Below, in pieces: positions 1 to 64,000 of a DNA stretch of 64,000 bases. A program made the translations under genes and the position numbers. The stretch lies in NCBI GenBank assembly GCA_037893245.1, contig JBAIAA010000352.1, forward strand, positions 248,001 through 312,000, given 5' to 3'. The notes under the pieces are model-generated. The model saw nothing but the letters and a program-made list of their open reading frames with translations, made no database searches and was not told the DNA's origin. This stretch comes from Crossaster papposus. Lineage: Eukaryota > Echinodermata > Asteroidea > Velatida > Solasteridae. Position 1 is the first letter of the stretch. Every line of letters begins with the position of its first letter.

Positions 1-189
1 ACCTTTACAATACACCTGATTTTTTCCTAATGTTATTAAAAGTGACGGATAACAAAACTTGTCATAAAACAATAATCCAACAGAAAATAGAGCCAGAATT
101 CAGAAACAGTAGCTGATATTTGTCATTGAGGAATATAAGGGTCTTGATGTGCTAAACAAGCTTTAAATGATGAAATCAAAATCTCAATT

Positions 190-195
190 TTTATT
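190..195 (-). terminator. Possible poly(A) signal of PRPF19
   Basis: AATAAA on the minus strand, about 545 bases past the PRPF19 stop codon. This is a bare hexamer match in AT-rich sequence, so it is weak. The rest of 1-739 is 3' flank without a recognisable gene. Positions 228-240 hold a TGTGACCC-like remnant of family F. Confidence 0.2.
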
Positions 196-739
196 TTTGC
201 CTCAAAGTGTCTCATTTACTCGTGCTGGGTCACAAATGTTAACATAAATTATGTAAAGGGCCTACAAATTATTCATTTTTTAAAAATAGTACTCAAAATG
301 GAACAACGTACATGTACCTACATCATTTCTACACAGCCGATTTTTGCTTTTTTTTTGTCTACAGAAATCTTTAGTCTGCTTCATCATTCGTGGATTTTTT
401 TAACCGAGAATGGCTGTGAAGAAATGATGCAACAAATCCCTGTTAACAAACGCCCACTGGAGCATGAAATATAACTGAAATTAACAAGGTTCGTACTTTT
501 TCAGACAATTGAGTGGTTTTCTCATTTGTATGTATTTTAGATCCGTTGATGTAAAAGTTCTGCTCATTTTTCTACTCGCCCACCCTCTATATCCAATTGG
601 CAGAGTTACATTGTTCACTTCCGATGGCTGCTTAATTTTTTTTTTACAAATATAACTGCTTAATATCCACAATACCGTCAAGTTTTGTCACCAAAAGCTT
701 CAGAACCAAACCAACGTCGGGTTAGCAACAAGTTTCCGA

Positions 740-3700
740 TTAGAGTCCATAGAACTTGAGACTGCGATCCATGCTGACTGAAGATAGGAAAGTAGTGTGT
801 TGACCAAATCGAACTCCAGTGGTCATATCAGTGTGATCTATAGTTGAGAGAGAAAAAAAGGGAGGGGGGACAATTGGGTTTAGGGCATAAACAAAAAGTT
901 CACGATAAAACAAATTGTGTACAAAACTTACGGGAGGCCTTATGAAAAAGTTAGTACCAACAAAAGGGGACTACAATTGCCGAGGTTTATATATTTGACC
1001 GGCTCTATTACGTCGCAAAAAAAAAGAAATATCGGCTCTATTATGTCGCAAAAAAAAAATTGAGTTATATACATGGTTGAAAAGTCCACAATGTAAGCTT
1101 TTATTTGGTATGTTTAGCCCCTCTCATTTTAGAGATATGACGTTTACATATGTGACCTGTCATCACAAAATGAGCGTAAAGTCGGCAAAATCTAAAATTG
1201 AGATATGGATATTTCTAAATTCTGTGGAAACAGAGCTTTCCAATGATATATAACACAGGTTTGATACTCAATATTATTTTTATTTTTTAGTCTGGAGTCT
1301 TAATATAGAGATTATGAGAAAACGGGCATTTCTTGCAAGAAATTGTGTGAACGCGCAAAGAAAGGCATAGTCAAAATTGTCTCAAAAACTAATTTTTTTT
1401 TATCTGATCGTCCTGAAAAATTGGGAATCGATTGTTGGGGATTTAGTCTTAAAAAAACCCATATAATCTCAAAATCAACCACCCCTTCAAATTTTGACTT
1501 TGACTGGCCGTACTTGGGAAATCACTTCGTGCGACTTTACGCTCATTTTGTGATGACTTAATACACCTTTTTGTAGAGCCGGTCACATATATATACCATG
1601 GGTTAACTTTACCATAGTGAACAATTGGACATGACTCAAATCCTACCTGAAAAGACCTTGAGTTCCTGCCACTGTTTACAGAGGTAAACTCTCAAGTCGG
1701 TGCCTGCGACAGCCAGATAGGTTCCACTCTGGTCAAAGGACAATGACTTCACCTGGAAACAGAACGGCAAAATGATACTTTGATTATAAACTTGCTGTTA
1801 TATAGTTGTGCGTTTGAGCCATGTGCACGCGGTTTGCCCCTTTCACTTGACTCCCAAACGTGGTTGAATCGCACACAAAGTCCACACAGAAGATGCTTAA
1901 AGGATTACAGAAATAGAAAAATAAAAAGTACTTATATGATATAAAATATAGGTTAGAGTATTAATACACCCAATAAAAAAAATTGTGTGTGATTTTAGGG
2001 TTATTTGAGCCATTACAAATTTCAAATTTCTCTTCAATCGCCCCGCCCAGAAAAATTCCTCCTGTCGAAGTCGTGACGTCACGTAAAGAATAGCTTTCTT
2101 CGCGATTGATCGCGATCGCGTGTGTACATACGTAACCACGGGATTGCAATCAATCGCGAAGAAAGCTATTCTTTACGTGACGTCACGACTTCGACATCCA
2201 GGCATTCTGTCAAAGGAGGAATTTTTCTGGGCGGGGCGATCGAAGAGAAATTTGAAATTTGTAATGGCTCAAATAACCCTAAAATCACACACAATTTTTT
2301 TTATTGGGTGTATTAATACTCTAACCTATGTTTTATATCATATAAGTACTTTTTATTTTCTATTTCTGTGATCCTTTAACTCTGCAAGCTGCGCGAGCTG
2401 ACACACATTTTCCATGGGGTGATTTTGGAAGGCACCCTTGTTTACACGTTCAATCCCACCCCCAGAAATTGAACACGAAACAGTTGTAGACATATGACGC
2501 CCCTGGGAAGGCTGGCTGGCCAGACAGCCAGGCGGCAAAACTCAAAGAGCCCATTTTGTGCACAACTGAATGGGAGCTCATTTTGTGCACAACTGAATGG
2601 GAGCTCATTTTGTGCACAACTGAATGGGAGCTCATTTTGTGCACAACTGAATGGGGGCTCATTTTGTGCACTACTGAATGTTTTTTTTGCTGGGGCCCAG
2701 GTTTCTCATGACTGGAGAAAAGCGACTACACCATTACAAAATATAGGGTTTCATTGAGGATTACAAACAATATGAATGGAATTAGGCCGACGGCTTCATA
2801 TGTAAATTAGAAAAAGACAAATATGTGGCTTCCGAAATCTCCACGTGGCTGCTCGCAGGGTTAATCTGTGACCAGAATGGGAATAGACCAGGCAAGCAGT
2901 CACCATACAATACCTCATATCTGTCATCCAGAGTGATATTCTTGAAGTTCTTGAGCTTGCGCAGATCCCACAGCTTGACCACTGCGTCATCGGCAGCGGT
3001 CGCCAGGTAATAGCCGTTCTCAGAGAACGCCAGTGCGGTGATTGGTCCAGAGTGGCCGGGGAAGTTGGCCACGTTGGTCCCTTCCTTCAAATCCCAGATT
3101 TTGATGATGCTGCTGCCGGTACCCGTGCCAAAGATCAGACCATCGGGGTGAAACTGAGCACACGTCAGAGCTGGCAAAAAAAAAATTCAGAAAAAAAAAA
3201 TGAAATATTTTGTAAACCATATAATAGGGACCAACCATGTGAATTATGACCTTATCTTGCCAGGAAATCTAACAATATTCAGTATTCCATATGGAACTTG
3301 CTCTGAACTTAATTATCGTAAAATGTGTCCAAATTGCCTTTCATGAATTTGTAGATTAGCTCGTTGCCCCTAAACTCTGCCTAACAAAAAACATTCACAC
3401 GTCAACTTGCTGGTAGAACCACACTTAAACTTAACCAGTTCGCGCCGGATGACGAATAAAAATGCAAAGTTTTCCCCAGATTCAAAAACGGATGACGCAC
3501 AGACACGCCGCGAGCAAGGCCGGAAATGCGTGGGTGTGCTTCCCGGTACTGGCGGCCTGAACCTGCTTCGGATCGAGTTTCGTTCAAAATAATCCTGCGC
3601 GTCGGCTCGGTGATGTTAAAATAGGCCTGGCGCGAACTGGTTAACTAAGATTCGGTGATTAACTATGCAAAATAAGACTGCATGTCTTGACCTCAAGATT

Positions 3701-6700
3701 CTGTTCATTCAGCAGACGCTTTCTGTCGTGATATTGCATCTTCTGTTACGCAAATAAAACCACAGCAACCAAAATAACCCAAAATATAAATATGCCCCCA
3801 AAAAATCACCAAGTTGTTGCTTTTATAAGAGGGCGAAGTGTTCAAATATAGTCTATTTATTTCTATCTTGTCTATGAAAATAAAACAAAATGCTTACCAT
3901 GCCCAATGGAATCATCAGTAACCTTAGTCAGCACGCGACCGCTCGCGATGTCGGAGAACGCCCAGTGCTGATCTTCGGAGCAGCTCAGCAGGTAGTCACC
4001 CGTGGCGTGGAGACTGAGGCCGGTGACCGGTGCACTGTGGGCACGGATGACTTGCTGGCAGGATGCGTTGCCGACAAACCAGATACGGATGGTGGTGTCT
4101 GGAGAAGAGCTGAACACGATTTCCTGTGGAGGAGAGGAGGGGGGAGGGGAGTTTTTCAGATAACAATAATCGTGATAGCTGGCCAAAAAACTGACTTCTC
4201 CCGAGTGTTTCAAAAATGTTTACCCTGTGGAGACCTGAAAACAATGGGAGTGAAAAGGTCTCCGCAGGGTATATTTCTATAGATAAATAGGTCTCTACAA
4301 GGTTTTCACAAAATAGATTAATGGATTTTACTCAAAAACTAGAGTTAGTGTTTGGGTTAGGGTTTGAATATAATATAGGGTATATTTAGGATAAACTTCA
4401 ACCCGAGAAATCGACCGTAGCTGAATTAGGAGCATTTTGAAGATAATTTTTGACAGTCCACAAATTGTATACTCGAGATACAAGGATACAAATTTGCGAT
4501 TGTGTGAGTTTGTATCTGCATTCAAATAGTGGAGGTAGAACAATAAAGGACAATAGGGTCCACGATTGACAAAGTCCACGATAAAAAAAAATAGTGTACA
4601 AAACCTACGGGAGGCCTTCCAAAAAGTACAAACAAAAGAGGAACAACAGGAGGTTCACGATGGAAAGTATTTACACACATGGGTGTGTTGGTGACATATG
4701 ACATAGTTCAACTAATAGTTGAAACTTCTAAGAAAAGTAGAATGGGTCAGTGTCGTATCCAAATTCATCACGTCTTCAAAAATCCATCACAATTTATCCT
4801 GTCTAAAGGCCGGTTCATACTTCACGCGAAAGCGATTGCGATACGAATTTGACGTCACAAAGCGTTCGCCCATCTTTAATGAGGGTAACCCATCCAGCAG
4901 AAGCTGATCATTTGGGGCCCTCAGTAGAGGGAAGACAATGAGAAGAAGGTACAGTTTTTAGAGGTGGAACGAAAACCCCACAAGAATATCCTGGGGAAAA
5001 CCCACGGAGTCAGGCAGGGACTGAAAACCCAATCGACATATTGGCCCAGGCGGGGTTCGAACCCGGGTCATAGTGGTGGAAGGCGAGGAAAGAACCGCTA
5101 CGCCAACCCGACTCCCCTAAGTCACAAGCTTTTCATATACATGTAAACTGTGACAAAGGAACTCCCCTTGCTATTGTTCATCCCATGCCACTTGTGATCA
5201 GACTTGACTAGTCATTTTTGTTTTACTTGACTGCTACAGTCATGGAAATGTTGTGCACCATATCCACCTGATAACACCCACCTGCTGCTAAACACACTTA
5301 CCTCAGTCGGGTGATAGATGACATTGGTGACCTTCTTGCTGTGACCTTTCATGACAGCAGTCACCTGCTCCGTGTCCTTGTTGAAAACCACCACCGACTT
5401 GTCGGCACCACCTGAGGATGTGCGAATTACTTTTGTATTAGAGAGCACAAATCAGCTATCAATAATAAACTAGTTCTAATTACATCACTTCAAAAACTTC
5501 AATGCAGGGCACTTCTTAAAGCACTTTTTGTTATGTTTTGAGCCAATAACATTCCTGTACAACTCGTTGTTTTAGGCCAATTTCTGGACTCACCTGTCAG
5601 GACCTTTGATGTGTCTGAGGCCTGGAGATCCATAGACAAAATGCCTGGCACACTGGCACTATGCAGACCCTTGGGGGGAGGATGAAAAAAATAATATTGT
5701 AAATCAGTTTTTAAGTGCTTTTTACTAGTTCGTGTCTCGGTGGAAGTGCATTCGCGGAATTTTAAATGGAACTCAAAATGAATGACGGATAAACACGTCT
5801 ACCCACAGATGCCGGTCTGAACCTGAACCCGTTTCGAATCGAGGTTCGTGAAAAAACAATCCCGTGGCTTTGCCCGGTCAATGTTAAATTAATCCCAGCA
5901 TTAACTGGTTAACGACATACATTTTTTGAGAGCAGGTCGCAGATAAACTTGAATTTTTTTTATCATAGTAGCTGTAAATTTGGTAAAAAAGAAGGCATTA
6001 TTTTTTACATTCGTCTGCAGCAAATACTTTGGTTGCTATAGAGTTTTGCTTGGGCAAGTCTGATGGTCAAACATGAAAAATATCTAAAATGTTCAAATGC
6101 GTTTATCTCAAAAATGGTTTCCCTTTAGCTGAACTAAACCACCAATACTAAAATTAACATCCTTGCAACCAAACAACATAAAACAATAATGTTGGCATCA
6201 ATTTAAAGCGGAACATGTCTTCTTTCCATCTACAGCAAAAAACTAAATTTCACCAAACTGCGACTTTTGGTTTTGAGGGAAGCAGGTCAAATAATGCGCA
6301 AGCAATGTGTCACTCCATAGAAGCTTTCAGAAGAGTTAAAAGTGTTATCTATTGTTTGTGAACGCAGTTTCCATACTTACTGGATGGGAGGACAGGGTTC
6401 TGAATGTCCTGATGTCGTCTGGTGGCATGAGCTCATCAGGAACCTTCTTGCCTCGACGTTTACGCTCTGCGGTCAGCAAGTTGGCCTTCTCTTGAAGCTA
6501 GAGGGAAAAAAGAAGAAGCAGAAAACAAGGAACCTTTAACTTTAACATCCTAGGCGTTAATTTTGGGGGTAATGTACAATATCCTACAAAGTACTACAAA
6601 ACCCTAACCCTCCAGGGTATTTTGGCTAGAAACCCTGCCAGACGCAACAGATTGCATACTTTGTCAGATTGACTTGTGTGCAGAGTCAAGCAAGGTCAAG

Positions 6701-9658
6701 CAGTCACTACATATGAACTGTGCTGGATCTGGCAGGGTTAGGGTTAAGATGTAGAAAACAGTAGCGGGGTGACCGTTGCCTCAATTCTTCAAAATCCTCC
6801 GGCGATCACTGTAATGGGTTAGGGCAGTGCCGATGACATTCAGAAGCAGTGAAGGGGATGTCGAGCATAATGCAGGGCTGAATTATGCGTGCTGAACATG
6901 AACAACGCTGAGTACCGACTACCAACTTCGCGCAGTTCAAAATCTTCAAAAAATGCCCGATAAATTTTGGGAAGATTGAGAAGGTTAATAGAGATTAAGT
7001 ATAGACTATTTAGAACTTTAGTACAATGTACAACATTGCATTTACTCCTTGATGAGTCCACAGAGATACAGTCCTTGGAAAGTTTAGGTCACTTTTCAGG
7101 AGTAAAAAAACTGCAGCTGTATATGAACACTAATCCGGGTTGTAGTCGAGTCTCTGCAAGTCTGTTCACAAGTCCTTTCGTGAAGCCAGTCAAAAGTCCC
7201 TTCATAAAGGCAGTCACAAGTAACTGGATGAACAATGACAAAGGGATGCTTCTGTCAAAGCTGATTTGAATAGCTTGTGATTTGAATTGGAACTGAAGGA
7301 CTTTTGATGGACTTGCAGGGACTTGCAGGGACTTGTGATGGACTCGACTACATCCCTGACACTTATGAGTGAAGTTCAAGTGTTCACCTTCTGTATGATG
7401 TCTTCGGTCATGGCTGCAGGTCCTGGCTCGGCAGCCTCCATGGGCTCATGCCTGACCACACCCTGGGCTGCGCCCGCAGGTAGGGCAGCAATCTGGACGG
7501 GGACCATGCCTGGGGCAGCTTGGGGCTTCAAGGTTGCCAAGGCTACAATTAAAATGAACAAAGACAATTGTTAACCTTTAACCTTAGCGCAGAGTAGTAA
7601 ATAGTAGGAATTAAAACAAAAAGCAGGAAAAAAGTTGAAATATTTGAAAACCTGATTCTGTTATTCAACACTAGGCAAGGGTCTTGGGCAAGACTATAAA
7701 GCAACCACAGTATTTGCTGCCGACGAATGCAAAATGCAATGCCTTCTTTTACCAAATGTCCAGACAGTATGATAACAAAAACTGTCAACACTTGTACCAG
7801 CATTTAACCCTGTGAGCAACTTTCGCGGTCTACTTCGGGACGATGGTAGAAGAACCAACCTTCACGTGCAGCAGTGACCTCCTTGGTGAGTCGCGCGATG
7901 ACACGGCAGGCCGCGTCATGCTGGTACAGGGCGTGGGACAGCTCCTGCCGGGCTGTCTGCAGCTGCTGGCGCAAGGTGAAGCTGTGCAGCATGCAGGCGT
8001 CCCACTCGTCCTGCAGCAGCTTCAGGATGGCAGGGATGCTGGTGGCGGTCGGGGGCCGGGGCTTGACCAAGGGGCTCACTGAGTGGATGGACAAAAGGAC
8101 AAAATGTTAAACAATAATCACTGCTAGTTGTGGACATGGGATATTCCAATACCAGAGTTGTATTTGAGTTCCTGTAAGTCCACCACAAGTCCTTAAGTTT
8201 CAAGTCAAGTCACTAGCTGTTCAAATGAACTGTTAACAAAAACATTACTTTGTCATTGTTAACCGTTTTATTGGGACTGACTTTATGAAAGGACTTGTGA
8301 TTGGGCTTGTGAAATGACTTGCAGGGACTCTAAAATCATCTGTTTCAGGGGGTGACCATTGCCTCAATCCTTTAAAATCTCCCACCAATCACTGCTATGG
8401 GTTGAGTTGGTGCAGATGACATTCAGAAGCAGTGTGGATCATATCGAGCATAAGGCAGGGTTCCATCATGATGTATGGCTAAACATAAACAACGATTGCT
8501 GGGTACAGACTACAAGCCTACGACCCAATGCATATATCGACCGAAATTTTTCGCCATTCAGCCTCAATCCTTCACAACCGCCCGGGGATTTTTTTGAGGA
8601 TTAAGGTTTGGGGTTACTTGCCTTTGATATCCACAAGCTGATCCTCTGACAGCACCTCCCCGTTGATTGGATCAACTCCATTCTCTGCAATGAACTTCTC
8701 GATGAGTCGACGCTCAAAGACGTGGTTTGACACCGTGGACAAAACTGGGTGCTCTGGTACCTCGTGGCAGACTGTAACAAATAGAGTAAAATGAAAGACA
8801 CTGGTAAACATGTAGGAAAAAAATGATGTACTGCACGAGAACGAAAATGAAAATTGTTATTATAACTAACTTCTCAATAATGCTAAATTAATCTTATTCT
8901 ATACTACCAATTGCACAATATTATATTGACTCATTGACTGTTGAACAATCGGTTTCTCCTTGTTTTTGACTGGCTTTAAATATTTTAAATATTCTATCTG
9001 CGACTGCATATATAAATAATTGTAATTAATTGCAATTCCACTTTATATTATTTCCTATCTAAAACTAATGTAAACAATTAGCGATCCCCACACTTAGAGT
9101 TAGGCAAGCCATGCTTTTTGTGGGTTTCCACCATGTTCATGCACATGTACTGGTCATATTAATATTTATTGTTAAAATAATTCGTTTACTGTGTATGGAA
9201 ATGCATATGGAAATAAAGTGAAGTGAATTGAATGTTTTTTCGGAAGTGAGACCGAGAGGTCAATTTTTGGCACGATATTTCTCGCGAGGCATCAAGCAAA
9301 ATTAATTAAACCTCGAAATGCCCCCCTTCGCGCTATTGCATAAACAATGGTTATACGATTAATGTTCCCTGATCATGTCCGACCGCGAGAATGGTCGCGG
9401 CTTTTCCCAAGTGTCGGAAAAACAGGCTTTGACGTAAGAACACGCTGTAGACTTTGTTATTTGTTTTGACTTTTCGAGCAAGAAAGTAGCCTAACAACTA
9501 GTATTTCAACGTTACACATCAAGAAATTCTAACTGAAATTAATGACGCCAAAATCACTGAACCCCATTTAACGAAGCTACAAATTTCAAAACAATTGTTA
9601 TGGACAAAAAATAATATTTTTAAGAGGATAAATGCTTACTTGAACAAACGAGCGCCAT
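740..9658 (-). CDS. PRPF19: Pre-mRNA-processing factor 19 (U-box E3 ubiquitin ligase, WD40 protein), complete spliced gene
   Basis: PRPF19 is the core subunit of the nuclear Prp19/NTC complex; it tetramerises, carries U-box ubiquitin-ligase activity and supports spliceosome activation and DNA-damage signalling (family knowledge). Coding exons, 5' to 3' on the minus strand: 9658-9640, 8771-8622, 8078-7860, 7542-7388, 6497-6381, 5669-5594, 5411-5302, 4123-3898, 3170-2914, 1752-1647, 837-740. They sum to 1,533 nt (510 aa plus TAA), and every junction keeps frame; human PRPF19 is 504 aa. Residues 1-56 form the U-box ([16 protein letters not shown], then [10 protein letters not shown] and [17 protein letters not shown]). 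Residues 57-129 are the Prp19 coiled-coil region ([20 protein letters not shown]). From about 220 a WD40 propeller follows ([44 protein letters not shown] end). The start is the first ATG that opens the conserved U-box. Intron 2 uses a GC donor. Several MITEs sit in the introns. Confidence 0.97.
1897..2379. mobile_element. Palindromic foldback MITE in a PRPF19 intron, TTAA-flanked
   Basis: The left arm (TTAAAGGATTACAGAAATAG, AATACACCCAATAAAAAAAA, GACGTCACGTAAAGAATAGC) is repeated in reverse complement to the right end CTATTTCTGTGATCCTTTAA. The arms span over 200 bp each, with a short centre near 2110-2150. TTAA at both ends (1897-1900, 2376-2379) fits a piggyBac-type target duplication. It lies between PRPF19 exons 9 and 10. 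Confidence 0.85.
2552..2680. repeat. 27-bp tandem repeat, about 5 units
   Basis: The unit CATTTTGTGCACAACTGAAT GGGAGCT repeats at 2552, 2579, 2606, 2633 and 2660 without spacers. The last unit is slightly diverged. Intronic in PRPF19. Confidence 0.95.
3431..3644. mobile_element. Family C MITE copy 1 (TTAA, TIR CCAGTTCGCGCCGG)
   Basis: TTAACCAGTTCGCGCCGGAT on the left; GGCGCGAACTGGTTAA on the right. The interior is GC-richer than the flanks and is shared with copies at 26.7, 36.0, 37.2, 38.7 and 48.9 kb. In the PRPF19 intron between exons 8 and 9. Confidence 0.9.
4871..5130 (-). mobile_element. tRNA-derived SINE (copy D1)
   Basis: In minus orientation it reads GGGGAGTCGGGTTGGCGTAG CGGTTC (A-box region), then CCCGGGTTCGAACCCCGCCT (B box), then a unique body. 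It is a full-length match to the copy at 58633-58910 in the opposite orientation. The Pol III A and B boxes support a tRNA-derived SINE rather than a tRNA gene. Confidence 0.85.
5750..5913. mobile_element. Family C MITE copy 2, degraded
   Basis: Interior blocks (ATGACGGATAAACACGTC, CGTTTCGAATCGAGGTTCGT) and the right end TTAACTGGTTAA match family C. The left terminal repeat is eroded. It is in a PRPF19 intron. Confidence 0.65.
6765..7365. repeat. Repeat block with family E palindrome, copy 1
   Basis: 6765-6935 (GGGTGACCGTTGCCTCAATT) is a diverged direct copy of 8345-8525. 7137-7365 is a palindromic element with ends GTAGTCGAGTC/GACTCGACTAC, built from GACTTGCAG- and ACTTGTGA-like words. Related elements lie at 8160-8335 and 36318-36527. 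Confidence 0.7.
8079..8621 (-). other. GC-AG intron 2 of PRPF19
   Basis: The exon 2 donor reads AAAG|GCAAGTAA and the acceptor CACTCAG|TGAGCCCC. Only the GC cut joins the U-box exon in frame to the next exon, giving [13 protein letters not shown]. The nearby GT four bases downstream would break the frame. GC-AG introns are a small minority class that is often alternatively spliced (known). Every other intron I resolved in this window has a GT donor. Confidence 0.85.
8160..8525. repeat. Repeat block with family E palindrome, copy 2
   Basis: Holds a diverged CAAGTCC/GGACTTG palindrome (8160-8335) next to the second copy of the GGGTGACCATTGCCTCAATC unit (8345-8525). It is intronic in PRPF19, 0.9 kb from the first block, in the same order of words but with different neighbours. 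Confidence 0.6.
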
Positions 9659-11758
9659 GATGCTTCAATCGGACTTTTTAATTCTAACTTATAGTTTGTG
9701 TAATTTCATGCAATGGCAATATAACCGCAATATGGTAGAAATATTGGGCAAATTAAAGAAAACCATAACAGCTAATGTTTACTTTTGTTTTATAATTTTG
9801 TGGAATTTGGTTTTAACATGTATTTATTTTATTTAAAAACACAAAAATAACAATACAGCGAAACTCCAACTACATGCTCATAAAGAATAGCACAGTGGAG
9901 CAGGCGTGCTTACGATAGCCGATAAAAGCCGATAGCCGATAGAAACTAAATACGGTAGCCGGGTAGGCGAATCTCGTTGACTCACCGCTCAGTCTTATTC
10001 CTCTATGATAGGACTAAACTTTGTGGGCTTAATTGCAGATTTACAGCATACTTCGTACAAAATAATTAGAACACATTAACCGTAAATACTGTTTGGTATT
10101 TTTTGTCGGCTCCTAAAATTATTCATTGGCCATTATTTTCGGCAAGAGTGCTGGTAACGACTTCGTACGTCTAGCACCAAGCGTAAAAAACTACACCGGA
10201 AAACCCCTTTTGGTCAGAGGTCCGTGCCCCAAATGCCACCATTTGACATCTGGAAGTGCTCATAAACATTCAAGTTGCCTTCAATGCCACCTTTCAAAAG
10301 CAAAAAAGGCTATACAAAATAGATTTAGTTTCCAATATTTAAAAAAAAATGGTCAGAACTTTAAACAGCGACTCCCAAAATTTTGAATTTGCAAAAATGA
10401 TTCGTTTTTCTCATCAAAACTCCGAAAGGACATACAAATTACAATTTTATTATTTGAAACGATTCAAAAGAACACTACGAAAAACAAAACAAATGGGGCC
10501 AAACTGGACTAGAGCTTTATGATCTCGACTATCATTAATTGCATTTTTTTAAATCACCTGCAGGTCTGTACAACCATGGAGGAATAATTCCTCCATGGTA
10601 CAACCATGGACAACAAGACTTTACTCAGAGAAAACAAAAACAGAATGCTGTTTCGTATCCAAATTGCGTCGCGGAAGGTTATTATAGGGTGCCGTTAACA
10701 AAACCTAATAATTCGCGCCTAAATACTTTTTGATAGTACATGTACATGTAATTTCATATAGAGATTTGTGCGAATCACTTCGTGGAAGGTTACACTGGTC
10801 CGCGCTCCTAATGCTGTCACGGAGTAATGGAGGCCGGGGACCATGTGCTTTCCCGGCAACCACATGTTTCGACGCACGTATTCGTAAAATGGCGGGCACG
10901 GATGGTATAGGTTACGTTACGGAAGTTTCGAAAACAGTCGCAGTAGGCCTAAGTTTGTCTTATTTTGACATAAAACCTTCACTATTTTCCTTCAAAAATT
11001 TAGGTCGGAATGACCGCACTACTGTATACGTGCTTTTGAATTTAGAATTGTAAACTTGGTTATAATTGTTCAACTTGTTTAAGGAGAATTTCCGTCGGTG
11101 ATCTTCAACCATTTTGAGATGGGCGTGGTTACCCTTGAGGCGATTGTGATCTTGAGCTGAGGCGATTCAGTTAGGGCGCAGCTAGCTAGCTAGCGTAGTC
11201 TTGGTTGCAGGTAGTCTTGGTTCTAGTAATACTATTAGAATCCAGACGCCACATCAGTGGTTTGTGCACTATAACCAATTAAGACCTAGCAAAATGCTGC
11301 AAGGCCTGAGATAAAATACATCTTTTTTTAACTTGAGCTCACTTGTACAATTGTTTTAATTTTAGATAAACTAGATGCATTTATACTCCAACAGACAAAC
11401 AAACGACTACATTCTTCCATGGAAGAATAAGAAGGATTCTTCTCTCTCACGTTGTTGCATGCATGCATTATATTGCAAGTTTTAGTATATTTTCCTTTAT
11501 TTCACCGTGGGTTTGCCATAACAGTTTCCAAACGCTCTGGGTACAATTTGAGTCGCTGTTTTATAGTATTACAGTCCATGGAATTAAACACCCTAACCAA
11601 TAAAAATGGCAAAAACAAATCTACAACAAGAAATGTGATAAAAAAGTACAAGTAAAAACCACACATACATACCGTACATTGTATAACTAATCTTGTGTAC
11701 TGAGTGTAACCCTAATGAAAATGACTTATACAATGACTTACAGTATTCTTATTGAACA
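9659..11758. other. Intergenic stretch upstream of PRPF19
   Basis: No gene recognised. The PRPF19 promoter should lie just above 9658; I see no TATA box in good position. A small palindrome, CCATGGAGGAATAATTCCTC CATGG, sits at 10573-10597. The open frame at 10126-10386 has no recognisable domain. Confidence 0.5.
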
Positions 11759-12169
11759 TTAAAGGTCTATAGGTAGGATACACCATTTGCAGATTTCAGA
11801 AATTGTTATTACCAAATTATTATTAATAATAATAATAATCGTGCTTATATAGCGAACGCGCTTTACATCGTATCAACAATCTCCAACCTCTTTCATCAGT
11901 CAGCCGTTTAATGGCACTCGAGTAAGTAAGATATTAGGAAATATCATAATTATTTGAATTATTTGACTTATTTGAAAGTGAATAATGATTGTAGGCATCC
12001 AGCAAAATGATTGTGCTAGATGTTTTGTTTTTCTTGCTTTACTCAGCATCTATGATTGTAAAACTTCGAAAAGGTCAGGTAAACGATATTTACTATAAAA
12101 TACAATCACCCAAATCCACCCATTCGTGATCATTCAAGCAATTTACCAATGGTGTATCCTCGCTTTTAA
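11759..12169. mobile_element. Family A MITE with an internal insertion
   Basis: TTAAAGGTCTATAGGTAGGA starts the element and ACCAATGGTGTATCCT...TTAA ends it. Between them an (AAT)n tract and a TATAGCGAACGCGCTTTACA unit, resembling the SINE-type repeats at 26.2 and 28.6 kb, appear to have inserted into it. Confidence 0.7.
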
Positions 12170-12470
12170 ACATGTATGAACAAATAAACTTAATTAATTT
12201 GATGGAACACTTGGTCATAATACTACTTTTAATACATGCAGTTAGCATTTATAGTACATGTACTTACATAACTTATGAATACCATTACAAACAGCCAAAT
12301 AAAATCACCCATTTACAGTACACCCTAACATCTGCTAAATATATTTTTATATTCAACAATTTACTAATGCTAAAAAATAAATGCCAAGCTAGCTTTTAAA
12401 CTTTCTAAAATATTTGTATAAAAGTAAAGCCATTACATACAGCTATTGAAAAGTGCATTTTAAAAGCTAA

Positions 12471-14079
12471 TTTATCACTATGGAATTTACTACGAGACAT
12501 TAAAAGTTACCTGAACTTTATTTTACGTAAATTTTGCCTTAAAGGTAGGATACAACATTTGCAGATACCGAAAAAAATTACCACCGAATTATTAAGAAGT
12601 ATCTTACTTATGTGAAAGTAAATAAGGATTCTAGTCATCCAGTTAAACAATTGTGCTAGATATCTTGTAATTGTTCCTACAATGTATCCCAAAATAACAA
12701 AGGTACTATCTCCAAATTCAAAAAAAGTACTATCTCCAAATTCAAAAAAAAGTTCCTCCCTTTTAAAACAAATCTTTTTAAATCTTTTTTAATAACTAAG
12801 TCCTCATCATTTTCCAGCAAGTTAAATAGTCTAAGGCACCAAACCTATGCCCAAATTAAAAAAAATTAGATTTTGGAGATAGTCTATATTTCGGACCTCC
12901 CTCTTTCCTCCTCCCTTTTTCCTTTTCCTCCTCCTATCTCTTATGCTACAGAGCACCACTTCAAACCCAATAGATGTTGTAACTAGCTTGTAAACTCCCA
13001 ATTCTTATGAATTGAATAAGTGGAAATAAATGAACTGAACTGAACTTACATGTGTTGTACCAAATATTTGATCGCAGCCAAAATTAAGAAGAGTTAATCC
13101 TAAATTACCTCTCTTGCCTTTGCTTCTATTTTTACTAATAATAAGAGCCTGTTTGTTTCGTACAGATTCGGTAACCGGAGAGTCCAAGATGGCGACGTCG
13201 CAATGGATGTGGATACAAATTGAATACTTTTGAAGCATAAAGTAAACTTTTGTGGCAATATTTCTAAATTATTCTTTTATCACTATGGAATTTACTACGA
13301 GACATTAAAAGTTACCTAACTTTATTTACGTAAATTTTGCCTTAAAGGTAGAATACACCATTTGCAGATACCGAAAAAATTTACTACCGAATTATTAAGA
13401 AGTCTCTTACTTATATGAAAGTAAATAAGGAGTCTAGTCATCCAGTTAAACAATTGTGCTAGATATCTTGTAATTGTTCCTACAATGTATCCCAAAATAA
13501 CAAAGGTACTATCTCCAAATTCAAAAAAAGTACTATCTCCAAATTCAAAAAAAAGTTCCTCCCTTTTAAAACAAATCTTTTTAAATCTTTTTTAATAACT
13601 AAGTCCTCATCATTTTCCAGCAAGTTAAATAGTCCAAGGCACCAAACCTATGCCCAAATTTAAAAAAATTAGATTTTGGAGATAGTCTATATTTCGGACC
13701 TCCCTCTTTCCTCCTCCCTTTTTCCTTTTCCTCCTCCTATCTCTTATGCTACAGAGCACCACTTCAAACCCAATAGATGTTGTAACCAGCTTGTCAACTC
13801 CCAATTCTTATGAATTGAATAAGTGGAAATAAATGAACTGAACTGAACTGACATGTGTTGTACCAAATATTTGATCGCAGCCAAAATTAAGAAGAGTTAA
13901 TCCTAAATTACCTCTCTTGCCTTTGCTTCTATTTTTACTAATAATAAGAGCCTGTTTGTTTCGTACAGATTCGGTAACCGGAGAGTCCAAGATGGCAACG
14001 TCGCAATGGATGTGGATACAAATTGAATACTTTTGAAGCATAAAGTAAACTTTTGTGGCAATATTTATAAATTATTCTT
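12471..14079. repeat. Two-copy tandem duplication of about 804 bp
   Basis: Copies 12471-13275 and 13276-14079 are nearly identical over their whole length, starting TTTATCACTATGGAATTTAC. Each contains a 5' piece of family A (GGTAGGATACA/AACACC words, GGTATCTG-type), a CTCC-rich tract, a GAACTGAACTGAACT tail and the same 77-codon open frame, which is conserved only because the duplication is recent. Confidence 0.95.
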
Positions 14080-14306
14080 TTAGAATATATTTGTTCAGGA
14101 TTACAAATAGTAGGGTTGGTATAACTTTTTACAGCCATTTTAGATAGATTATCTCACAAATAGTACGTTTGCCTACAAAATTTGAAGCAGACGACATTAG
14201 TCTTGTGTAATTGGATTCGACGCACGGTGCCGGAATTACATGATTTCGTTTATGAAACAAACAGGCCGGCCCAAAGTATGGGAATTTTCAAAAATGTGGC
14301 TAGAGC

Positions 14307-14659
14307 TTAAAGGGATTGTATACGTTTGGTAATTACTCAAAAAAGGGTATGGCAATAAAAACTTACTTGGTAAGAAGTACAGCAGCTTTGGATAGTATAA
14401 TGCATTTTTATAAACTTTTCACTTCGAAGTACTGCGGTTATGGAAAAAGATATCACTTTTTATCCCCAAAAATTTGAATCTGAGAAGCGTTACTGCAGTG
14501 ACGTGTATTCCAATGCAGATTATTCTTTCTGCATGGACATAACCGCATAACCGCTAGAAATGAAGTTTTTACAGGTTAGTTTTATGGTATATATCTATAA
14601 CTATATAGGATTGAAACAAACAGTGGGTTCCAATTACCAAACGTATACGATCCCTTTAA
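14307..14659. mobile_element. Family B MITE copy 1
   Basis: TTAAAGGGATTGTATACGTT at the left and ACGTATACGATCCCTTTAA at the right. Interior words CACTTCGAAGTACTGCGGTT and GAGAAGCGTTACTGCAGTGA are shared with copies at 29.5, 31.1 and 55.2 kb. It lies 74 bp past the receptor stop codon. Confidence 0.9.
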
Positions 14660-14732
14660 AGATGATTGCAGAAGATGCAGGATGTTACACGGTGAAGTCC
14701 CTAAAGTCCTGCTTTCTCTCTTACTCTTGCAA

Positions 14733-14815
14733 TCAGAATTGGGTTTGCTCTTCCTCAGCAGCATCATCAGCAGCATCATCAGCAGCATCATCAGCAGTCT
14801 CATCAACAGGCATGG
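14733..14815 (-). other. Last coding exon with acidic DDAA-repeat tail
   Basis: Encodes AMPVDETADDAADDAADDAA EEEQTQF and TGA. The phase-1 join to the 7TM exon (GCGACAG|CCATG) gives one continuous frame. The DDAA units come from a short trinucleotide-type expansion (GCTGATGAT), so tail length is probably variable between individuals. Confidence 0.75.
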
Positions 14816-17800
14816 CTGCAGTGAGAAAAAAACAGACACTATTACTACTTAGAACCTTAACTAAATAGACCAGTTTGGTATTCCAACTACACAATTTTTC
14901 TTTCAGGAAATATGCGGCAGATAAGGGGACGTTTGGACGTACGTGGTAACCCAATCTAAATTTGTTTGCATTTTTATGTGCAATTAGAAAAGACGAAGAA
15001 AACATTCATTTGAACAAAAAAGTTTGGATATAAAGTATACATGACACCTCACTGTAGAAATTATTTTTTTGAAAATTGTTACTTTAGAACACGACAATCT
15101 CGTAATCAGCAACCCCGTTTCATCAGCTTATTTATCCCTGAACCGAAGTATTACTGAAACAAAGTCCTAAAAAGCATGTTGAACCAAAATTTGAATCAAG
15201 GACTTATTTTAACACAACAAAAGAGTAACTAGAGCTTATGTGGTTCACGAAGCATGGATATAAGCCCAAATAGCTTTTTAAAAGGTTTGTGTAAACTGAC
15301 TCACACTGACCACTAGATGACATTGGCCAAATTCTGACCCCTGCTGACCATTAGGTGACCATTGACCAATTATGTTTATATCCTGTAGAGAGGCTTTTTT
15401 CAGGGATGTACTGACCACTTTTGAGAAAGACTGTGAAAGAAGCATTTTGTAGTTTTTAAGAAAATGACTACTAGTGACCACTAGGTGACCTTTGACCACA
15501 CATGCTGGTCACTTGCGATATAGGACAGGTCAAAGAAGATCCTGTCCAAATTTGGCTGAAATCGGCCATGAAATTTGGAAGATATTGCATTTTTGGTGAG
15601 CATTTGCCAGAAGAAATAAATAAAGAACTGGAGGAGAAAGTAATGCCGCGAATCAGCGTGCTTCGTTGATATAATAATACATTTGTTAAAGAGAATGCAG
15701 AATTGAAAATTTATTGCATCATAACTTACCTGTCGCATTTTCATACACAGGATGGATTTCCACGTTCACATCATGATCTTCGTCTTTCTGGCCATTATCA
15801 TTTTCATATGTGTCTTCTAACTCCAGAGTCAAAGCTTTTCTGTCACCACCAGTTTCATACAGATTGTGTTTTATCTTCACATCCTTGACTTTCTTGTTAC
15901 CGGTGTCTATATTCTCCTTTTTCTTAGTAAGGGCGACTACGTTCCTCATGAACATCAAGACCAGGATAATTGTGGCATCTGCTGTCAGACCGATGGAGAT
16001 TGCAGGGATGCCCAACTCTGGATCAAATACCGGTAAGTTGAGAACACAGGCCCAGGCAATCAGAATCAAGATGCTGAAGAGACTAGTGACCGAGATGTAC
16101 TTGCCCTCGTGGTTGGCATGAGAAGCATTCATGGCACCAAAGGAGGACAGGAAGGTAACAAGGACCAGGAAGTAGGCATACATCATGAAGATGGTCAGAT
16201 CGATGTTAGTGATGCCGCAATCAAGCAGTGAAACAGTCCCACAGGCATTCAGGGGTACGTTGACACTAGGAGGAATCAGGACCAGCCACTCAACCACCAG
16301 GAAGGCCTCAGGAAGGAGGAAGGCCAGAAACAAGAGTGATTGGGACCAGGAGCCGGCAAAGTTCATATCCACACCTGGTTGTTTACGTGCAAATCGATTT
16401 GCCCGGATGCTCTTGACGATCATGGCAGCGTACACCACGCAGTACACAAAACTGACACCAAAACGACGGATACCACAAATGGCTGGATTGGGTTCAAACA
16501 TGAATGCCACATTAAGAAGGTACATCAGGATAATCCCCAAAAGAAGCCACATGCTGAGACTGAAAGAGGCACTCTGAACAACGTAGCTTTGACGCTGGCA
16601 GAGAAACAAGAAGCCAATTAAAAGTGCAAATACTCCACAGACACCCGACACGGCTAGGACGACGGTTGACCAAATACCATAATCTATCCATCTCCAGACA
16701 TACGCCCGAACTGAAGCAGCTCCATCAGCTAAGACGATAGGACCACAAGAACACCCAGATGGATCTCTTTGAGCTTCCTCAGCAGCAGGGCTGTACAACT
16801 TGATGCCTGCACTATGGAGATTAAGTTGGTTGCTCTGCCATCTGCCAACCTGAAATGAGAACCATTTGTAATGGACCGATCCGGCCTGTCAATCACTACG
16901 CGCGCATTGACCAATAAGATTCCGAGTTTTGTTCAGGTAAATAGCAACGGTTGCTACAGGCGTGGTCCGCCATTAGCTCGGTCAAACTATATCACATGTG
17001 CTTAGAAAAGTGTACACAAACAAATAGCTTCGGTACGAAAAGGCACCGTGTTTGTCAATCAAAATACGGCTATGTGGAGTTTTTAAAAATGTCAAAAATA
17101 TGCATGAAATGGTCAGGAAATATGTAAATAACACGCTGGTACTCGTATCACGGCATCATTTTGTTCCCGTTAAATACCAAAACAAATCTCGAAAATGAGA
17201 ATTACCGTTGAACTCATGTGACGTGAACGGCGGGAATGTCAAGAAGACAAGGTCAAGGACAGTATAGTCTAAGGTAGGATAGGGGGCCTATGTAGAGTTA
17301 ATAGTAATGCTCTACATGTGTATAAGTCTATATTCCAGTACGGGTATACTTACCAAGCAACCATACAGATACAAATACACCGTCCGTAACTTAAAATTCC
17401 ATGGTTTTTCTTCTCTCCTGATCGGCTCATGGCATGCATGCTTCATTCCCCCAACTTGAACTTATTCATCCTTCATGTACTGTACATACCCTTCCTTAAA
17501 ATAATGGTCATCGTCCGCTAGCTTGCTGATAGTCCCCGCCTAAAGTTTAAATAAATATTTCGTTGTACGTGATACGCCTAGCCGTACACGTACATCTGTA
17601 TACGTAAAGTACGTATGTACACGTTCACATGAGTGCAACTTGACCGAGGTAATGGCGTCGCGATGCCGTTGCTAAGGTGGGCGGGGCTTATGGTCAAATC
17701 CGGATCGGTTCATTGTTTTGAAATTCTGAAGAATCAACAAAAGTAAAACAGCACAGGTTTTTCAGATAACTCAAATAATCAGGTGTCCCCAATAGGTTAA

Positions 17801-20800
17801 CTGGCCTGATAATGTCAATTAGTACAGGTAATGATTAGACGTTTTACTTTCTATAGTCCCCCTCTGGCCTTGGCAGCATGTTTCTTGTGTTTTGTAAATA
17901 AAATGATCCTAACTTTTATCACTTACAATTAGAAACTGCCCATTCTGTTCATCGTACTGGTAGTTTTTTATGTTGTAAGTGGCAGGTGCACTGTGTTCAT
18001 CAAATGAGAAGGGGTTTCCACCTGCTCCATCCTCCACTGTCACCTGAAGTATCGCATCCACCTTTTCTTGTGGAGATGAATCAAGAAAACTCTCACACAG
18101 TCCATCATTGGAGGAACCACACTTTGAGTCATGGAGCAGGTTAGCACCGTAGACGGCAACGTACAAAGCATTGACAAGTGGAGAGATTTCTCCAGACAAC
18201 TCCTGGAGAGATTCTTGCAGCTGATTGTCAAACTGGCAGTCGGATGAAACTGGACAAATTTGCTGGAGATAATCTCGGAGGTAAGGGTTTCTTGCACTAG
18301 CAGCTTCAAGGTGGTCCGAGTCTGAGAAGTACTCTTGTATCTCAGGAAGGTCTGGTCTGTGTTTGGTCACCAGCAGCATTCCCTTGGCTGAGTTTTCTAG
18401 ACCCGAAACAAGAGTTAGAGAGTCCCAAGTGTCGGTTCCCACCCACACAAACCTCTTGCTCAGTTTGAAGTGATCAGCATACAAGAGGTTCCTGGCATCT
18501 TTTTCACTGACAAAGGCAACAATGACATTCAGAAAGTCGTCGTTGCTAAAATCATTGATGACATCCTGGAAGTCTGTGGTATCATTAATGTAGTGTTGAG
18601 CTCCAAGGCAAATGCCAGCTACCTGGGCAGCCATCTGGAATTCTTGATAGTTGGCTATGCCATAAGGAGTCAAAGAGTGTACGACTCCTACATACCTCCA
18701 GTCAAATTCCTCTAGGATCCCAATGATGGCAGAAACCTCTTCCTTGTATGGAGTAGATGTGGCCAAAACTAGGGAATTGTCATCGAGATTGGGATTCAAG
18801 GCACTGTAGCTGATCTGTAAAAGATCAATCATTACACCATGTCACAGTGAAGTCACTTGTTTTCTTCTACACTTTACCCAAAACCTCCCACCTTTTCATT
18901 TGAAAAACATTAAAGGCCGGTATGGCTATGGACACTGCATTGCTTGAAATAATTGTGTCTGGTAATAAGCTGCTGTTTTAAGCCTAGGTCACACTGTCAC
19001 GATTTTTGCGATCACGGCCTCTGATTAGTTGAGCAGTTTTAATTGGGGTGAATCGAGAAAAAAGTGCCCCAATTGCACGCTCCTAAGCATACTTACGATC
19101 CTTCTACGATGACACTACGAATATTGACCACAACTGTACAGTTTTGATGCCAATTCATCATGACCTGCTACGGTATCCTTCGGTGTACTAAAGTTCTAGT
19201 ACGATAGCGTCAAGACTCCTCTACGATTATAGCAGCTCACAGATCATTGTGCTAAGATTGACGACATTTTATTGTCACGCTTCACTACATCGTAGAACAT
19301 TATAAAACAGTCATGGGTATTCGGAGTGATTCGTGATAAAATTAAACCACGATTGGCCATTGAAGGCCCACGGAAGACCAGTAATGCCTACCAGATGGCG
19401 TTGTGCACGATTGAGTTACAATTGCACTGCAACTGCCCCACGGTTTAAACAAATCATATAGCACCGCCACGACAGTTTTTTAACAGTTAAAAACTGTCGG
19501 GGGAGTTTGCCGACCAGTTAAGATTCATCACGACTCATCAAGATTCACCAAGATGCCGCTACGAGTATGTCAAGGATTTTTTGAATCGTGGGCTATCGTT
19601 TGGTAAAATCGCGAGTGTGACCTAGACTAAATAGCCAAATAATACTTACCATTGGCAGTTCACTTTGACCAGTCACAGTGTTTGCAATCTCCTCAGCGAC
19701 GTCAGGATTAGCCGGACCTAGAACAGCAAATGGTTCTCCTGTACTCTCAAGACTGACATAATCACCCAACAGCCCAACAAGCTTCCGAGTCGCAATTGCA
19801 GGATTCCCACAAGAATCTATCACAGTCACACCAAGCGTTACCCCGGGTAGAACTGACGGGTCTGCATTCACCTTGTCAAGAGCGTACAGGAGTGATTCTA
19901 GAGCCAGTGATTCTTCCGGCTTGCGGTCTCCGCAGGTTAACCCCTCTCCAGACTCGCTGAGCTGCATGACCACGGGAAAGTCCAAGTCCCCTGGGATGCG
20001 GAAGTAGTCTTGGTGGGAGGTGGTGTTGGTGTCGGGCGATGGCGGTGGGTTACATTCCAAGCATAAACCGGTACATTCCGATGAGAACATTGGATCAATG
20101 ATGTCATCAGAGAGGTTGGAGAGGCCATCCACATCGTCCCAAGAACCAATCTGTTGACAGGATAATGTGAAAATCAGTGTTACACCTTACAGCTTTTCGT
20201 GCAGATTGGTAATGCGCAGATCAAGCACCTTCTCTTATCAACATTGCTACCAAGTCATCCGAAACTCTAACTCATGAAAACCGACCTCTTGATACTGGTA
20301 CATGTTGTTCATCTCTTTGAGCTGGTATATTGAGTAGAGAGCTGGCCCGTCTCCGTTTTCATCAAAGCTGATCATCTTCTTTGAGTCAACCGGACTGATA
20401 AAAGCAACGTCTTTAAGGTGGTCAAACCAATCCTGGCTGTCGACCTCATAGAGAGCATCGCAGGGACCTCCATTGGGACAAGTGTCACCGACGAGGTTGG
20501 AGAGGGCCACTGCATAAGCATGAATTACATTGATGATGTTTTCTGTATCCACGCTGTTCACGTCGCTGCTAGACAGCGTCTCAGAACCTGAAACAAAGAG
20601 AAAACAAATCTGAAATGGGAACACCTTGTCTAAAGTAAGCAATGTGAATAAATTGTGCAAGCACTATGTATGTACCATAAAGGGATATTGTGCATATGTG
20701 ACCAGCTTCCACAAAACAAGACAATAGTTGTTTTTTTGAAAAGTGAGATATTGTTATTTTCATTTATTACACATCTTCAGCTTTGAATTTGGTACCAAAA

Positions 20801-23800
20801 CCACCTTTATACCATACAAACTTATATTTTTATGAGAATTTTGAGACTGCGTATACACCCGATTCTGAATAATGAGTTATAAATGTCTTTAAAAGTTAAA
20901 TGATTTTTGTACTTTCTCATCAATAAAGTTGATTTTGTTTAACTGAGGGTTGAAGTATACATATTAAAAAATAAAAAAAAATAAAAAATGTCCGCCATAT
21001 TATGGACCCCATTTCAACTTTGACGAGCTGTACGACTTATGTCGGGTTTCAAAGGGGCGAGTCATATATCATGAATTACAGCATTTTGAAATCACTGCTA
21101 TACATCCCTGCAAGAACTGTTGGTATACAAACTTTAACACATAATGTACGTTGACAGGATGGCCTTTTTCGTTTACAATCAGTATGAGAATCAATTTTAC
21201 CCGTGCAATTTTTGCGATATGTTGTGTCACCACCAGAAAGGTCACACTTGAATTTCTTCATCCAGTATTCATTGAAGTAGGGATTGGTGCCATCTTGAGT
21301 CTCAGGAGTCAACTGGAGAAAGTAGTCTTCAAACTTGGGGAAGACTGACGTCTTGAAAAACACCGTCAGGGCTCCTAGGTGCATCAAGAAAAAATTGGTT
21401 GCTTAGCTTTTTAAAGAGGGAATACAGTTAAAAAGCCGCAGATTAATGGACAGACGGATAGCAGATAGAGAAACGGTAAGAGTCGGGTCAAATGCTTACC
21501 AATAGCTTGGTCTTCAAAGCCTGGGATGTATTCAGTCCTGGTACCCCAGGTATCAGATGCAAGAAACTGAAATTGACTTGCATCAATATTCTTGTCGACC
21601 ATTGCCTGAAATAGGGCTTGGGCGTGGTCGTCAATCAGGAAAAGAACCAATGTACTTGCACTGGGTTTTGTTAATATGTCATTCAGCAGACCGACATAAT
21701 TGGTGGTTGAGTCTACGACAAAGGAGTTGGCAATGCAGATTCCTTTCTGTATAGAGAATAGGAAAAACATTCGACAGTAGTACGTGGATCGTAAACCTGC
21801 ATATTCCCTCGAGTTGATATTTTGTTATCAAGAATAGCTACCCCAGATGCAGCCTTCGGCATCAAGTGATACCTCAGTCCTTTTTATTATGCCTTCCCCA
21901 AAAGACACCTTATTCACTTTGTGTAGCTGTCATTTTATGAATTATTATGGTTTATACCAACCTTAGTCACCACCTCTTTAAGAGCCTGGATACCACCTTC
22001 TCCATAAGCACCCTTGGTGTGGAGAGTCTGTATATATGTCAAGCCCAACCTTGCTAACAGATCTGCCATAGCTGCTGCTTGCTTGGTGTCTGGGGGTACT
22101 GTGCGAAGAAAGTTGCCAAACGAACTTTTGTCACTCAGTGTTGGACTTGTAGCACTGTTGGCCATCATTGGCACATCTAGAACTTGAAGGACTTTGCTCT
22201 CTTCGATGGCCTTGCCACTGCTGCCAGAATGTAGCACACCCATAAGGTAGGAATCGTCTTCTTGGTTGGGAAACCCTCCATCAAAATCCCATCCCTGGAT
22301 GGATCGAAATGCTTCTATCTTAGCAGCAGTCACGTCCCCGCAGATGTCATTCAGGGTCAGCGACAACCGCACCCCCGAGAGGAAGCTAGTGTTGCAGTTT
22401 ATTTCACGAACTGCAAAGCGGGCTGCCTCGGCTTGAGTGAACTTGTTCTCTCGTAAGGCATCACATTGACTTCCACGAAGGTCAAAGAGACCCTCAATGA
22501 CAAACTGGGTGCGATGATCAGCACCATAACACAAAGGGTCGCTGCAGAATCCGACCCAGGAAGTGGATGGTGGTATACCAGCGATGGGACCATCTGGGCC
22601 ATAGAATGTCAGCAGGTCTGTATTCAGATTCAAACCTTCTTCTGATGTCCACTCTCCAACCTGAGATAAGAAACAATTCACTCACTTTTAAAATGAAGGT
22701 GACTGAATCTGATTTCCCTAATTCCAAGTAATTAATGGTAAAAATCTAAAATCTTGTTCCTAAGGAAACTGAATCTACCTTAGCTAACCTTCTTTTTTTC
22801 TTTTTTTAATCTGAAGAGTGGCATACATATGGAAAACTTTATGCCCGATCATAATATTTTTTGTTGGCCTTTTCACCACGCAAACCTTCATAACGCACCT
22901 GATCATAAAGGGTAAACATTTTTTGGGGGTTAAATAAACAACACCTAGGCAGGTTCGGAGACAGAGCTGTTTGCATCTTGGCAAATATAAGGAAAATTGG
23001 CTGGCGAATCCCCATTTCTAAACGTCTAGTCCTGATGGTGTAACTGTCCAAAGAACATATCTAGAAGGTTTGTAAGACTATACCTCATTATATTGGTAGG
23101 TATCGTTCGTCTCAGTTAATTGGTAAAAAGAATACCAAGCAGGGCCGTCTCCATTCTCATCAAATTTCACCCTTCTTTTCAAACCAACGTGACTGACAAA
23201 ATCAACTTCTTTGAGGTGTTCCAGCCATTCCTTTCTCGATACGTCAAAGACGGCATCGCAGACCCTTCCATCTGGGCAGGTTTCGTTAATCAAATTAGAC
23301 AGGGCGATTGCGTACACATAAACAGAATTTATGAAGTATTCCGTTGCTGCGCTAACATCACTTCTAACGTCACTGCTTGACAGCATCTCAGAACCTGATG
23401 GACAATTAAATATTTTCTATTTAATCTACTGTAAATGGAATTAGAAACAATTTGCATTGGGGGAATTTACCTCTCCCCAATGCAAATTCCATCCAGTAAA
23501 AAGTTTGTATAAGGTACGCACTGTTATATTAGACTCAAATAATGACCCCATAGAAAAAACAACCGGGATTCCAGGCGGGATCCCGCCGGGAAAAACTTGC
23601 GCGATTTTTTTGCGGGATTATCTGGGATCCCGGTTGAACCTGGATTTTTTTAACCGGGATCCAGGTAAATTTTTAGCGGATCCTGGTTGGATTCAACCGG
23701 GATCCCGGTTAATTCAACCGGGATCCCGGTTAATTCAACCGGGATCACGGTTGGATTTAACCGGGATTTCGGTTAATTGCAGTTAATTTATCCCAGCACC

Positions 23801-26800
23801 GCCAACAAATTCAATTCAATTTAATTTAATAACATAATTATCAGATTTGGTTGATCGGGCCAAACCAACCCAAAACATGAAAAAAAAAAAAAAATCAGAA
23901 AAAAAAAAATCAATCCGAATCGACGAATACAGAACCAAATACACAAAAACACAAAAACCTGAATGTCTGGCTTGGGCAAACCACATAATATTTTCTAACA
24001 GTTTCTATCAGTTTTTTGTTGGTTATTTTGAGTTTTTCACAAGATGGCTATAAAACCGACATGACCAGACCAGAACGTAAGCCTCGACCCAACCGAAGTG
24101 ACAAAATGCGTCTAAGAGAAGGTAAAGTTGACGTGCCAGAGCAGTTACTTCTTTAGTCTTAAGACACTTTAAAAATTAAACTATATATCACTGCACTGTT
24201 TGTTTTTCCTTTTGTAAAAAGTATCATTTAATTATATCTTCCATTGCAAGTAAAAGTAATTCTTATCTTTCTTGAATACTTCTACACGATTCTATACCTG
24301 TACAGTTGCGGCTAAACAGTGGCAATTCTCCAGGAAGATTGCATTCAAATTTCAGCATCCAGTATTCCTTGAAGTAGGGATTGAAGGCAGTATCAGGAGT
24401 CAGCCCGAGGTAGTATTCCTCATATTCTGGAACTCTTGCAGATTTGAAGCCTACCGTCAGGACTCCTGTAATGAGAAGTAACAACTAAACAAAAATCGTA
24501 TGTGGTGATGACAAACTCCCTGATTTTATCGACACGACTCTGCCTTACTGGTTTCGCGGCGAAAAGGTTTCTTTACGTGTCGCTTACTTTGCCACCCGTT
24601 TCATGCCGTGCGGGCAAGTCGATGCTTGGCAGGCATTTGTGTGCTACATAAATGGTGGCAGCTGTGCCACCAGTTGCTCGCTTTGCATACACGCACAACA
24701 AATTCAGCCGCCTAGAGTATAACTTTGCTTGAGAATTTTGAGTGTACAGCCCATGGTGATACTCGAGGCACTTGAATGATTTACAAGCAATAGGGCATGA
24801 ACAATAGTAAATAAATGCCACTTTCACCGTTCATATGACGACTTGATGAGATTGTGATCAACCTCGATCGCTCACCTCAAATACATTTCCAGCATAACTG
24901 TACCTTTGGCTGGCTCTTCCAAGCCGGAGATGCGATTCAAAGTGGGTTCCCAAGTATTGGAACCAACGAACTGAAACTGTCCTGCCCTGACATTCATGGA
25001 GACCAACTGCTGAAAAAGTGCTCTAGTTTCCCGAATGCCTAAGAAAACAATAATCGTCTTGGCCTTAGGCTTAGCCAAGAGGTCAAGGACAAGTTGGTCA
25101 TAATCTGTTTCTTGATCCACTCTGAAGGAATTGGCAATGCAGATGCCTCCCTACGGGTATAAAAGAAATGAAATGCGGACCCAAGATTAACATTTCCTTT
25201 CAAGTTAACATCTGTCTGTAGTTACGTAAACATTAAACTTATCTCCTAAACAGGTTAACAATGTATGGTAATCCCTTGGATATTAGCCTGTTTTTTTTAA
25301 TCCTCTGCCTTTGGCCTTACCTCATCCGCTAACTCTTTCAAAGCCTGGATAGCACCATCCCCATAAGTATTCTTCGTGTTGATTGTCTGAACATAAATCA
25401 AGTCCAGACTGGCCAAAAGATCTATGATGGCTGCAACTTGCCCAGTATCTGAAGGGTTGGTGCGCAGAAAGTTGCCAAATTTATCTTTGTCACTTAGCAA
25501 CGGAGTTGAAGCTGTGTTGTCGATGACTGGCACATCAGCTATCTGTAGATTCGTGGACGTAACAATGGCTGATCCACTGTAGGCATTATGCAGTGCACCC
25601 AGGAGGTAGGAATCATCTTGTCTTGGAAACCCTCCATCAAAGTTCCACCTCTGGATCAGATCCAGAGAGTCCTTACTTAATGCCTCTAGGTCCCCACAAA
25701 ACTCGTGATTCACCAAGGAAAGACGGACATCTGGCAGCAAACTAGGATCCTGATTGATTTGATGAACTGCGTAGTAAACTGGTTCCAAATGAGAGTACAG
25801 AATAGGACTAAAGATTGCACATTCAATTTTTACAAAGTATAGCGCCTCTATAACAAAGTCGGTGAGTTCTTGGCTGCTTCTTGAGTTCTTGACTGAGATG
25901 GGGGGATCAACAGGGGTGTCGCCTTGGCCATAGAATTCCACCTGATCCTTGTTGAGAGTCAGACGCTGAGCTGTTGTCCACTCACCAACCTTAGTAAAGC
26001 AAATCAGAAAATTATCTCAAAAACATTTAATAAAAAAGCATCAAACGGAAAAGCTCATCCAACATGTAAACACCTGGATTTTTGTTTTTTTCCCACCCAT
26101 AAAAGATCTTTAACTTAATGCTTTAATATTTCTTGGAAAAGCTTATGGCAACATTATAATGTTCGTTTTTTATATAGCGCTTTAGACTCCCACAATGTGG
26201 GTGTATCAAAGCGCTTTACAACTATTATCCCTGTTCACCAGGAACGAGACCATTTCTGCAGCAGCTCAAGATCAGCGCATGTGGTCTCTACCTTCACAGG
26301 TACCCATTTATACTCCTGGGTGGAGAGAGGCAATTGTAGCAAAGTGTCTTGCCCAAGACACAAGCACCATGTTCCCTGCCAGGGTTTGAACCCACGTACC
26401 ATCATACAGGAGTCAAACACGGTAACCACTGGACCACAGTGCCCTAACATTAAATTGCCCTGTATGTACCTTTTGGAGGGAGTATGTATTTGGTGTGCCA
26501 GCATTCTTGAACTGTAGAACTTCGTAAACTTCATTTGCCGGGTCACCGTTTTCATTGAATGATATGGCGCGACCTCCGATTCCTGTGAAGTTTACCTGTC
26601 TAATGAAGTCAATGAATTCAGATCCTGGTAAAAGAAAAAATATTATATTAATTATTTTTACAATTTTGTTTGAGAAGGCTTTGTAAAGATCTCATTTTAG
26701 TCAAATGGATTTTAAAGTACTAACCAGTTCGCGCCGGAGGACGCCGGACACGCAAAGTTTTCCCCAGATTCAAAACGGATGACGCATAAACACGTCACGA

Positions 26801-29800
26801 GCAAGGCATGGAAATGACTGTCAGCAGCGAGCAAGGCATGGAAATGCCTGGGTGTGCTTTCCGGTACCATCTGCCTGCACCCGCTTCAGCTCAAGTTTCG
26901 TTAAAAATATTCCCATGCCTCGGCTTGGTGATGTTAAAATAATCCCGGCGCGAAATGTTTAAAAGAATTTAAATACAAGTCGCAAAACACATCGGTAACA
27001 ATTCAGATCATCTAATTTCAAGTCCAGTAATTCCAACAAGTGATCCACGGTACATATTCCATTCAAGTTCAGCACTATGGTTTACAGGCTGTGGATTTTA
27101 ACCACTGAAATCCACCATTACCTTGGATATCGGCCAATGCCGCACACATCCCCTGCTGGCCTCCACACTTCTCCCGATGAGCCAAGGAGAAGGCAGACAT
27201 GTAAGCGTGGATCGCATTGATGATTTGTTGAGCAGGAGGGTAGTTAAAGTCAGTGTCCGGGTACCACTGTGCAAACCAGTTCTTTGCATTATTTAAATCA
27301 TCATACGGCGATACTGCGACGAGACCTCGAGCGGCCCTGGCGTTGCCAGGAATCGCTGTAAAGTCAAGGACTAGCGGTGTATCAGCAGAGAGCCACGTGA
27401 TGGCGTTGGCCGCACCTTGCATGCGTTCTACCGCCAAGAACAACTCGAGGAGGTTTCCAGCTTGGGCCCAGAGTATCACAACTAAAGGGAAAACAACATT
27501 CGAGAAGCTTTAAGCTTGTGCACGCATGCTTCGGAAACCTTGAAATTGTTCTTATTTCGTGGGCCTGCTCCCGATTTCACTAATCGTTGCGACGCGTCGC
27601 AAGTCGAGTTATGAAGAGAAACGCGTCGCATCGCGCGATGCGGTGTACGATCAATTTCTGTAAAGTGTTACAATGCGTTCAATGCGTTGCAAATACCGTG
27701 GCAACGACAAGTAACACGTGTATTTCGGTCGTCGTAAAATAAGATGCGTCTTTTAAACGTACTGTAGGATACACCATTGGTAATTGCTTGAATTATCATT
27801 AATGGGTAGATTTGGGGGTTGTATTTTATAGTAAATATCGTTTAACTGACCTGTCCGAAGTTTTACAATCATGGATGCCGAGAAAATCTGAAAAACAGCG
27901 TTTGTTTTCAACCGGTGTTGGGCAGTTTTTCCTATGTTATCTTTGTTTTTTCGCGATTTGTTTACAAGGTTGATATTAACCGAGGTTGATATCAACCGAG
28001 GTTGATACCAAACAAGCTTGAAATCAAACGAGCTTAAAAAAGGAAAAACAAACATATACCAGTGATATTTTGTTGGATCAGTTGATTCACTATAGCGTCG
28101 TAAGCACTATCCCTTGTCTCTCTAGCACCCACTGCAATAGGCTCACTCCAACAGATCCCAGCCTCTTTGAAGTTGTCTTTCACAGCCTTTAGACCACTCA
28201 ATCCATAGCTGTCATCACTGTGGACTATTGCTGAGTAGGTCCAGTTGTAACTCTTCATAATGTCAACCAATACCTGTTCAATTGGAAAATGAATCAGGTT
28301 ATATTGACAACTGCCAATCAAGATACGATGGCTTTGATGGTGTAGTAATGGCACAGGGTTATACAACAATTGTTTTGATTGGAAATTTTGATAATTTAAC
28401 AATGAAATTGACTGGAGCGGAGTTTGAACCAGCGATCTCGGGGTTGCCCTTCTGGTGCTCCACCAACTGAGCTTTCCTGCCCTATGTTGGGGTTCCCCAA
28501 TTAAACAGTGTCTTTGTTTGGAAGCAGGGTGCCAGTCTGAAGCCACGAAGTATGCATCTCTAAGACACATCTATGAAAAAGACTTTTTCTTATTTTCTTA
28601 AATAATAATAATAATAGCAGCTTTTTATAGCGCTTTCAAGATCAAAGCGCTTTATATTATTATTATCCCTAATCATTGGGCCAAACATAACAAATGGTGT
28701 ATCCACGGTAACCCGACCGACCTGGATTTTTGGCAGCCTAATTGCCAACCTCAAACTTGTTATTGTCGATTTGCGAGTTGATAACATTACAATATGGTAC
28801 AGTTTTGTACATGAACACTATAGTTTCAATTATTTGCCATGAACATAATCATTTTCTACACTTAAAACTTGACTGAAACGAAAAAAAAAAAAAAAAATTC
28901 CTACCTTCCTAACTGGATTTTTTTTTAAGCCGTTACCGTAAACACACTATTTGTTTTACCTTGGCAGCAGCACTGTCAGGGGGTACAGTCCGGAAGAAGT
29001 TAGGATATTTCTCTGCATCACTCAGGGAATCGGATGTTGCACCATAAGAAATTAACGGCATGTCGAGAGGTTGCACAAGAGTTGACAAGGGCTCGCTCCA
29101 GGAACTGTAACCGAATCCAACGATACCTAAAACAAGCGGTGGTTCAACCAGCAACGAAACAGATTTGAGTACAGTGGTAAACATGATCATTCTGGATAGA
29201 CAAAATGTAAAAAAGTACAGCCTGTCACGAGCCAATTATGTGGCTCATCAGGCCAGTGATTAAAGGTAGGATACACCATTTGCAGATATCAAAAATATTT
29301 ATTACAAAATTATTAAGAAATATCCTAGTCATTTGAAAGTAAATAATGATTCTAGGCATCCAGCAAAATGATTGCGCTAGATATCCTGTAATTATTCCGA
29401 AAAATAAAATTTTATAACCAACAATTCGCGATCGGCGGATGGCGATCGCTAAAATAACATAAGAATAACTACTCGACGCTGGTTAAAAACAAACAATCCT
29501 ATATAGTCATAGACATATACCATAAAACTAACCGGTAAAAAATTTATTTCAAAAGGTGGTAGTGATTTAAAGATATTGCCGAAAATCTGGAGCGGTTATG
29601 TCTACGCAGGAAGAATAATCTGCATTAGAATACAAGTCTGAGAAACGTCACTGCAGTAACGCTTCTCAGATTCAAATTTTTTGGGATAAAAAGTCGAATA
29701 TTTGTCCATAACCGCAGTACTTCGAAGTGAAAAGTTTCTAAAAATGCACTATACTATCCAAAGCTGCTATACTTCTTACCAAGTTTTTATTGCCATTAAG

Positions 29801-32474
29801 TTTTGGAGTAATTACCAAACGGATACGATCCATTTAAAAGTGTCTAATTAACATGCAAGTTAAAATCTACAAAGTTGCTCTTTCTTTTATTTTGTACTGT
29901 TGAAAATGGGACGATCTTGCATAATGCTGGAAACCATAAGCCAAGGCAAATAAAATGCTCACTGAAGCTAAAACGAAACTCAATCAATATTGAACATTGA
30001 CTATTTGAACTTACCCAAATGAAGTGTTTTGTTTGTACACACTGTTCCACTTGCAAAGATATCATTGTTCCGTTCACTGGCAAAGCGAACTGTACTGTAT
30101 TCAGCCACTTGAAATGTGCCACACGTGTCATAGATTTCTAAGCCTGAAAAAAAGTTTTAAATGAATGAAACTTTAATGAGTTTAATAAGAAGATGATTTG
30201 ACCTCGTTACATAAAACAGACAACTATGAGACAAATGTTTTGCTTGTAGTTATAATAAGTGACCATAGGTGGACTGGCCATCGGGAGGTTCGAGACGAAT
30301 CCTGAAGTAGGCTGGTGCGGCTTTGAAAATTGTTGTTTTTCTTTTTGATAATAGTAAATGTATGCGCTGTGCGGTCCACGGCCGAGCATGTGCTGGGTCG
30401 GTGCTCCCTTTGTGTCTCTTTGCACAATTGGTCGGCAGATTTTTTGTTTCCAAAAGACGTCCGATTTAGTTCTACGCTATGAAACTTTGGACTTGTGTGG
30501 CCGGTATATGGGCCGGTGCGAACAAACTTCCCAGGCCGAACTTCCCAAACTTCCCTGTATGTGACCCAACTCTAGAAAATGAGTCACAAGGACAGGTGTC
30601 AGTGTATGTGATACACCATTCCAAAATAAAGAGCATAAATGTGACCCACCCTGCAAAAATTAGTCTGATGTGTTAAAAATAATGTTTTTAGTTTTACAGA
30701 AAGAGCAGGAAATAAGCTTTCATTTGACATATGGCACAACTCTGTAGTGTAATGCATTTGTCTTTTACGATTATTTGAAATTTGCTTTTTCTCAGTTATA
30801 TTAAAAATGTCTTTAAACAGAAATGAAGATTTATAATTTTAGTGCTTCATTAGATGCTATGGTTAGTTGATGACAAAAACCTTGATTAAATCTACTTTAG
30901 GGATCAAAACAACCTTTTCAAACGATCAGTTCTGAAAATAATAGGTGTCAGAGAAACCAAAATTCCTTAAAACCAACAAATAATTTGTTGAAAGAAAAAT
31001 CACCTCTGAGACAATAAGCAGTTCTTTACGTGAACATGTATTATGCGACATCAGACTCATTTTTGCAGACCGGGTCACAAATGATATGCTTTCAAATGCA
31101 CGAGAACAACTCAAAACTCAAAACTAGCCCTTAAAGGGATCGTATATATGTTTGGTAATTACTCCCAAAAATAATGGCCATAAAAAACTTACTTGGTAAG
31201 AAGTAGAGCAGCTTTGGATAGTATAATGCATTTTTAGAAACTTTTCACTTCGAAGTACTGCGGTTATGGAAAAAGATCACTTTTTATCCCCAAATATTTG
31301 AATCTGAGAAGCGTTACTGCAGTGACGTTTCTCAGATTGTGTATTCCAATGTAGATTATTCTTCCTGCGTGGACAAAACTGCTCCAGAATTTCGGCAATA
31401 TCTCAAAATCGCTACCACCTTTTGAAATGATTTTTTTACAGGTTAGTTTTATGGTATATATCTATAACTTTATAGGATTGAAACAAACAGTGGGTTCCAA
31501 TTACCAAACGTATACTATCCCTTTACGACTCATTTCGCAGGGTTGGGACACATATACCATTCAGTCGTGCATTTGTATCGTTTGAAGCAGTAAATTCTTA
31601 AAATATAAAAAAAGGAGTTCGACAACTAGCCCGACTAAATTATTCCTTCTAGCATGCCGTTAGTTTGAAGTGTAACTAGAAGTGTATAGCAAAATGTCAC
31701 ACTTTGTGTCCTATACCTTCATAGAATGACCCATATGTGACCCGCTCCAGGAAAAGGTGACATAAGTCGCGCTATGCATTTATGAGTAATGGTCTGTTAA
31801 AGTTAATAGGGTAACTTTTAGTTAATTTATTGTTGTCAAAATGTTTTAAAATCTAAAGTTTCAGATTTAATTTTTAAAAAGCTGGAATTTGATAAATAAA
31901 GTGAAACGAAACATTTTAAGAGTGCAGGGTTCCAATGTATTGTCTTAGTTTTTGTTGTGTTTCAAAGCCTGTTTTATCAGTTGTGTATTTTGAATTCCAT
32001 GGAACCATTAATATGCAAACGTCAAATCACCGTAACGGAAGGGGCTACGAAGCTGTACTATGTACCAAATGAAAGCTCATATCCTGGACTTTTCAATCAT
32101 GTACATAACTCCATTTTTTGTTTTTGCGACTTATGTCACCTTTTCCTGGAGCGGGTCACATATTCTCTCTTTAAACACAACTCACCAACACTCAGTCCAG
32201 GCAATTGGATGGAGTCCGGCCAGCGGTCAGTAGCTGCAATAGCAGCTTGCATAGACAGTGACCCATAACTGGTCTCGGCATTGAAGTCGCACAGAGTCGC
32301 ATCCTGGCCGGCCTGATGTAAAGTCGTCATAAGGCCAAGGGTCAGATCTGCGCCAGGTTTGGTGACGATGGGTGCGAACCCCTGCATGACTGGGCATTGC
32401 TGGGACCAGATTGGCATCACCGTTGCCATGGATACAAGGAGGATGGTGAGGAGATGGTGAGGTGCCATCCTCAT
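14733..32474 (-). CDS. Giant class C GPCR with four tandem Venus-flytrap ligand-binding modules
   Basis: Cell-surface receptor of the metabotropic glutamate/GABA-B-like class; ligand unknown. Exons 5' to 3': 32474-32186, 30143-30015, 29126-28960, 28273-28060, 27481-27122, 26624-26470, 25989-25321, 25150-24904, 24465-24298, 23394-23084, 22660-21962, 21746-21500, 21374-21201, 20587-20286, 20150-19650, 18814-17927, 16849-15730, 14815-14733. They sum to 6,723 nt (2,240 aa plus TGA). All 17 junctions are GT-AG and in frame, so this reads as one transcript. Layout: signal peptide (MAPHHLLTILLVSMATVMPI), VFT1 to residue 438, VFT2 439-903, VFT3 904-1377, VFT4 1378-1840, seven helices 1841-2180 or so, acidic tail. 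Family members normally have one VFT. I see no nine-cysteine linker domain before the helices, as in GABA-B types. Start: first ATG (32474); a second with better context follows six bases on. Closest named relative cannot be decided by eye. Confidence 0.9.
15730..16849 (-). other. Seven-transmembrane exon of the class C receptor
   Basis: One 1,120-nt exon encodes the linker (VGRWQSNQLNLHSAG, with a C-S-C pair) and all seven helices. TM1 begins WSTVVLAVSGVCGVFALL, TM2 SLSMWLLLGIILMYLL, TM3 FGVSFVYCVVYAAMIVK followed by SIRANRFAR, TM4 SQSLLFLAFLLPEAFLVVEW, TM5 IFMMYAYFLVLVTFLSSF, TM6 SLFSILILIAWACVLNLP, TM7 AISIGLTADATIILVLMFM. A cysteine just before TM3 (AICGIRR) and two in loop 2 (ACGTVSLLDCG) fit the class C disulfide. 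The PK-x-Y/L motif typical at the end of TM7 in glutamate and GABA-B receptors is absent here. Confidence 0.9.
17927..20150 (-). other. Receptor module VFT4 (membrane-proximal flytrap domain)
   Basis: Two exons of 501 and 888 nt, residues 1378-1840. It opens IGSWDDVDGLSNL and contains VNADPSVLPGVTLGVTVIDSCG, FAVLGPANPDVAEEIAN, ISYSALNPNLDDNS, DWRYVGVVHSLTPYGIANY and a long lobe-2 exon ending YQYDEQNGQFLI. It keeps the ISYSA segment, unlike VFT2 and VFT3, and has fewer introns, so it is an older or separately evolved module. It joins the helical domain in phase 0 at VGRW. Confidence 0.85.
18984..19628. mobile_element. Intronic MITE with TIR CTAGGTCACACT
   Basis: Left CTAGGTCACACTGTCACGAT, right ATCGCGAGTGTGACCTAG. 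The interior is rich in CGAT/ATCG words. It ends only 22 bp from the donor of receptor exon 15 (19650), so it nearly fills that intron. Confidence 0.8.
20286..22660 (-). other. Receptor module VFT3
   Basis: Four exons of 699, 247, 174 and 302 nt, residues 904-1377, opening VGEWTSEEGLNLNTDLL. Shared landmarks with VFT2 are FLSGVRLSLTLNDICGDV, NSATSPTLSDKSSFGNFLRT, KGICIANSFVVDSTTNY, KNCTGSETLSSSDVNS and FDENGDGPALYSIYQL. The second exon is 247 nt in both modules and the intron phases are the same (0,1,1,0). Extra cysteines near the start (FCSDPLCYG) are not present in VFT2. Confidence 0.85.
20694..21067. mobile_element. Family F element, degraded
   Basis: Left TGTGACCAGCTTCCACAAAA and right CGACTTATGTCGGGTTTCAA AGGGGCGAGTCA resemble the better-kept family F termini at 31736-32160. 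Receptor intron. Confidence 0.5.
23084..25989 (-). other. Receptor module VFT2
   Basis: Four exons of 669, 247, 168 and 311 nt, residues 439-903. It opens VGEWTTAQRLTL and contains INQDPSLLPDVRLSLVNHEFCGDL, TASTPLLSDKDKFGNFLRTNPSD, GGICIANSFRVDQETDY and NCTGSEMLSSSDVRS. The segment equivalent to ISY is VIDNTAST, so the classical amino-acid contact is altered. The cassette starts and ends in phase 0. Its exon plan matches VFT3 almost exactly, indicating that the two arose by tandem duplication. Confidence 0.85.
23685..23775. repeat. Minisatellite, unit about 21 bp (AACCGGGATCCCGGTTAATTC)
   Basis: Self-complementary AACCGGGATCCCGGTT units repeat about four times, preceded from 23560 by looser GGGATCC words. 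Each unit can form a small hairpin. Receptor intron between exons 9 and 10. Confidence 0.85.
26160..26447 (-). mobile_element. tRNA-derived SINE-like repeat in a receptor intron
   Basis: On the minus strand it begins GGCACTGTGGTCCAGTGGTT (A-box region) and has CGTGGGTTCAAACCC (B box). The body ends in AGCGCTTT words that also occur at 28620-28660. It ends next to exon 6 (26470). Confidence 0.75.
26720..26962. mobile_element. Family C MITE copy 3
   Basis: TAACCAGTTCGCGCCGGAGG on the left and CCGGCGCGAAATGTTTAA on the right. It has an internal partial duplication of the AGCAAGGCATGGAAATG segment. It lies between receptor exons 5 and 6. Confidence 0.85.
27763..27963. mobile_element. Family A MITE, one half only
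   Basis: TAGGATACACCATTGGTAAT followed by the CCGAGAAAATCTGAAAAACA block of family A. The other terminal repeat is missing and GTTGATATCAACC-type repeats follow. Receptor intron. Confidence 0.75.
28393..28500 (-). mobile_element. tRNA-like SINE head
   Basis: On the minus strand GGGCAGGAAAGCTCAGTTGG, GGAGCACCAGAAGGG and GCTGGTTCAAACTCCGC give A and B boxes in tRNA spacing. The cloverleaf is imperfect, and similar heads occur at 39.6 and 44.9 kb, so it is a SINE remnant and not a tRNA gene. Confidence 0.65.
29260..29837. mobile_element. Chimeric family A / family B element between TTAA sites
   Basis: It begins as family A (TTAAAGGTAGGATACACCAT...GACGCTGGTTAAAAACAAAC) and switches near 29495 to the reverse complement of family B (AATCCTATATAG...ACCAAACGGATACGATCCATTTAA). 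The junction falls in AAACAA, which both families share. TTAA flanks the outer ends. Confidence 0.75.
30640..31079. mobile_element. Family F MITE (TIR TGTGACCC)
   Basis: Left TGTGACCCACCCTGCAAAAA TTAGTCTGATGT; the right end reads the same in reverse complement (GACATCAGACTCATTTTTGC AGACCGGGTCACA). It is within receptor intron 1. Confidence 0.85.
31131..31527. mobile_element. Family B MITE copy 3
   Basis: TTAAAGGGATCGTATATATG left, ACGTATACTATCCCTTTA right. Same interior as the copies at 14.3 and 55.2 kb. Sits 52 bp from a family F element in receptor intron 1. Confidence 0.9.
31736..32160. mobile_element. Family F MITE with near-perfect 35-bp TIRs and TA flanks
   Basis: TGTGACCCGCTCCAGGAAAA GGTGACATAAGTCGC on the left is matched in reverse complement on the right. 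TA is found on both sides (31734-31735, 32161-32162), as in Tc1/mariner-type insertions. It starts 24 bp inside intron 1 from the donor of receptor exon 1. Confidence 0.9.
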
Positions 32475-33356
32475 TAGATGGATAAGAACCTTAATTCTTA
32501 CTGACACAAAGAAACAAAGTATCCAGCTTTCATTTACGCAAATAAAAACTTGTACACATTCTTCCAGGAGATCACTGACACAACTAACTGCTGGTAATGG
32601 ACCTCACCTTGGGCTCAGTCCAATACCATTGGAACCAGTGCAACAACTTACTGATAACTAGGCTACACGTACAAACTACCCCGCCCCACTACTGGTACTG
32701 ACTGTATAGGAAATTCCCCATTACTAAATTATTCTTAGGTTAATATTCTAAAAAATAATGGTAGGCATTTTTGGATTGATGGAGAGAGGAGGGGATGGGA
32801 GGGGAGGGCAAGGGAGGGGGCAGGGGAGGGCAAGGGAGAGGGCAAGGGAGGGTTTAGGGTTAGGTAACAACTCCAACCATTAGGCCCCAATTATGTCACA
32901 AGATAGAATATATCCAAAAATCTAAGAAAAAAGGAAGAAATTACCGTTCAGGGCAGCCAGCTCCGGTGAATATACTGTACCAATTTTCAGCCAGATTCAC
33001 TTTACATGCTTCATCGCATCCAACTTTGCAAAACAAGACGAGGTCTACTAGTAATCCGTAACTAAAACGTATTGAATGTGTAATAATAAATACCTAGGAG
33101 AGAATGCAATTTTGAGACTGCACAATGGTACGGGGGCTAAACAAAATCTGATTCTCAAAACCTCAATACCCCCTTTTTTAACAAAGTTTTTTTTCATGTG
33201 GGTGTTGATGTGAAACCTTTCAATGTCAATATACTTAAAAAAAAAAAATAACAAACGGGTAAATAAAGTATTATACAGGGTTGTAAAAAAAACCGCAAAT
33301 TCATACTTCCACTATTCAATTCACTTCTGGTATATAGGGCCTGTAGAAAATTGTAT
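32475..33356. other. 5' flank of the class C receptor
   Basis: No gene seen. The 5' UTR probably begins within the first few hundred bases; the part to about 32540 is conserved in the inverted copy at 36.6 kb. A purine tract (GGGAGGGGAGGGCAAGGGAG) lies at 32790-32850. Confidence 0.5.
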
Positions 33357-33713
33357 TTAAAGGTAGGATACACCATTTGCAGATATCAAAAATATTTACT
33401 ACTTCCAAATTATTAAGAAATATCTTACTCATTTGAAAGTAAATGTTGATTCTAGGCATCCAGCCAAATGACGGCGATCGCGATTTGTTTTTATTATAAA
33501 ATTCAATTTACAAAGATAAACAAAGATAAACAAAGATAACATAAGAATAACTGCTCGACGCCGGTTTAAAAAACCCGCTGTTTTTCGTGCTTTTTCTCGG
33601 CATCCATGATTGTAAAACTTTGGACAGCTCATTTAAACGATATTTACTATAAAATAAACCCCCCCAAATCTACTCATTCATGATAATTCAAGCAATTACC
33701 AATGGTGTATACC
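33357..33713. mobile_element. Family A MITE
   Basis: TTAAAGGTAGGATACACCAT left and GCAATTACCAATGGTGTATA right. The interior GACGGCGATCGCGATTTG and a short triplication of AAACAAAGATA match other copies. The right TTAA is lost. Confidence 0.9.
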
Positions 33714-34440
33714 TAGAACTCCTGATTCAGTTCGATAATTTTGATTCCAGCACCATCTTTGTGAACCAAGGAAGTGGACATTTGTAAAACCCCGAAAAGT
33801 TAAAACTTCAAAGGAAATTTCAGAAGTTTCAGAAATGTTAACATTTATTAAAAACTTTTTGGGATGGGGGAATTATACACAAAGTCCAAAAGCCACTCAA
33901 GCCTTTAGGTAGCTAGGTAGTGGCTTCAAAGAGCAAGTTCGGGTGCTGCTGCACTTTCATTCCTTTTGTCGATTTCCGATTCAACTTCACGCGTGCGTGG
34001 TCTGTTTTTCACTCGAACTCTTCCAGTCGATCGATCTTGTTTGTGAGCAGACGACAGGCTTTCACGTTAACAAAGCAAAATATGAACACATCATTTTTTA
34101 TTATTAGCCGTTTCGGCACTTCAGCTTTTGGCTTAGGACAGGGTTTTTACACATACCAGTACACACATCTCAACCCAGCCTATACTTTCATGGCCGGCCC
34201 GATTAAGGTATTAAAAAGATCAAACGCATATTTTGAACCTCCGATATCCAAGTATGTTTTCATGGGTAGATATTTCTGATCTGTATTTATTCAAAAATTT
34301 CCATAGAAAAAAAAAGGGCAGTACACACTGAACAAAATGAATTTAGTGCCAAGTAACAATGGATAATTTTCATTGTTTTACGATGTGTTTCTTTTGTTAG
34401 ATGTTTATAGTGACAGGGGATCTGAATTTAGTTTCAACAA

Positions 34441-34735
34441 ATGTGACCTGTTCCAACCAAACTTGGAAAAAGTCGCACAATGTGTTTTATTTCAATGTAC
34501 TTGTAAAGTTATTTCGGGATGGATTTTACCATTTTTAGGTTATGGGTTTTCCTGAATCACAAACTATTAATCTACAATCTCCCCAAATTTGAACATAATT
34601 CGTTATTAGGTTGTCAGGGTTTTATCACTAAACTGTTTCCATGAGGAGAAAGGGTGGAGGTACATATGTAAATTATACATCGTTTTAAAGCTAAGAACCA
34701 CAGAATTCTAAAAGGTTTTGTTGGAGCAGGTTACA
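34441..34735. mobile_element. Family F MITE, diverged
   Basis: TGTGACCTGTTCCAACCAAA at the left, TTTTGTTGGAGCAGGTTACA at the right. Both ends match the TGTGACC...GCTCC pattern of family F. Confidence 0.7.
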
Positions 34736-34863
34736 AATTCAATTTACAATACAAAATATTACAAGTTCTACCAAATAAAAATGGCTCTTTTACAACTTGA
34801 TACTTATACATAAAAGCTGAATGTATTGTACCACTGTACGAAATGAAGATAAATCCGCCTTAA

Positions 34864-35144
34864 TTAAAGGTAGGATACATCATTTGCAGATATCGAAAAT
34901 ATTTACTATCGAATTATTAAGAAATATCTTACTCATTTAAAAGTAAAAAATTATTCTAGGCATCCAGCAAAATGATTGCGCTGATATCCTGTAATTATTT
35001 GAAAAAATTTAATTTTATAAAGACGAATTCGCAATCGCCAGCCGGTGATCGCAAAAAAACTGATATTTACTATAAAATACAACCCTACAAATATACCCAT
35101 TCATGATAATTCAAGCAATTACCAATGGTGTATCCTACCTTTAA
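34864..35144. mobile_element. Family A MITE, forward
   Basis: TTAAAGGTAGGATACATCAT left, ATGGTGTATCCTACCTTTAA right. It is 220 bp from an inverted copy and shorter than that one by an internal deletion. Confidence 0.92.
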
Positions 35145-35362
35145 GTAAAATCCATTCCGGCGATTTTTAACCCAATCCAAAACCAAAGCCACAGTGCTTG
35201 ACACAATTCAAGAATAAGTAGTAAAAATGAAAAAGGGAAAAAAAGTACAGTGCCCAACAATGCTTGTTTGTTTGACTAGGAAAAGTTCTATAGCCTTGTT
35301 CCGAATGACCGATGTTACATTCGGTTTCATTCAGACAAAAAAAAGGCTCCGAAACCCACGCA

Positions 35363-35746
35363 TTAAAGGTAGGGTACACCATTGGTAATTGCTTGAATTA
35401 CCATGTATAGATGGATTTTGGGGGTTGTATTTTATAGTAAATATCGTTTAACTGACCTGTCCAAAGTTTTACAATCATGGATGGCGAGAAAATCACGAAA
35501 AACAGCGTTTGTTTTCAACCAGCGTCGGGCAGTTATTCTTATGTTATCTTTGTTTTTTCGCGATCGCCGTCCGGCGATTGCAAATTTTCTTTATAAATTT
35601 TTTTTTTTTAATAATTAGAGGATATCTAGCGCAATCATTTTGCTGGATGCCTAGAATCATTATTTACTTTTAGATGAGTAAGATATTTCTTAATAATTCG
35701 GTAGTAAATATTTCCGATATCTGCAAATGGTGTATCCTACCTTTAA
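35363..35746. mobile_element. Family A MITE, reverse
   Basis: TTAAAGGTAGGGTACACCAT left, AAATGGTGTATCCTACCTTT AA right. The full-length interior includes CGCGATCGCCGTCCGGCGAT. Together with the previous element it forms a potential composite hairpin. Confidence 0.93.
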
Positions 35747-36010
35747 CCCAGAGAGGCGTTAGAGTGAGAAAGGCAACTAGTGAGTACAGATGATTGAATT
35801 CGGATTACATTTTTTGCAAACTTCAAGTCAATTTTTTATGGATCTTAGGGAAAAAAAGTGGCAGAAATAGAGTTATAATTGTGAGTTTATTTTTATGAAG
35901 CAACTTGTTGCTTGTGAAGGCCATTTCACAGAAGCAATTTGTTTTTCTTTCTATTGGCTTGACAACAAGTTGTTTCTTAAAAAGTTCGCACCAGTATTAT
36001 TGTAACATTC

Positions 36011-36219
36011 ACTGAGCCAAGGCGCGGGATTATTTTAAACAAAACTTGAACTGAGGCGGGTTTAGGCTGATGGTACCGGGAAGCACACCCATGCATTTCC
36101 GGCCTTGCTCGCTGCTGACAGACATTTCCGGACTTGCTCGTGACGTGTTTAAGCGTCATCCGTTTTAAATCTCGGAAAAACTTTGCAAGTAAATACGTCC
36201 TCCGGCGTAAACTGGTTAA
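36011..36219. mobile_element. Family C MITE copy 4
   Basis: Interior GGTACCGGGAAGCACACCCA and right end CCTCCGGCGTAAACTGGTTAA match family C. The left TIR is damaged. Confidence 0.75.
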
Positions 36220-36317
36220 TAGACTTTTCTTTAACGATGTTGGTTTGACTTGTTCATAAAGGGTATTTATCTTTTTTTTCACCCTGTATTGCAACTCAAA
36301 CAGTAGTTCTTTCCAGT

Positions 36318-36527
36318 GATGTAGTCGAGTCCATCACGAGTCCATCACAAGTCCCTGCAAGTCCCTGTAAGTCCCTGCAAGTCCGTCACAAGTCCTTCAG
36401 TTCCAATTCATATCACAAGCTATTCATCAGGTTACTTGTGACTGCCTTTATGAAGGGACTTGTGACTGGCTTCACGAAAGGACTTGTGAACGGACTTGCA
36501 GGGACTCGACTACAACCCTGGTTCTTT
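36318..36527. mobile_element. Family E palindromic repeat, copy 3
   Basis: GTAGTCGAGTCCATCACGAG left and GCAGGGACTCGACTACAACC right, built from AAGTCCCTGCAAGTCC words. It lies 70 bp before the receptor exon-1 copy. Confidence 0.75.
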
Positions 36528-36598
36528 CCTCTAGCTGACAAAGAAAGTTTTAGTTGCAATAAGGATATCTGCAAGAGCAAACAAAGCCGGTTACTTTT

Positions 36599-36830
36599 AA
36601 ATGAAAGCTGGATGTTTTGTTCTTTTGTTCGGAAAGAAGGTTGTCATCCATTAAATGAGGACACCTCACCATCCTCCTTGTATCCATGGCAACGGTGATG
36701 CCAATCTGGTCACAGCAATGCCCAGTCATGCAGGGGTTCGCACCCATTGTCACCAAACCTGGCGCAGATCTGACCCTTCGCCTCATGGTGAATTTACATC
36801 AGGCCGGCCAGGATGCGACTTCAATGCACA
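36599..36830 (+). pseudogene. Inverted truncated copy of the receptor's first exon and 5' UTR
   Basis: From AAATGAAAGCTGGAT through the reading MATVMPIWSQQCPVMQGF and GADLTL this segment matches the 5' UTR and exon 1 of the class C receptor (32186-32520), but on the opposite strand and 4 kb away. Relative to the gene, an 11-bp deletion between CACCATC repeats and a 3-bp loss put the original start codon out of frame. A 10-bp deletion between two GCGACT repeats then frameshifts after QAGQDAT. Homology fades near 36830, before the exon's splice donor. I found no matching downstream receptor exons on this strand. It is most likely a non-functional duplicate fragment. Confidence 0.8.
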
Positions 36831-37158
36831 GCGCCAGTGCACAGCGCCGTACGTCCGTGTTCCGTTTTTTCGTCTTTACTGCGGGTCAAGTTTGCAAAAA
36901 GATAAACACAAACAAAAGGTAGTGTGTCCGTGTTTCATGTTCCACTCTCGCTCGCGGGATAACTAATAATATTACTTCTTAATAAATACATCATGTTAGA
37001 ATTAACAGGAATTTGGGCCTAGATTAAAGACTGAAATTGTAATTTGTGGAATATGTTTGGTAATAAACATATTGAAACCAAATTATAAAGAGCAAAACAT
37101 TGTTTAAAGCAAAGGCCATGAAAATAAATACTTAGTAGGGAAGACAAATGTTTATTAC

Positions 37159-37399
37159 TTAACCAGTTCGCGCCGGGATTATTTTAACATCACCAAGCCG
37201 AGAGGCGGGATTATTTTTAACGAAACTTGATCCAAAGCGGGTTCAGGCCGATAGTGCCGGGAAGCACACCCACGCATTTCCGGCCTTGCTCGCTGCCAAC
37301 AGACATTTCTGGCCTTACTCGTGAAGTGTTTGTGCGTCATCCATTTTGAATCTGGGGAAAACTTTGCGTTTATATACGTCATCCGGCGCGAACTGGTTA
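37159..37399. mobile_element. Family C MITE copy 5
   Basis: TTAACCAGTTCGCGCCGGGA left, CATCCGGCGCGAACTGGTTA right; full length. Confidence 0.92.
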
Positions 37400-37846
37400 G
37401 ACCATAGAGAAAGGACCCGGAGAAAAGATGGTCATCAGTGACAACAAACGATGAAAGATTACAAATTTACATTCTTTACATCCAACACCCCCCCCCCCCC
37501 AAAAAAAATAAAATAATATGCAACAGCTATTTCTTAAGTGATTTCATTTTTTTAATTTTAGTTGTTATAAGATCCTGACCAGGAGTACTATGTATTTTGT
37601 GATTTGTTTTGTGTACATCGGACAAATTGGAATAAGTGTGAATCCTAATCCTAAAAATGAATATTGATAAATACTTCAGTTTTACCATTATATATTACAA
37701 GAAATGTTTAATCAGCAGTGACAGATGTTCGAAGTATTGATTTAAACGTTTGTATGGTTAATGATAATACATCTGATACGTGTATAAATCATTCCCCATT
37801 TTTTGTATTCCTTTTGTTTGTTTGTAATAAGCGAACAGATCGTGGG

Positions 37847-38177
37847 CAGGGTTCTAGCCACGGTGGGCGGTGCCGGGCGGTACCGCCTGGTACTGCAAAT
37901 TTCTGCCCGGCTCTTGATTTCAAATTGGCTGTGCCGCCCGGAACAATTTTTTATTTTAATTTTTTTGTTTTTTGTTTTTTTTTACAATTAAATTATGGGC
38001 ACAAAAGAAAGAGAGGAGATACAAAGTCACGTTAATCATGTTCATGTAGTATTTTATTTTATTAACTTAGCTAGACTTTCACAGAAACATGCAAAAATGA
38101 ACGGTGTGAGGCGCGAGAGCTCCGCTCGCTGTGCTCGCAAGCTTCGCAAGCTTCGCAATCTGATAGCTAGAACCCTG
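37847..38177. mobile_element. hAT-like non-autonomous element with 8-bp target duplication
   Basis: The ends are CAGGGTTCTAGCCA and TAGCTAGAACCCTG. The flanks are a perfect 8-bp direct repeat, ATCGTGGG (37839-37846 and 38178-38185). CAGGG-type ends with 8-bp duplications are the hAT signature. The 331-bp interior has no transposase; it includes a GC-rich block and a T-rich run. Confidence 0.92.
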
Positions 38178-38495
38178 ATCGTGGGCGCTATTATTGGTCA
38201 GTCTACACTGCGCGATGCGAGTGTAGCTGCATTCAACTGAACGAGATCGCACGCCAAATATGCCGATTGTCGTCGCGATTGAAATTGCGACTCGGCAAAT
38301 TTTGAATTGAAATTGAAATCTTAGAAAAATAACTTGACAAAGGCTGCTGAATGCAAAGATGGCTAAAACATTCAACAAAGGTTTTGTATTGTATTGCACA
38401 CAGAATCTTCATCTATGCCACTCAACCCCGAACAAATATGGGAACAACATTTCACTGTCATCCGATACTCACACTCTGTGAACTGCGTGGTACAA

Positions 38496-39013
38496 GCCTC
38501 CACCTAGTTGTGGGGACAGGCTCTTTTGTTTGGGAAAAAAACAGACCGAGTAGTGGGGACATTTTCGAGTCCCCATAGCGCGTTAATTGGGTCTTCAGTA
38601 AAGGTAGAACAAGGGAAAATTGAGTTAAGGTATAATAAAAGAAAATGTAGAAGACAAATTCGGGTGATGTTGAAAATTTTAGAATTTGAGTGTTTTGAGT
38701 TTGAGATTAGAGAGATTTCACTTTAACCAGTTCGCGCCGGGATTATTTTAACATCACGAGTCGAGGGGCGGGATTATTTTTTTACGAAACTCGATCCGAA
38801 GCAGGTTCAGGCCGATGGTGCCGGGAAGCATTTCCGGCCTTGCTCGCTGCTGACAGACATTTCCGAACTTGAACTTGGCGTGTTTATGCGTCATCCGTTT
38901 TGAATTTGGGGAAAACTTTGCGTTTATATACGTCATCCGGCGCGAACTGGTTAACACATAAACCCTAGGGATTGTCCCAATAACGCAATGTACCAAAAGA
39001 ATTGATGATTGTG
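38496..39013. repeat. Element G copy 1, split by a family C MITE
   Basis: GCCTCCACCTAGTTGTGGGG to CATAAACCCTAGGGATTGTC matches 58510-59046. The family C MITE at 38723-38954 interrupts it; the other copy has the empty site. Confidence 0.85.
38723..38954. mobile_element. Family C MITE copy 6, inserted in element G
   Basis: TTAACCAGTTCGCGCCGGGA left, GGCGCGAACTGGTTAA right. The empty site in element G copy 2 reads CCCTTAGCACAC, showing that the target was one TTAA-like word now present at both ends. Confidence 0.93.
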
Positions 39014-39574
39014 TAAGTTGACACTATCCAATCACTAAATAACAAAGCTCAAGTAAACAGAAACATATTTTGTCAATAAGACATTTTTTATTTATTTCTA
39101 ACATATCTCCTAGATATTGCCATAACAAAAAGCAAGTCCAATCAGCTTTTGATGTTCCCCCCTGCATTTGCAACATTTCAGATCGATTCGTCAGTCAGCC
39201 ACCCTCTGATAATCAGTTTAAGTGGCCGACGTCATGCGCTGAAGTCGTCGCAAATCCAAAGAACGCATGTGCAAAAAACTGACCCGGACAAGCTTTTTTC
39301 CAAAAATAAGTTACATTTAAACATTTCAAAAACATTTTGCTATTAAAAATCCACAAATACCAAATGCAATATTGCCAGTGGTCAAAATATATTTCTTTGT
39401 TGAAATTTGCATTAAGATCTTGATTAACCCGACGGTCAGCCATTTAAGCACATTTGTTTTACGAAATTTCAAAATTTACTGTTTACACGTTTTAACATTA
39501 AATGATTTTGTTTGCTAGACTGTTGCAGAGAGGCAAATCAAAATACTTTAAAGTTGAACAAAGAAATTGACCTA

Positions 39575-39645
39575 AGAAGGGTTAGAACCTGCAAATTCCA
39601 GATTGACGTTCCAGGGCTCTTCCTACTGAGCTATCCAACCCTATA
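39575..39645 (-). mobile_element. tRNA-like SINE head
   Basis: On the minus strand AGGGTTGGATAGCTCAGTAG GAAGAGC and TGCAGGTTCTAACCC give A and B boxes. It lacks a clean acceptor stem. Confidence 0.55.
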
Positions 39646-40789
39646 ATGTATGTTGGTGGTTCATCGTTTTGTCAATGTCTTTGTTTAATGAATAAGACCC
39701 AGTCCATTTCTTTATTCCACTTAAGTTATAATATTGTACCCAGTCAGTTTTTCCATTTAATTATTATTTTTTTTTTTTTATTTTTTTATTTTTTTGGGGG
39801 GGGGGATTTTTTTATATTTTTTTTCAAACAGATTTATGCTTTTTAAGAGAACCAACCAGAGAAATCCCAATTGACGTATCGCGGTAGAATCACGTCACGT
39901 CAACGAAGCTTGTGAAATATTGTCCAAATCGCATGAATTACATATCGACGCAGAATGCGCACAATGTAAAACAAACACAAGTTACTACACAAATGTCCAT
40001 AGGGTTGTCTAAGGGGCGTCGCTATGTGCCAGCGAGCAATAGGTCAATTTCTCATTGTTTACATAATGTGTATGCGTGCAAGTTCTCTTAATTACATGGT
40101 TTTTTTCCCACTCTGTAGTCTCGAAAGTCTACATTTTCAGTCTAAATACATGGCTGCAACAGAATCCCAAATTGGAAATTGATCAAGCCATATTTTCTAT
40201 CAGACAATGAAACCATTTCAATTCAGAGTGTAACAGGTCTATAGTCTGCTAGCACACATATACATTAAAAAGATTATAAAAATTGGTACAGCTATGATCA
40301 ACATCTGCATGTAGAACAGTGGTTAGGAGCTGATAGTAATGCCATAAATGTGTACAGGAGCGAGGAAAAAATAAAACGTTGAACAAATTCAAGTTAATTT
40401 AACAATGTCGTGTTTACAATTAGTTAAATGAATTTCATGCAAAGTATGAGCGTTTGAAAATTGTTAGTATTGAACAAAATTTTAGTATTGAACAAAATAG
40501 TGGATTAACAAAATTGCAAGAGATACAACCATGATTTTTTGTTCTCCAAATTATCAAAATAAAGTTCTAGCACTGCCGAATGTTGACATTTTGTTCAAAT
40601 TAGTTCAATGTTCCCGAAGTTCAAAAATACAGTTCTTTGATGACAGTAATCGCCGGGAGATTCAATACAATGCATGCAACAACATATTTAGATTTTACAC
40701 TTATTGTACCCTAACCACCCTGAGTCCATCAAAATCCATTTCCTGTTTGAGGATTTTAGCGGATTCAGGATACCTCCATATTGAACCAA

Positions 40790-42035
40790 TAGTCCAGGCA
40801 AAATACATAATTTTGTTTTGTTGACCTCAAACAAATTGCAACAAATTGTTTTTCACCACAGTGCACTTCTATAAGGTCCCTAGAATTACATACTAAAAGT
40901 CGACAAAAATCCAAGTGGTGGAAATATGACTAATTTGCATAAATCATTAATCCCTGCCGCGTAATAAATTTATTCCCATATTTGGGTATATATATATTGT
41001 TTTTATTTTTTGAAAAGTTTATTTTGGTGATTCTACTTACATATCCTTACATCAATAACATTTGCTAAATCATATAAGTGACTGAATAATTATGGGAACA
41101 TAGTAAATATCAAAAATGACAACTTCGTGACCCTATAAATGTGCGCACATTACACTGTCTCCAGATATCATTAAGTAGTCAGTATTGACGTGCTTCAAAC
41201 TCACCAAGTTGCTTACTGGCACAGTTATCCTATTAAAACCTTATGGAAAATCACATAAACAATGTTAACATTGTGATATTTAGCCCAGCAAACAAAAACT
41301 GGGAGAAAATGGTGTGTCCCTAAATTGGGCTAACAAGTAGGTGAAGGGTTGCCTAAGGTGAGAGACTTGAACAAGTTCAAGGAAACCTCCCAAATTAAAG
41401 ATTGTTGTTGCTTACAATAATCCTATCTACGTTAAAATATATTTTGGGGATTTCCTTGAACTTGTTCACGTCTCCCATGTTAGGCAACCCTTTAACTACT
41501 TTTTCGCCCAATTTATGGACACACCATTTTCCTCCAGTTTTTGTTTGCTGGGCTAAATATCACAATGTTATCATTGTTCCTATGATTTTTCATAAGGTTT
41601 TAATATGATAACTGTGCCAGTAAGCAACTTGGTGAATTTGAAGCTCACCAATACCGACTACTTGATGATATCTGGAGACAGTGTAGTGTGCGCACATTTA
41701 TAGGGTCACGAAGTTGTCATTTTTGATATTTACTATGTTCCCATAATTATTCAGTCACTTATATGATTTAGCAAATGTTATTGATGTAAGGATATGTAAG
41801 TAGAATCACCAAAAAAAACTTTTCAAAAAATTAAAAATATATTATATACCCAAATATGGGAATAAATATATTACGCGGCAGGGATTAACGATTTATGCAA
41901 ATTAGTCATATTTCCACCACTTGGATTTTTGTCGACTTTTAGTATGTAATTCTAGGGACCTTATAGAAGTGCACTGTGGTGAAAAACAATTTGTTGCAAT
42001 TTGTTTGAGGTCAAAACCTATTTTTCCTGGACTAC
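40790..42035. repeat. Long inverted repeat (arms about 0.6 kb) 3' of SELENOM
   Basis: Arm 40790-41400 is repeated in reverse complement at 41440-42035, e.g. GTCGACAAAAATCCAAGTGG / CCACTTGGATTTTTGTCGAC and GCAAACAAAAACTGGGAG / CTCCAGTTTTTGTTTGC-like words. The spacer is about 40 bp. Both outer flanks carry GTGATGGATTCAGGATAC words. It may be a foldback transposon or inverted duplication. No transposase frame is visible. Confidence 0.9.
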
Positions 42036-42039
42036 AACT

Positions 42040-42345
42040 GGAGGAGTGTGATGGATTGAGGATTTTAAGCCTAGCGTTACTGCAGGAGTGTGATGGATTC
42101 AGGATACAGACATTCAGGTGATGGACTGTGATGGACTCTATGGAGAAACACACTGCAATTTTTTGTATGCCACCTAGGTATCCTGAATCCGTCACAGTCC
42201 ATCAAACTTTTGCTGGTGGAGAATGATGGACTCAGGATCTCTCCAGAATGTATACTGGTGGAGTCTGATGGACTCAGGACACCAGCAGTTTTTGCAAACC
42301 AAAATTGGTGGACTGTGGCGGATTCAGGATACTTTCTAGTAAAAG
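42040..42345. repeat. Degenerate tandem/inverted repeats of a GTGATGGACTCAGGATAC word
   Basis: About seven copies in both orientations, e.g. GGAGTGTGATGGATTCAGGA, CCTGAATCCGTCACAGTCCA, GGTGGAGTCTGATGGACTCA. The same word also borders the left arm of the long palindrome (40715-40780), suggesting sub-terminal repeats of one element. Confidence 0.75.
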
Positions 42346-42535
42346 GGGTGAGGGAGTTAGGGTTAAGTACGAAAAACAATTCTTGATGCTATGTAAAAAT
42401 AGAAACTGCACCGAGTTGATAAATTGATGAAATAATTAATGGCAAATTGCAATTTGGAAATTTAAATTAAGACCAAAAACAACAATTAAAAAAATAACTC
42501 AAAAAATAAAGAAAACCCACCCGATATGCATCTTA

Positions 42536-45500
42536 TTAAAGCTCATCCTTTTGTTCCTCGGTATCCTCAGCAGGTTTGTCCTCTTCTTCCTCTTCTGTTT
42601 CCTTGGGGAGGTAAGGTCCTTCTAAGAATTCTTCGGGAACTTCTTCATCCTTGGAGCCTTTTTTGTAGAAGCCCGAGCTTTCCAACAGGTCGTTGATTTC
42701 GGTCCGCTTCAAAGTTTTAAGACTGATACGCTGTAATTACCCAAGAAAACCATGTATACAATTTAAAGGTAAATATAAATTTTATTTTGCTGTAATTTTC
42801 AGAAGTTGATAATTTAGGGGTTGGTATTTTATTTTATAGCAAATGAAGACAACTAAACAACACAATAAAAAACATAAATGCAGATTTAGCAATTGATTTT
42901 CATAGGGAAGAGAGCAATTATGCAGGTGTACATAATCGATATAGTACTTAATCTTACAGGTGTACATGTAACCCCCCCCCCAAAAAAAAAAATACAGATT
43001 CGTGAAAAATGTTTACCATACATAAACAGGGATGTACATTTAAAGAGTCCTAGAAATGTGGTTTTTATTAGTTTGAAAGATTATAACTAATTTAGTGATT
43101 TTCAGTTTATAAAAGTTTTATTTTTGGGTAATTAATATGAAAAAAATAATAATAAAGTGCTTTGGGGGACCGGCCCCGCCCCTAGAATGGTAGCTTATTA
43201 ACATGTAAAATTTGCATAATTGTGACGTATGTTCGGGAAGACTTGTTTTATGAAATTGGCCCCTGACATGTTTGGCAGTAAGCGAAATGTTGCACAGCAA
43301 ACAAAAAGTGGCGCAGCTTTACGCAATAAATTGTTTCTCAAGGGGGGGGGGGGGGGGGGGGGGGGGGGCTTGCGCCGTTGCATAAAGGTTTCGTAAAAAT
43401 CGGCTGCTGGTAACATTAAACAAAATTCCTAACAAATTCCTAACAACCTTTCGCTTCCATCGTCTGAAAAGTTACAAATGTAGTTTGTAAAGTTGACTAT
43501 GGGTACTCGATTCTACAATCTGGAATCGGTTCCTGACATCAACAGTTGGGTACTCGGCTCAACTATATAATGCAGGGCCACCCTATGACAAAGAATGGAG
43601 TGGCCCTGTATTGGGTTATACACATGTACAGGGTTAGGGTTAGGGTCGGTCCATTCTATGTCCTAGGGTAAATCAATTCAAGAGTTGTGAGTGGGGCGCT
43701 GCATTCTATAATTGCTCCGGGTACTCTAGTTTCCAGTTCTGATGCACAGCTCCAACCATAAATAAAGATGTTAAAATACTGCCCTTACCTTAATAGTAAA
43801 GCCTTCCTTGTCGAGCAGCAGTAAATCTGGATCTGCCCCACCAATGTGCTTGAAGGGAACATTATGGCTGGAAGAAGGGGTTCTAGTCAAGGAAAGTGGC
43901 TGCAAGTTTATGTAACTTATTAATAGTAAAAATCATAATCAGGACGTTACTCCAGTAATTCTATCTAATTGTTTGTTGAAAGGGGTCGGGAAAAAGGGGT
44001 CGGGAAAAAGGGGTCGGGAAAAAGGGGTCGGGGAAAAGGGGTCGGGGAAAAGGGGTCGGGGAAAAGGGGTCGGGGAAAAGGGGTCGGGGAAAAGGGGTCG
44101 GGGAAAAGGGGTCGGGGAAAAGGGGTCGGGGAAAAGGGGTCGGGGAAAAGGGGTCGGGGAAAAGGGGCCGGGGAAAAGGGGCCGGGGAAAAGGGGCCGGG
44201 GAAAAGGGGCCGGGGAAAAGGGGCCGGGGAAAAGGGGCCGGGGAAAAGGGGCCGGGGAAAAGGGGCCGGGGAAAAGGGGCCGGGGAAAAGGGGCCGGGGA
44301 AAAGGGGCCGGGGAAAAGGGGCCCGAGAAAAAGGGTGTCGAGAAAAAGGGTGTCGAGAAAAAGGGTGTCGAGAAAAAGGGTGTCGAGAAAAAGGGTGTCG
44401 AGAAAAAGGGTGTCGAGAAAAAGGGTGTCGAGAAAAAGGGTGTCGAGAAAAAGGGTGTCGAGAAAAAGGGTGTCGAGAAAAAGGGTGTCGAGAAAAAGGG
44501 TGTCGAGAAAAAGGGTGTCGAGAAAAAGGGTGTCGAGAAAAAGGGTGTCGACGAAAGGGTATCGACGAAAGGGTGTCGACGAAAGGGTGTCGACGAAAGG
44601 GGTCTGGGGAAATTTGTAAGTGATCCCTGGCTACATAAGCCTTATCGCAAATACCGCTTGAATGAATTCGCACAATGAATACAAAGCACTGTGGGAAGGA
44701 AAAGGGAGCAGTATCTGCTCCTTTTTTCTCTTCCCACAATTCTTGTTATCCATTGTGCAAATTCACTCGAGCAGCTAGTAGGCCTATTTGCAATAAGGCT
44801 AATGGCATACATGTGCTTCTGACTCGTGACCCTTGAACACAGAGATCGCAAGACTGTAGAGCCCCTCTCCCAATATAGCGCTGGACTGTTCAGTTGGTAG
44901 AACACTAAAACGGCAACCTAGTGGTCACAGGTTCAGACCCTGCTCTGGCAAACTTGCAAAGGATACTACAGGGGCAGATCCTGGTTTATAAATGCCTTGA
45001 CTTCAGGCAACCGGTTCAGCTGTCATCCACTGCAGCTCTGGAAAAAAAGATCAGACAGACAGATTTAATCTTAGGAATTTGTCAATTTTTGTTATTCTCG
45101 TGTCAACATTTAAAGGCATCCAATCTTAACATCTTGTCTTTTGTAGTTGTACAAGGTTGTTATTTACCTTAATGTTTATCATCCAATGACAAAAATTGTA
45201 TTAAAAATGAAAAAAGCAGTCGAAAAAATTAAGCGTTGACGTACCGTTGATGCGCGTGGAGATTGTGCACAAATACTCAAACGACGTTAACAAATACCTC
45301 CCCTAAAAAGGGCAATAATAATCGATAAATTGTGAAAAATCGTGCTTTGACCCCACTCATTTTTTTCCATGGATACGTTAAAAAAGGATGTAGCAGTGAT
45401 ATACTGAATTTTTAAAAAAATCTGCCTGTGACCCCCTTGCGTTTCATCGTGTTGTTTTCGAACGAAAATGGCAGAAAATGACATCGCCCCAAACAAAATC

Positions 45501-46797
45501 CGTGTAGATCGTGCCTGCGTACCTGGCTTTGCGGACGTTGTATGAATCACTAAATGCGGAGAGCGCGCGATACACGGAGCAAATCTGTACATGTTTCAAT
45601 GGTGCGCTTCGCGGTAGCGATCTATGGTATTTACTGTGTGAGATGTGTGGCTCACGAGCGTGGAAGAACGAATGAGATACATTTCAACGTTGGTGGCGCA
45701 CTTTCTTGGGCCCCCCCTCCGCCCCCCCCTGGATACACCATTGGTAATTGCTTGAATTATCATAAATGGGTGGATTTGGGGGGATGTATTTCATAGTAAA
45801 TATCGTTTAACTGACTTATTCAAAGTTTTACAATCATGGATGCCGAGAAAAGCACGAAAATATATATCAACCGGGGTCGAGCAGTTATTCTTATGTCATC
45901 TTTGTTTTTTCGCGAATATTTCTTTATAATTTTTTTTCCCGGAATAATTACAGGATAACTAGCGAAATCCTTTTGCTGAATGTCTAGAATCATTATTTAC
46001 TTTCAATTGAGTAGAATATTTCTTAATAATTCGGTAGTAAATATTTTTGATATCTGCAAATGGTGTATTCTACCTTTAAGCTGATGTCATTAAGGCTAAG
46101 TCAAATGTACTGAAAATTCAAATATTCAATTGACGATTGACCATCAAATATCCAGAGGAAAAATGTTGCAACCTAATGCCACTTTTTCTTCATCACTTCA
46201 ATGGAGGTCAATCAGTGCAAAAAATAATATTTCAAAGACAAATCAGAGACTGAGAAATATTTCCAGTTTTGTTAGGAAATACTTGGGAAATACTTTCCAA
46301 TAGACTTTGTGGCTTAACTATAGAATGTAGGGTCCAGCAGGGCTCACTCACAACTCTCTTTATTTACCCTATAACATAGATGGAGTGACCCTGTATTCTA
46401 TCAATGGGTATTGGGGTACGGGTATACAGGGTTAGGGTCAGTCCATTCCATGTCCTAGGGTAAATAATGTCGAGAGTTGTGAATGGGCCCTGCATTCTAT
46501 TGCCGCTAGTCTAGACATTCCATCATGGATTGGAGGATTCCATGGTCCGACTGTTTGGGCGTCACGCTGAAAGTGAAACACGAGACATTTCAACAAACGA
46601 CAAAGTACAACTACAAACACAAAACATGTAGTAACAAAATATTGTGAATTTCCATGGAATACCTCAACTTTGCCGGAGTAGACAAGTCTGACTTCTGAGC
46701 GAGCTTTGTCACCGCCACCAGCGCCGACATCTTCGGCAACAATCACCGAAGCAAACAGTATCAAGCCAACCAGCATTTCCCCTAAACTTATCGCCAT
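42536..46797 (-). CDS. SELENOM: Selenoprotein M (UGA-encoded selenocysteine, ER-retained)
   Basis: Thioredoxin-like oxidoreductase-type selenoprotein of the ER lumen, linked to redox and calcium handling (family knowledge). Exons: 46797-46663, 45037-44967, 43867-43789, 42730-42536; 480 nt, 159 residues plus TAA (with a second TAA directly after). Human SELENOM is 145 aa. A signal peptide ([21 protein letters not shown]) is followed by [11 protein letters not shown], then [17 protein letters not shown] with U encoded by TGA at 45025-45023, then [18 protein letters not shown], and [20 protein letters not shown]. This order matches the CGGU-QLNRL, KHLPGADPEL and REEIN-GFY landmarks of vertebrate SELENOM. 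The acidic tail ends EEQKDEL, an ER-retrieval signal. The start is the only ATG that opens a signal peptide. I did not find a convincing SECIS element by eye. Ordinary gene callers would stop or skip exon 2 at the TGA. Confidence 0.93.
43342..43368 (+). repeat. G27 homopolymer
   Basis: An uninterrupted run of 27 G in SELENOM intron 3. Such runs are assembly-error prone. Confidence 0.9.
43560..43725. repeat. CAGGGTTAGGGTTAGGG-containing repeat, copy 1
   Basis: A segment with GTGGCCCTGTATTGGGTTAT, CAGGGTTAGGGTTAGGGTCG and CCATTCTATGTCCTAGGGTA. A diverged copy lies at 46318-46505. Together they flank most of the SELENOM gene. Confidence 0.7.
43979..44605 (+). repeat. G-rich minisatellite of 14/15-bp units in SELENOM intron 2
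   Basis: Three phases of one array: GGGGTCGGGGAAAA (14 bp) to about 44163, GGGGCCGGGGAAAA (14 bp) to about 44322, AGAAAAAGGGTGTCG (15 bp) to about 44545, then a few ACGAAAGGGTGTCG units. Each 14-bp unit carries two G4 runs, so the plus strand has strong quadruplex potential. The long frames across it (over 200 codons on both strands) are repeat artefacts. Confidence 0.95.
44885..44950 (+). mobile_element. tRNA-like SINE head beside SELENOM exon 2
   Basis: CTGTTCAGTTGGTAGAACAC (A box) and CACAGGTTCAGACCCTGCTC (B box). It ends 17 bp from the exon 2 donor. It lacks a matched acceptor stem. Confidence 0.5.
45023..45025 (-). other. SELENOM: In-frame TGA read as selenocysteine
   Basis: Within exon 2 the frame reads AGC TGC AGT GGA TGA CAG CTG AAC CGG, i.e. 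S-C-S-G-U-Q-L-N-R. The reading frame stays conserved for another 112 codons after the TGA, across two splice junctions, and ends in KDEL. The redox motif is C-S-G-U, where vertebrate SELENOM has C-G-G-U. Confidence 0.92.
45731..46079. mobile_element. Family A MITE in SELENOM intron 1
   Basis: GGATACACCATTGGTAATTG left (the first TTAAAGGTA is lost), GGTGTATTCTACCTTTAA right. Confidence 0.85.
46318..46505. repeat. CAGGGTTAGGG-containing repeat, copy 2
   Basis: Words shared with 43560-43725: GTGACCCTGTATTCTAT, ACAGGGTTAGGGTCAGTCCA, CCATGTCCTAGGGTAAATAA. Internally palindromic (ACAACTCTCTTTATTTACCC / GGGTAAATAATGTCGAGAGT). Confidence 0.65.
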
Positions 46798-48945
46798 GTC
46801 TGGCTTTTTATGCAGGTCTACCGACCTGTGGCTTTTAGGTACAGACGAACCACTCTCTTCGGGACTTGCCGATAGTATTGCTCTTTTTTAAAACCGCAAC
46901 CACGAGCTAGCTATTTAAAAGTACATGTGTAAAACAAATCCTGTTTTGTGGTTTATATAATTTTTCAGACTTTGAGCAGCTCGATGAAGAGCGACCTCTA
47001 TAGGCCTTCGTGCTTCAAGCTGGCCACTACGCGCGTTCAAATAATATCTTGTTTATGGCCGGCTACGGCTTCTGTGGTTTTGGCGGTGCTTTTTCCTTCT
47101 TCTCGAAACCGTTGCACCGTTTCGGCTTCGGCTCGCCTCCGACTTCCAAATCACTGAGACCATAGAAGGAAACTAAGAAGCAAAGCAAACGGGATTGTTC
47201 AAACTTTGAGATCATCTCAAATCGATTGAATGTTTCTGAAGCATAATGACTGGAGTTCCCGCAGTTGGGAGCCTAAAGTCGCCTTAGGGCCTAAGCCTTT
47301 TCGAAACTTGTTTTAATTTGTTTAATTTTTTAACATAAATTTGTAAATACCAGTCACGTAATTGTTTGCTGTAGTTTAAGGATGTTATCATTGTTAAAAA
47401 AACACCAACAACTTGTACAATGATACTGATAGCTGTAACTGATAGCTGTAGGCTATGCTGTAACTGATAAGCATATGGGAGAGCCGCATGATAGTGATTA
47501 GGTTCGCTTTTTGGCAATCCTTCAGGGATGTTATCAGTCTCGTCCTGTACGCTGTACTTATATGTATTGTATTTTATTACATGTAGCTATGTATTGTATT
47601 TTGTCACGTTTGTTGTTCACCTGATAAATTAAATGAAACGAAACGAAGCCAGGATTCTAAAAGGCCCACACTTTCAGACACGCAAAGCCGTAGACAAAAA
47701 AAATCCGTTCTGGCCATTGATGATGCGGCTATTGAAAATTAATAGAGATCAATAGTTCTGGCGTACCCGAAGTTCACATGTGGCTACATCCCATTGGTTG
47801 CATGGATGCACCGTATTTTTGTGTACCACGCTCGTGCGTTACTGTTTTTCCTAGAGAGCGACCTCTGTGGTCCCAAAAGTATTAAAGAGAGAAAAGGAAA
47901 CATTTTAGCGTTTAATATTTCAAAAAATCTCGTTTGGAAGCAGTGGCATAAATCAAACCTCACGTAAAGGGTTATGATTCCGAGGGTCTGGGGCACGTGC
48001 ACATAATTATTTATCAGTGGGGAACCTGAAGCCAGGGCAGGTTATAGTTGTACAATTCAAATAGATAATTGGGGCGAGGGTGGGGGTGGGGGTGACATAT
48101 GTTGAGGGAGACCGGCCGGCCAAACCTGCCGCCTAGCTGTAGTTACGCCACTGTTTAGACTTTACCTTGTGCATATGGGCGCCAATACTATATACTTGGG
48201 TCGTTGCCACTGGCGTTGCATGCTAAACAATAATCTTATTGGGCGTGCGCATTAGCTTGAATGCACGTATTATTACGACAGTATGCTGGCTGTGAATTTC
48301 TCGGGTAGTGTTACCGAAGTTCCCAGTTGAAGACTACTTAATTTTGATTCATTGCGTTATATATATCGACACCCTTTATAATATTAAGTTGCCACGCTTT
48401 TCAGAGACCGGGTGCCGCAGGAAACAAATCTAGACTTGAATGAAGAATATCCGGTGACGTGCACGATGACGAACGTGCTTGGTTTGCCAATCCCTCATAT
48501 TTTGAAGGGCGCCATCTCCTGAGCATCGAAGTTGCGGAACTGTGTAGTAACATTCTGGTGAAAAAACCCAGAGAATATACAATATACAAGAAAACATGTT
48601 TTGATAGAATTATCAGCACATTCAGGACTTATTTTGGTGTTTCGTGTGTAACGATAGGCCTAAATGAAGAGCGGCTATCGACCACTTAGGTGCCCAACGT
48701 TTTATAAGATAATAGGCCTACATGTGCAATTTTGTCATTGCATTTGTTCAGTCTTTGTAAGTTTGTATTTTGAATTCCTTTTTTACAAAAGGAAAGGTAT
48801 CTTTTCACCTTTTCACAGTGTACATTAGGATTGTCTGTGCAAAAAGAATTAACGTCCTACACAATAAAGCGCGTTTTTTTTTTTTTTTTTTTTTTTTTTG
48901 GGCGTGGTAACTGTTTCGAGACGACGGCCGGTGCAACACAAGGTT
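46798..48945. other. 5' flank of SELENOM, no gene recognised
   Basis: The SELENOM promoter should be just above 46797. A LINE-like 3' tail (TATTGTATTTTATTACATGT then AAATGAAACGAAACGAAG) is at 47550-47650. A T23 run is at 48877-48899. Open frames here have no recognisable domains. Confidence 0.5.
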
Positions 48946-49192
48946 TTAAACCCAGTTCGCGTCGGATGCCGTATATAAACGCAAAGCTTTCCAGGATTAA
49001 AAACAGATGACGGATAAACAAGTCATTAGCACTCGGGCCGAAAATATCTGTCAGCGACCGGCTCGCAAAGAACTAGGCCGGGTGTGCTATGACAGGTGCC
49101 GGCCTGAACCCGTCTCGGATCGAGGTACGTGAAAAACAATCCCGCGCCTGGGCCTGGTCAATGTCAAAATAATCCAAGCGCGAAATGGTTAA
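48946..49192. mobile_element. Family C MITE copy 7
   Basis: TTAAACCCAGTTCGCGTCGG left, CAAGCGCGAAATGGTTAA right; diverged interior. Confidence 0.85.
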
Positions 49193-50430
49193 CACTGGTT
49201 TTATCAGCAGCATTCTTAATTTGTTTTTCGTCCACGAAAAAAAACACCACACAAACAATTACCAATAAAATAACCAAAAAATACCCAGTATGACAAAGAT
49301 TCATTAAATTCACGCAATTACAATAGCAAAACCACCATAAAAAAAAAAACACAGTAATGGGACCATGAAACGGTGACTGTCATTATTTTTGTGATCGCGT
49401 GTCATACAACGCACAGCGCGCATGTTGAAAACCACTTCAATCATTGTATAAAGTAGGGCCTACTCTTAGCTCGATCAGATGCGCCAAATTATATTCTTGC
49501 ATCTGTCACTGGAAAACATCCAACCGTTCAATATGGCTCCCCAACCTAGCCTTGAACCGTTCCCATTCAAACATTGTAATTATAGGAGAAAACAAACCAT
49601 CCCCAGCTTCACAACACAGTTCTAATTTCCATCAGGCATGGGCCACAGACTACTATACTGGTGTCCAAAAAGGCGCGCCAAACTACCGTGAACTGGCCAT
49701 TGTTGCCCGACTGAAGGGCTACAACAATGTGAGGAGAAGCGGGGGTTGCTGGGTAGTTGACCGTGAAATTCGGCTGGATACAAGATTAGAACGCTTATAA
49801 TTCTCGATGACGCCACGCACGGTGTGTGAAGTTGGGATGACTGGACGAGGGGTTGGCAGTGCATCCACCTAACGGACATTTCTTTCAATTGGAGAGGGGA
49901 GAGGGGAGGGGGGGGGGGGGGGGTTAGGATGCGCAGAGCATGTGTCGCTGTAAATCTGGGTGATGGATGAGAACGAATTAATGGTGGTGGATTTGAAGAT
50001 ATTCAGCAATTGTCCAACTTACCGGGTGGGTTTGCTTTGTCTTATTATCACCTAAATCATGTTATCAATACATATCATGTACCACCAAATTTGTCACTGC
50101 ATGCATCATCCATGATAACCTGTGATAAGGTTATAATGGTCTCAAGAAGGCGATGACGACCACTCTCGGCGCCCCTCTCCCTCCCCGTCTTGAAAGCGAA
50201 CCCCATTTTGGCTTAAACCTGGACCCACTCCTCGTGTGGTGATCAGGGTTTGAGACTCAACGAGTGACGAGGTGGTTGTGGTCTCAAGAATATGGGAGTG
50301 ACATGGATGACGATGGAGGAAGGGTAGTAATTGTGCAGGGGCCGATCTAGAAGGAAGTTTAGGCGACCCAAACCCCCTCTCAGCCCACCGCCTTTCTTGG
50401 CAGCACCCCACCCCCTTTGGCTCAAACCTG
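49193..50430. other. Stretch without recognised gene
   Basis: Contains GGGGAGAGGGGAGGGG-type and G-run low complexity at 49892-49922. The 118-codon frame at 49444-49800 shows no known domain. Confidence 0.4.
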
Positions 50431-51464
50431 CACTGTTAAAAATTATGTACCTTCACAGTTGTTTTTCTGTTGAAAATGTCAAAATATAACAGTAGTTATT
50501 ACTGTTTTGGGATTTCTTTGCATAGAAACAAAACTAGTACTGTCTATGTACATTTTTCTGAATTTCTCTGTTTGGTTACAGAATGTTCGCTGTTAAATTA
50601 AAGTTTTGTACTGGAACAAAAAACAACATGTTTTGAACAAGCATTCCCTTCCGTCTCTGTTAAGACACAACAACATCACTGTTTCATAACAACACATTTT
50701 GCTGTAAATATACAGCAAGTATACATACAAGTATTTATTTACAGAGAATCTACTGTTCTCCTACATGAATCTCAATACGCAGCAACTGACCAATCAGAAG
50801 TGAGAAAATTAGTGTTCACAAAAGTCATGTTAAACTGTGTTGTTTTACCACAAAACACACTTTTTTGACCACTTTGTGTAATTATTAAAGCAATTCCCTC
50901 ATTAAATTTTGATTTTTTGCAAATAAACCTGAAGAATCGCATCCCATCTTCCTCCGCATTGAAATATTGCAATTATTCATTTAAAAGCGTGACTTTATCA
51001 TTGCGGGAAAAGCTGAATATAAAAGTAACTCACGACAATGGTTAAAGTGTTTACCGTAGCATTTGTACTACCGGTACTGTATCTATTTGTATACGTGTAG
51101 TAATAGTATTGTGTAATGTGTAATAATAATTAAATGTAGTTACTTCTATAGGTCTGGTTCCCATTCCCACTTCATTCATCGATGTAAATAGCCGCAATAC
51201 ACATAACAACAGAAAACTGTACTTCAACAGGAGCGTTTGTTTTTGGACAAAACAACAACGGGTTAATCACTGTTGCAAAACAGGGGAATCACTGTTGCAA
51301 AACAGGGGAATCCCTGTAGGTGTACCAGTACCCAATACAGTAGGATCTCTGTTAATAAACAGAGATAAAACAACAGTAGAATGTACTGTTAATAAACAGT
51401 ACCTTCTGTAATGCCAATTGACAATAGAATGTACTGTTAATTAACAGATATTTTTTTAACAGTG
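50431..51464. mobile_element. 1.0-kb element with CACTGTTAAAAA ends
   Basis: CACTGTTAAAAATTATGTAC at the left and ATATTTTTTTAACAGTG at the right. The interior is rich in TACTGTT/AACAGTA words, clearest at 51330-51440. No coding potential. The superfamily is unclear: the ends resemble CACTA-type CACTG termini, but I could not find a clear 3-bp target duplication. Confidence 0.7.
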
Positions 51465-51469
51465 TGGAT

Positions 51470-54400
51470 CCACCCCTGCTGTGGTGATCATGATGACGAC
51501 AGTAATGGTGAAATTATGGTGATACAGATAGAAAGAAATGATGACCACGAAAATAATAAATGTTTTGGTTCGATTATACATTATACTTATTTATGAATTC
51601 ATTTTTAAAATTATATTTTAGGAAATCGTAATCTTTGCTATCATTCATGTCAAACCAAAATAAAAAATAATGCTGCTGTTAAGTTTAATAATAAGGTTAA
51701 AAAGGCTGGTTTTTTTATTATTAATTATAAAACCAAGAGGGAGGATTGGGTGTCTCGTTGGGGTGGGTTCTTAAAAATTTACCCCACCAAAGGCATGCAC
51801 CTATCCGCACCTGTTTTTGTTTTGTTGGTAGTTCTGGCACTGTAATCTCGAAGCCTGCGTGCAGTGCACATTAAAACAATCTATAAAGGTCTAGTAATAT
51901 GCGTGTGAAATTATAGGTCAGAACGTCCGTATGGTGCAAGAATTGATTTCGTTTATAATCGTTCTCATTGTGTTGCCCACTCAACCACCTACTGCAAGTT
52001 TTCAAGTGGGCATTGTGATGCGCACGCAAGACACATCCTCCAACTGTGCAGTGTCTGTGTAACACATGTACACTCAAAAATGAATGTCTTATGTGCATCT
52101 GGGGGCTTTATTCTTAATTCACAAAAATGTCTTCGGTTGGACAATGATAAGACATTGGCTGGGAAGAGTCCGAAGTCGGGACGTGATTGGATGGCGAACT
52201 GCACATCCAACCCTCGTCTATTGTTTGTCAAGAAAAGATTGTACTGTTACAAGCAAAATGTGTATTATGGTGTCATGGACCGCATCGCTTATATAAAATA
52301 CATCACAGCGAGAGGTCTTGAGAGAATGGCTGTGTCAGCCGGTCTGTTACGGAGGGGGGATCTAGCAGGCAAGCTAGAGGGACCTCGTGGAAAATGGGGG
52401 GGGGGGGGGGGGGGGGAGGGAAATTGGTAGAATGAGCCAGCAATCTGCTGATTATAAATGTAAGAATACAATACGGGAAATTTTTCTTTTATGCGAGTTG
52501 GTCCGATTCCTGCTGTGTGAGTGAACGGGCTAGACGGAAGTGTGGTCGGGCGAGCAGTAGCGAGCACGCGCTGCCGACCTCAGCGCCTCGCCAGCCCGAG
52601 CGTCGCCCGGCATATCACTGCACGCCTCACAGCGTCTTGTCACCGCTTGATTTTTTTTGTTGCACGGTCCCTTTCAGTTTTGTTCTGTATTCCAATATCC
52701 ACGTAATAATGAAAATGAAAATGGCAGCCAATGTCGGTTGCTGTTGTCTGCATGTCTCTATTTTCCATTATGTATATTTCGTCTGCTTTGCATGCGATGG
52801 ACACTGCGTAAAACAAGGCGGGATCAACCTCCGAACAGGGAGTGCACATCTGGGGCTCGGCTCTATGGCAACATCTCAAGTACCATTCGGAGACTGTCCT
52901 CAGAAGCACATCCTCGTACATCATGGAGACTTAGACAAAAGGGTTTGCTCTACCGCAAGAAAACAACAGTCGGAGCAAAAAGAAAAAAAAGGAAAGACCT
53001 TGTAACGGCCGTGGGAACAGCCGAGACCGTACCGACGCAGACCATCAGATGCTGTGAAAATCGTCACTTCTGAGTCGCTCGATTTTTTTTATCCAACGGC
53101 TGCGATTTGGTCCAACCGCGGAATGTAAAGAAGGAAAAACAAAACAACAGCCCGACCCACTTTGATGGTGTGTACCAAACAGCATCGGCATGTACTGCGG
53201 GTGAGACACGGGAATATACCTGTATAAAATCGTAGTTTACACACTGGCCACATGGTGCCCGTCACACGGCGCTCTCACTGTACGCCTGTGTTGTAGCCCA
53301 CGGCCAACCACCGCTAAAACAATGTGGGCAACAGATGCCAAACAACAGACTTCGATTTTTTAATTTTCTTCCATTCTTCGCCCTTCATCCGAATTCCTGA
53401 GCACGGTTCTTACCGAATCTGGACACCTGGAAGCGCGGTGACGGTACCTGATGCTATAAAAATTAGGGAATTCGTACAGAAATGCGTCAAATTCGTCCAG
53501 CTACGAGAGCGCAGCGCCAGCAACTGAGGTACCGTGCTCTGACGACGATCTTCCCGTGATTCAACTGCGAGTGACTCGGTGGGTGATAAGCGGAGCGTTG
53601 ACAGCGAGAAGCATGTCTTTCACGGTCGGTGCAGAAGAAAAGTACGTATTCTCTTTTCTTTTCCCCTTCCTTTTTGTAACTTTCGCTTTGTACTTTAATA
53701 CAATTTCCCCAATCAGAAGGTGGAATATTAAATGGGAGTTCGCATAAACCATGATATTAATATTGGGGATATTTGTTTATTTTCATCCATATTGTAGAGT
53801 CCCAGTGCAATACAAAAGAATGAAATAAAAAAACCGCGGACAAACCGAGAAATTGCCGAAAATACTACGCCAGAGATGATCTAAACAGAATTTGTTAGAA
53901 CAAAAATAGAACTGAACATTAAAATAATACAAACATATACAACAAATTTTAAGCAAAATTTAAGTCTAAATTCTGCCTATCGTTGCATAGCATTTCAATT
54001 GAGTAATATTTCGTCATGAGTGAAACTCGCCATCCATATCGGAAGTCGTGCATTTTGAATTTTCCTTTGATGTCGAGATAAAAACAAAATAGCGATTCAT
54101 TCTATGCTACGAACGATGTCTACACACACCGATGATTCATAAGGTCACGGGTAAAAACGCACTTTTCGGCATTTCTAAACAAAAATACCCATGTGATTCA
54201 TCGTTTTTATTGCTATAGGAAGCGTTTTGTTATCCCTTATGCACATTATTCAGACAGGCAAATTGGACTACGTTTTCGACATCTGTTTCCGATCAGATTT
54301 TCTCTTAAAAAAAAATATATCAAGACCCGCTTCTTTTTATTGGACACTTTTTAAAACAACATGATATTACACATTAACACTAACTCATGATATGAACATT

Positions 54401-55239
54401 CTTATTGAAACTGATAGATTCATTGTTAAATGTAACATGAATAAGAAATAATAATTTAACCACCATTGCTATCTTGCTATTTTTATACACATTTTTGGGA
54501 GAAAATAAAATCTTTTAACAAATTGAGAAAAAAATCAACAATTATTGGAATTAGTTTTGAGATCTCAGTATACAAAAGCAAGGAGTAAACCGTACTAAAC
54601 AAAATGTACGGAGACACTGATTTAAAAAAAAAAGGCGAAATATTTAACAGGAAGATGGTTCAATGTCACTCCTCTTTTTTTCAATCTTGCTTGAAAACTG
54701 GGGTCGAGTTGAAGCAATAAGACTTGTAGGCCCTATGACCCATCAGAGCTCAGTCAAACATAACCGATTTTGAATTGAAAATGGGCATGCGGTTGCAGAA
54801 TGGAAATTTACATGTAACAGGGGGGAAATGTGGAAAAAGAAAAGCCAGTTGAATGACTCCACATGCAGTCTCGGTTTTGGAGAAAAAAAAAGCAAAGTCA
54901 TGGAAACTAAATTAAAAATATGGAACACAGGAAATTTGTAAAATAAAAAGGCTGGGAATTCTGCAACACAAGGTCATCGTAGTCGGGGAAACTAAGGAGG
55001 GTGTAAAATAAATAAAGACTCGTAATAATAGTGCTTCTCATGTTACAGGGGAAAATACATTGCTTGTCCTAAAGAGAAAACGGGGGACAATTGAGGCGGC
55101 ATATCGTAAAATTATAACTATTTATTTTTGCCAAGTCGGGGACAAAAGGGTGTAAAATAAATAAAGACTCGTAATAATAGTGCTAGTCATTTTATAGCGA
55201 ATAAAACACTGCTTGTCCCAAAGAGAAAACAGGGGGCAC
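51470..55239. other. Stretch without recognised gene
   Basis: 52500-53600 is richer in G+C and CpG than its surroundings. A possible short exon, MSFTVGAEEK followed by a GTACGT donor, lies at 53613-53642 (plus) but matches no family I know. 55020-55220 has two copies of GTGTAAAATAAATAAAGACT CGTAATAATAGTGCT. Open frames look random. Confidence 0.4.
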
Positions 55240-55626
55240 TTAAAGGGATCGTATACGTTTGGTAATTACTCCAACAATTAATGGCAATAAAAACTTACTT
55301 GGTAGGAAGTACAGCAGCTTTGGATAGTATAATGCATTTTAAAAACTTTTCACTTCGAAGTCATGATTGCGGTTATGGAAAAAGATATCACTTTTTATCT
55401 CCAAAAATTTGAATCTAAGAAGCGTTACTGCAGTGACGTTTCTCAGACCGTGTATTCCAATGCAGATTATTCTTCCTGCGTGGACATAACCGCTCCAGAT
55501 TTTCGGCAATATCTCAAAATCGCTACCACCTTTAGAAATGAAATTTGTACAGGTTAGTTTTATGGTATATTATAGGCTTGAAACAAACAGTGGTTTCCAA
55601 TTACCAAATGTATACGACCCCTTTAA
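55240..55626. mobile_element. Family B MITE copy 4
   Basis: TTAAAGGGATCGTATACGTT left, TGTATACGACCCCTTTAA right; near full length. Confidence 0.93.
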
Positions 55627-56382
55627 GGCGGGCATATCTTGAAATTCTTACTATTTATCTTTGCTAAGACACATGGAAGATATCATGGAATTTAAGAAAG
55701 AATTTGTATTAGGGTATGGTTCTGATGGATACAGCAATATGCATAGTGCACAGAATCACAAAAAATGGCTTTAGAAGCGAGTTGAGATAGATTTGATGTC
55801 AGAAAGCGGAAATGCAAGTGGTACACATCAGTGGGAAAATGAAGACGGACAGACAGTTAATCGAATTTCAAACTGCGAACACAATGTACATTTCAATCAA
55901 ACACATACCTGTGTAGACACGATATTGTTCTTCTTTCCTGAGACCTATTCAGTTTCTTTGTCTCCGTTGCTTCTATGTCTCCGTTGCTTCTATGTCTCCA
56001 CACTGTAGTAAATAATTTTTTATAAGGGCAAACAAAAACCCACGAATTGGGGGAAATAATCGTCGGAACATCAAATGTAAGAGAAAGAGAAACACAATTA
56101 TACACCTTTCGGTTGCAAACCGTCGGAAAGCTAGAAAGAAATTTAATAATGGTATATGGAACATTCATATACATGTACTGGAAATGTAATGGAACGGGTT
56201 TGAGTTGTTGCCCCACCAGCCTAATGACAAACTGGACGTCGGTTTCTATATGCAGATATTGTCTACAAGACCCTTGTGTTAATTAAATAATAGAGTTTGA
56301 TAAGAACGAGTCTTTCACCAAACTCAGTTTTCAGTTTTTTAAACGAGAGAAAGTTTCACCATGGTCGTTTTGGTTTTTTTGT

Positions 56383-56761
56383 TTAAAGGTAGGATACACC
56401 ATTGGTAATTGCTTGAATTATCATGAATGGGTAGATTAGGGGGTTGTATTTTATAGTAAATATCGTTTAACTGACCTGTCCGAAGTTTTACAATCATGAA
56501 TGCCGAGAAAAACACTAAAAACAGCGTTTGTTTTCAACTGGCGCCGAGCAGTTATTCTTATGTTATCTTTGGTTTTTTTCGCGATCGCCGTCCAATTTTG
56601 TTTTATAAAATTCAATTTTTCCGGAATAATTACAGGATATCTAGCGCAATCATTTTGCTGGATGCCTAGGATCATTATTTACTTTCAAATGAATAAAATA
56701 TTTCTTAATAATTTGGTAATAAATATTTTCGATATCTGCAAATGGTGTATCATACCTTTAA
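56383..56761. mobile_element. Family A MITE
   Basis: TTAAAGGTAGGATACACCAT left, AAATGGTGTATCATACCTTT AA right; full length. Confidence 0.93.
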
Positions 56762-57389
56762 CACTGTTCTAGTCTATTTATGATAGCTAAAACGGATTTC
56801 TTATTCTGAAAATTGAATGCAAATTAAGAAGATGACTGTGAACAAAACCAGTAAATTACAGTAAAAATACAGCAAAATTAAGAAGGAAAAGTAGGGCATA
56901 GACGAACTGGAATATTATTGGGATATGGTCGCAATGGCGGTGATAGGTATAGTTAATATAGTTGGCAAGTTCAATAGCCGCTTTTTTAACGACATTCATA
57001 ATTGTTTTAATTGGAAAACTTTGGACAACCAGAAAGCAAATGCTGGACGATATGTGTCAATTAGTATTATAAGTATATTTCTGCACATTTAGACAAGCAT
57101 TTGAATTTTTATTTGATAAAGCTTATTTTGACCCCAAAAAGTTTACTAACTAAACAAGCAAAACAAAATTAGGAACACAATAAGTTTATTATTAGCTTCA
57201 AAATAAAAGGAAATTGTGAAAGCGTGAAGGAGTTTGCCTCTAAGCACTGAACGCTTCTTTTGAGAGCATTGGCCCAAAAAAAGTGATCCAAATTCTAAAG
57301 ATTATAACTTCGTTTTCATGCATATGTTTCTGAACTGGTAAAATTCAGCGTGTGAGATAGCAAACTGACAGACAGTGTCACATAATATA

Positions 57390-58022
57390 TAGTGCGAGTA
57401 AACACAATAAACTATACACTTTTAAAATTGGCCATAGTTACATTCTGTGGCAATATAGATAAGATATTTTCATATGTGCTTTTAAGGTAATTCTTCTCGC
57501 TTCTTTTGGTGACATTTGTGACCCACCACGCCAAAACCAGGCGGAAGTCGACAAATGCTATTTCGAGATACGGCATTGTACACATTTTTTTATTTTTTTT
57601 ATATATTTTTTTTATAAATCGTTAGTTAAAACTTTAATTTATAGGCTGTTCATGTTTAAACCTTTTTTAAAAATCCCCGAATGTGATAATATCGGCCTTC
57701 TCCTGATTCTTGCTTCAATAATGTATGATAATGATGAACGACTTTAGTGCTCGTTTTCTCAAAAGCATCCCTTGACACTACCTAACTTCAAAAAGATGTA
57801 ACTTCAAAAGTATACCACCTATTTGAGTCCACTATAGCTTATTTTAAAGCTTAAAACGCTAGTAATCTAATGGTATAAAAATCTCTCATATGAACAATTT
57901 CGACTTCAGCCTGGTTTTGGGGTGGTGAGTTGTACTAGATTAGTTGTTATGCATGACTGCACAGGAGACAATAATTAAGGGGTCGGGTGAAATCAGAGTT
58001 GTGTCAACTGGTCAGGGCTGAT
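57390..58022 (+). repeat. Left arm of a large inverted duplication
   Basis: AAAATTGGCCATAGTTACAT, CATGACTGCACAGGAGACAA and GGTGAAATCAGAGTTGTGTC are present in reverse complement at 59441-59905. A family F MITE (57527-57935) interrupts this arm and is absent from the other. Confidence 0.85.
57527..57935. mobile_element. Family F MITE in the left arm
   Basis: TTTGTGACCCACCACGCCAA AACCAGG at the left, CCTGGTTTTGGGGTGGTGAG at the right. The empty site is seen in the right arm of the inverted duplication near 59750-59780. Confidence 0.8.
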
Positions 58023-58139
58023 GGGTAAGAAAGAGACAATTTAAAACAACCCAACCATTGCCTATAACAAAGATACAAAAACAGAATTTCATTGGCTTTT
58101 AAATAGGCAATCCAATTCCACGATGACTTTAGTTCTCAA

Positions 58140-58455
58140 CATGGCCACCATCCGCGTTCAATGCACAGCTGGGCTCGGCGCATCATTCCTGCAACAGCAT
58201 GCACGGCGCATCATTCCTGCAACAACGCATCATTCCTGCAACAACAGCACGGCGAATCATTTCCCTGTCTTGTCTGAGAATGTCAATTTCACGAGTTACT
58301 CCTTTCCTGTAAGTTATCCAGATTTGCTGGGGAAAACCCGAGCTTTCAGATATCCCAATAAAATGTAGCCAAGAGGGGTCAGATCAGGAGATCTTGGGGA
58401 CCACTCCATCGGTTGATTCAAGGCAATGACTCGGTTTAAATTTGCGTCCGGGTAA
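58140..58455 (-). pseudogene. Fossil DDE transposase C-terminus (Tc1/mariner/IS630-like)
   Basis: On the minus strand NRVIALNQPMEWSPRSPDLT PLGYILLGYLKARVF, then a stop, and in another frame EIDILRQDREMIRRAVVAGMM and RAQLCIERG. The SPRSPDLTPLD-x-x-LWGYLK block and RRAQLCIERGG end are typical of widespread invertebrate DDE transposases. Stops, a frameshift and a triplicated GCAGGAATGATGCG segment show it is dead. It sits between the arms of the inverted duplication. Confidence 0.75.
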
Positions 58456-58509
58456 ATTCACTGACCAAAAAGGCCCTATACTGGGGTGTTATGTTAACTG
58501 TGTTCTATA

Positions 58510-59046
58510 GCCTCCACCTAGTTGTGGGAACAGGTTCTTTTGTTTGAAAAAAACCCAGACCGAGTAGTGGGAACATTTTCGAGTTCCCATAGTTTGGTCT
58601 TCAGTCAAGGTAGAACAAGGTAAAATTGAGTTAGGGGAGTCAGGTTGGCGTAGCGGTTCTTTCCTCGCCTTCCACCACTATGACCCGGGTTCGAACCCCG
58701 CCTGGGCCAATAATATGGATTGGGTTTTCAGTCCCTGCCTGACTCCGTGGGTTTTTCCCCAGGATATTCTTCTGGGGTTTTCCTCCCACCTCTAAAAACT
58801 GTACCTTCTTCTCATTGTCTTCTCTCTACTGAGGGCCCCAAATGATCAGCTTCTGCTGGATGTGTTACCCTCATTAAAGATGGTTGTAAATAAATAAATA
58901 AAATAAAATGTAGAAGAAGACAAATTGGGGTGATGTTGAAAATTTTGGAATTTTAGAGTGTTCTGAGTTTGAGATTAGAGAGATTTCCCTTAGCACACAA
59001 ACCCTAGGGATTGTCCCCATAACGCAAATGTACGAAAATAATTGAT
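58510..59046. repeat. Element G copy 2, split by a SINE
   Basis: GCCTCCACCTAGTTGTGGGA to CACAAACCCTAGGGATTGTC matches copy 1 at 38.5 kb. A tRNA-SINE at 58633-58910 interrupts it; copy 1 is uninterrupted there. Confidence 0.85.
58633..58910 (+). mobile_element. tRNA-derived SINE (copy D2) inserted in element G
   Basis: AGGGGAGTCAGGTTGGCGTA GCGG (A-box region), ACCCGGGTTCGAACCCCGCC (B box), body, and an (AAAT)n-type tail, TTGTAAATAAATAAATAAAA. Full match to D1 at 4.9 kb. Confidence 0.9.
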
Positions 59047-59173
59047 GGACGCACAGTGCTTCAACAGTACCACGTAGGCCCTATAGGTCTACTGAAACTA
59101 TTGCAAGCAATATCCACAAATCTGAACTAATTATGCATTCCGTGACCAAAACTAAGACAATGGTTGTGTTCTT

Positions 59174-59427
59174 TTAAAGGTAGTAGGCCTATACACCATT
59201 TGCAAATATCGAAAATATTTACTACCGAATTATTAAGAAAAATTCGCGATCGCCGGACGGCGATCGCGAAAAAACAAAGATAACATAAGAATAACTGCTC
59301 GATGCCGGTTGAAAACAAACGCTGTTTTTCGTGCTTTTCTAAACGATATTTACTATGAAATACAACCCCCCAAATCTACCCATTCATGATAATTCAAGCA
59401 ATTACCAATGGTGTATACTACCTTTAA
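59174..59427. mobile_element. Family A MITE
   Basis: TTAAAGGTAGTAGGCCTATA CACC left, ATGGTGTATACTACCTTTAA right. The interior is shortened but keeps GATCGCCGGACGGCGATCGC. Confidence 0.9.
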
Positions 59428-59440
59428 GTGTCTCGTATTC

Positions 59441-59905
59441 AGCCCTGACCAGGGGCCAATTTCATAGAGCTGCTAAGCACAACAATTTGCTTAGCATGAC
59501 AATTTGTCCTTGGCAAAAACAAGGTTACAGACCAAAATTTTACCTGATCTTTATTGTTCTGGATTGATAATCAGCTGTTTTCTTGCTTAGCATGAAAAAC
59601 ATGTATAATTTTGGTTGGTAACCTGTTTTTAATGAGCAAGACTTTTTTGTGCTAAGCAATTTTGTTTGCTTAGCAGCTCTATGAAATTGGGCCCAGTTGG
59701 CACAACTCTGATTTCACCCGATCCCTTAATTGTCTCCTGTGCAGTCATGCATTAAAACCAATCCAGTGAAACTGACACCAAAGGAAGCAGAAAGAGTTAC
59801 TCTAAAAGTACATACAAATATCTTTTCTATATTGATACAGAATAAAACTATGGCCAATTTTATAAGTACATATAATAGTAATTTTTTGACTCGCACTGTT
59901 ATATA
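59441..59905 (-). repeat. Right arm of the large inverted duplication
   Basis: Reverse complement of the 57.4-58.0 kb arm, beginning CAGCCCTGACCAG and ending near CTCGCACTGTTATATAGTG. It is interrupted by the element at 59453-59694. Confidence 0.85.
59453..59694. mobile_element. MITE with TIR GGGCCAATTTCATAGAGCTGCTAAGCA
   Basis: The left GGGCCAATTTCATAGAGCTG CTAAGCA is matched at the right end by TGCTTAGCAGCTCTATGAAA TTGGGCCC. The empty site in the left arm (CTGACCAGTTGACAC in reverse complement of 57.99-58.02 kb) supports a 2-bp AG duplication. Confidence 0.92.
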
Positions 59906-60639
59906 GTGGGGCAGATAGGGGAAATGAGTTGTGCCTTTGATGATACAAGCATGACATTCGGCAAACAAATAATGATGTCATAAGAAAGATACTTGGATAA
60001 CAGGGCCATGCATTTGACATTTGAAAAAAATATAGGTAGAATAACAATCAATGGTAGATATTTAGAAAATTGCTTGTTATACCTATTAGTTTCAAAGGAC
60101 AAATCTGCGATGGCCCCATATCTAAAATATCTTTCTCATGAAATACTCGGACTGTGTGTCAAATTCCATGCTTAAACTTAGACCAAATCTCATCATCTAT
60201 CTGCCGTTTACGGCATACGGTACACTGTTCGTATTTATTAATACCTGTATTAGTGTATAGGTCATAAACATTTTATTACCAATTATTTGCAAACAGAAGT
60301 ACACGCTCCGTGAAACAGCCATGCATTGTGATTGTAATGTTCTCTTTGGAATCAGCCTTGACAGCGTTAAACAGACGGTACCATAATGCCGTGTTAGTCA
60401 CGACATAATCTTTGTTGTCTGTTTCGCCTATTTGCAAATGTATTGCAAAAAAGTATATTGCAATCGACTCGACAATTGACAATGGGCTAATTCTGTATAC
60501 ACACTTGTTGTTCCTCATGCAATGTTACTTTGTCTACATACACATTCGCATTGTTGTATCCACTGTGGAGACATGGCTTTGTTCTCGTGTACAAAATGGT
60601 TAGAAAGTCGAGCACGTTTTTCAAAATGCTCCCATTTTA

Positions 60640-60885
60640 ACCATAATTTTTTTCATGGGTTGAAATTTCGACCCAATATACCCTATATTATACCCTAACC
60701 CAAACACTAACCCTAACCCACATCCTAATCCTAGTTTTTGAGTAATTTAAGTAAAATCCAAAAATCTAATTCGTGAAATTCCCAGTGGAGACCTATTCAT
60801 CTATAGAAATTTACCCTCTGGAGACGTTTTGTCTCCATTGTACACATTGTGTTCATGTCTCCAGAGGGTACCGTATTTCGCACCA
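60640..60885. repeat. Repeat containing ACCCTAACCCAAACACTAACCC, inverted copy at 4205-4395
   Basis: CCCTAACCCAAACACTAACC and TCTCCAGAGGGTA-type ends correspond in reverse complement to GTGTTTGGGTTAGGGT and CTCCGCAGGGTATATTTC at 4205-4395. This is interspersed repeat sequence and not a telomere array. Confidence 0.6.
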
Positions 60886-60899
60886 CAATTCTTAAGTTG

Positions 60900-63779
60900 T
60901 ACACTGTAAAAAAATGTTCGGACCGTAGTTGTATTTATTAATAAACTTTATTTTTACTGTGAAAATTATGTAAATTCTGCTACTTTACATATTTTTCTGT
61001 CACTTCACAGACTTTTGCCGTAACAAAAATACGATTTTTATAAGTAAATACAACTATACGGTCCGACCGTACCGTGAAATACGGTCGGATGTTGGCATCT
61101 CGCTGCGCGACTTTCGACCGAAAATTATACGGAATTGTGTATACTGTGCCGCTAATTTCTAGTTGTATATACAATAATTATTCATGGAAGCATTTGTTGC
61201 CAAAGTCCTAAAATAAGCTCAAAAGCATCTTTAAAAACGTAAGAAAGAAAGAAAACGGCATTCAAGTAGATTAAAGTTACAACACAAACAAATTAAACAA
61301 ACTGTTTTTGCCAAGCAGACAACAAACGGAATATGTGCATCTATTCTTCATTGGTTGAATCGCTGAAAATGTATATAAAAACTCAAAAATATAAATTAAA
61401 CTAATATATACATAATAATAACACCAAATGAGCGCTAGAACGCGCACGGCAGACAATCGGAGATCGACAATTCGGTGAAAACGAGGGACTTATGCCTACG
61501 TATGAAGCAATTCACTGTGAACGCTGTATACTGAATCGAGTGACGAGTTACAAGGCTACCATCATAATTTTTGCCAGGCTTATTATAACTCCACTTAAAA
61601 CTCAGAAGGGAAATTAACAGTGATAGGTATTGTACATATAGATGTTTTATCATCAATTGATGCATTTTAATGCTGGTTTGTTGGCAGACGGAAGCAATTT
61701 GCAATTACTGTCATTAACTGAAAACTTATTAATTTTTTTTACACATTTTAATACACGGAGGCCTATATCATCTTGTATTATATATTATTTTTTATATTAT
61801 GTAGGGTTATACTTACTAGTCACTTTTTCCGCATTCTCTCCTTTAATTTTCACATCTTGGTCAGTTATAATCAGACTGGGGATGTCCATCTTATTTATAC
61901 TGCGAGGGATTTTCCTAGGAAAAATAATTTCAAAAATGACTATTTTATTATTTTACTACATGTTTTTATTTTGCTTAAAATTGGCGTATTGCATAATTTA
62001 TGGAAAATATGTACATGTGTTTAAAACAAGCAAGTAATATTTATAACATTTAAAAAAAAATTGACTGGCTGTTTTTTCAACGGCCTGTTTATGCACCTAT
62101 AATTCAAGAGGAAGCCATTTTGGTCTTGTTCCCTAAATATATTTTATAAATTGTGAACTGTTGAATGGGATGGTGCCAGACTATAGGTTTTGCATTCTAG
62201 CCTCACTTTCAATTTTTTTAATTTGTTAGTGTCCTAAAACATAAAGGTATGTTTTTAATCAAACATTTGTATTTATTCATCATCAAAGACTGGTATTAAT
62301 TTGTAATTAACTTTAGGTCATTGCTTTCATTTCTATCTGCAAGTTTCAAAAAAAAAAAAAAGATTTTACGTCACCTTCCTTTTAATATAGCCGACTCGTG
62401 AATAAAGCCCATACTGTACCACCACTGCTTTCCGTCCGAAGCTTGACATAATTTGTTTCACGACAATCAGGCGTGCACCGTATCCAAGTCTGCTAGGGAG
62501 GCTGCGTTGCCAGGGTAACATGGCGGGGAAATTAAAGGACGTAATGTAATTATGAAATCGACTGGAACTCGACCTAAGGTCAAGTTCGCGAGACTCTCTG
62601 GAATGCTGGGTATATAAAACCATAGTGATATATGCAAAACAGAAACGACGACAAAGGGATATAGGCCTACGTCATACAGTCCATACATGCCCGTGAATAG
62701 TTCCGAGAAATGGGTTCAGGTGAAGGTTAGGTTATAGAAAATTAAAGTCGCCTTTGTTTTTTATCAGAATTGCATCCACTCGTGCAATATCCATATTGAT
62801 TTTAATTTCTGCTTTGTCTTTTTTGTTTGGGTTTTTGAAACAATTCCTTTCGGCTTATAATCAGTTATGTTGCTTTAAGTTTAACTCGCTTGAACATTAT
62901 AGCTGACACATGAAAACACCTTACCTAAATACATACATGTACACGCTAGCAGGTATATTTGTATAAGAATACTATAAAAAAAACTATATTTATTTACATA
63001 TAATTTATGCATACATATTCCGATTACATGTCCTCTTTAAATTACACAACCAGATAATAAGGTACATTTGTAAATGGACAAACTGATTTGAGTTGAATGG
63101 CGTAAATGTTTGATTTGTTTTGTTTTGATTAATTGAGGTCAACAAGTGGAAGACAGTTATGTATAGCGGGGACTTAAAGGTCTAATTTTCTGAAGGGGGA
63201 CACGTCATATCTTTTGGTCAAAGTTTAAAATAATATACATAAATAGCTATAGTTTTGCATTCTCCAAGTTCTGAGTGGATAGGGGAGGAATAGGTGACAA
63301 AGAGGGGACATTGGAAATGAACGGCAGGCGTTCCCCGGCCCCCTGTTACACAAGCAGTCTGTTTTATAAGGAAATACAACATTTGCAAACACCAAAAATC
63401 AAAAGTAGGCCTACTGAATTATTATGAAACTTGACTGAAACATCCTGTGAAATTATGTCAAGCTGGTGTGATGCAATTTCCAACAATGATGGTCGTCCGA
63501 CTAGATGGACAGGCTTTCAATCACAGTGTTTTCACTTTTGTTCATCCTGGCCATCTTAGATTGGATTGTCTTTATTCTGCTGTGAACTCCCTCCCACTCC
63601 CCCTTCTCCATTCTGCTCCCCTTCTATACCTATCTCTCCCCCACCGTACCTTGTATACATTTATTACTTTTGATTGGTATTTGTTATACCATTTATCTTT
63701 CATCTTGATTGTTTTTGATGTGTGCCTTTTCTTACTTCGAATATGTACATGTTTGTATTTTGAATGTCATGACCGAATA

Positions 63780-63811
<32 letters not shown>

Positions 63812-64000
63812 TAATAATAACCGAAAATGGGCATTTGGGAGACCTCTCCATAGAGACGTGCACAACATTTTCCATTCTTTATTGTAACCTAACCCGTTTT
63901 ATTTTACCTAGAGCTTTTCCCACGAAATTTCATATTTATGCATTTTGGACCCTACTCTATCAATCTGGACTGTTAAATGTTTAAAAATGTATCTCCTTCC
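60900..64000. other. Terminal stretch without recognised gene
   Basis: AT-rich. 60905-61090 has CACTGTAAAAAAATGTTCGG and ACGGTCCGACCGTACCG, possibly a truncated TIR element. 63440-63815 looks like the 3' end of a non-LTR retrotransposon: C-rich coding-like tail, TTTGAATGTCATGACCGAAT AAATAATAATAA, then (AAT)n. The 146-codon frame there gets its poly-Asn from this microsatellite. A short ATGGCGGGGAAATTAAAG frame at 62520 has no support. Confidence 0.4.

What the first reader, a model, noticed from the sequence alone, without database searches (positions are those of the whole stretch)
14733..32474. A class C GPCR with four tandem Venus-flytrap ligand domains
Class C receptors normally have one extracellular flytrap domain per chain and dimerise. 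Here 18 exons join in frame at all 17 junctions to give a signal peptide, four complete flytrap modules (438, 465, 474 and 463 residues) and a single seven-helix domain, 2,240 residues in total. One chain could bind several ligands, or could mimic a receptor dimer within one polypeptide. I am not aware of a characterised receptor with this layout. Gene callers would readily break it into several receptors or soluble binding proteins.
Basis: partly seen in the sequence, partly recalled or inferred. Interest (0 to 1): 0.9.

Follow-up and report, generated by a model that had tools for sequence, protein, structure and literature searches.

The report
Sea-star receptor with stacked ligand traps
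A sea-star gene encodes a single cell-surface receptor with four chained ligand-trap domains in front of one signalling domain, and relatives with three to five traps exist in other sea stars and a feather star, so an array of sensors on one receptor seems to be an old, undescribed echinoderm invention.

Summary
Eighteen minus-strand exons (32474..14733) splice by GT-AG into one 2,240-residue protein with four ANF_receptor (PF01094) domains, one 7tm_3 (PF00003) domain and no NCD3G domain. It is not a chance fusion: proteins of Patiria miniata (79% identical) and Acanthaster planci have four modules, Asterias amurensis has five, and a second Patiria gene has three; NCBI names these four 'uncharacterized protein'. 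A feather star (Antedon) protein has parts of at least three modules, and its 7TM groups with the sea-star ones (support 100), apart from the mGluR, CaSR-like and T1R sequences tested. The architecture is [VFT-N][VFT-mid]n[VFT-C]-7TM with n = 1, 2 or 3. The middle module is a four-exon, phase 0-0 block that duplicates. Middle modules mostly keep the residues that hold an alpha-amino acid but lack R78 and K409, which select glutamate; the last module has lost much of the pocket. I propose a modular amino-acid sensor whose last trap couples the array to the 7TM, inferred from sequence. A built-in dimer is less likely, because three and five modules occur. No such GPCR appeared in ten literature searches. 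Transcripts, ligands and structure are untested.

The parts
32186..32474 (-). Exon 1: start codon, signal peptide (by eye), start of flytrap module 1
   Evidence: similar N terminus in P0001 and P0002
30015..30143 (-). Exon 2 (module 1)
28960..29126 (-). Exon 3 (module 1)
28060..28273 (-). Exon 4 (module 1)
27122..27481 (-). Exon 5 (module 1)
26470..26624 (-). Exon 6 (end of module 1, phase 0 end)
25321..25989 (-). Exon 7: module 2, first exon of the four-exon phase 0-0 block
   Evidence: module tree
24904..25150 (-). Exon 8 (module 2)
24298..24465 (-). Exon 9 (module 2)
23084..23394 (-). Exon 10 (end of module 2)
21962..22660 (-). Exon 11: module 3, first exon of the second copy of the block
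   Evidence: DNA similarity to exon 7 (69% over 327 bases)
21500..21746 (-). Exon 12 (module 3; 247 bases, as exon 8)
21201..21374 (-). Exon 13 (module 3)
20286..20587 (-). Exon 14 (end of module 3)
   Evidence: DNA similarity to exon 10 (67% over 319 bases)
19650..20150 (-). Exon 15: CTGLCLECN linker and first part of module 4
17927..18814 (-). Exon 16: rest of module 4 (membrane-proximal flytrap)
15730..16849 (-). Exon 17: short CSC linker, seven-helix class C domain (residues 1899-2141), most of the cytoplasmic tail
14733..14815 (-). Exon 18: last 27 residues, ending TQF (T-x-[FL] in 7 of 7 family members), stop codon

Best explanation
[quoted passage not shown] Shown by sequence: the architecture, its conservation, and the duplication of the middle module. 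Inferred: the middle traps (and perhaps the N-terminal one) bind amino-acid-like ligands other than glutamate. Closure of any of them is passed along cysteine-containing linkers to the last trap, which has a degraded pocket and acts as the coupler to the 7TM, as the non-binding GB2 subunit does for GB1 (recalled) but within one chain. Changing the number of middle traps, by gain or loss of a phase-neutral four-exon block, would change avidity, sensitivity or ligand range. A role in chemosensing or nutrient sensing is a guess.
For: One chain: 17 of 17 GT-AG in-frame junctions; four PF01094 and one PF00003; end-to-end relatives; no second 7TM in the window. Old family: Antedon P0007 has three ANF stretches (one partial) and a 7TM, with 41% 7TM identity to the window against 16-25% for the 11 other class C sequences of the tree, support 100. 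Modular evolution: in the tree, N-terminal and last modules are each one group while full middle modules number 1, 2 or 3; exons 7-10 and 11-14 have matching sizes and phases (669/247/168/311 and 699/247/174/302, phase 0 at both ends). Division of labour (mGluR1 numbers): of 11 sea-star middle modules, 8 keep all of S165, T or S188, D208, Y236 and D318, and 3 have one change each. In 6 last modules D208 is Y or F in 6, T188 is L or V in 5 and S165 is P in 5. R78 is absent in 22 of 22 sea-star modules (one has K there) and K409 in 24 of 24 including the crinoid. Loss of R78 and K409 with a kept backbone site is how PMC6307864 (passages read) describes class IV mGluRs, predicted to bind another amino acid. 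Signalling end: the TM3 and ECL2 cysteines and the TM3 lysine and TM6 glutamate columns shared with mGluR1 are kept in 7 of 7 (their roles are recalled). The tail ends T-x-[FL] in 7 of 7 family members and in 0 of the 4 other class C proteins held.
Against: No transcript, ligand or structure was seen; the relatives are database entries without experimental support seen here, and P0005 and P0007 lack their N-terminal part. The pocket is not intact in every middle module (window m2 D318N, Acanthaster m2 D318E, Asterias m2 S165N), and only 2 of 5 N-terminal modules keep all five residues. Asterias keeps T188 and Acanthaster P0005 keeps S165 in the last module, and Y236 (6 of 6) and D318 (5 of 6) remain there, so its pocket is not uniformly dead. 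In the crinoid, module A has R78 and changes S165 to N, and the last module keeps S165 and Y236. An ordinary single-trap relative (P0008) also lacks K409 in this alignment, so that loss is not special to the array; the column lies in a gap-rich part. The usual NCD3G coupler is absent; the window, Patiria and Acanthaster proteins lack the TM7 FxPK motif that Asterias and Antedon keep. Deep nodes of the module tree are weak (57-73), so how the three module groups relate to one another is open.
Confidence: 0.5

Rival explanations
1. Adjacent flytraps within one chain pair through their LB1 lobes, so that one polypeptide mimics a class C dimer.
For: Class C receptors work as dimers (established, recalled); four modules could form two pairs. 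Middle modules are hydrophobic at positions 120 and 177 of mGluR1, two of the LB1 contact positions as I recall them, and first modules at 174 and 178.
Against: Relatives have three and five modules. Position 116 is polar, charged or glycine in all 13 modules listed, and 177 is P or Q in the first and last modules. The column of the inter-subunit cysteine (140 in mGluR1) has no cysteine in 24 of 24 modules, but the ordinary relative P0008 has none either, so this says little.
Confidence: 0.18
2. The extra flytraps are mainly spacers, adhesion or scavenging modules; only the last flytrap regulates the 7TM.
For: Module 1 lacks a lobe-2 segment; pocket residues vary between species in modules 1 and 2; the last module is the most conserved one (85% to Patiria against 83, 75 and 71% for modules 3, 1 and 2).
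Against: Middle modules mostly keep the amino-acid backbone site while the last module has lost part of it in all six sea-star proteins, the reverse of what this predicts.
Confidence: 0.25
3. Gene-model artefact: three soluble binding-protein genes followed by an ordinary class C receptor.
For: The relatives are computed predictions as far as seen; no cDNA was available here, and I ran no signal-peptide search between modules.
Against: Modules 2-4 start in phase 0 inside a continuous frame; inter-module introns are 480, 423 and 135 bases; the mid-to-last linker CTGLC(L/A)ECN is in 6 of 6 sea-star proteins, though not in Antedon; order is the same in three species.
Confidence: 0.04

Closest known systems
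Metabotropic glutamate receptors (mGlu1-8) and invertebrate class IV mGluRs (PMC6307864, passages read)
   Same: Each module's best solved-structure match is an mGluR flytrap (mGlu4, 1, 5 and 8); best matches of the module-4-to-7TM stretch are mGluRs. Middle modules resemble class IV in lacking R78 and K409 while keeping the amino-acid backbone site.
   Different: Three to five flytraps per chain instead of one; no NCD3G domain; 7TM only 16-25% identical to the canonical receptors compared, several from the same genome, and outside their group in the tree.
GABAB receptor (GB1/GB2)
   Same: No cysteine-rich domain between flytrap and 7TM (for GABAB: PMC12716839, passages read); a division between binding and coupling flytraps is proposed here by analogy (recalled).
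   Different: GABAB splits the roles between two chains; here they are in one. No GABAB entry among the best 60 solved-structure hits listed for each of five queries.
Bacterial tandem-flytrap sensor kinases BvgS and EvgS (PMC4352136, PMC5573083; search listing with start of abstract only)
   Same: Flytrap domains in series in front of one signalling unit.
   Different: Bacterial histidine kinases with two flytraps (recalled for the number); no relation by descent claimed.
Venus kinase receptors (PMC2680970, search listing with start of abstract)
   Same: Invertebrate receptors with a flytrap like that of class C receptors.
   Different: One flytrap and a tyrosine kinase instead of several flytraps and a 7TM.

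Membership tests
Class C GPCR | 7tm_3 domain (PF00003) above the curated cut-off | tested here: met
   113.3 bits against a cut-off of 33.5
Class C GPCR | Extracellular Venus flytrap (PF01094) N-terminal to the 7TM | tested here: met
   Four stretches, all closest to mGluR flytraps of known structure
Class C GPCR | Function as an obligate dimer | not testable with these tools
   Needs biochemistry; see rival 1
mGluR/CaSR/T1R group | NCD3G cysteine-rich domain between flytrap and 7TM | tested here: not met
   No PF07562 at E 0.001 in the window protein or in P0001-P0005 and P0007; only a C-x-C linker
mGluR (glutamate-binding) | Glutamate side-chain residues R78 and K409 | tested here: not met
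   R78 absent in 22 of 22 sea-star modules (present in Antedon module A), K409 in 24 of 24 modules
mGluR/CaSR/T1R group | 7TM falls inside the group | tested here: not met
   Separate clade with the crinoid protein, support 100, in an unrooted tree of 18 sequences; no GABAB or GPR158 sequences were in it
GABAB receptor | 7TM related to GABAB | not tested
   No GABAB sequence was placed in the tree; none appeared among the listed structure hits

The most novel reading that the evidence does not exclude
Echinoderms evolved, before crinoids and sea stars split, a separate branch of class C GPCR that works as a tunable sensor array. Interchangeable middle flytraps bind amino-acid-like ligands, and a pocket-degraded last flytrap transduces to one 7TM within the same chain, with array length set by exon-block duplication.
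Probability: 0.4. Interest if true: 0.85.

Novelty: new variant of a known kind. Interest (0 to 1): 0.74.

Why it matters
Class C receptors are understood as one ligand trap per chain working in dimers (recalled), and a recent survey sees functional constraint on the architecture of metazoan members (PMC12716839, passages read). A conserved family with three to five traps per chain breaks that rule. It offers a natural system for asking how many traps must close to switch on one 7TM, whether traps can be wired in series, and how a receptor evolves ligand range by copying whole domains.

Tried and rejected
Separate tandem genes: rejected on frame, intron length, single 7TM and relatives. A paralogue next to the gene, as Patiria and Acanthaster seem to have: none at E 0.001 in 90 kb of flanks (C352:208001-248000 and 312001-362000) by tblastn, and none among the matches listed for the assembly. 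They returned proteins of three sea-star species, one crinoid, and ordinary class C proteins (P0006, P0008-P0010), and no sea urchin, sea cucumber, brittle star or hemichordate member among named hits (P0008 has no name). The search needs shared exact words, so this is not proof of absence; the third search missed the crinoid protein. Structure prediction of modules 3-4-7TM was not possible. A bacterial-type promoter scan has no bearing here. Literature: ten searches showed no multi-flytrap GPCR, but some lists were cut (20 of 32; 15 of 257; 20 of 49, mostly noise from the letters ANF; 10 of 208). Passages only were read in PMC6267866, PMC6307864, PMC12716839, PMC4302439, PMC5442662 and PMC9759900. 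P0006, P0009 and P0010 were left out of the module tree and counts; P0006 looks like two joined complete receptors (two 7TMs, two NCD3G), a different layout.
Full report
What is there. The minus strand of 14733-32474 carries 18 exons. Rebuilt in a script, they give a 6,723-base coding sequence with GT-AG at all 17 introns, consistent phases and one terminal stop: 2,240 residues. Pfam finds four ANF_receptor stretches and one 7tm_3 domain and no NCD3G. Exons 1-6 make module 1, exons 7-10 module 2, exons 11-14 module 3, exons 15-16 module 4; exon 17 holds the 7TM and most of the tail, exon 18 the last 27 residues. Module 1 has a gap of about 40 columns in lobe 2 against the other modules, and the N-terminal modules of the family are the shortest (398-404 residues against 416-428).

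It is a conserved gene. A search limited by length to large proteins returned six, among them Patiria miniata LOC119730772 (2,205 aa), Acanthaster planci LOC110986355 (2,207 aa) and an Asterias amurensis protein (2,647 aa), plus a second Patiria gene (LOC119730773, 1,785 aa) and a second Acanthaster model (1,418 aa, cut at its start). Pfam counts four, four, five, three and three flytrap stretches in these, each with one 7TM; in the last, one of the three is partial. Global alignments run through the junctions. In the window's own assembly (1.02 Gb, unnamed) 29 protein matches are listed: 14 are this gene's exons and 15 are 24-34% identical places elsewhere (21 of 121 candidates scored). Sequence similarity says the window is from a sea star close to Patiria; no record names it.

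Age. The C-terminal part found Antedon mediterranea P0007 (1,408 aa, named 'metabotropic glutamate receptor 3-like'), a feather star. It has the end of one flytrap, two full ones and a 7TM, and no NCD3G; its start is missing, so it has at least three traps. In an unrooted 7TM tree of 18 sequences it joins the six sea-star proteins with support 100, at 41% identity to the window, whereas the 11 others are at 16-25%: six 7TMs of the window genome (four named as mGluR or CaSR-like), mGluR1, P0008, T1R3 and the two goby domains. The simplest reading is that the family, probably already with several traps, predates the crinoid-asteroid split (the position of crinoids is recalled). That tree lacks GABAB and GPR158 members.

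How the array grows. In a tree of 24 modules plus two references, the N-terminal modules form one group (support 100), the last modules another (100 for sea stars, 97 with the last Antedon module), and middle modules a third (100). The middle group has one member in Patiria LOC119730773, two each in the window, Patiria LOC119730772 and Acanthaster LOC110986355, one full one in the cut Acanthaster model, and three in Asterias, two of which are sister copies. How the three groups relate is unresolved (support 57-73). Modules 2 and 3 of the window are 52% identical; the other pairs are 20-27%. Their exon blocks match in number, size and phase and both begin and end in phase 0, so a whole block can be gained or lost without shifting the frame.

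What the traps may bind. On an alignment numbered by mGluR1, 8 of 11 sea-star middle modules keep all five residues that hold the amino-acid backbone (S165, T or S188, D208, Y236, D318), and the other three have one change each. Of 5 N-terminal modules 2 keep all five. In the 6 last modules D208 is lost in all, T188 in 5 and S165 in 5, while Y236 stays in 6 and D318 in 5. R78 is absent in 22 of 22 sea-star modules (K in one; present in Antedon module A), K409 in 24 of 24, and also in the ordinary relative P0008. PMC6307864 (passages read) reports the loss of R78 and K409 in class IV mGluRs and predicts a non-glutamate amino acid. The roles of the other residues are recalled.

The signalling end. 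The mid-to-last linker CTGLC(L/A)ECN is in 6 of 6 sea-star proteins and not in Antedon; a C-x-C motif precedes TM1. In all seven family members the TM3 and ECL2 cysteines, the TM3 lysine and the TM6 glutamate columns shared with mGluR1 are kept. The TM7 FxPK motif is in Asterias and Antedon but not in the window, Patiria or Acanthaster proteins. The tail ends T-x-F or T-x-L in 7 of 7, a class I PDZ-type ending (recalled), against 0 of 4 other class C proteins held; this also supports exon 18, whose junction is otherwise the least conserved.

Mechanism and doubts. The best-supported proposal is a series of amino-acid traps read out by a last, pocket-degraded trap that couples to the 7TM. Copy numbers of three and five speak against a simple dimer in one chain; LB1 contact positions are only partly lost, and the missing position-140 cysteine is also missing in P0008, so these say little. 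Nothing here shows expression, binding or structure; AlphaFold was unavailable.

What is known. Ten literature searches showed no GPCR with more than one flytrap; the nearest in layout are bacterial kinases BvgS and EvgS (listing and start of abstracts). A recent survey describes metazoan receptors of this class as having ANF with NCD3G, ANF alone, or Cache with EGF (PMC12716839, passages read). No paper held mentions the three gene identifiers. Most subscription papers and all bioRxiv preprints are outside the library.

Noticed in passing
window 36598-36820 (+): Inverted, frame-broken copy of exon 1 (85% identical DNA over 242 columns, 94% protein identity over 52 residues) about 4 kb upstream of the gene: a duplicated exon fragment.
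   Followed up: partly
window 2782-8106 (-): Exons of a likely PRPF19 orthologue (pieces matching WD40_Prp19, and Prp19 PF08606 above its cut-off), the neighbouring gene on the same strand.
   Followed up: partly
window 43916-44745: Repetitive stretch open in several frames on both strands ([18 protein letters not shown] and PFSRH-type), seen among the ORFs; probably not coding.
   Followed up: no
introns at 26718-26962, 27764-27957, 29254-29837, 31124-31525, and 14500-14658 past the gene: Dispersed repeats shared with many other places of the window (70-94% identical), likely mobile-element derived.
   Followed up: partly
cytoplasmic tail, end of exon 17 (about 15730-15750): A Y-x-N motif (VYENA and similar) sits at the same place near the tail end in 6 of 7 family members (P0004 has VFANA there and a Y-x-N elsewhere); Y-x-N is a recalled Grb2 SH2-type motif.
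   Followed up: no
   Followed up: partly
Acanthaster, PMC9759900 (passages): A gene called 'metabotropic glutamate receptor 8' is male-biased in sensory tentacles; P0005 bears the name mGluR8-like, but I could not check whether they are the same gene.
   Followed up: partly
P0006 (goby, Mugilogobius chulae): A 1,543-residue protein with two flytraps, two NCD3G and two 7TM domains: two receptors in one predicted chain, perhaps a merged gene model.
   Followed up: no
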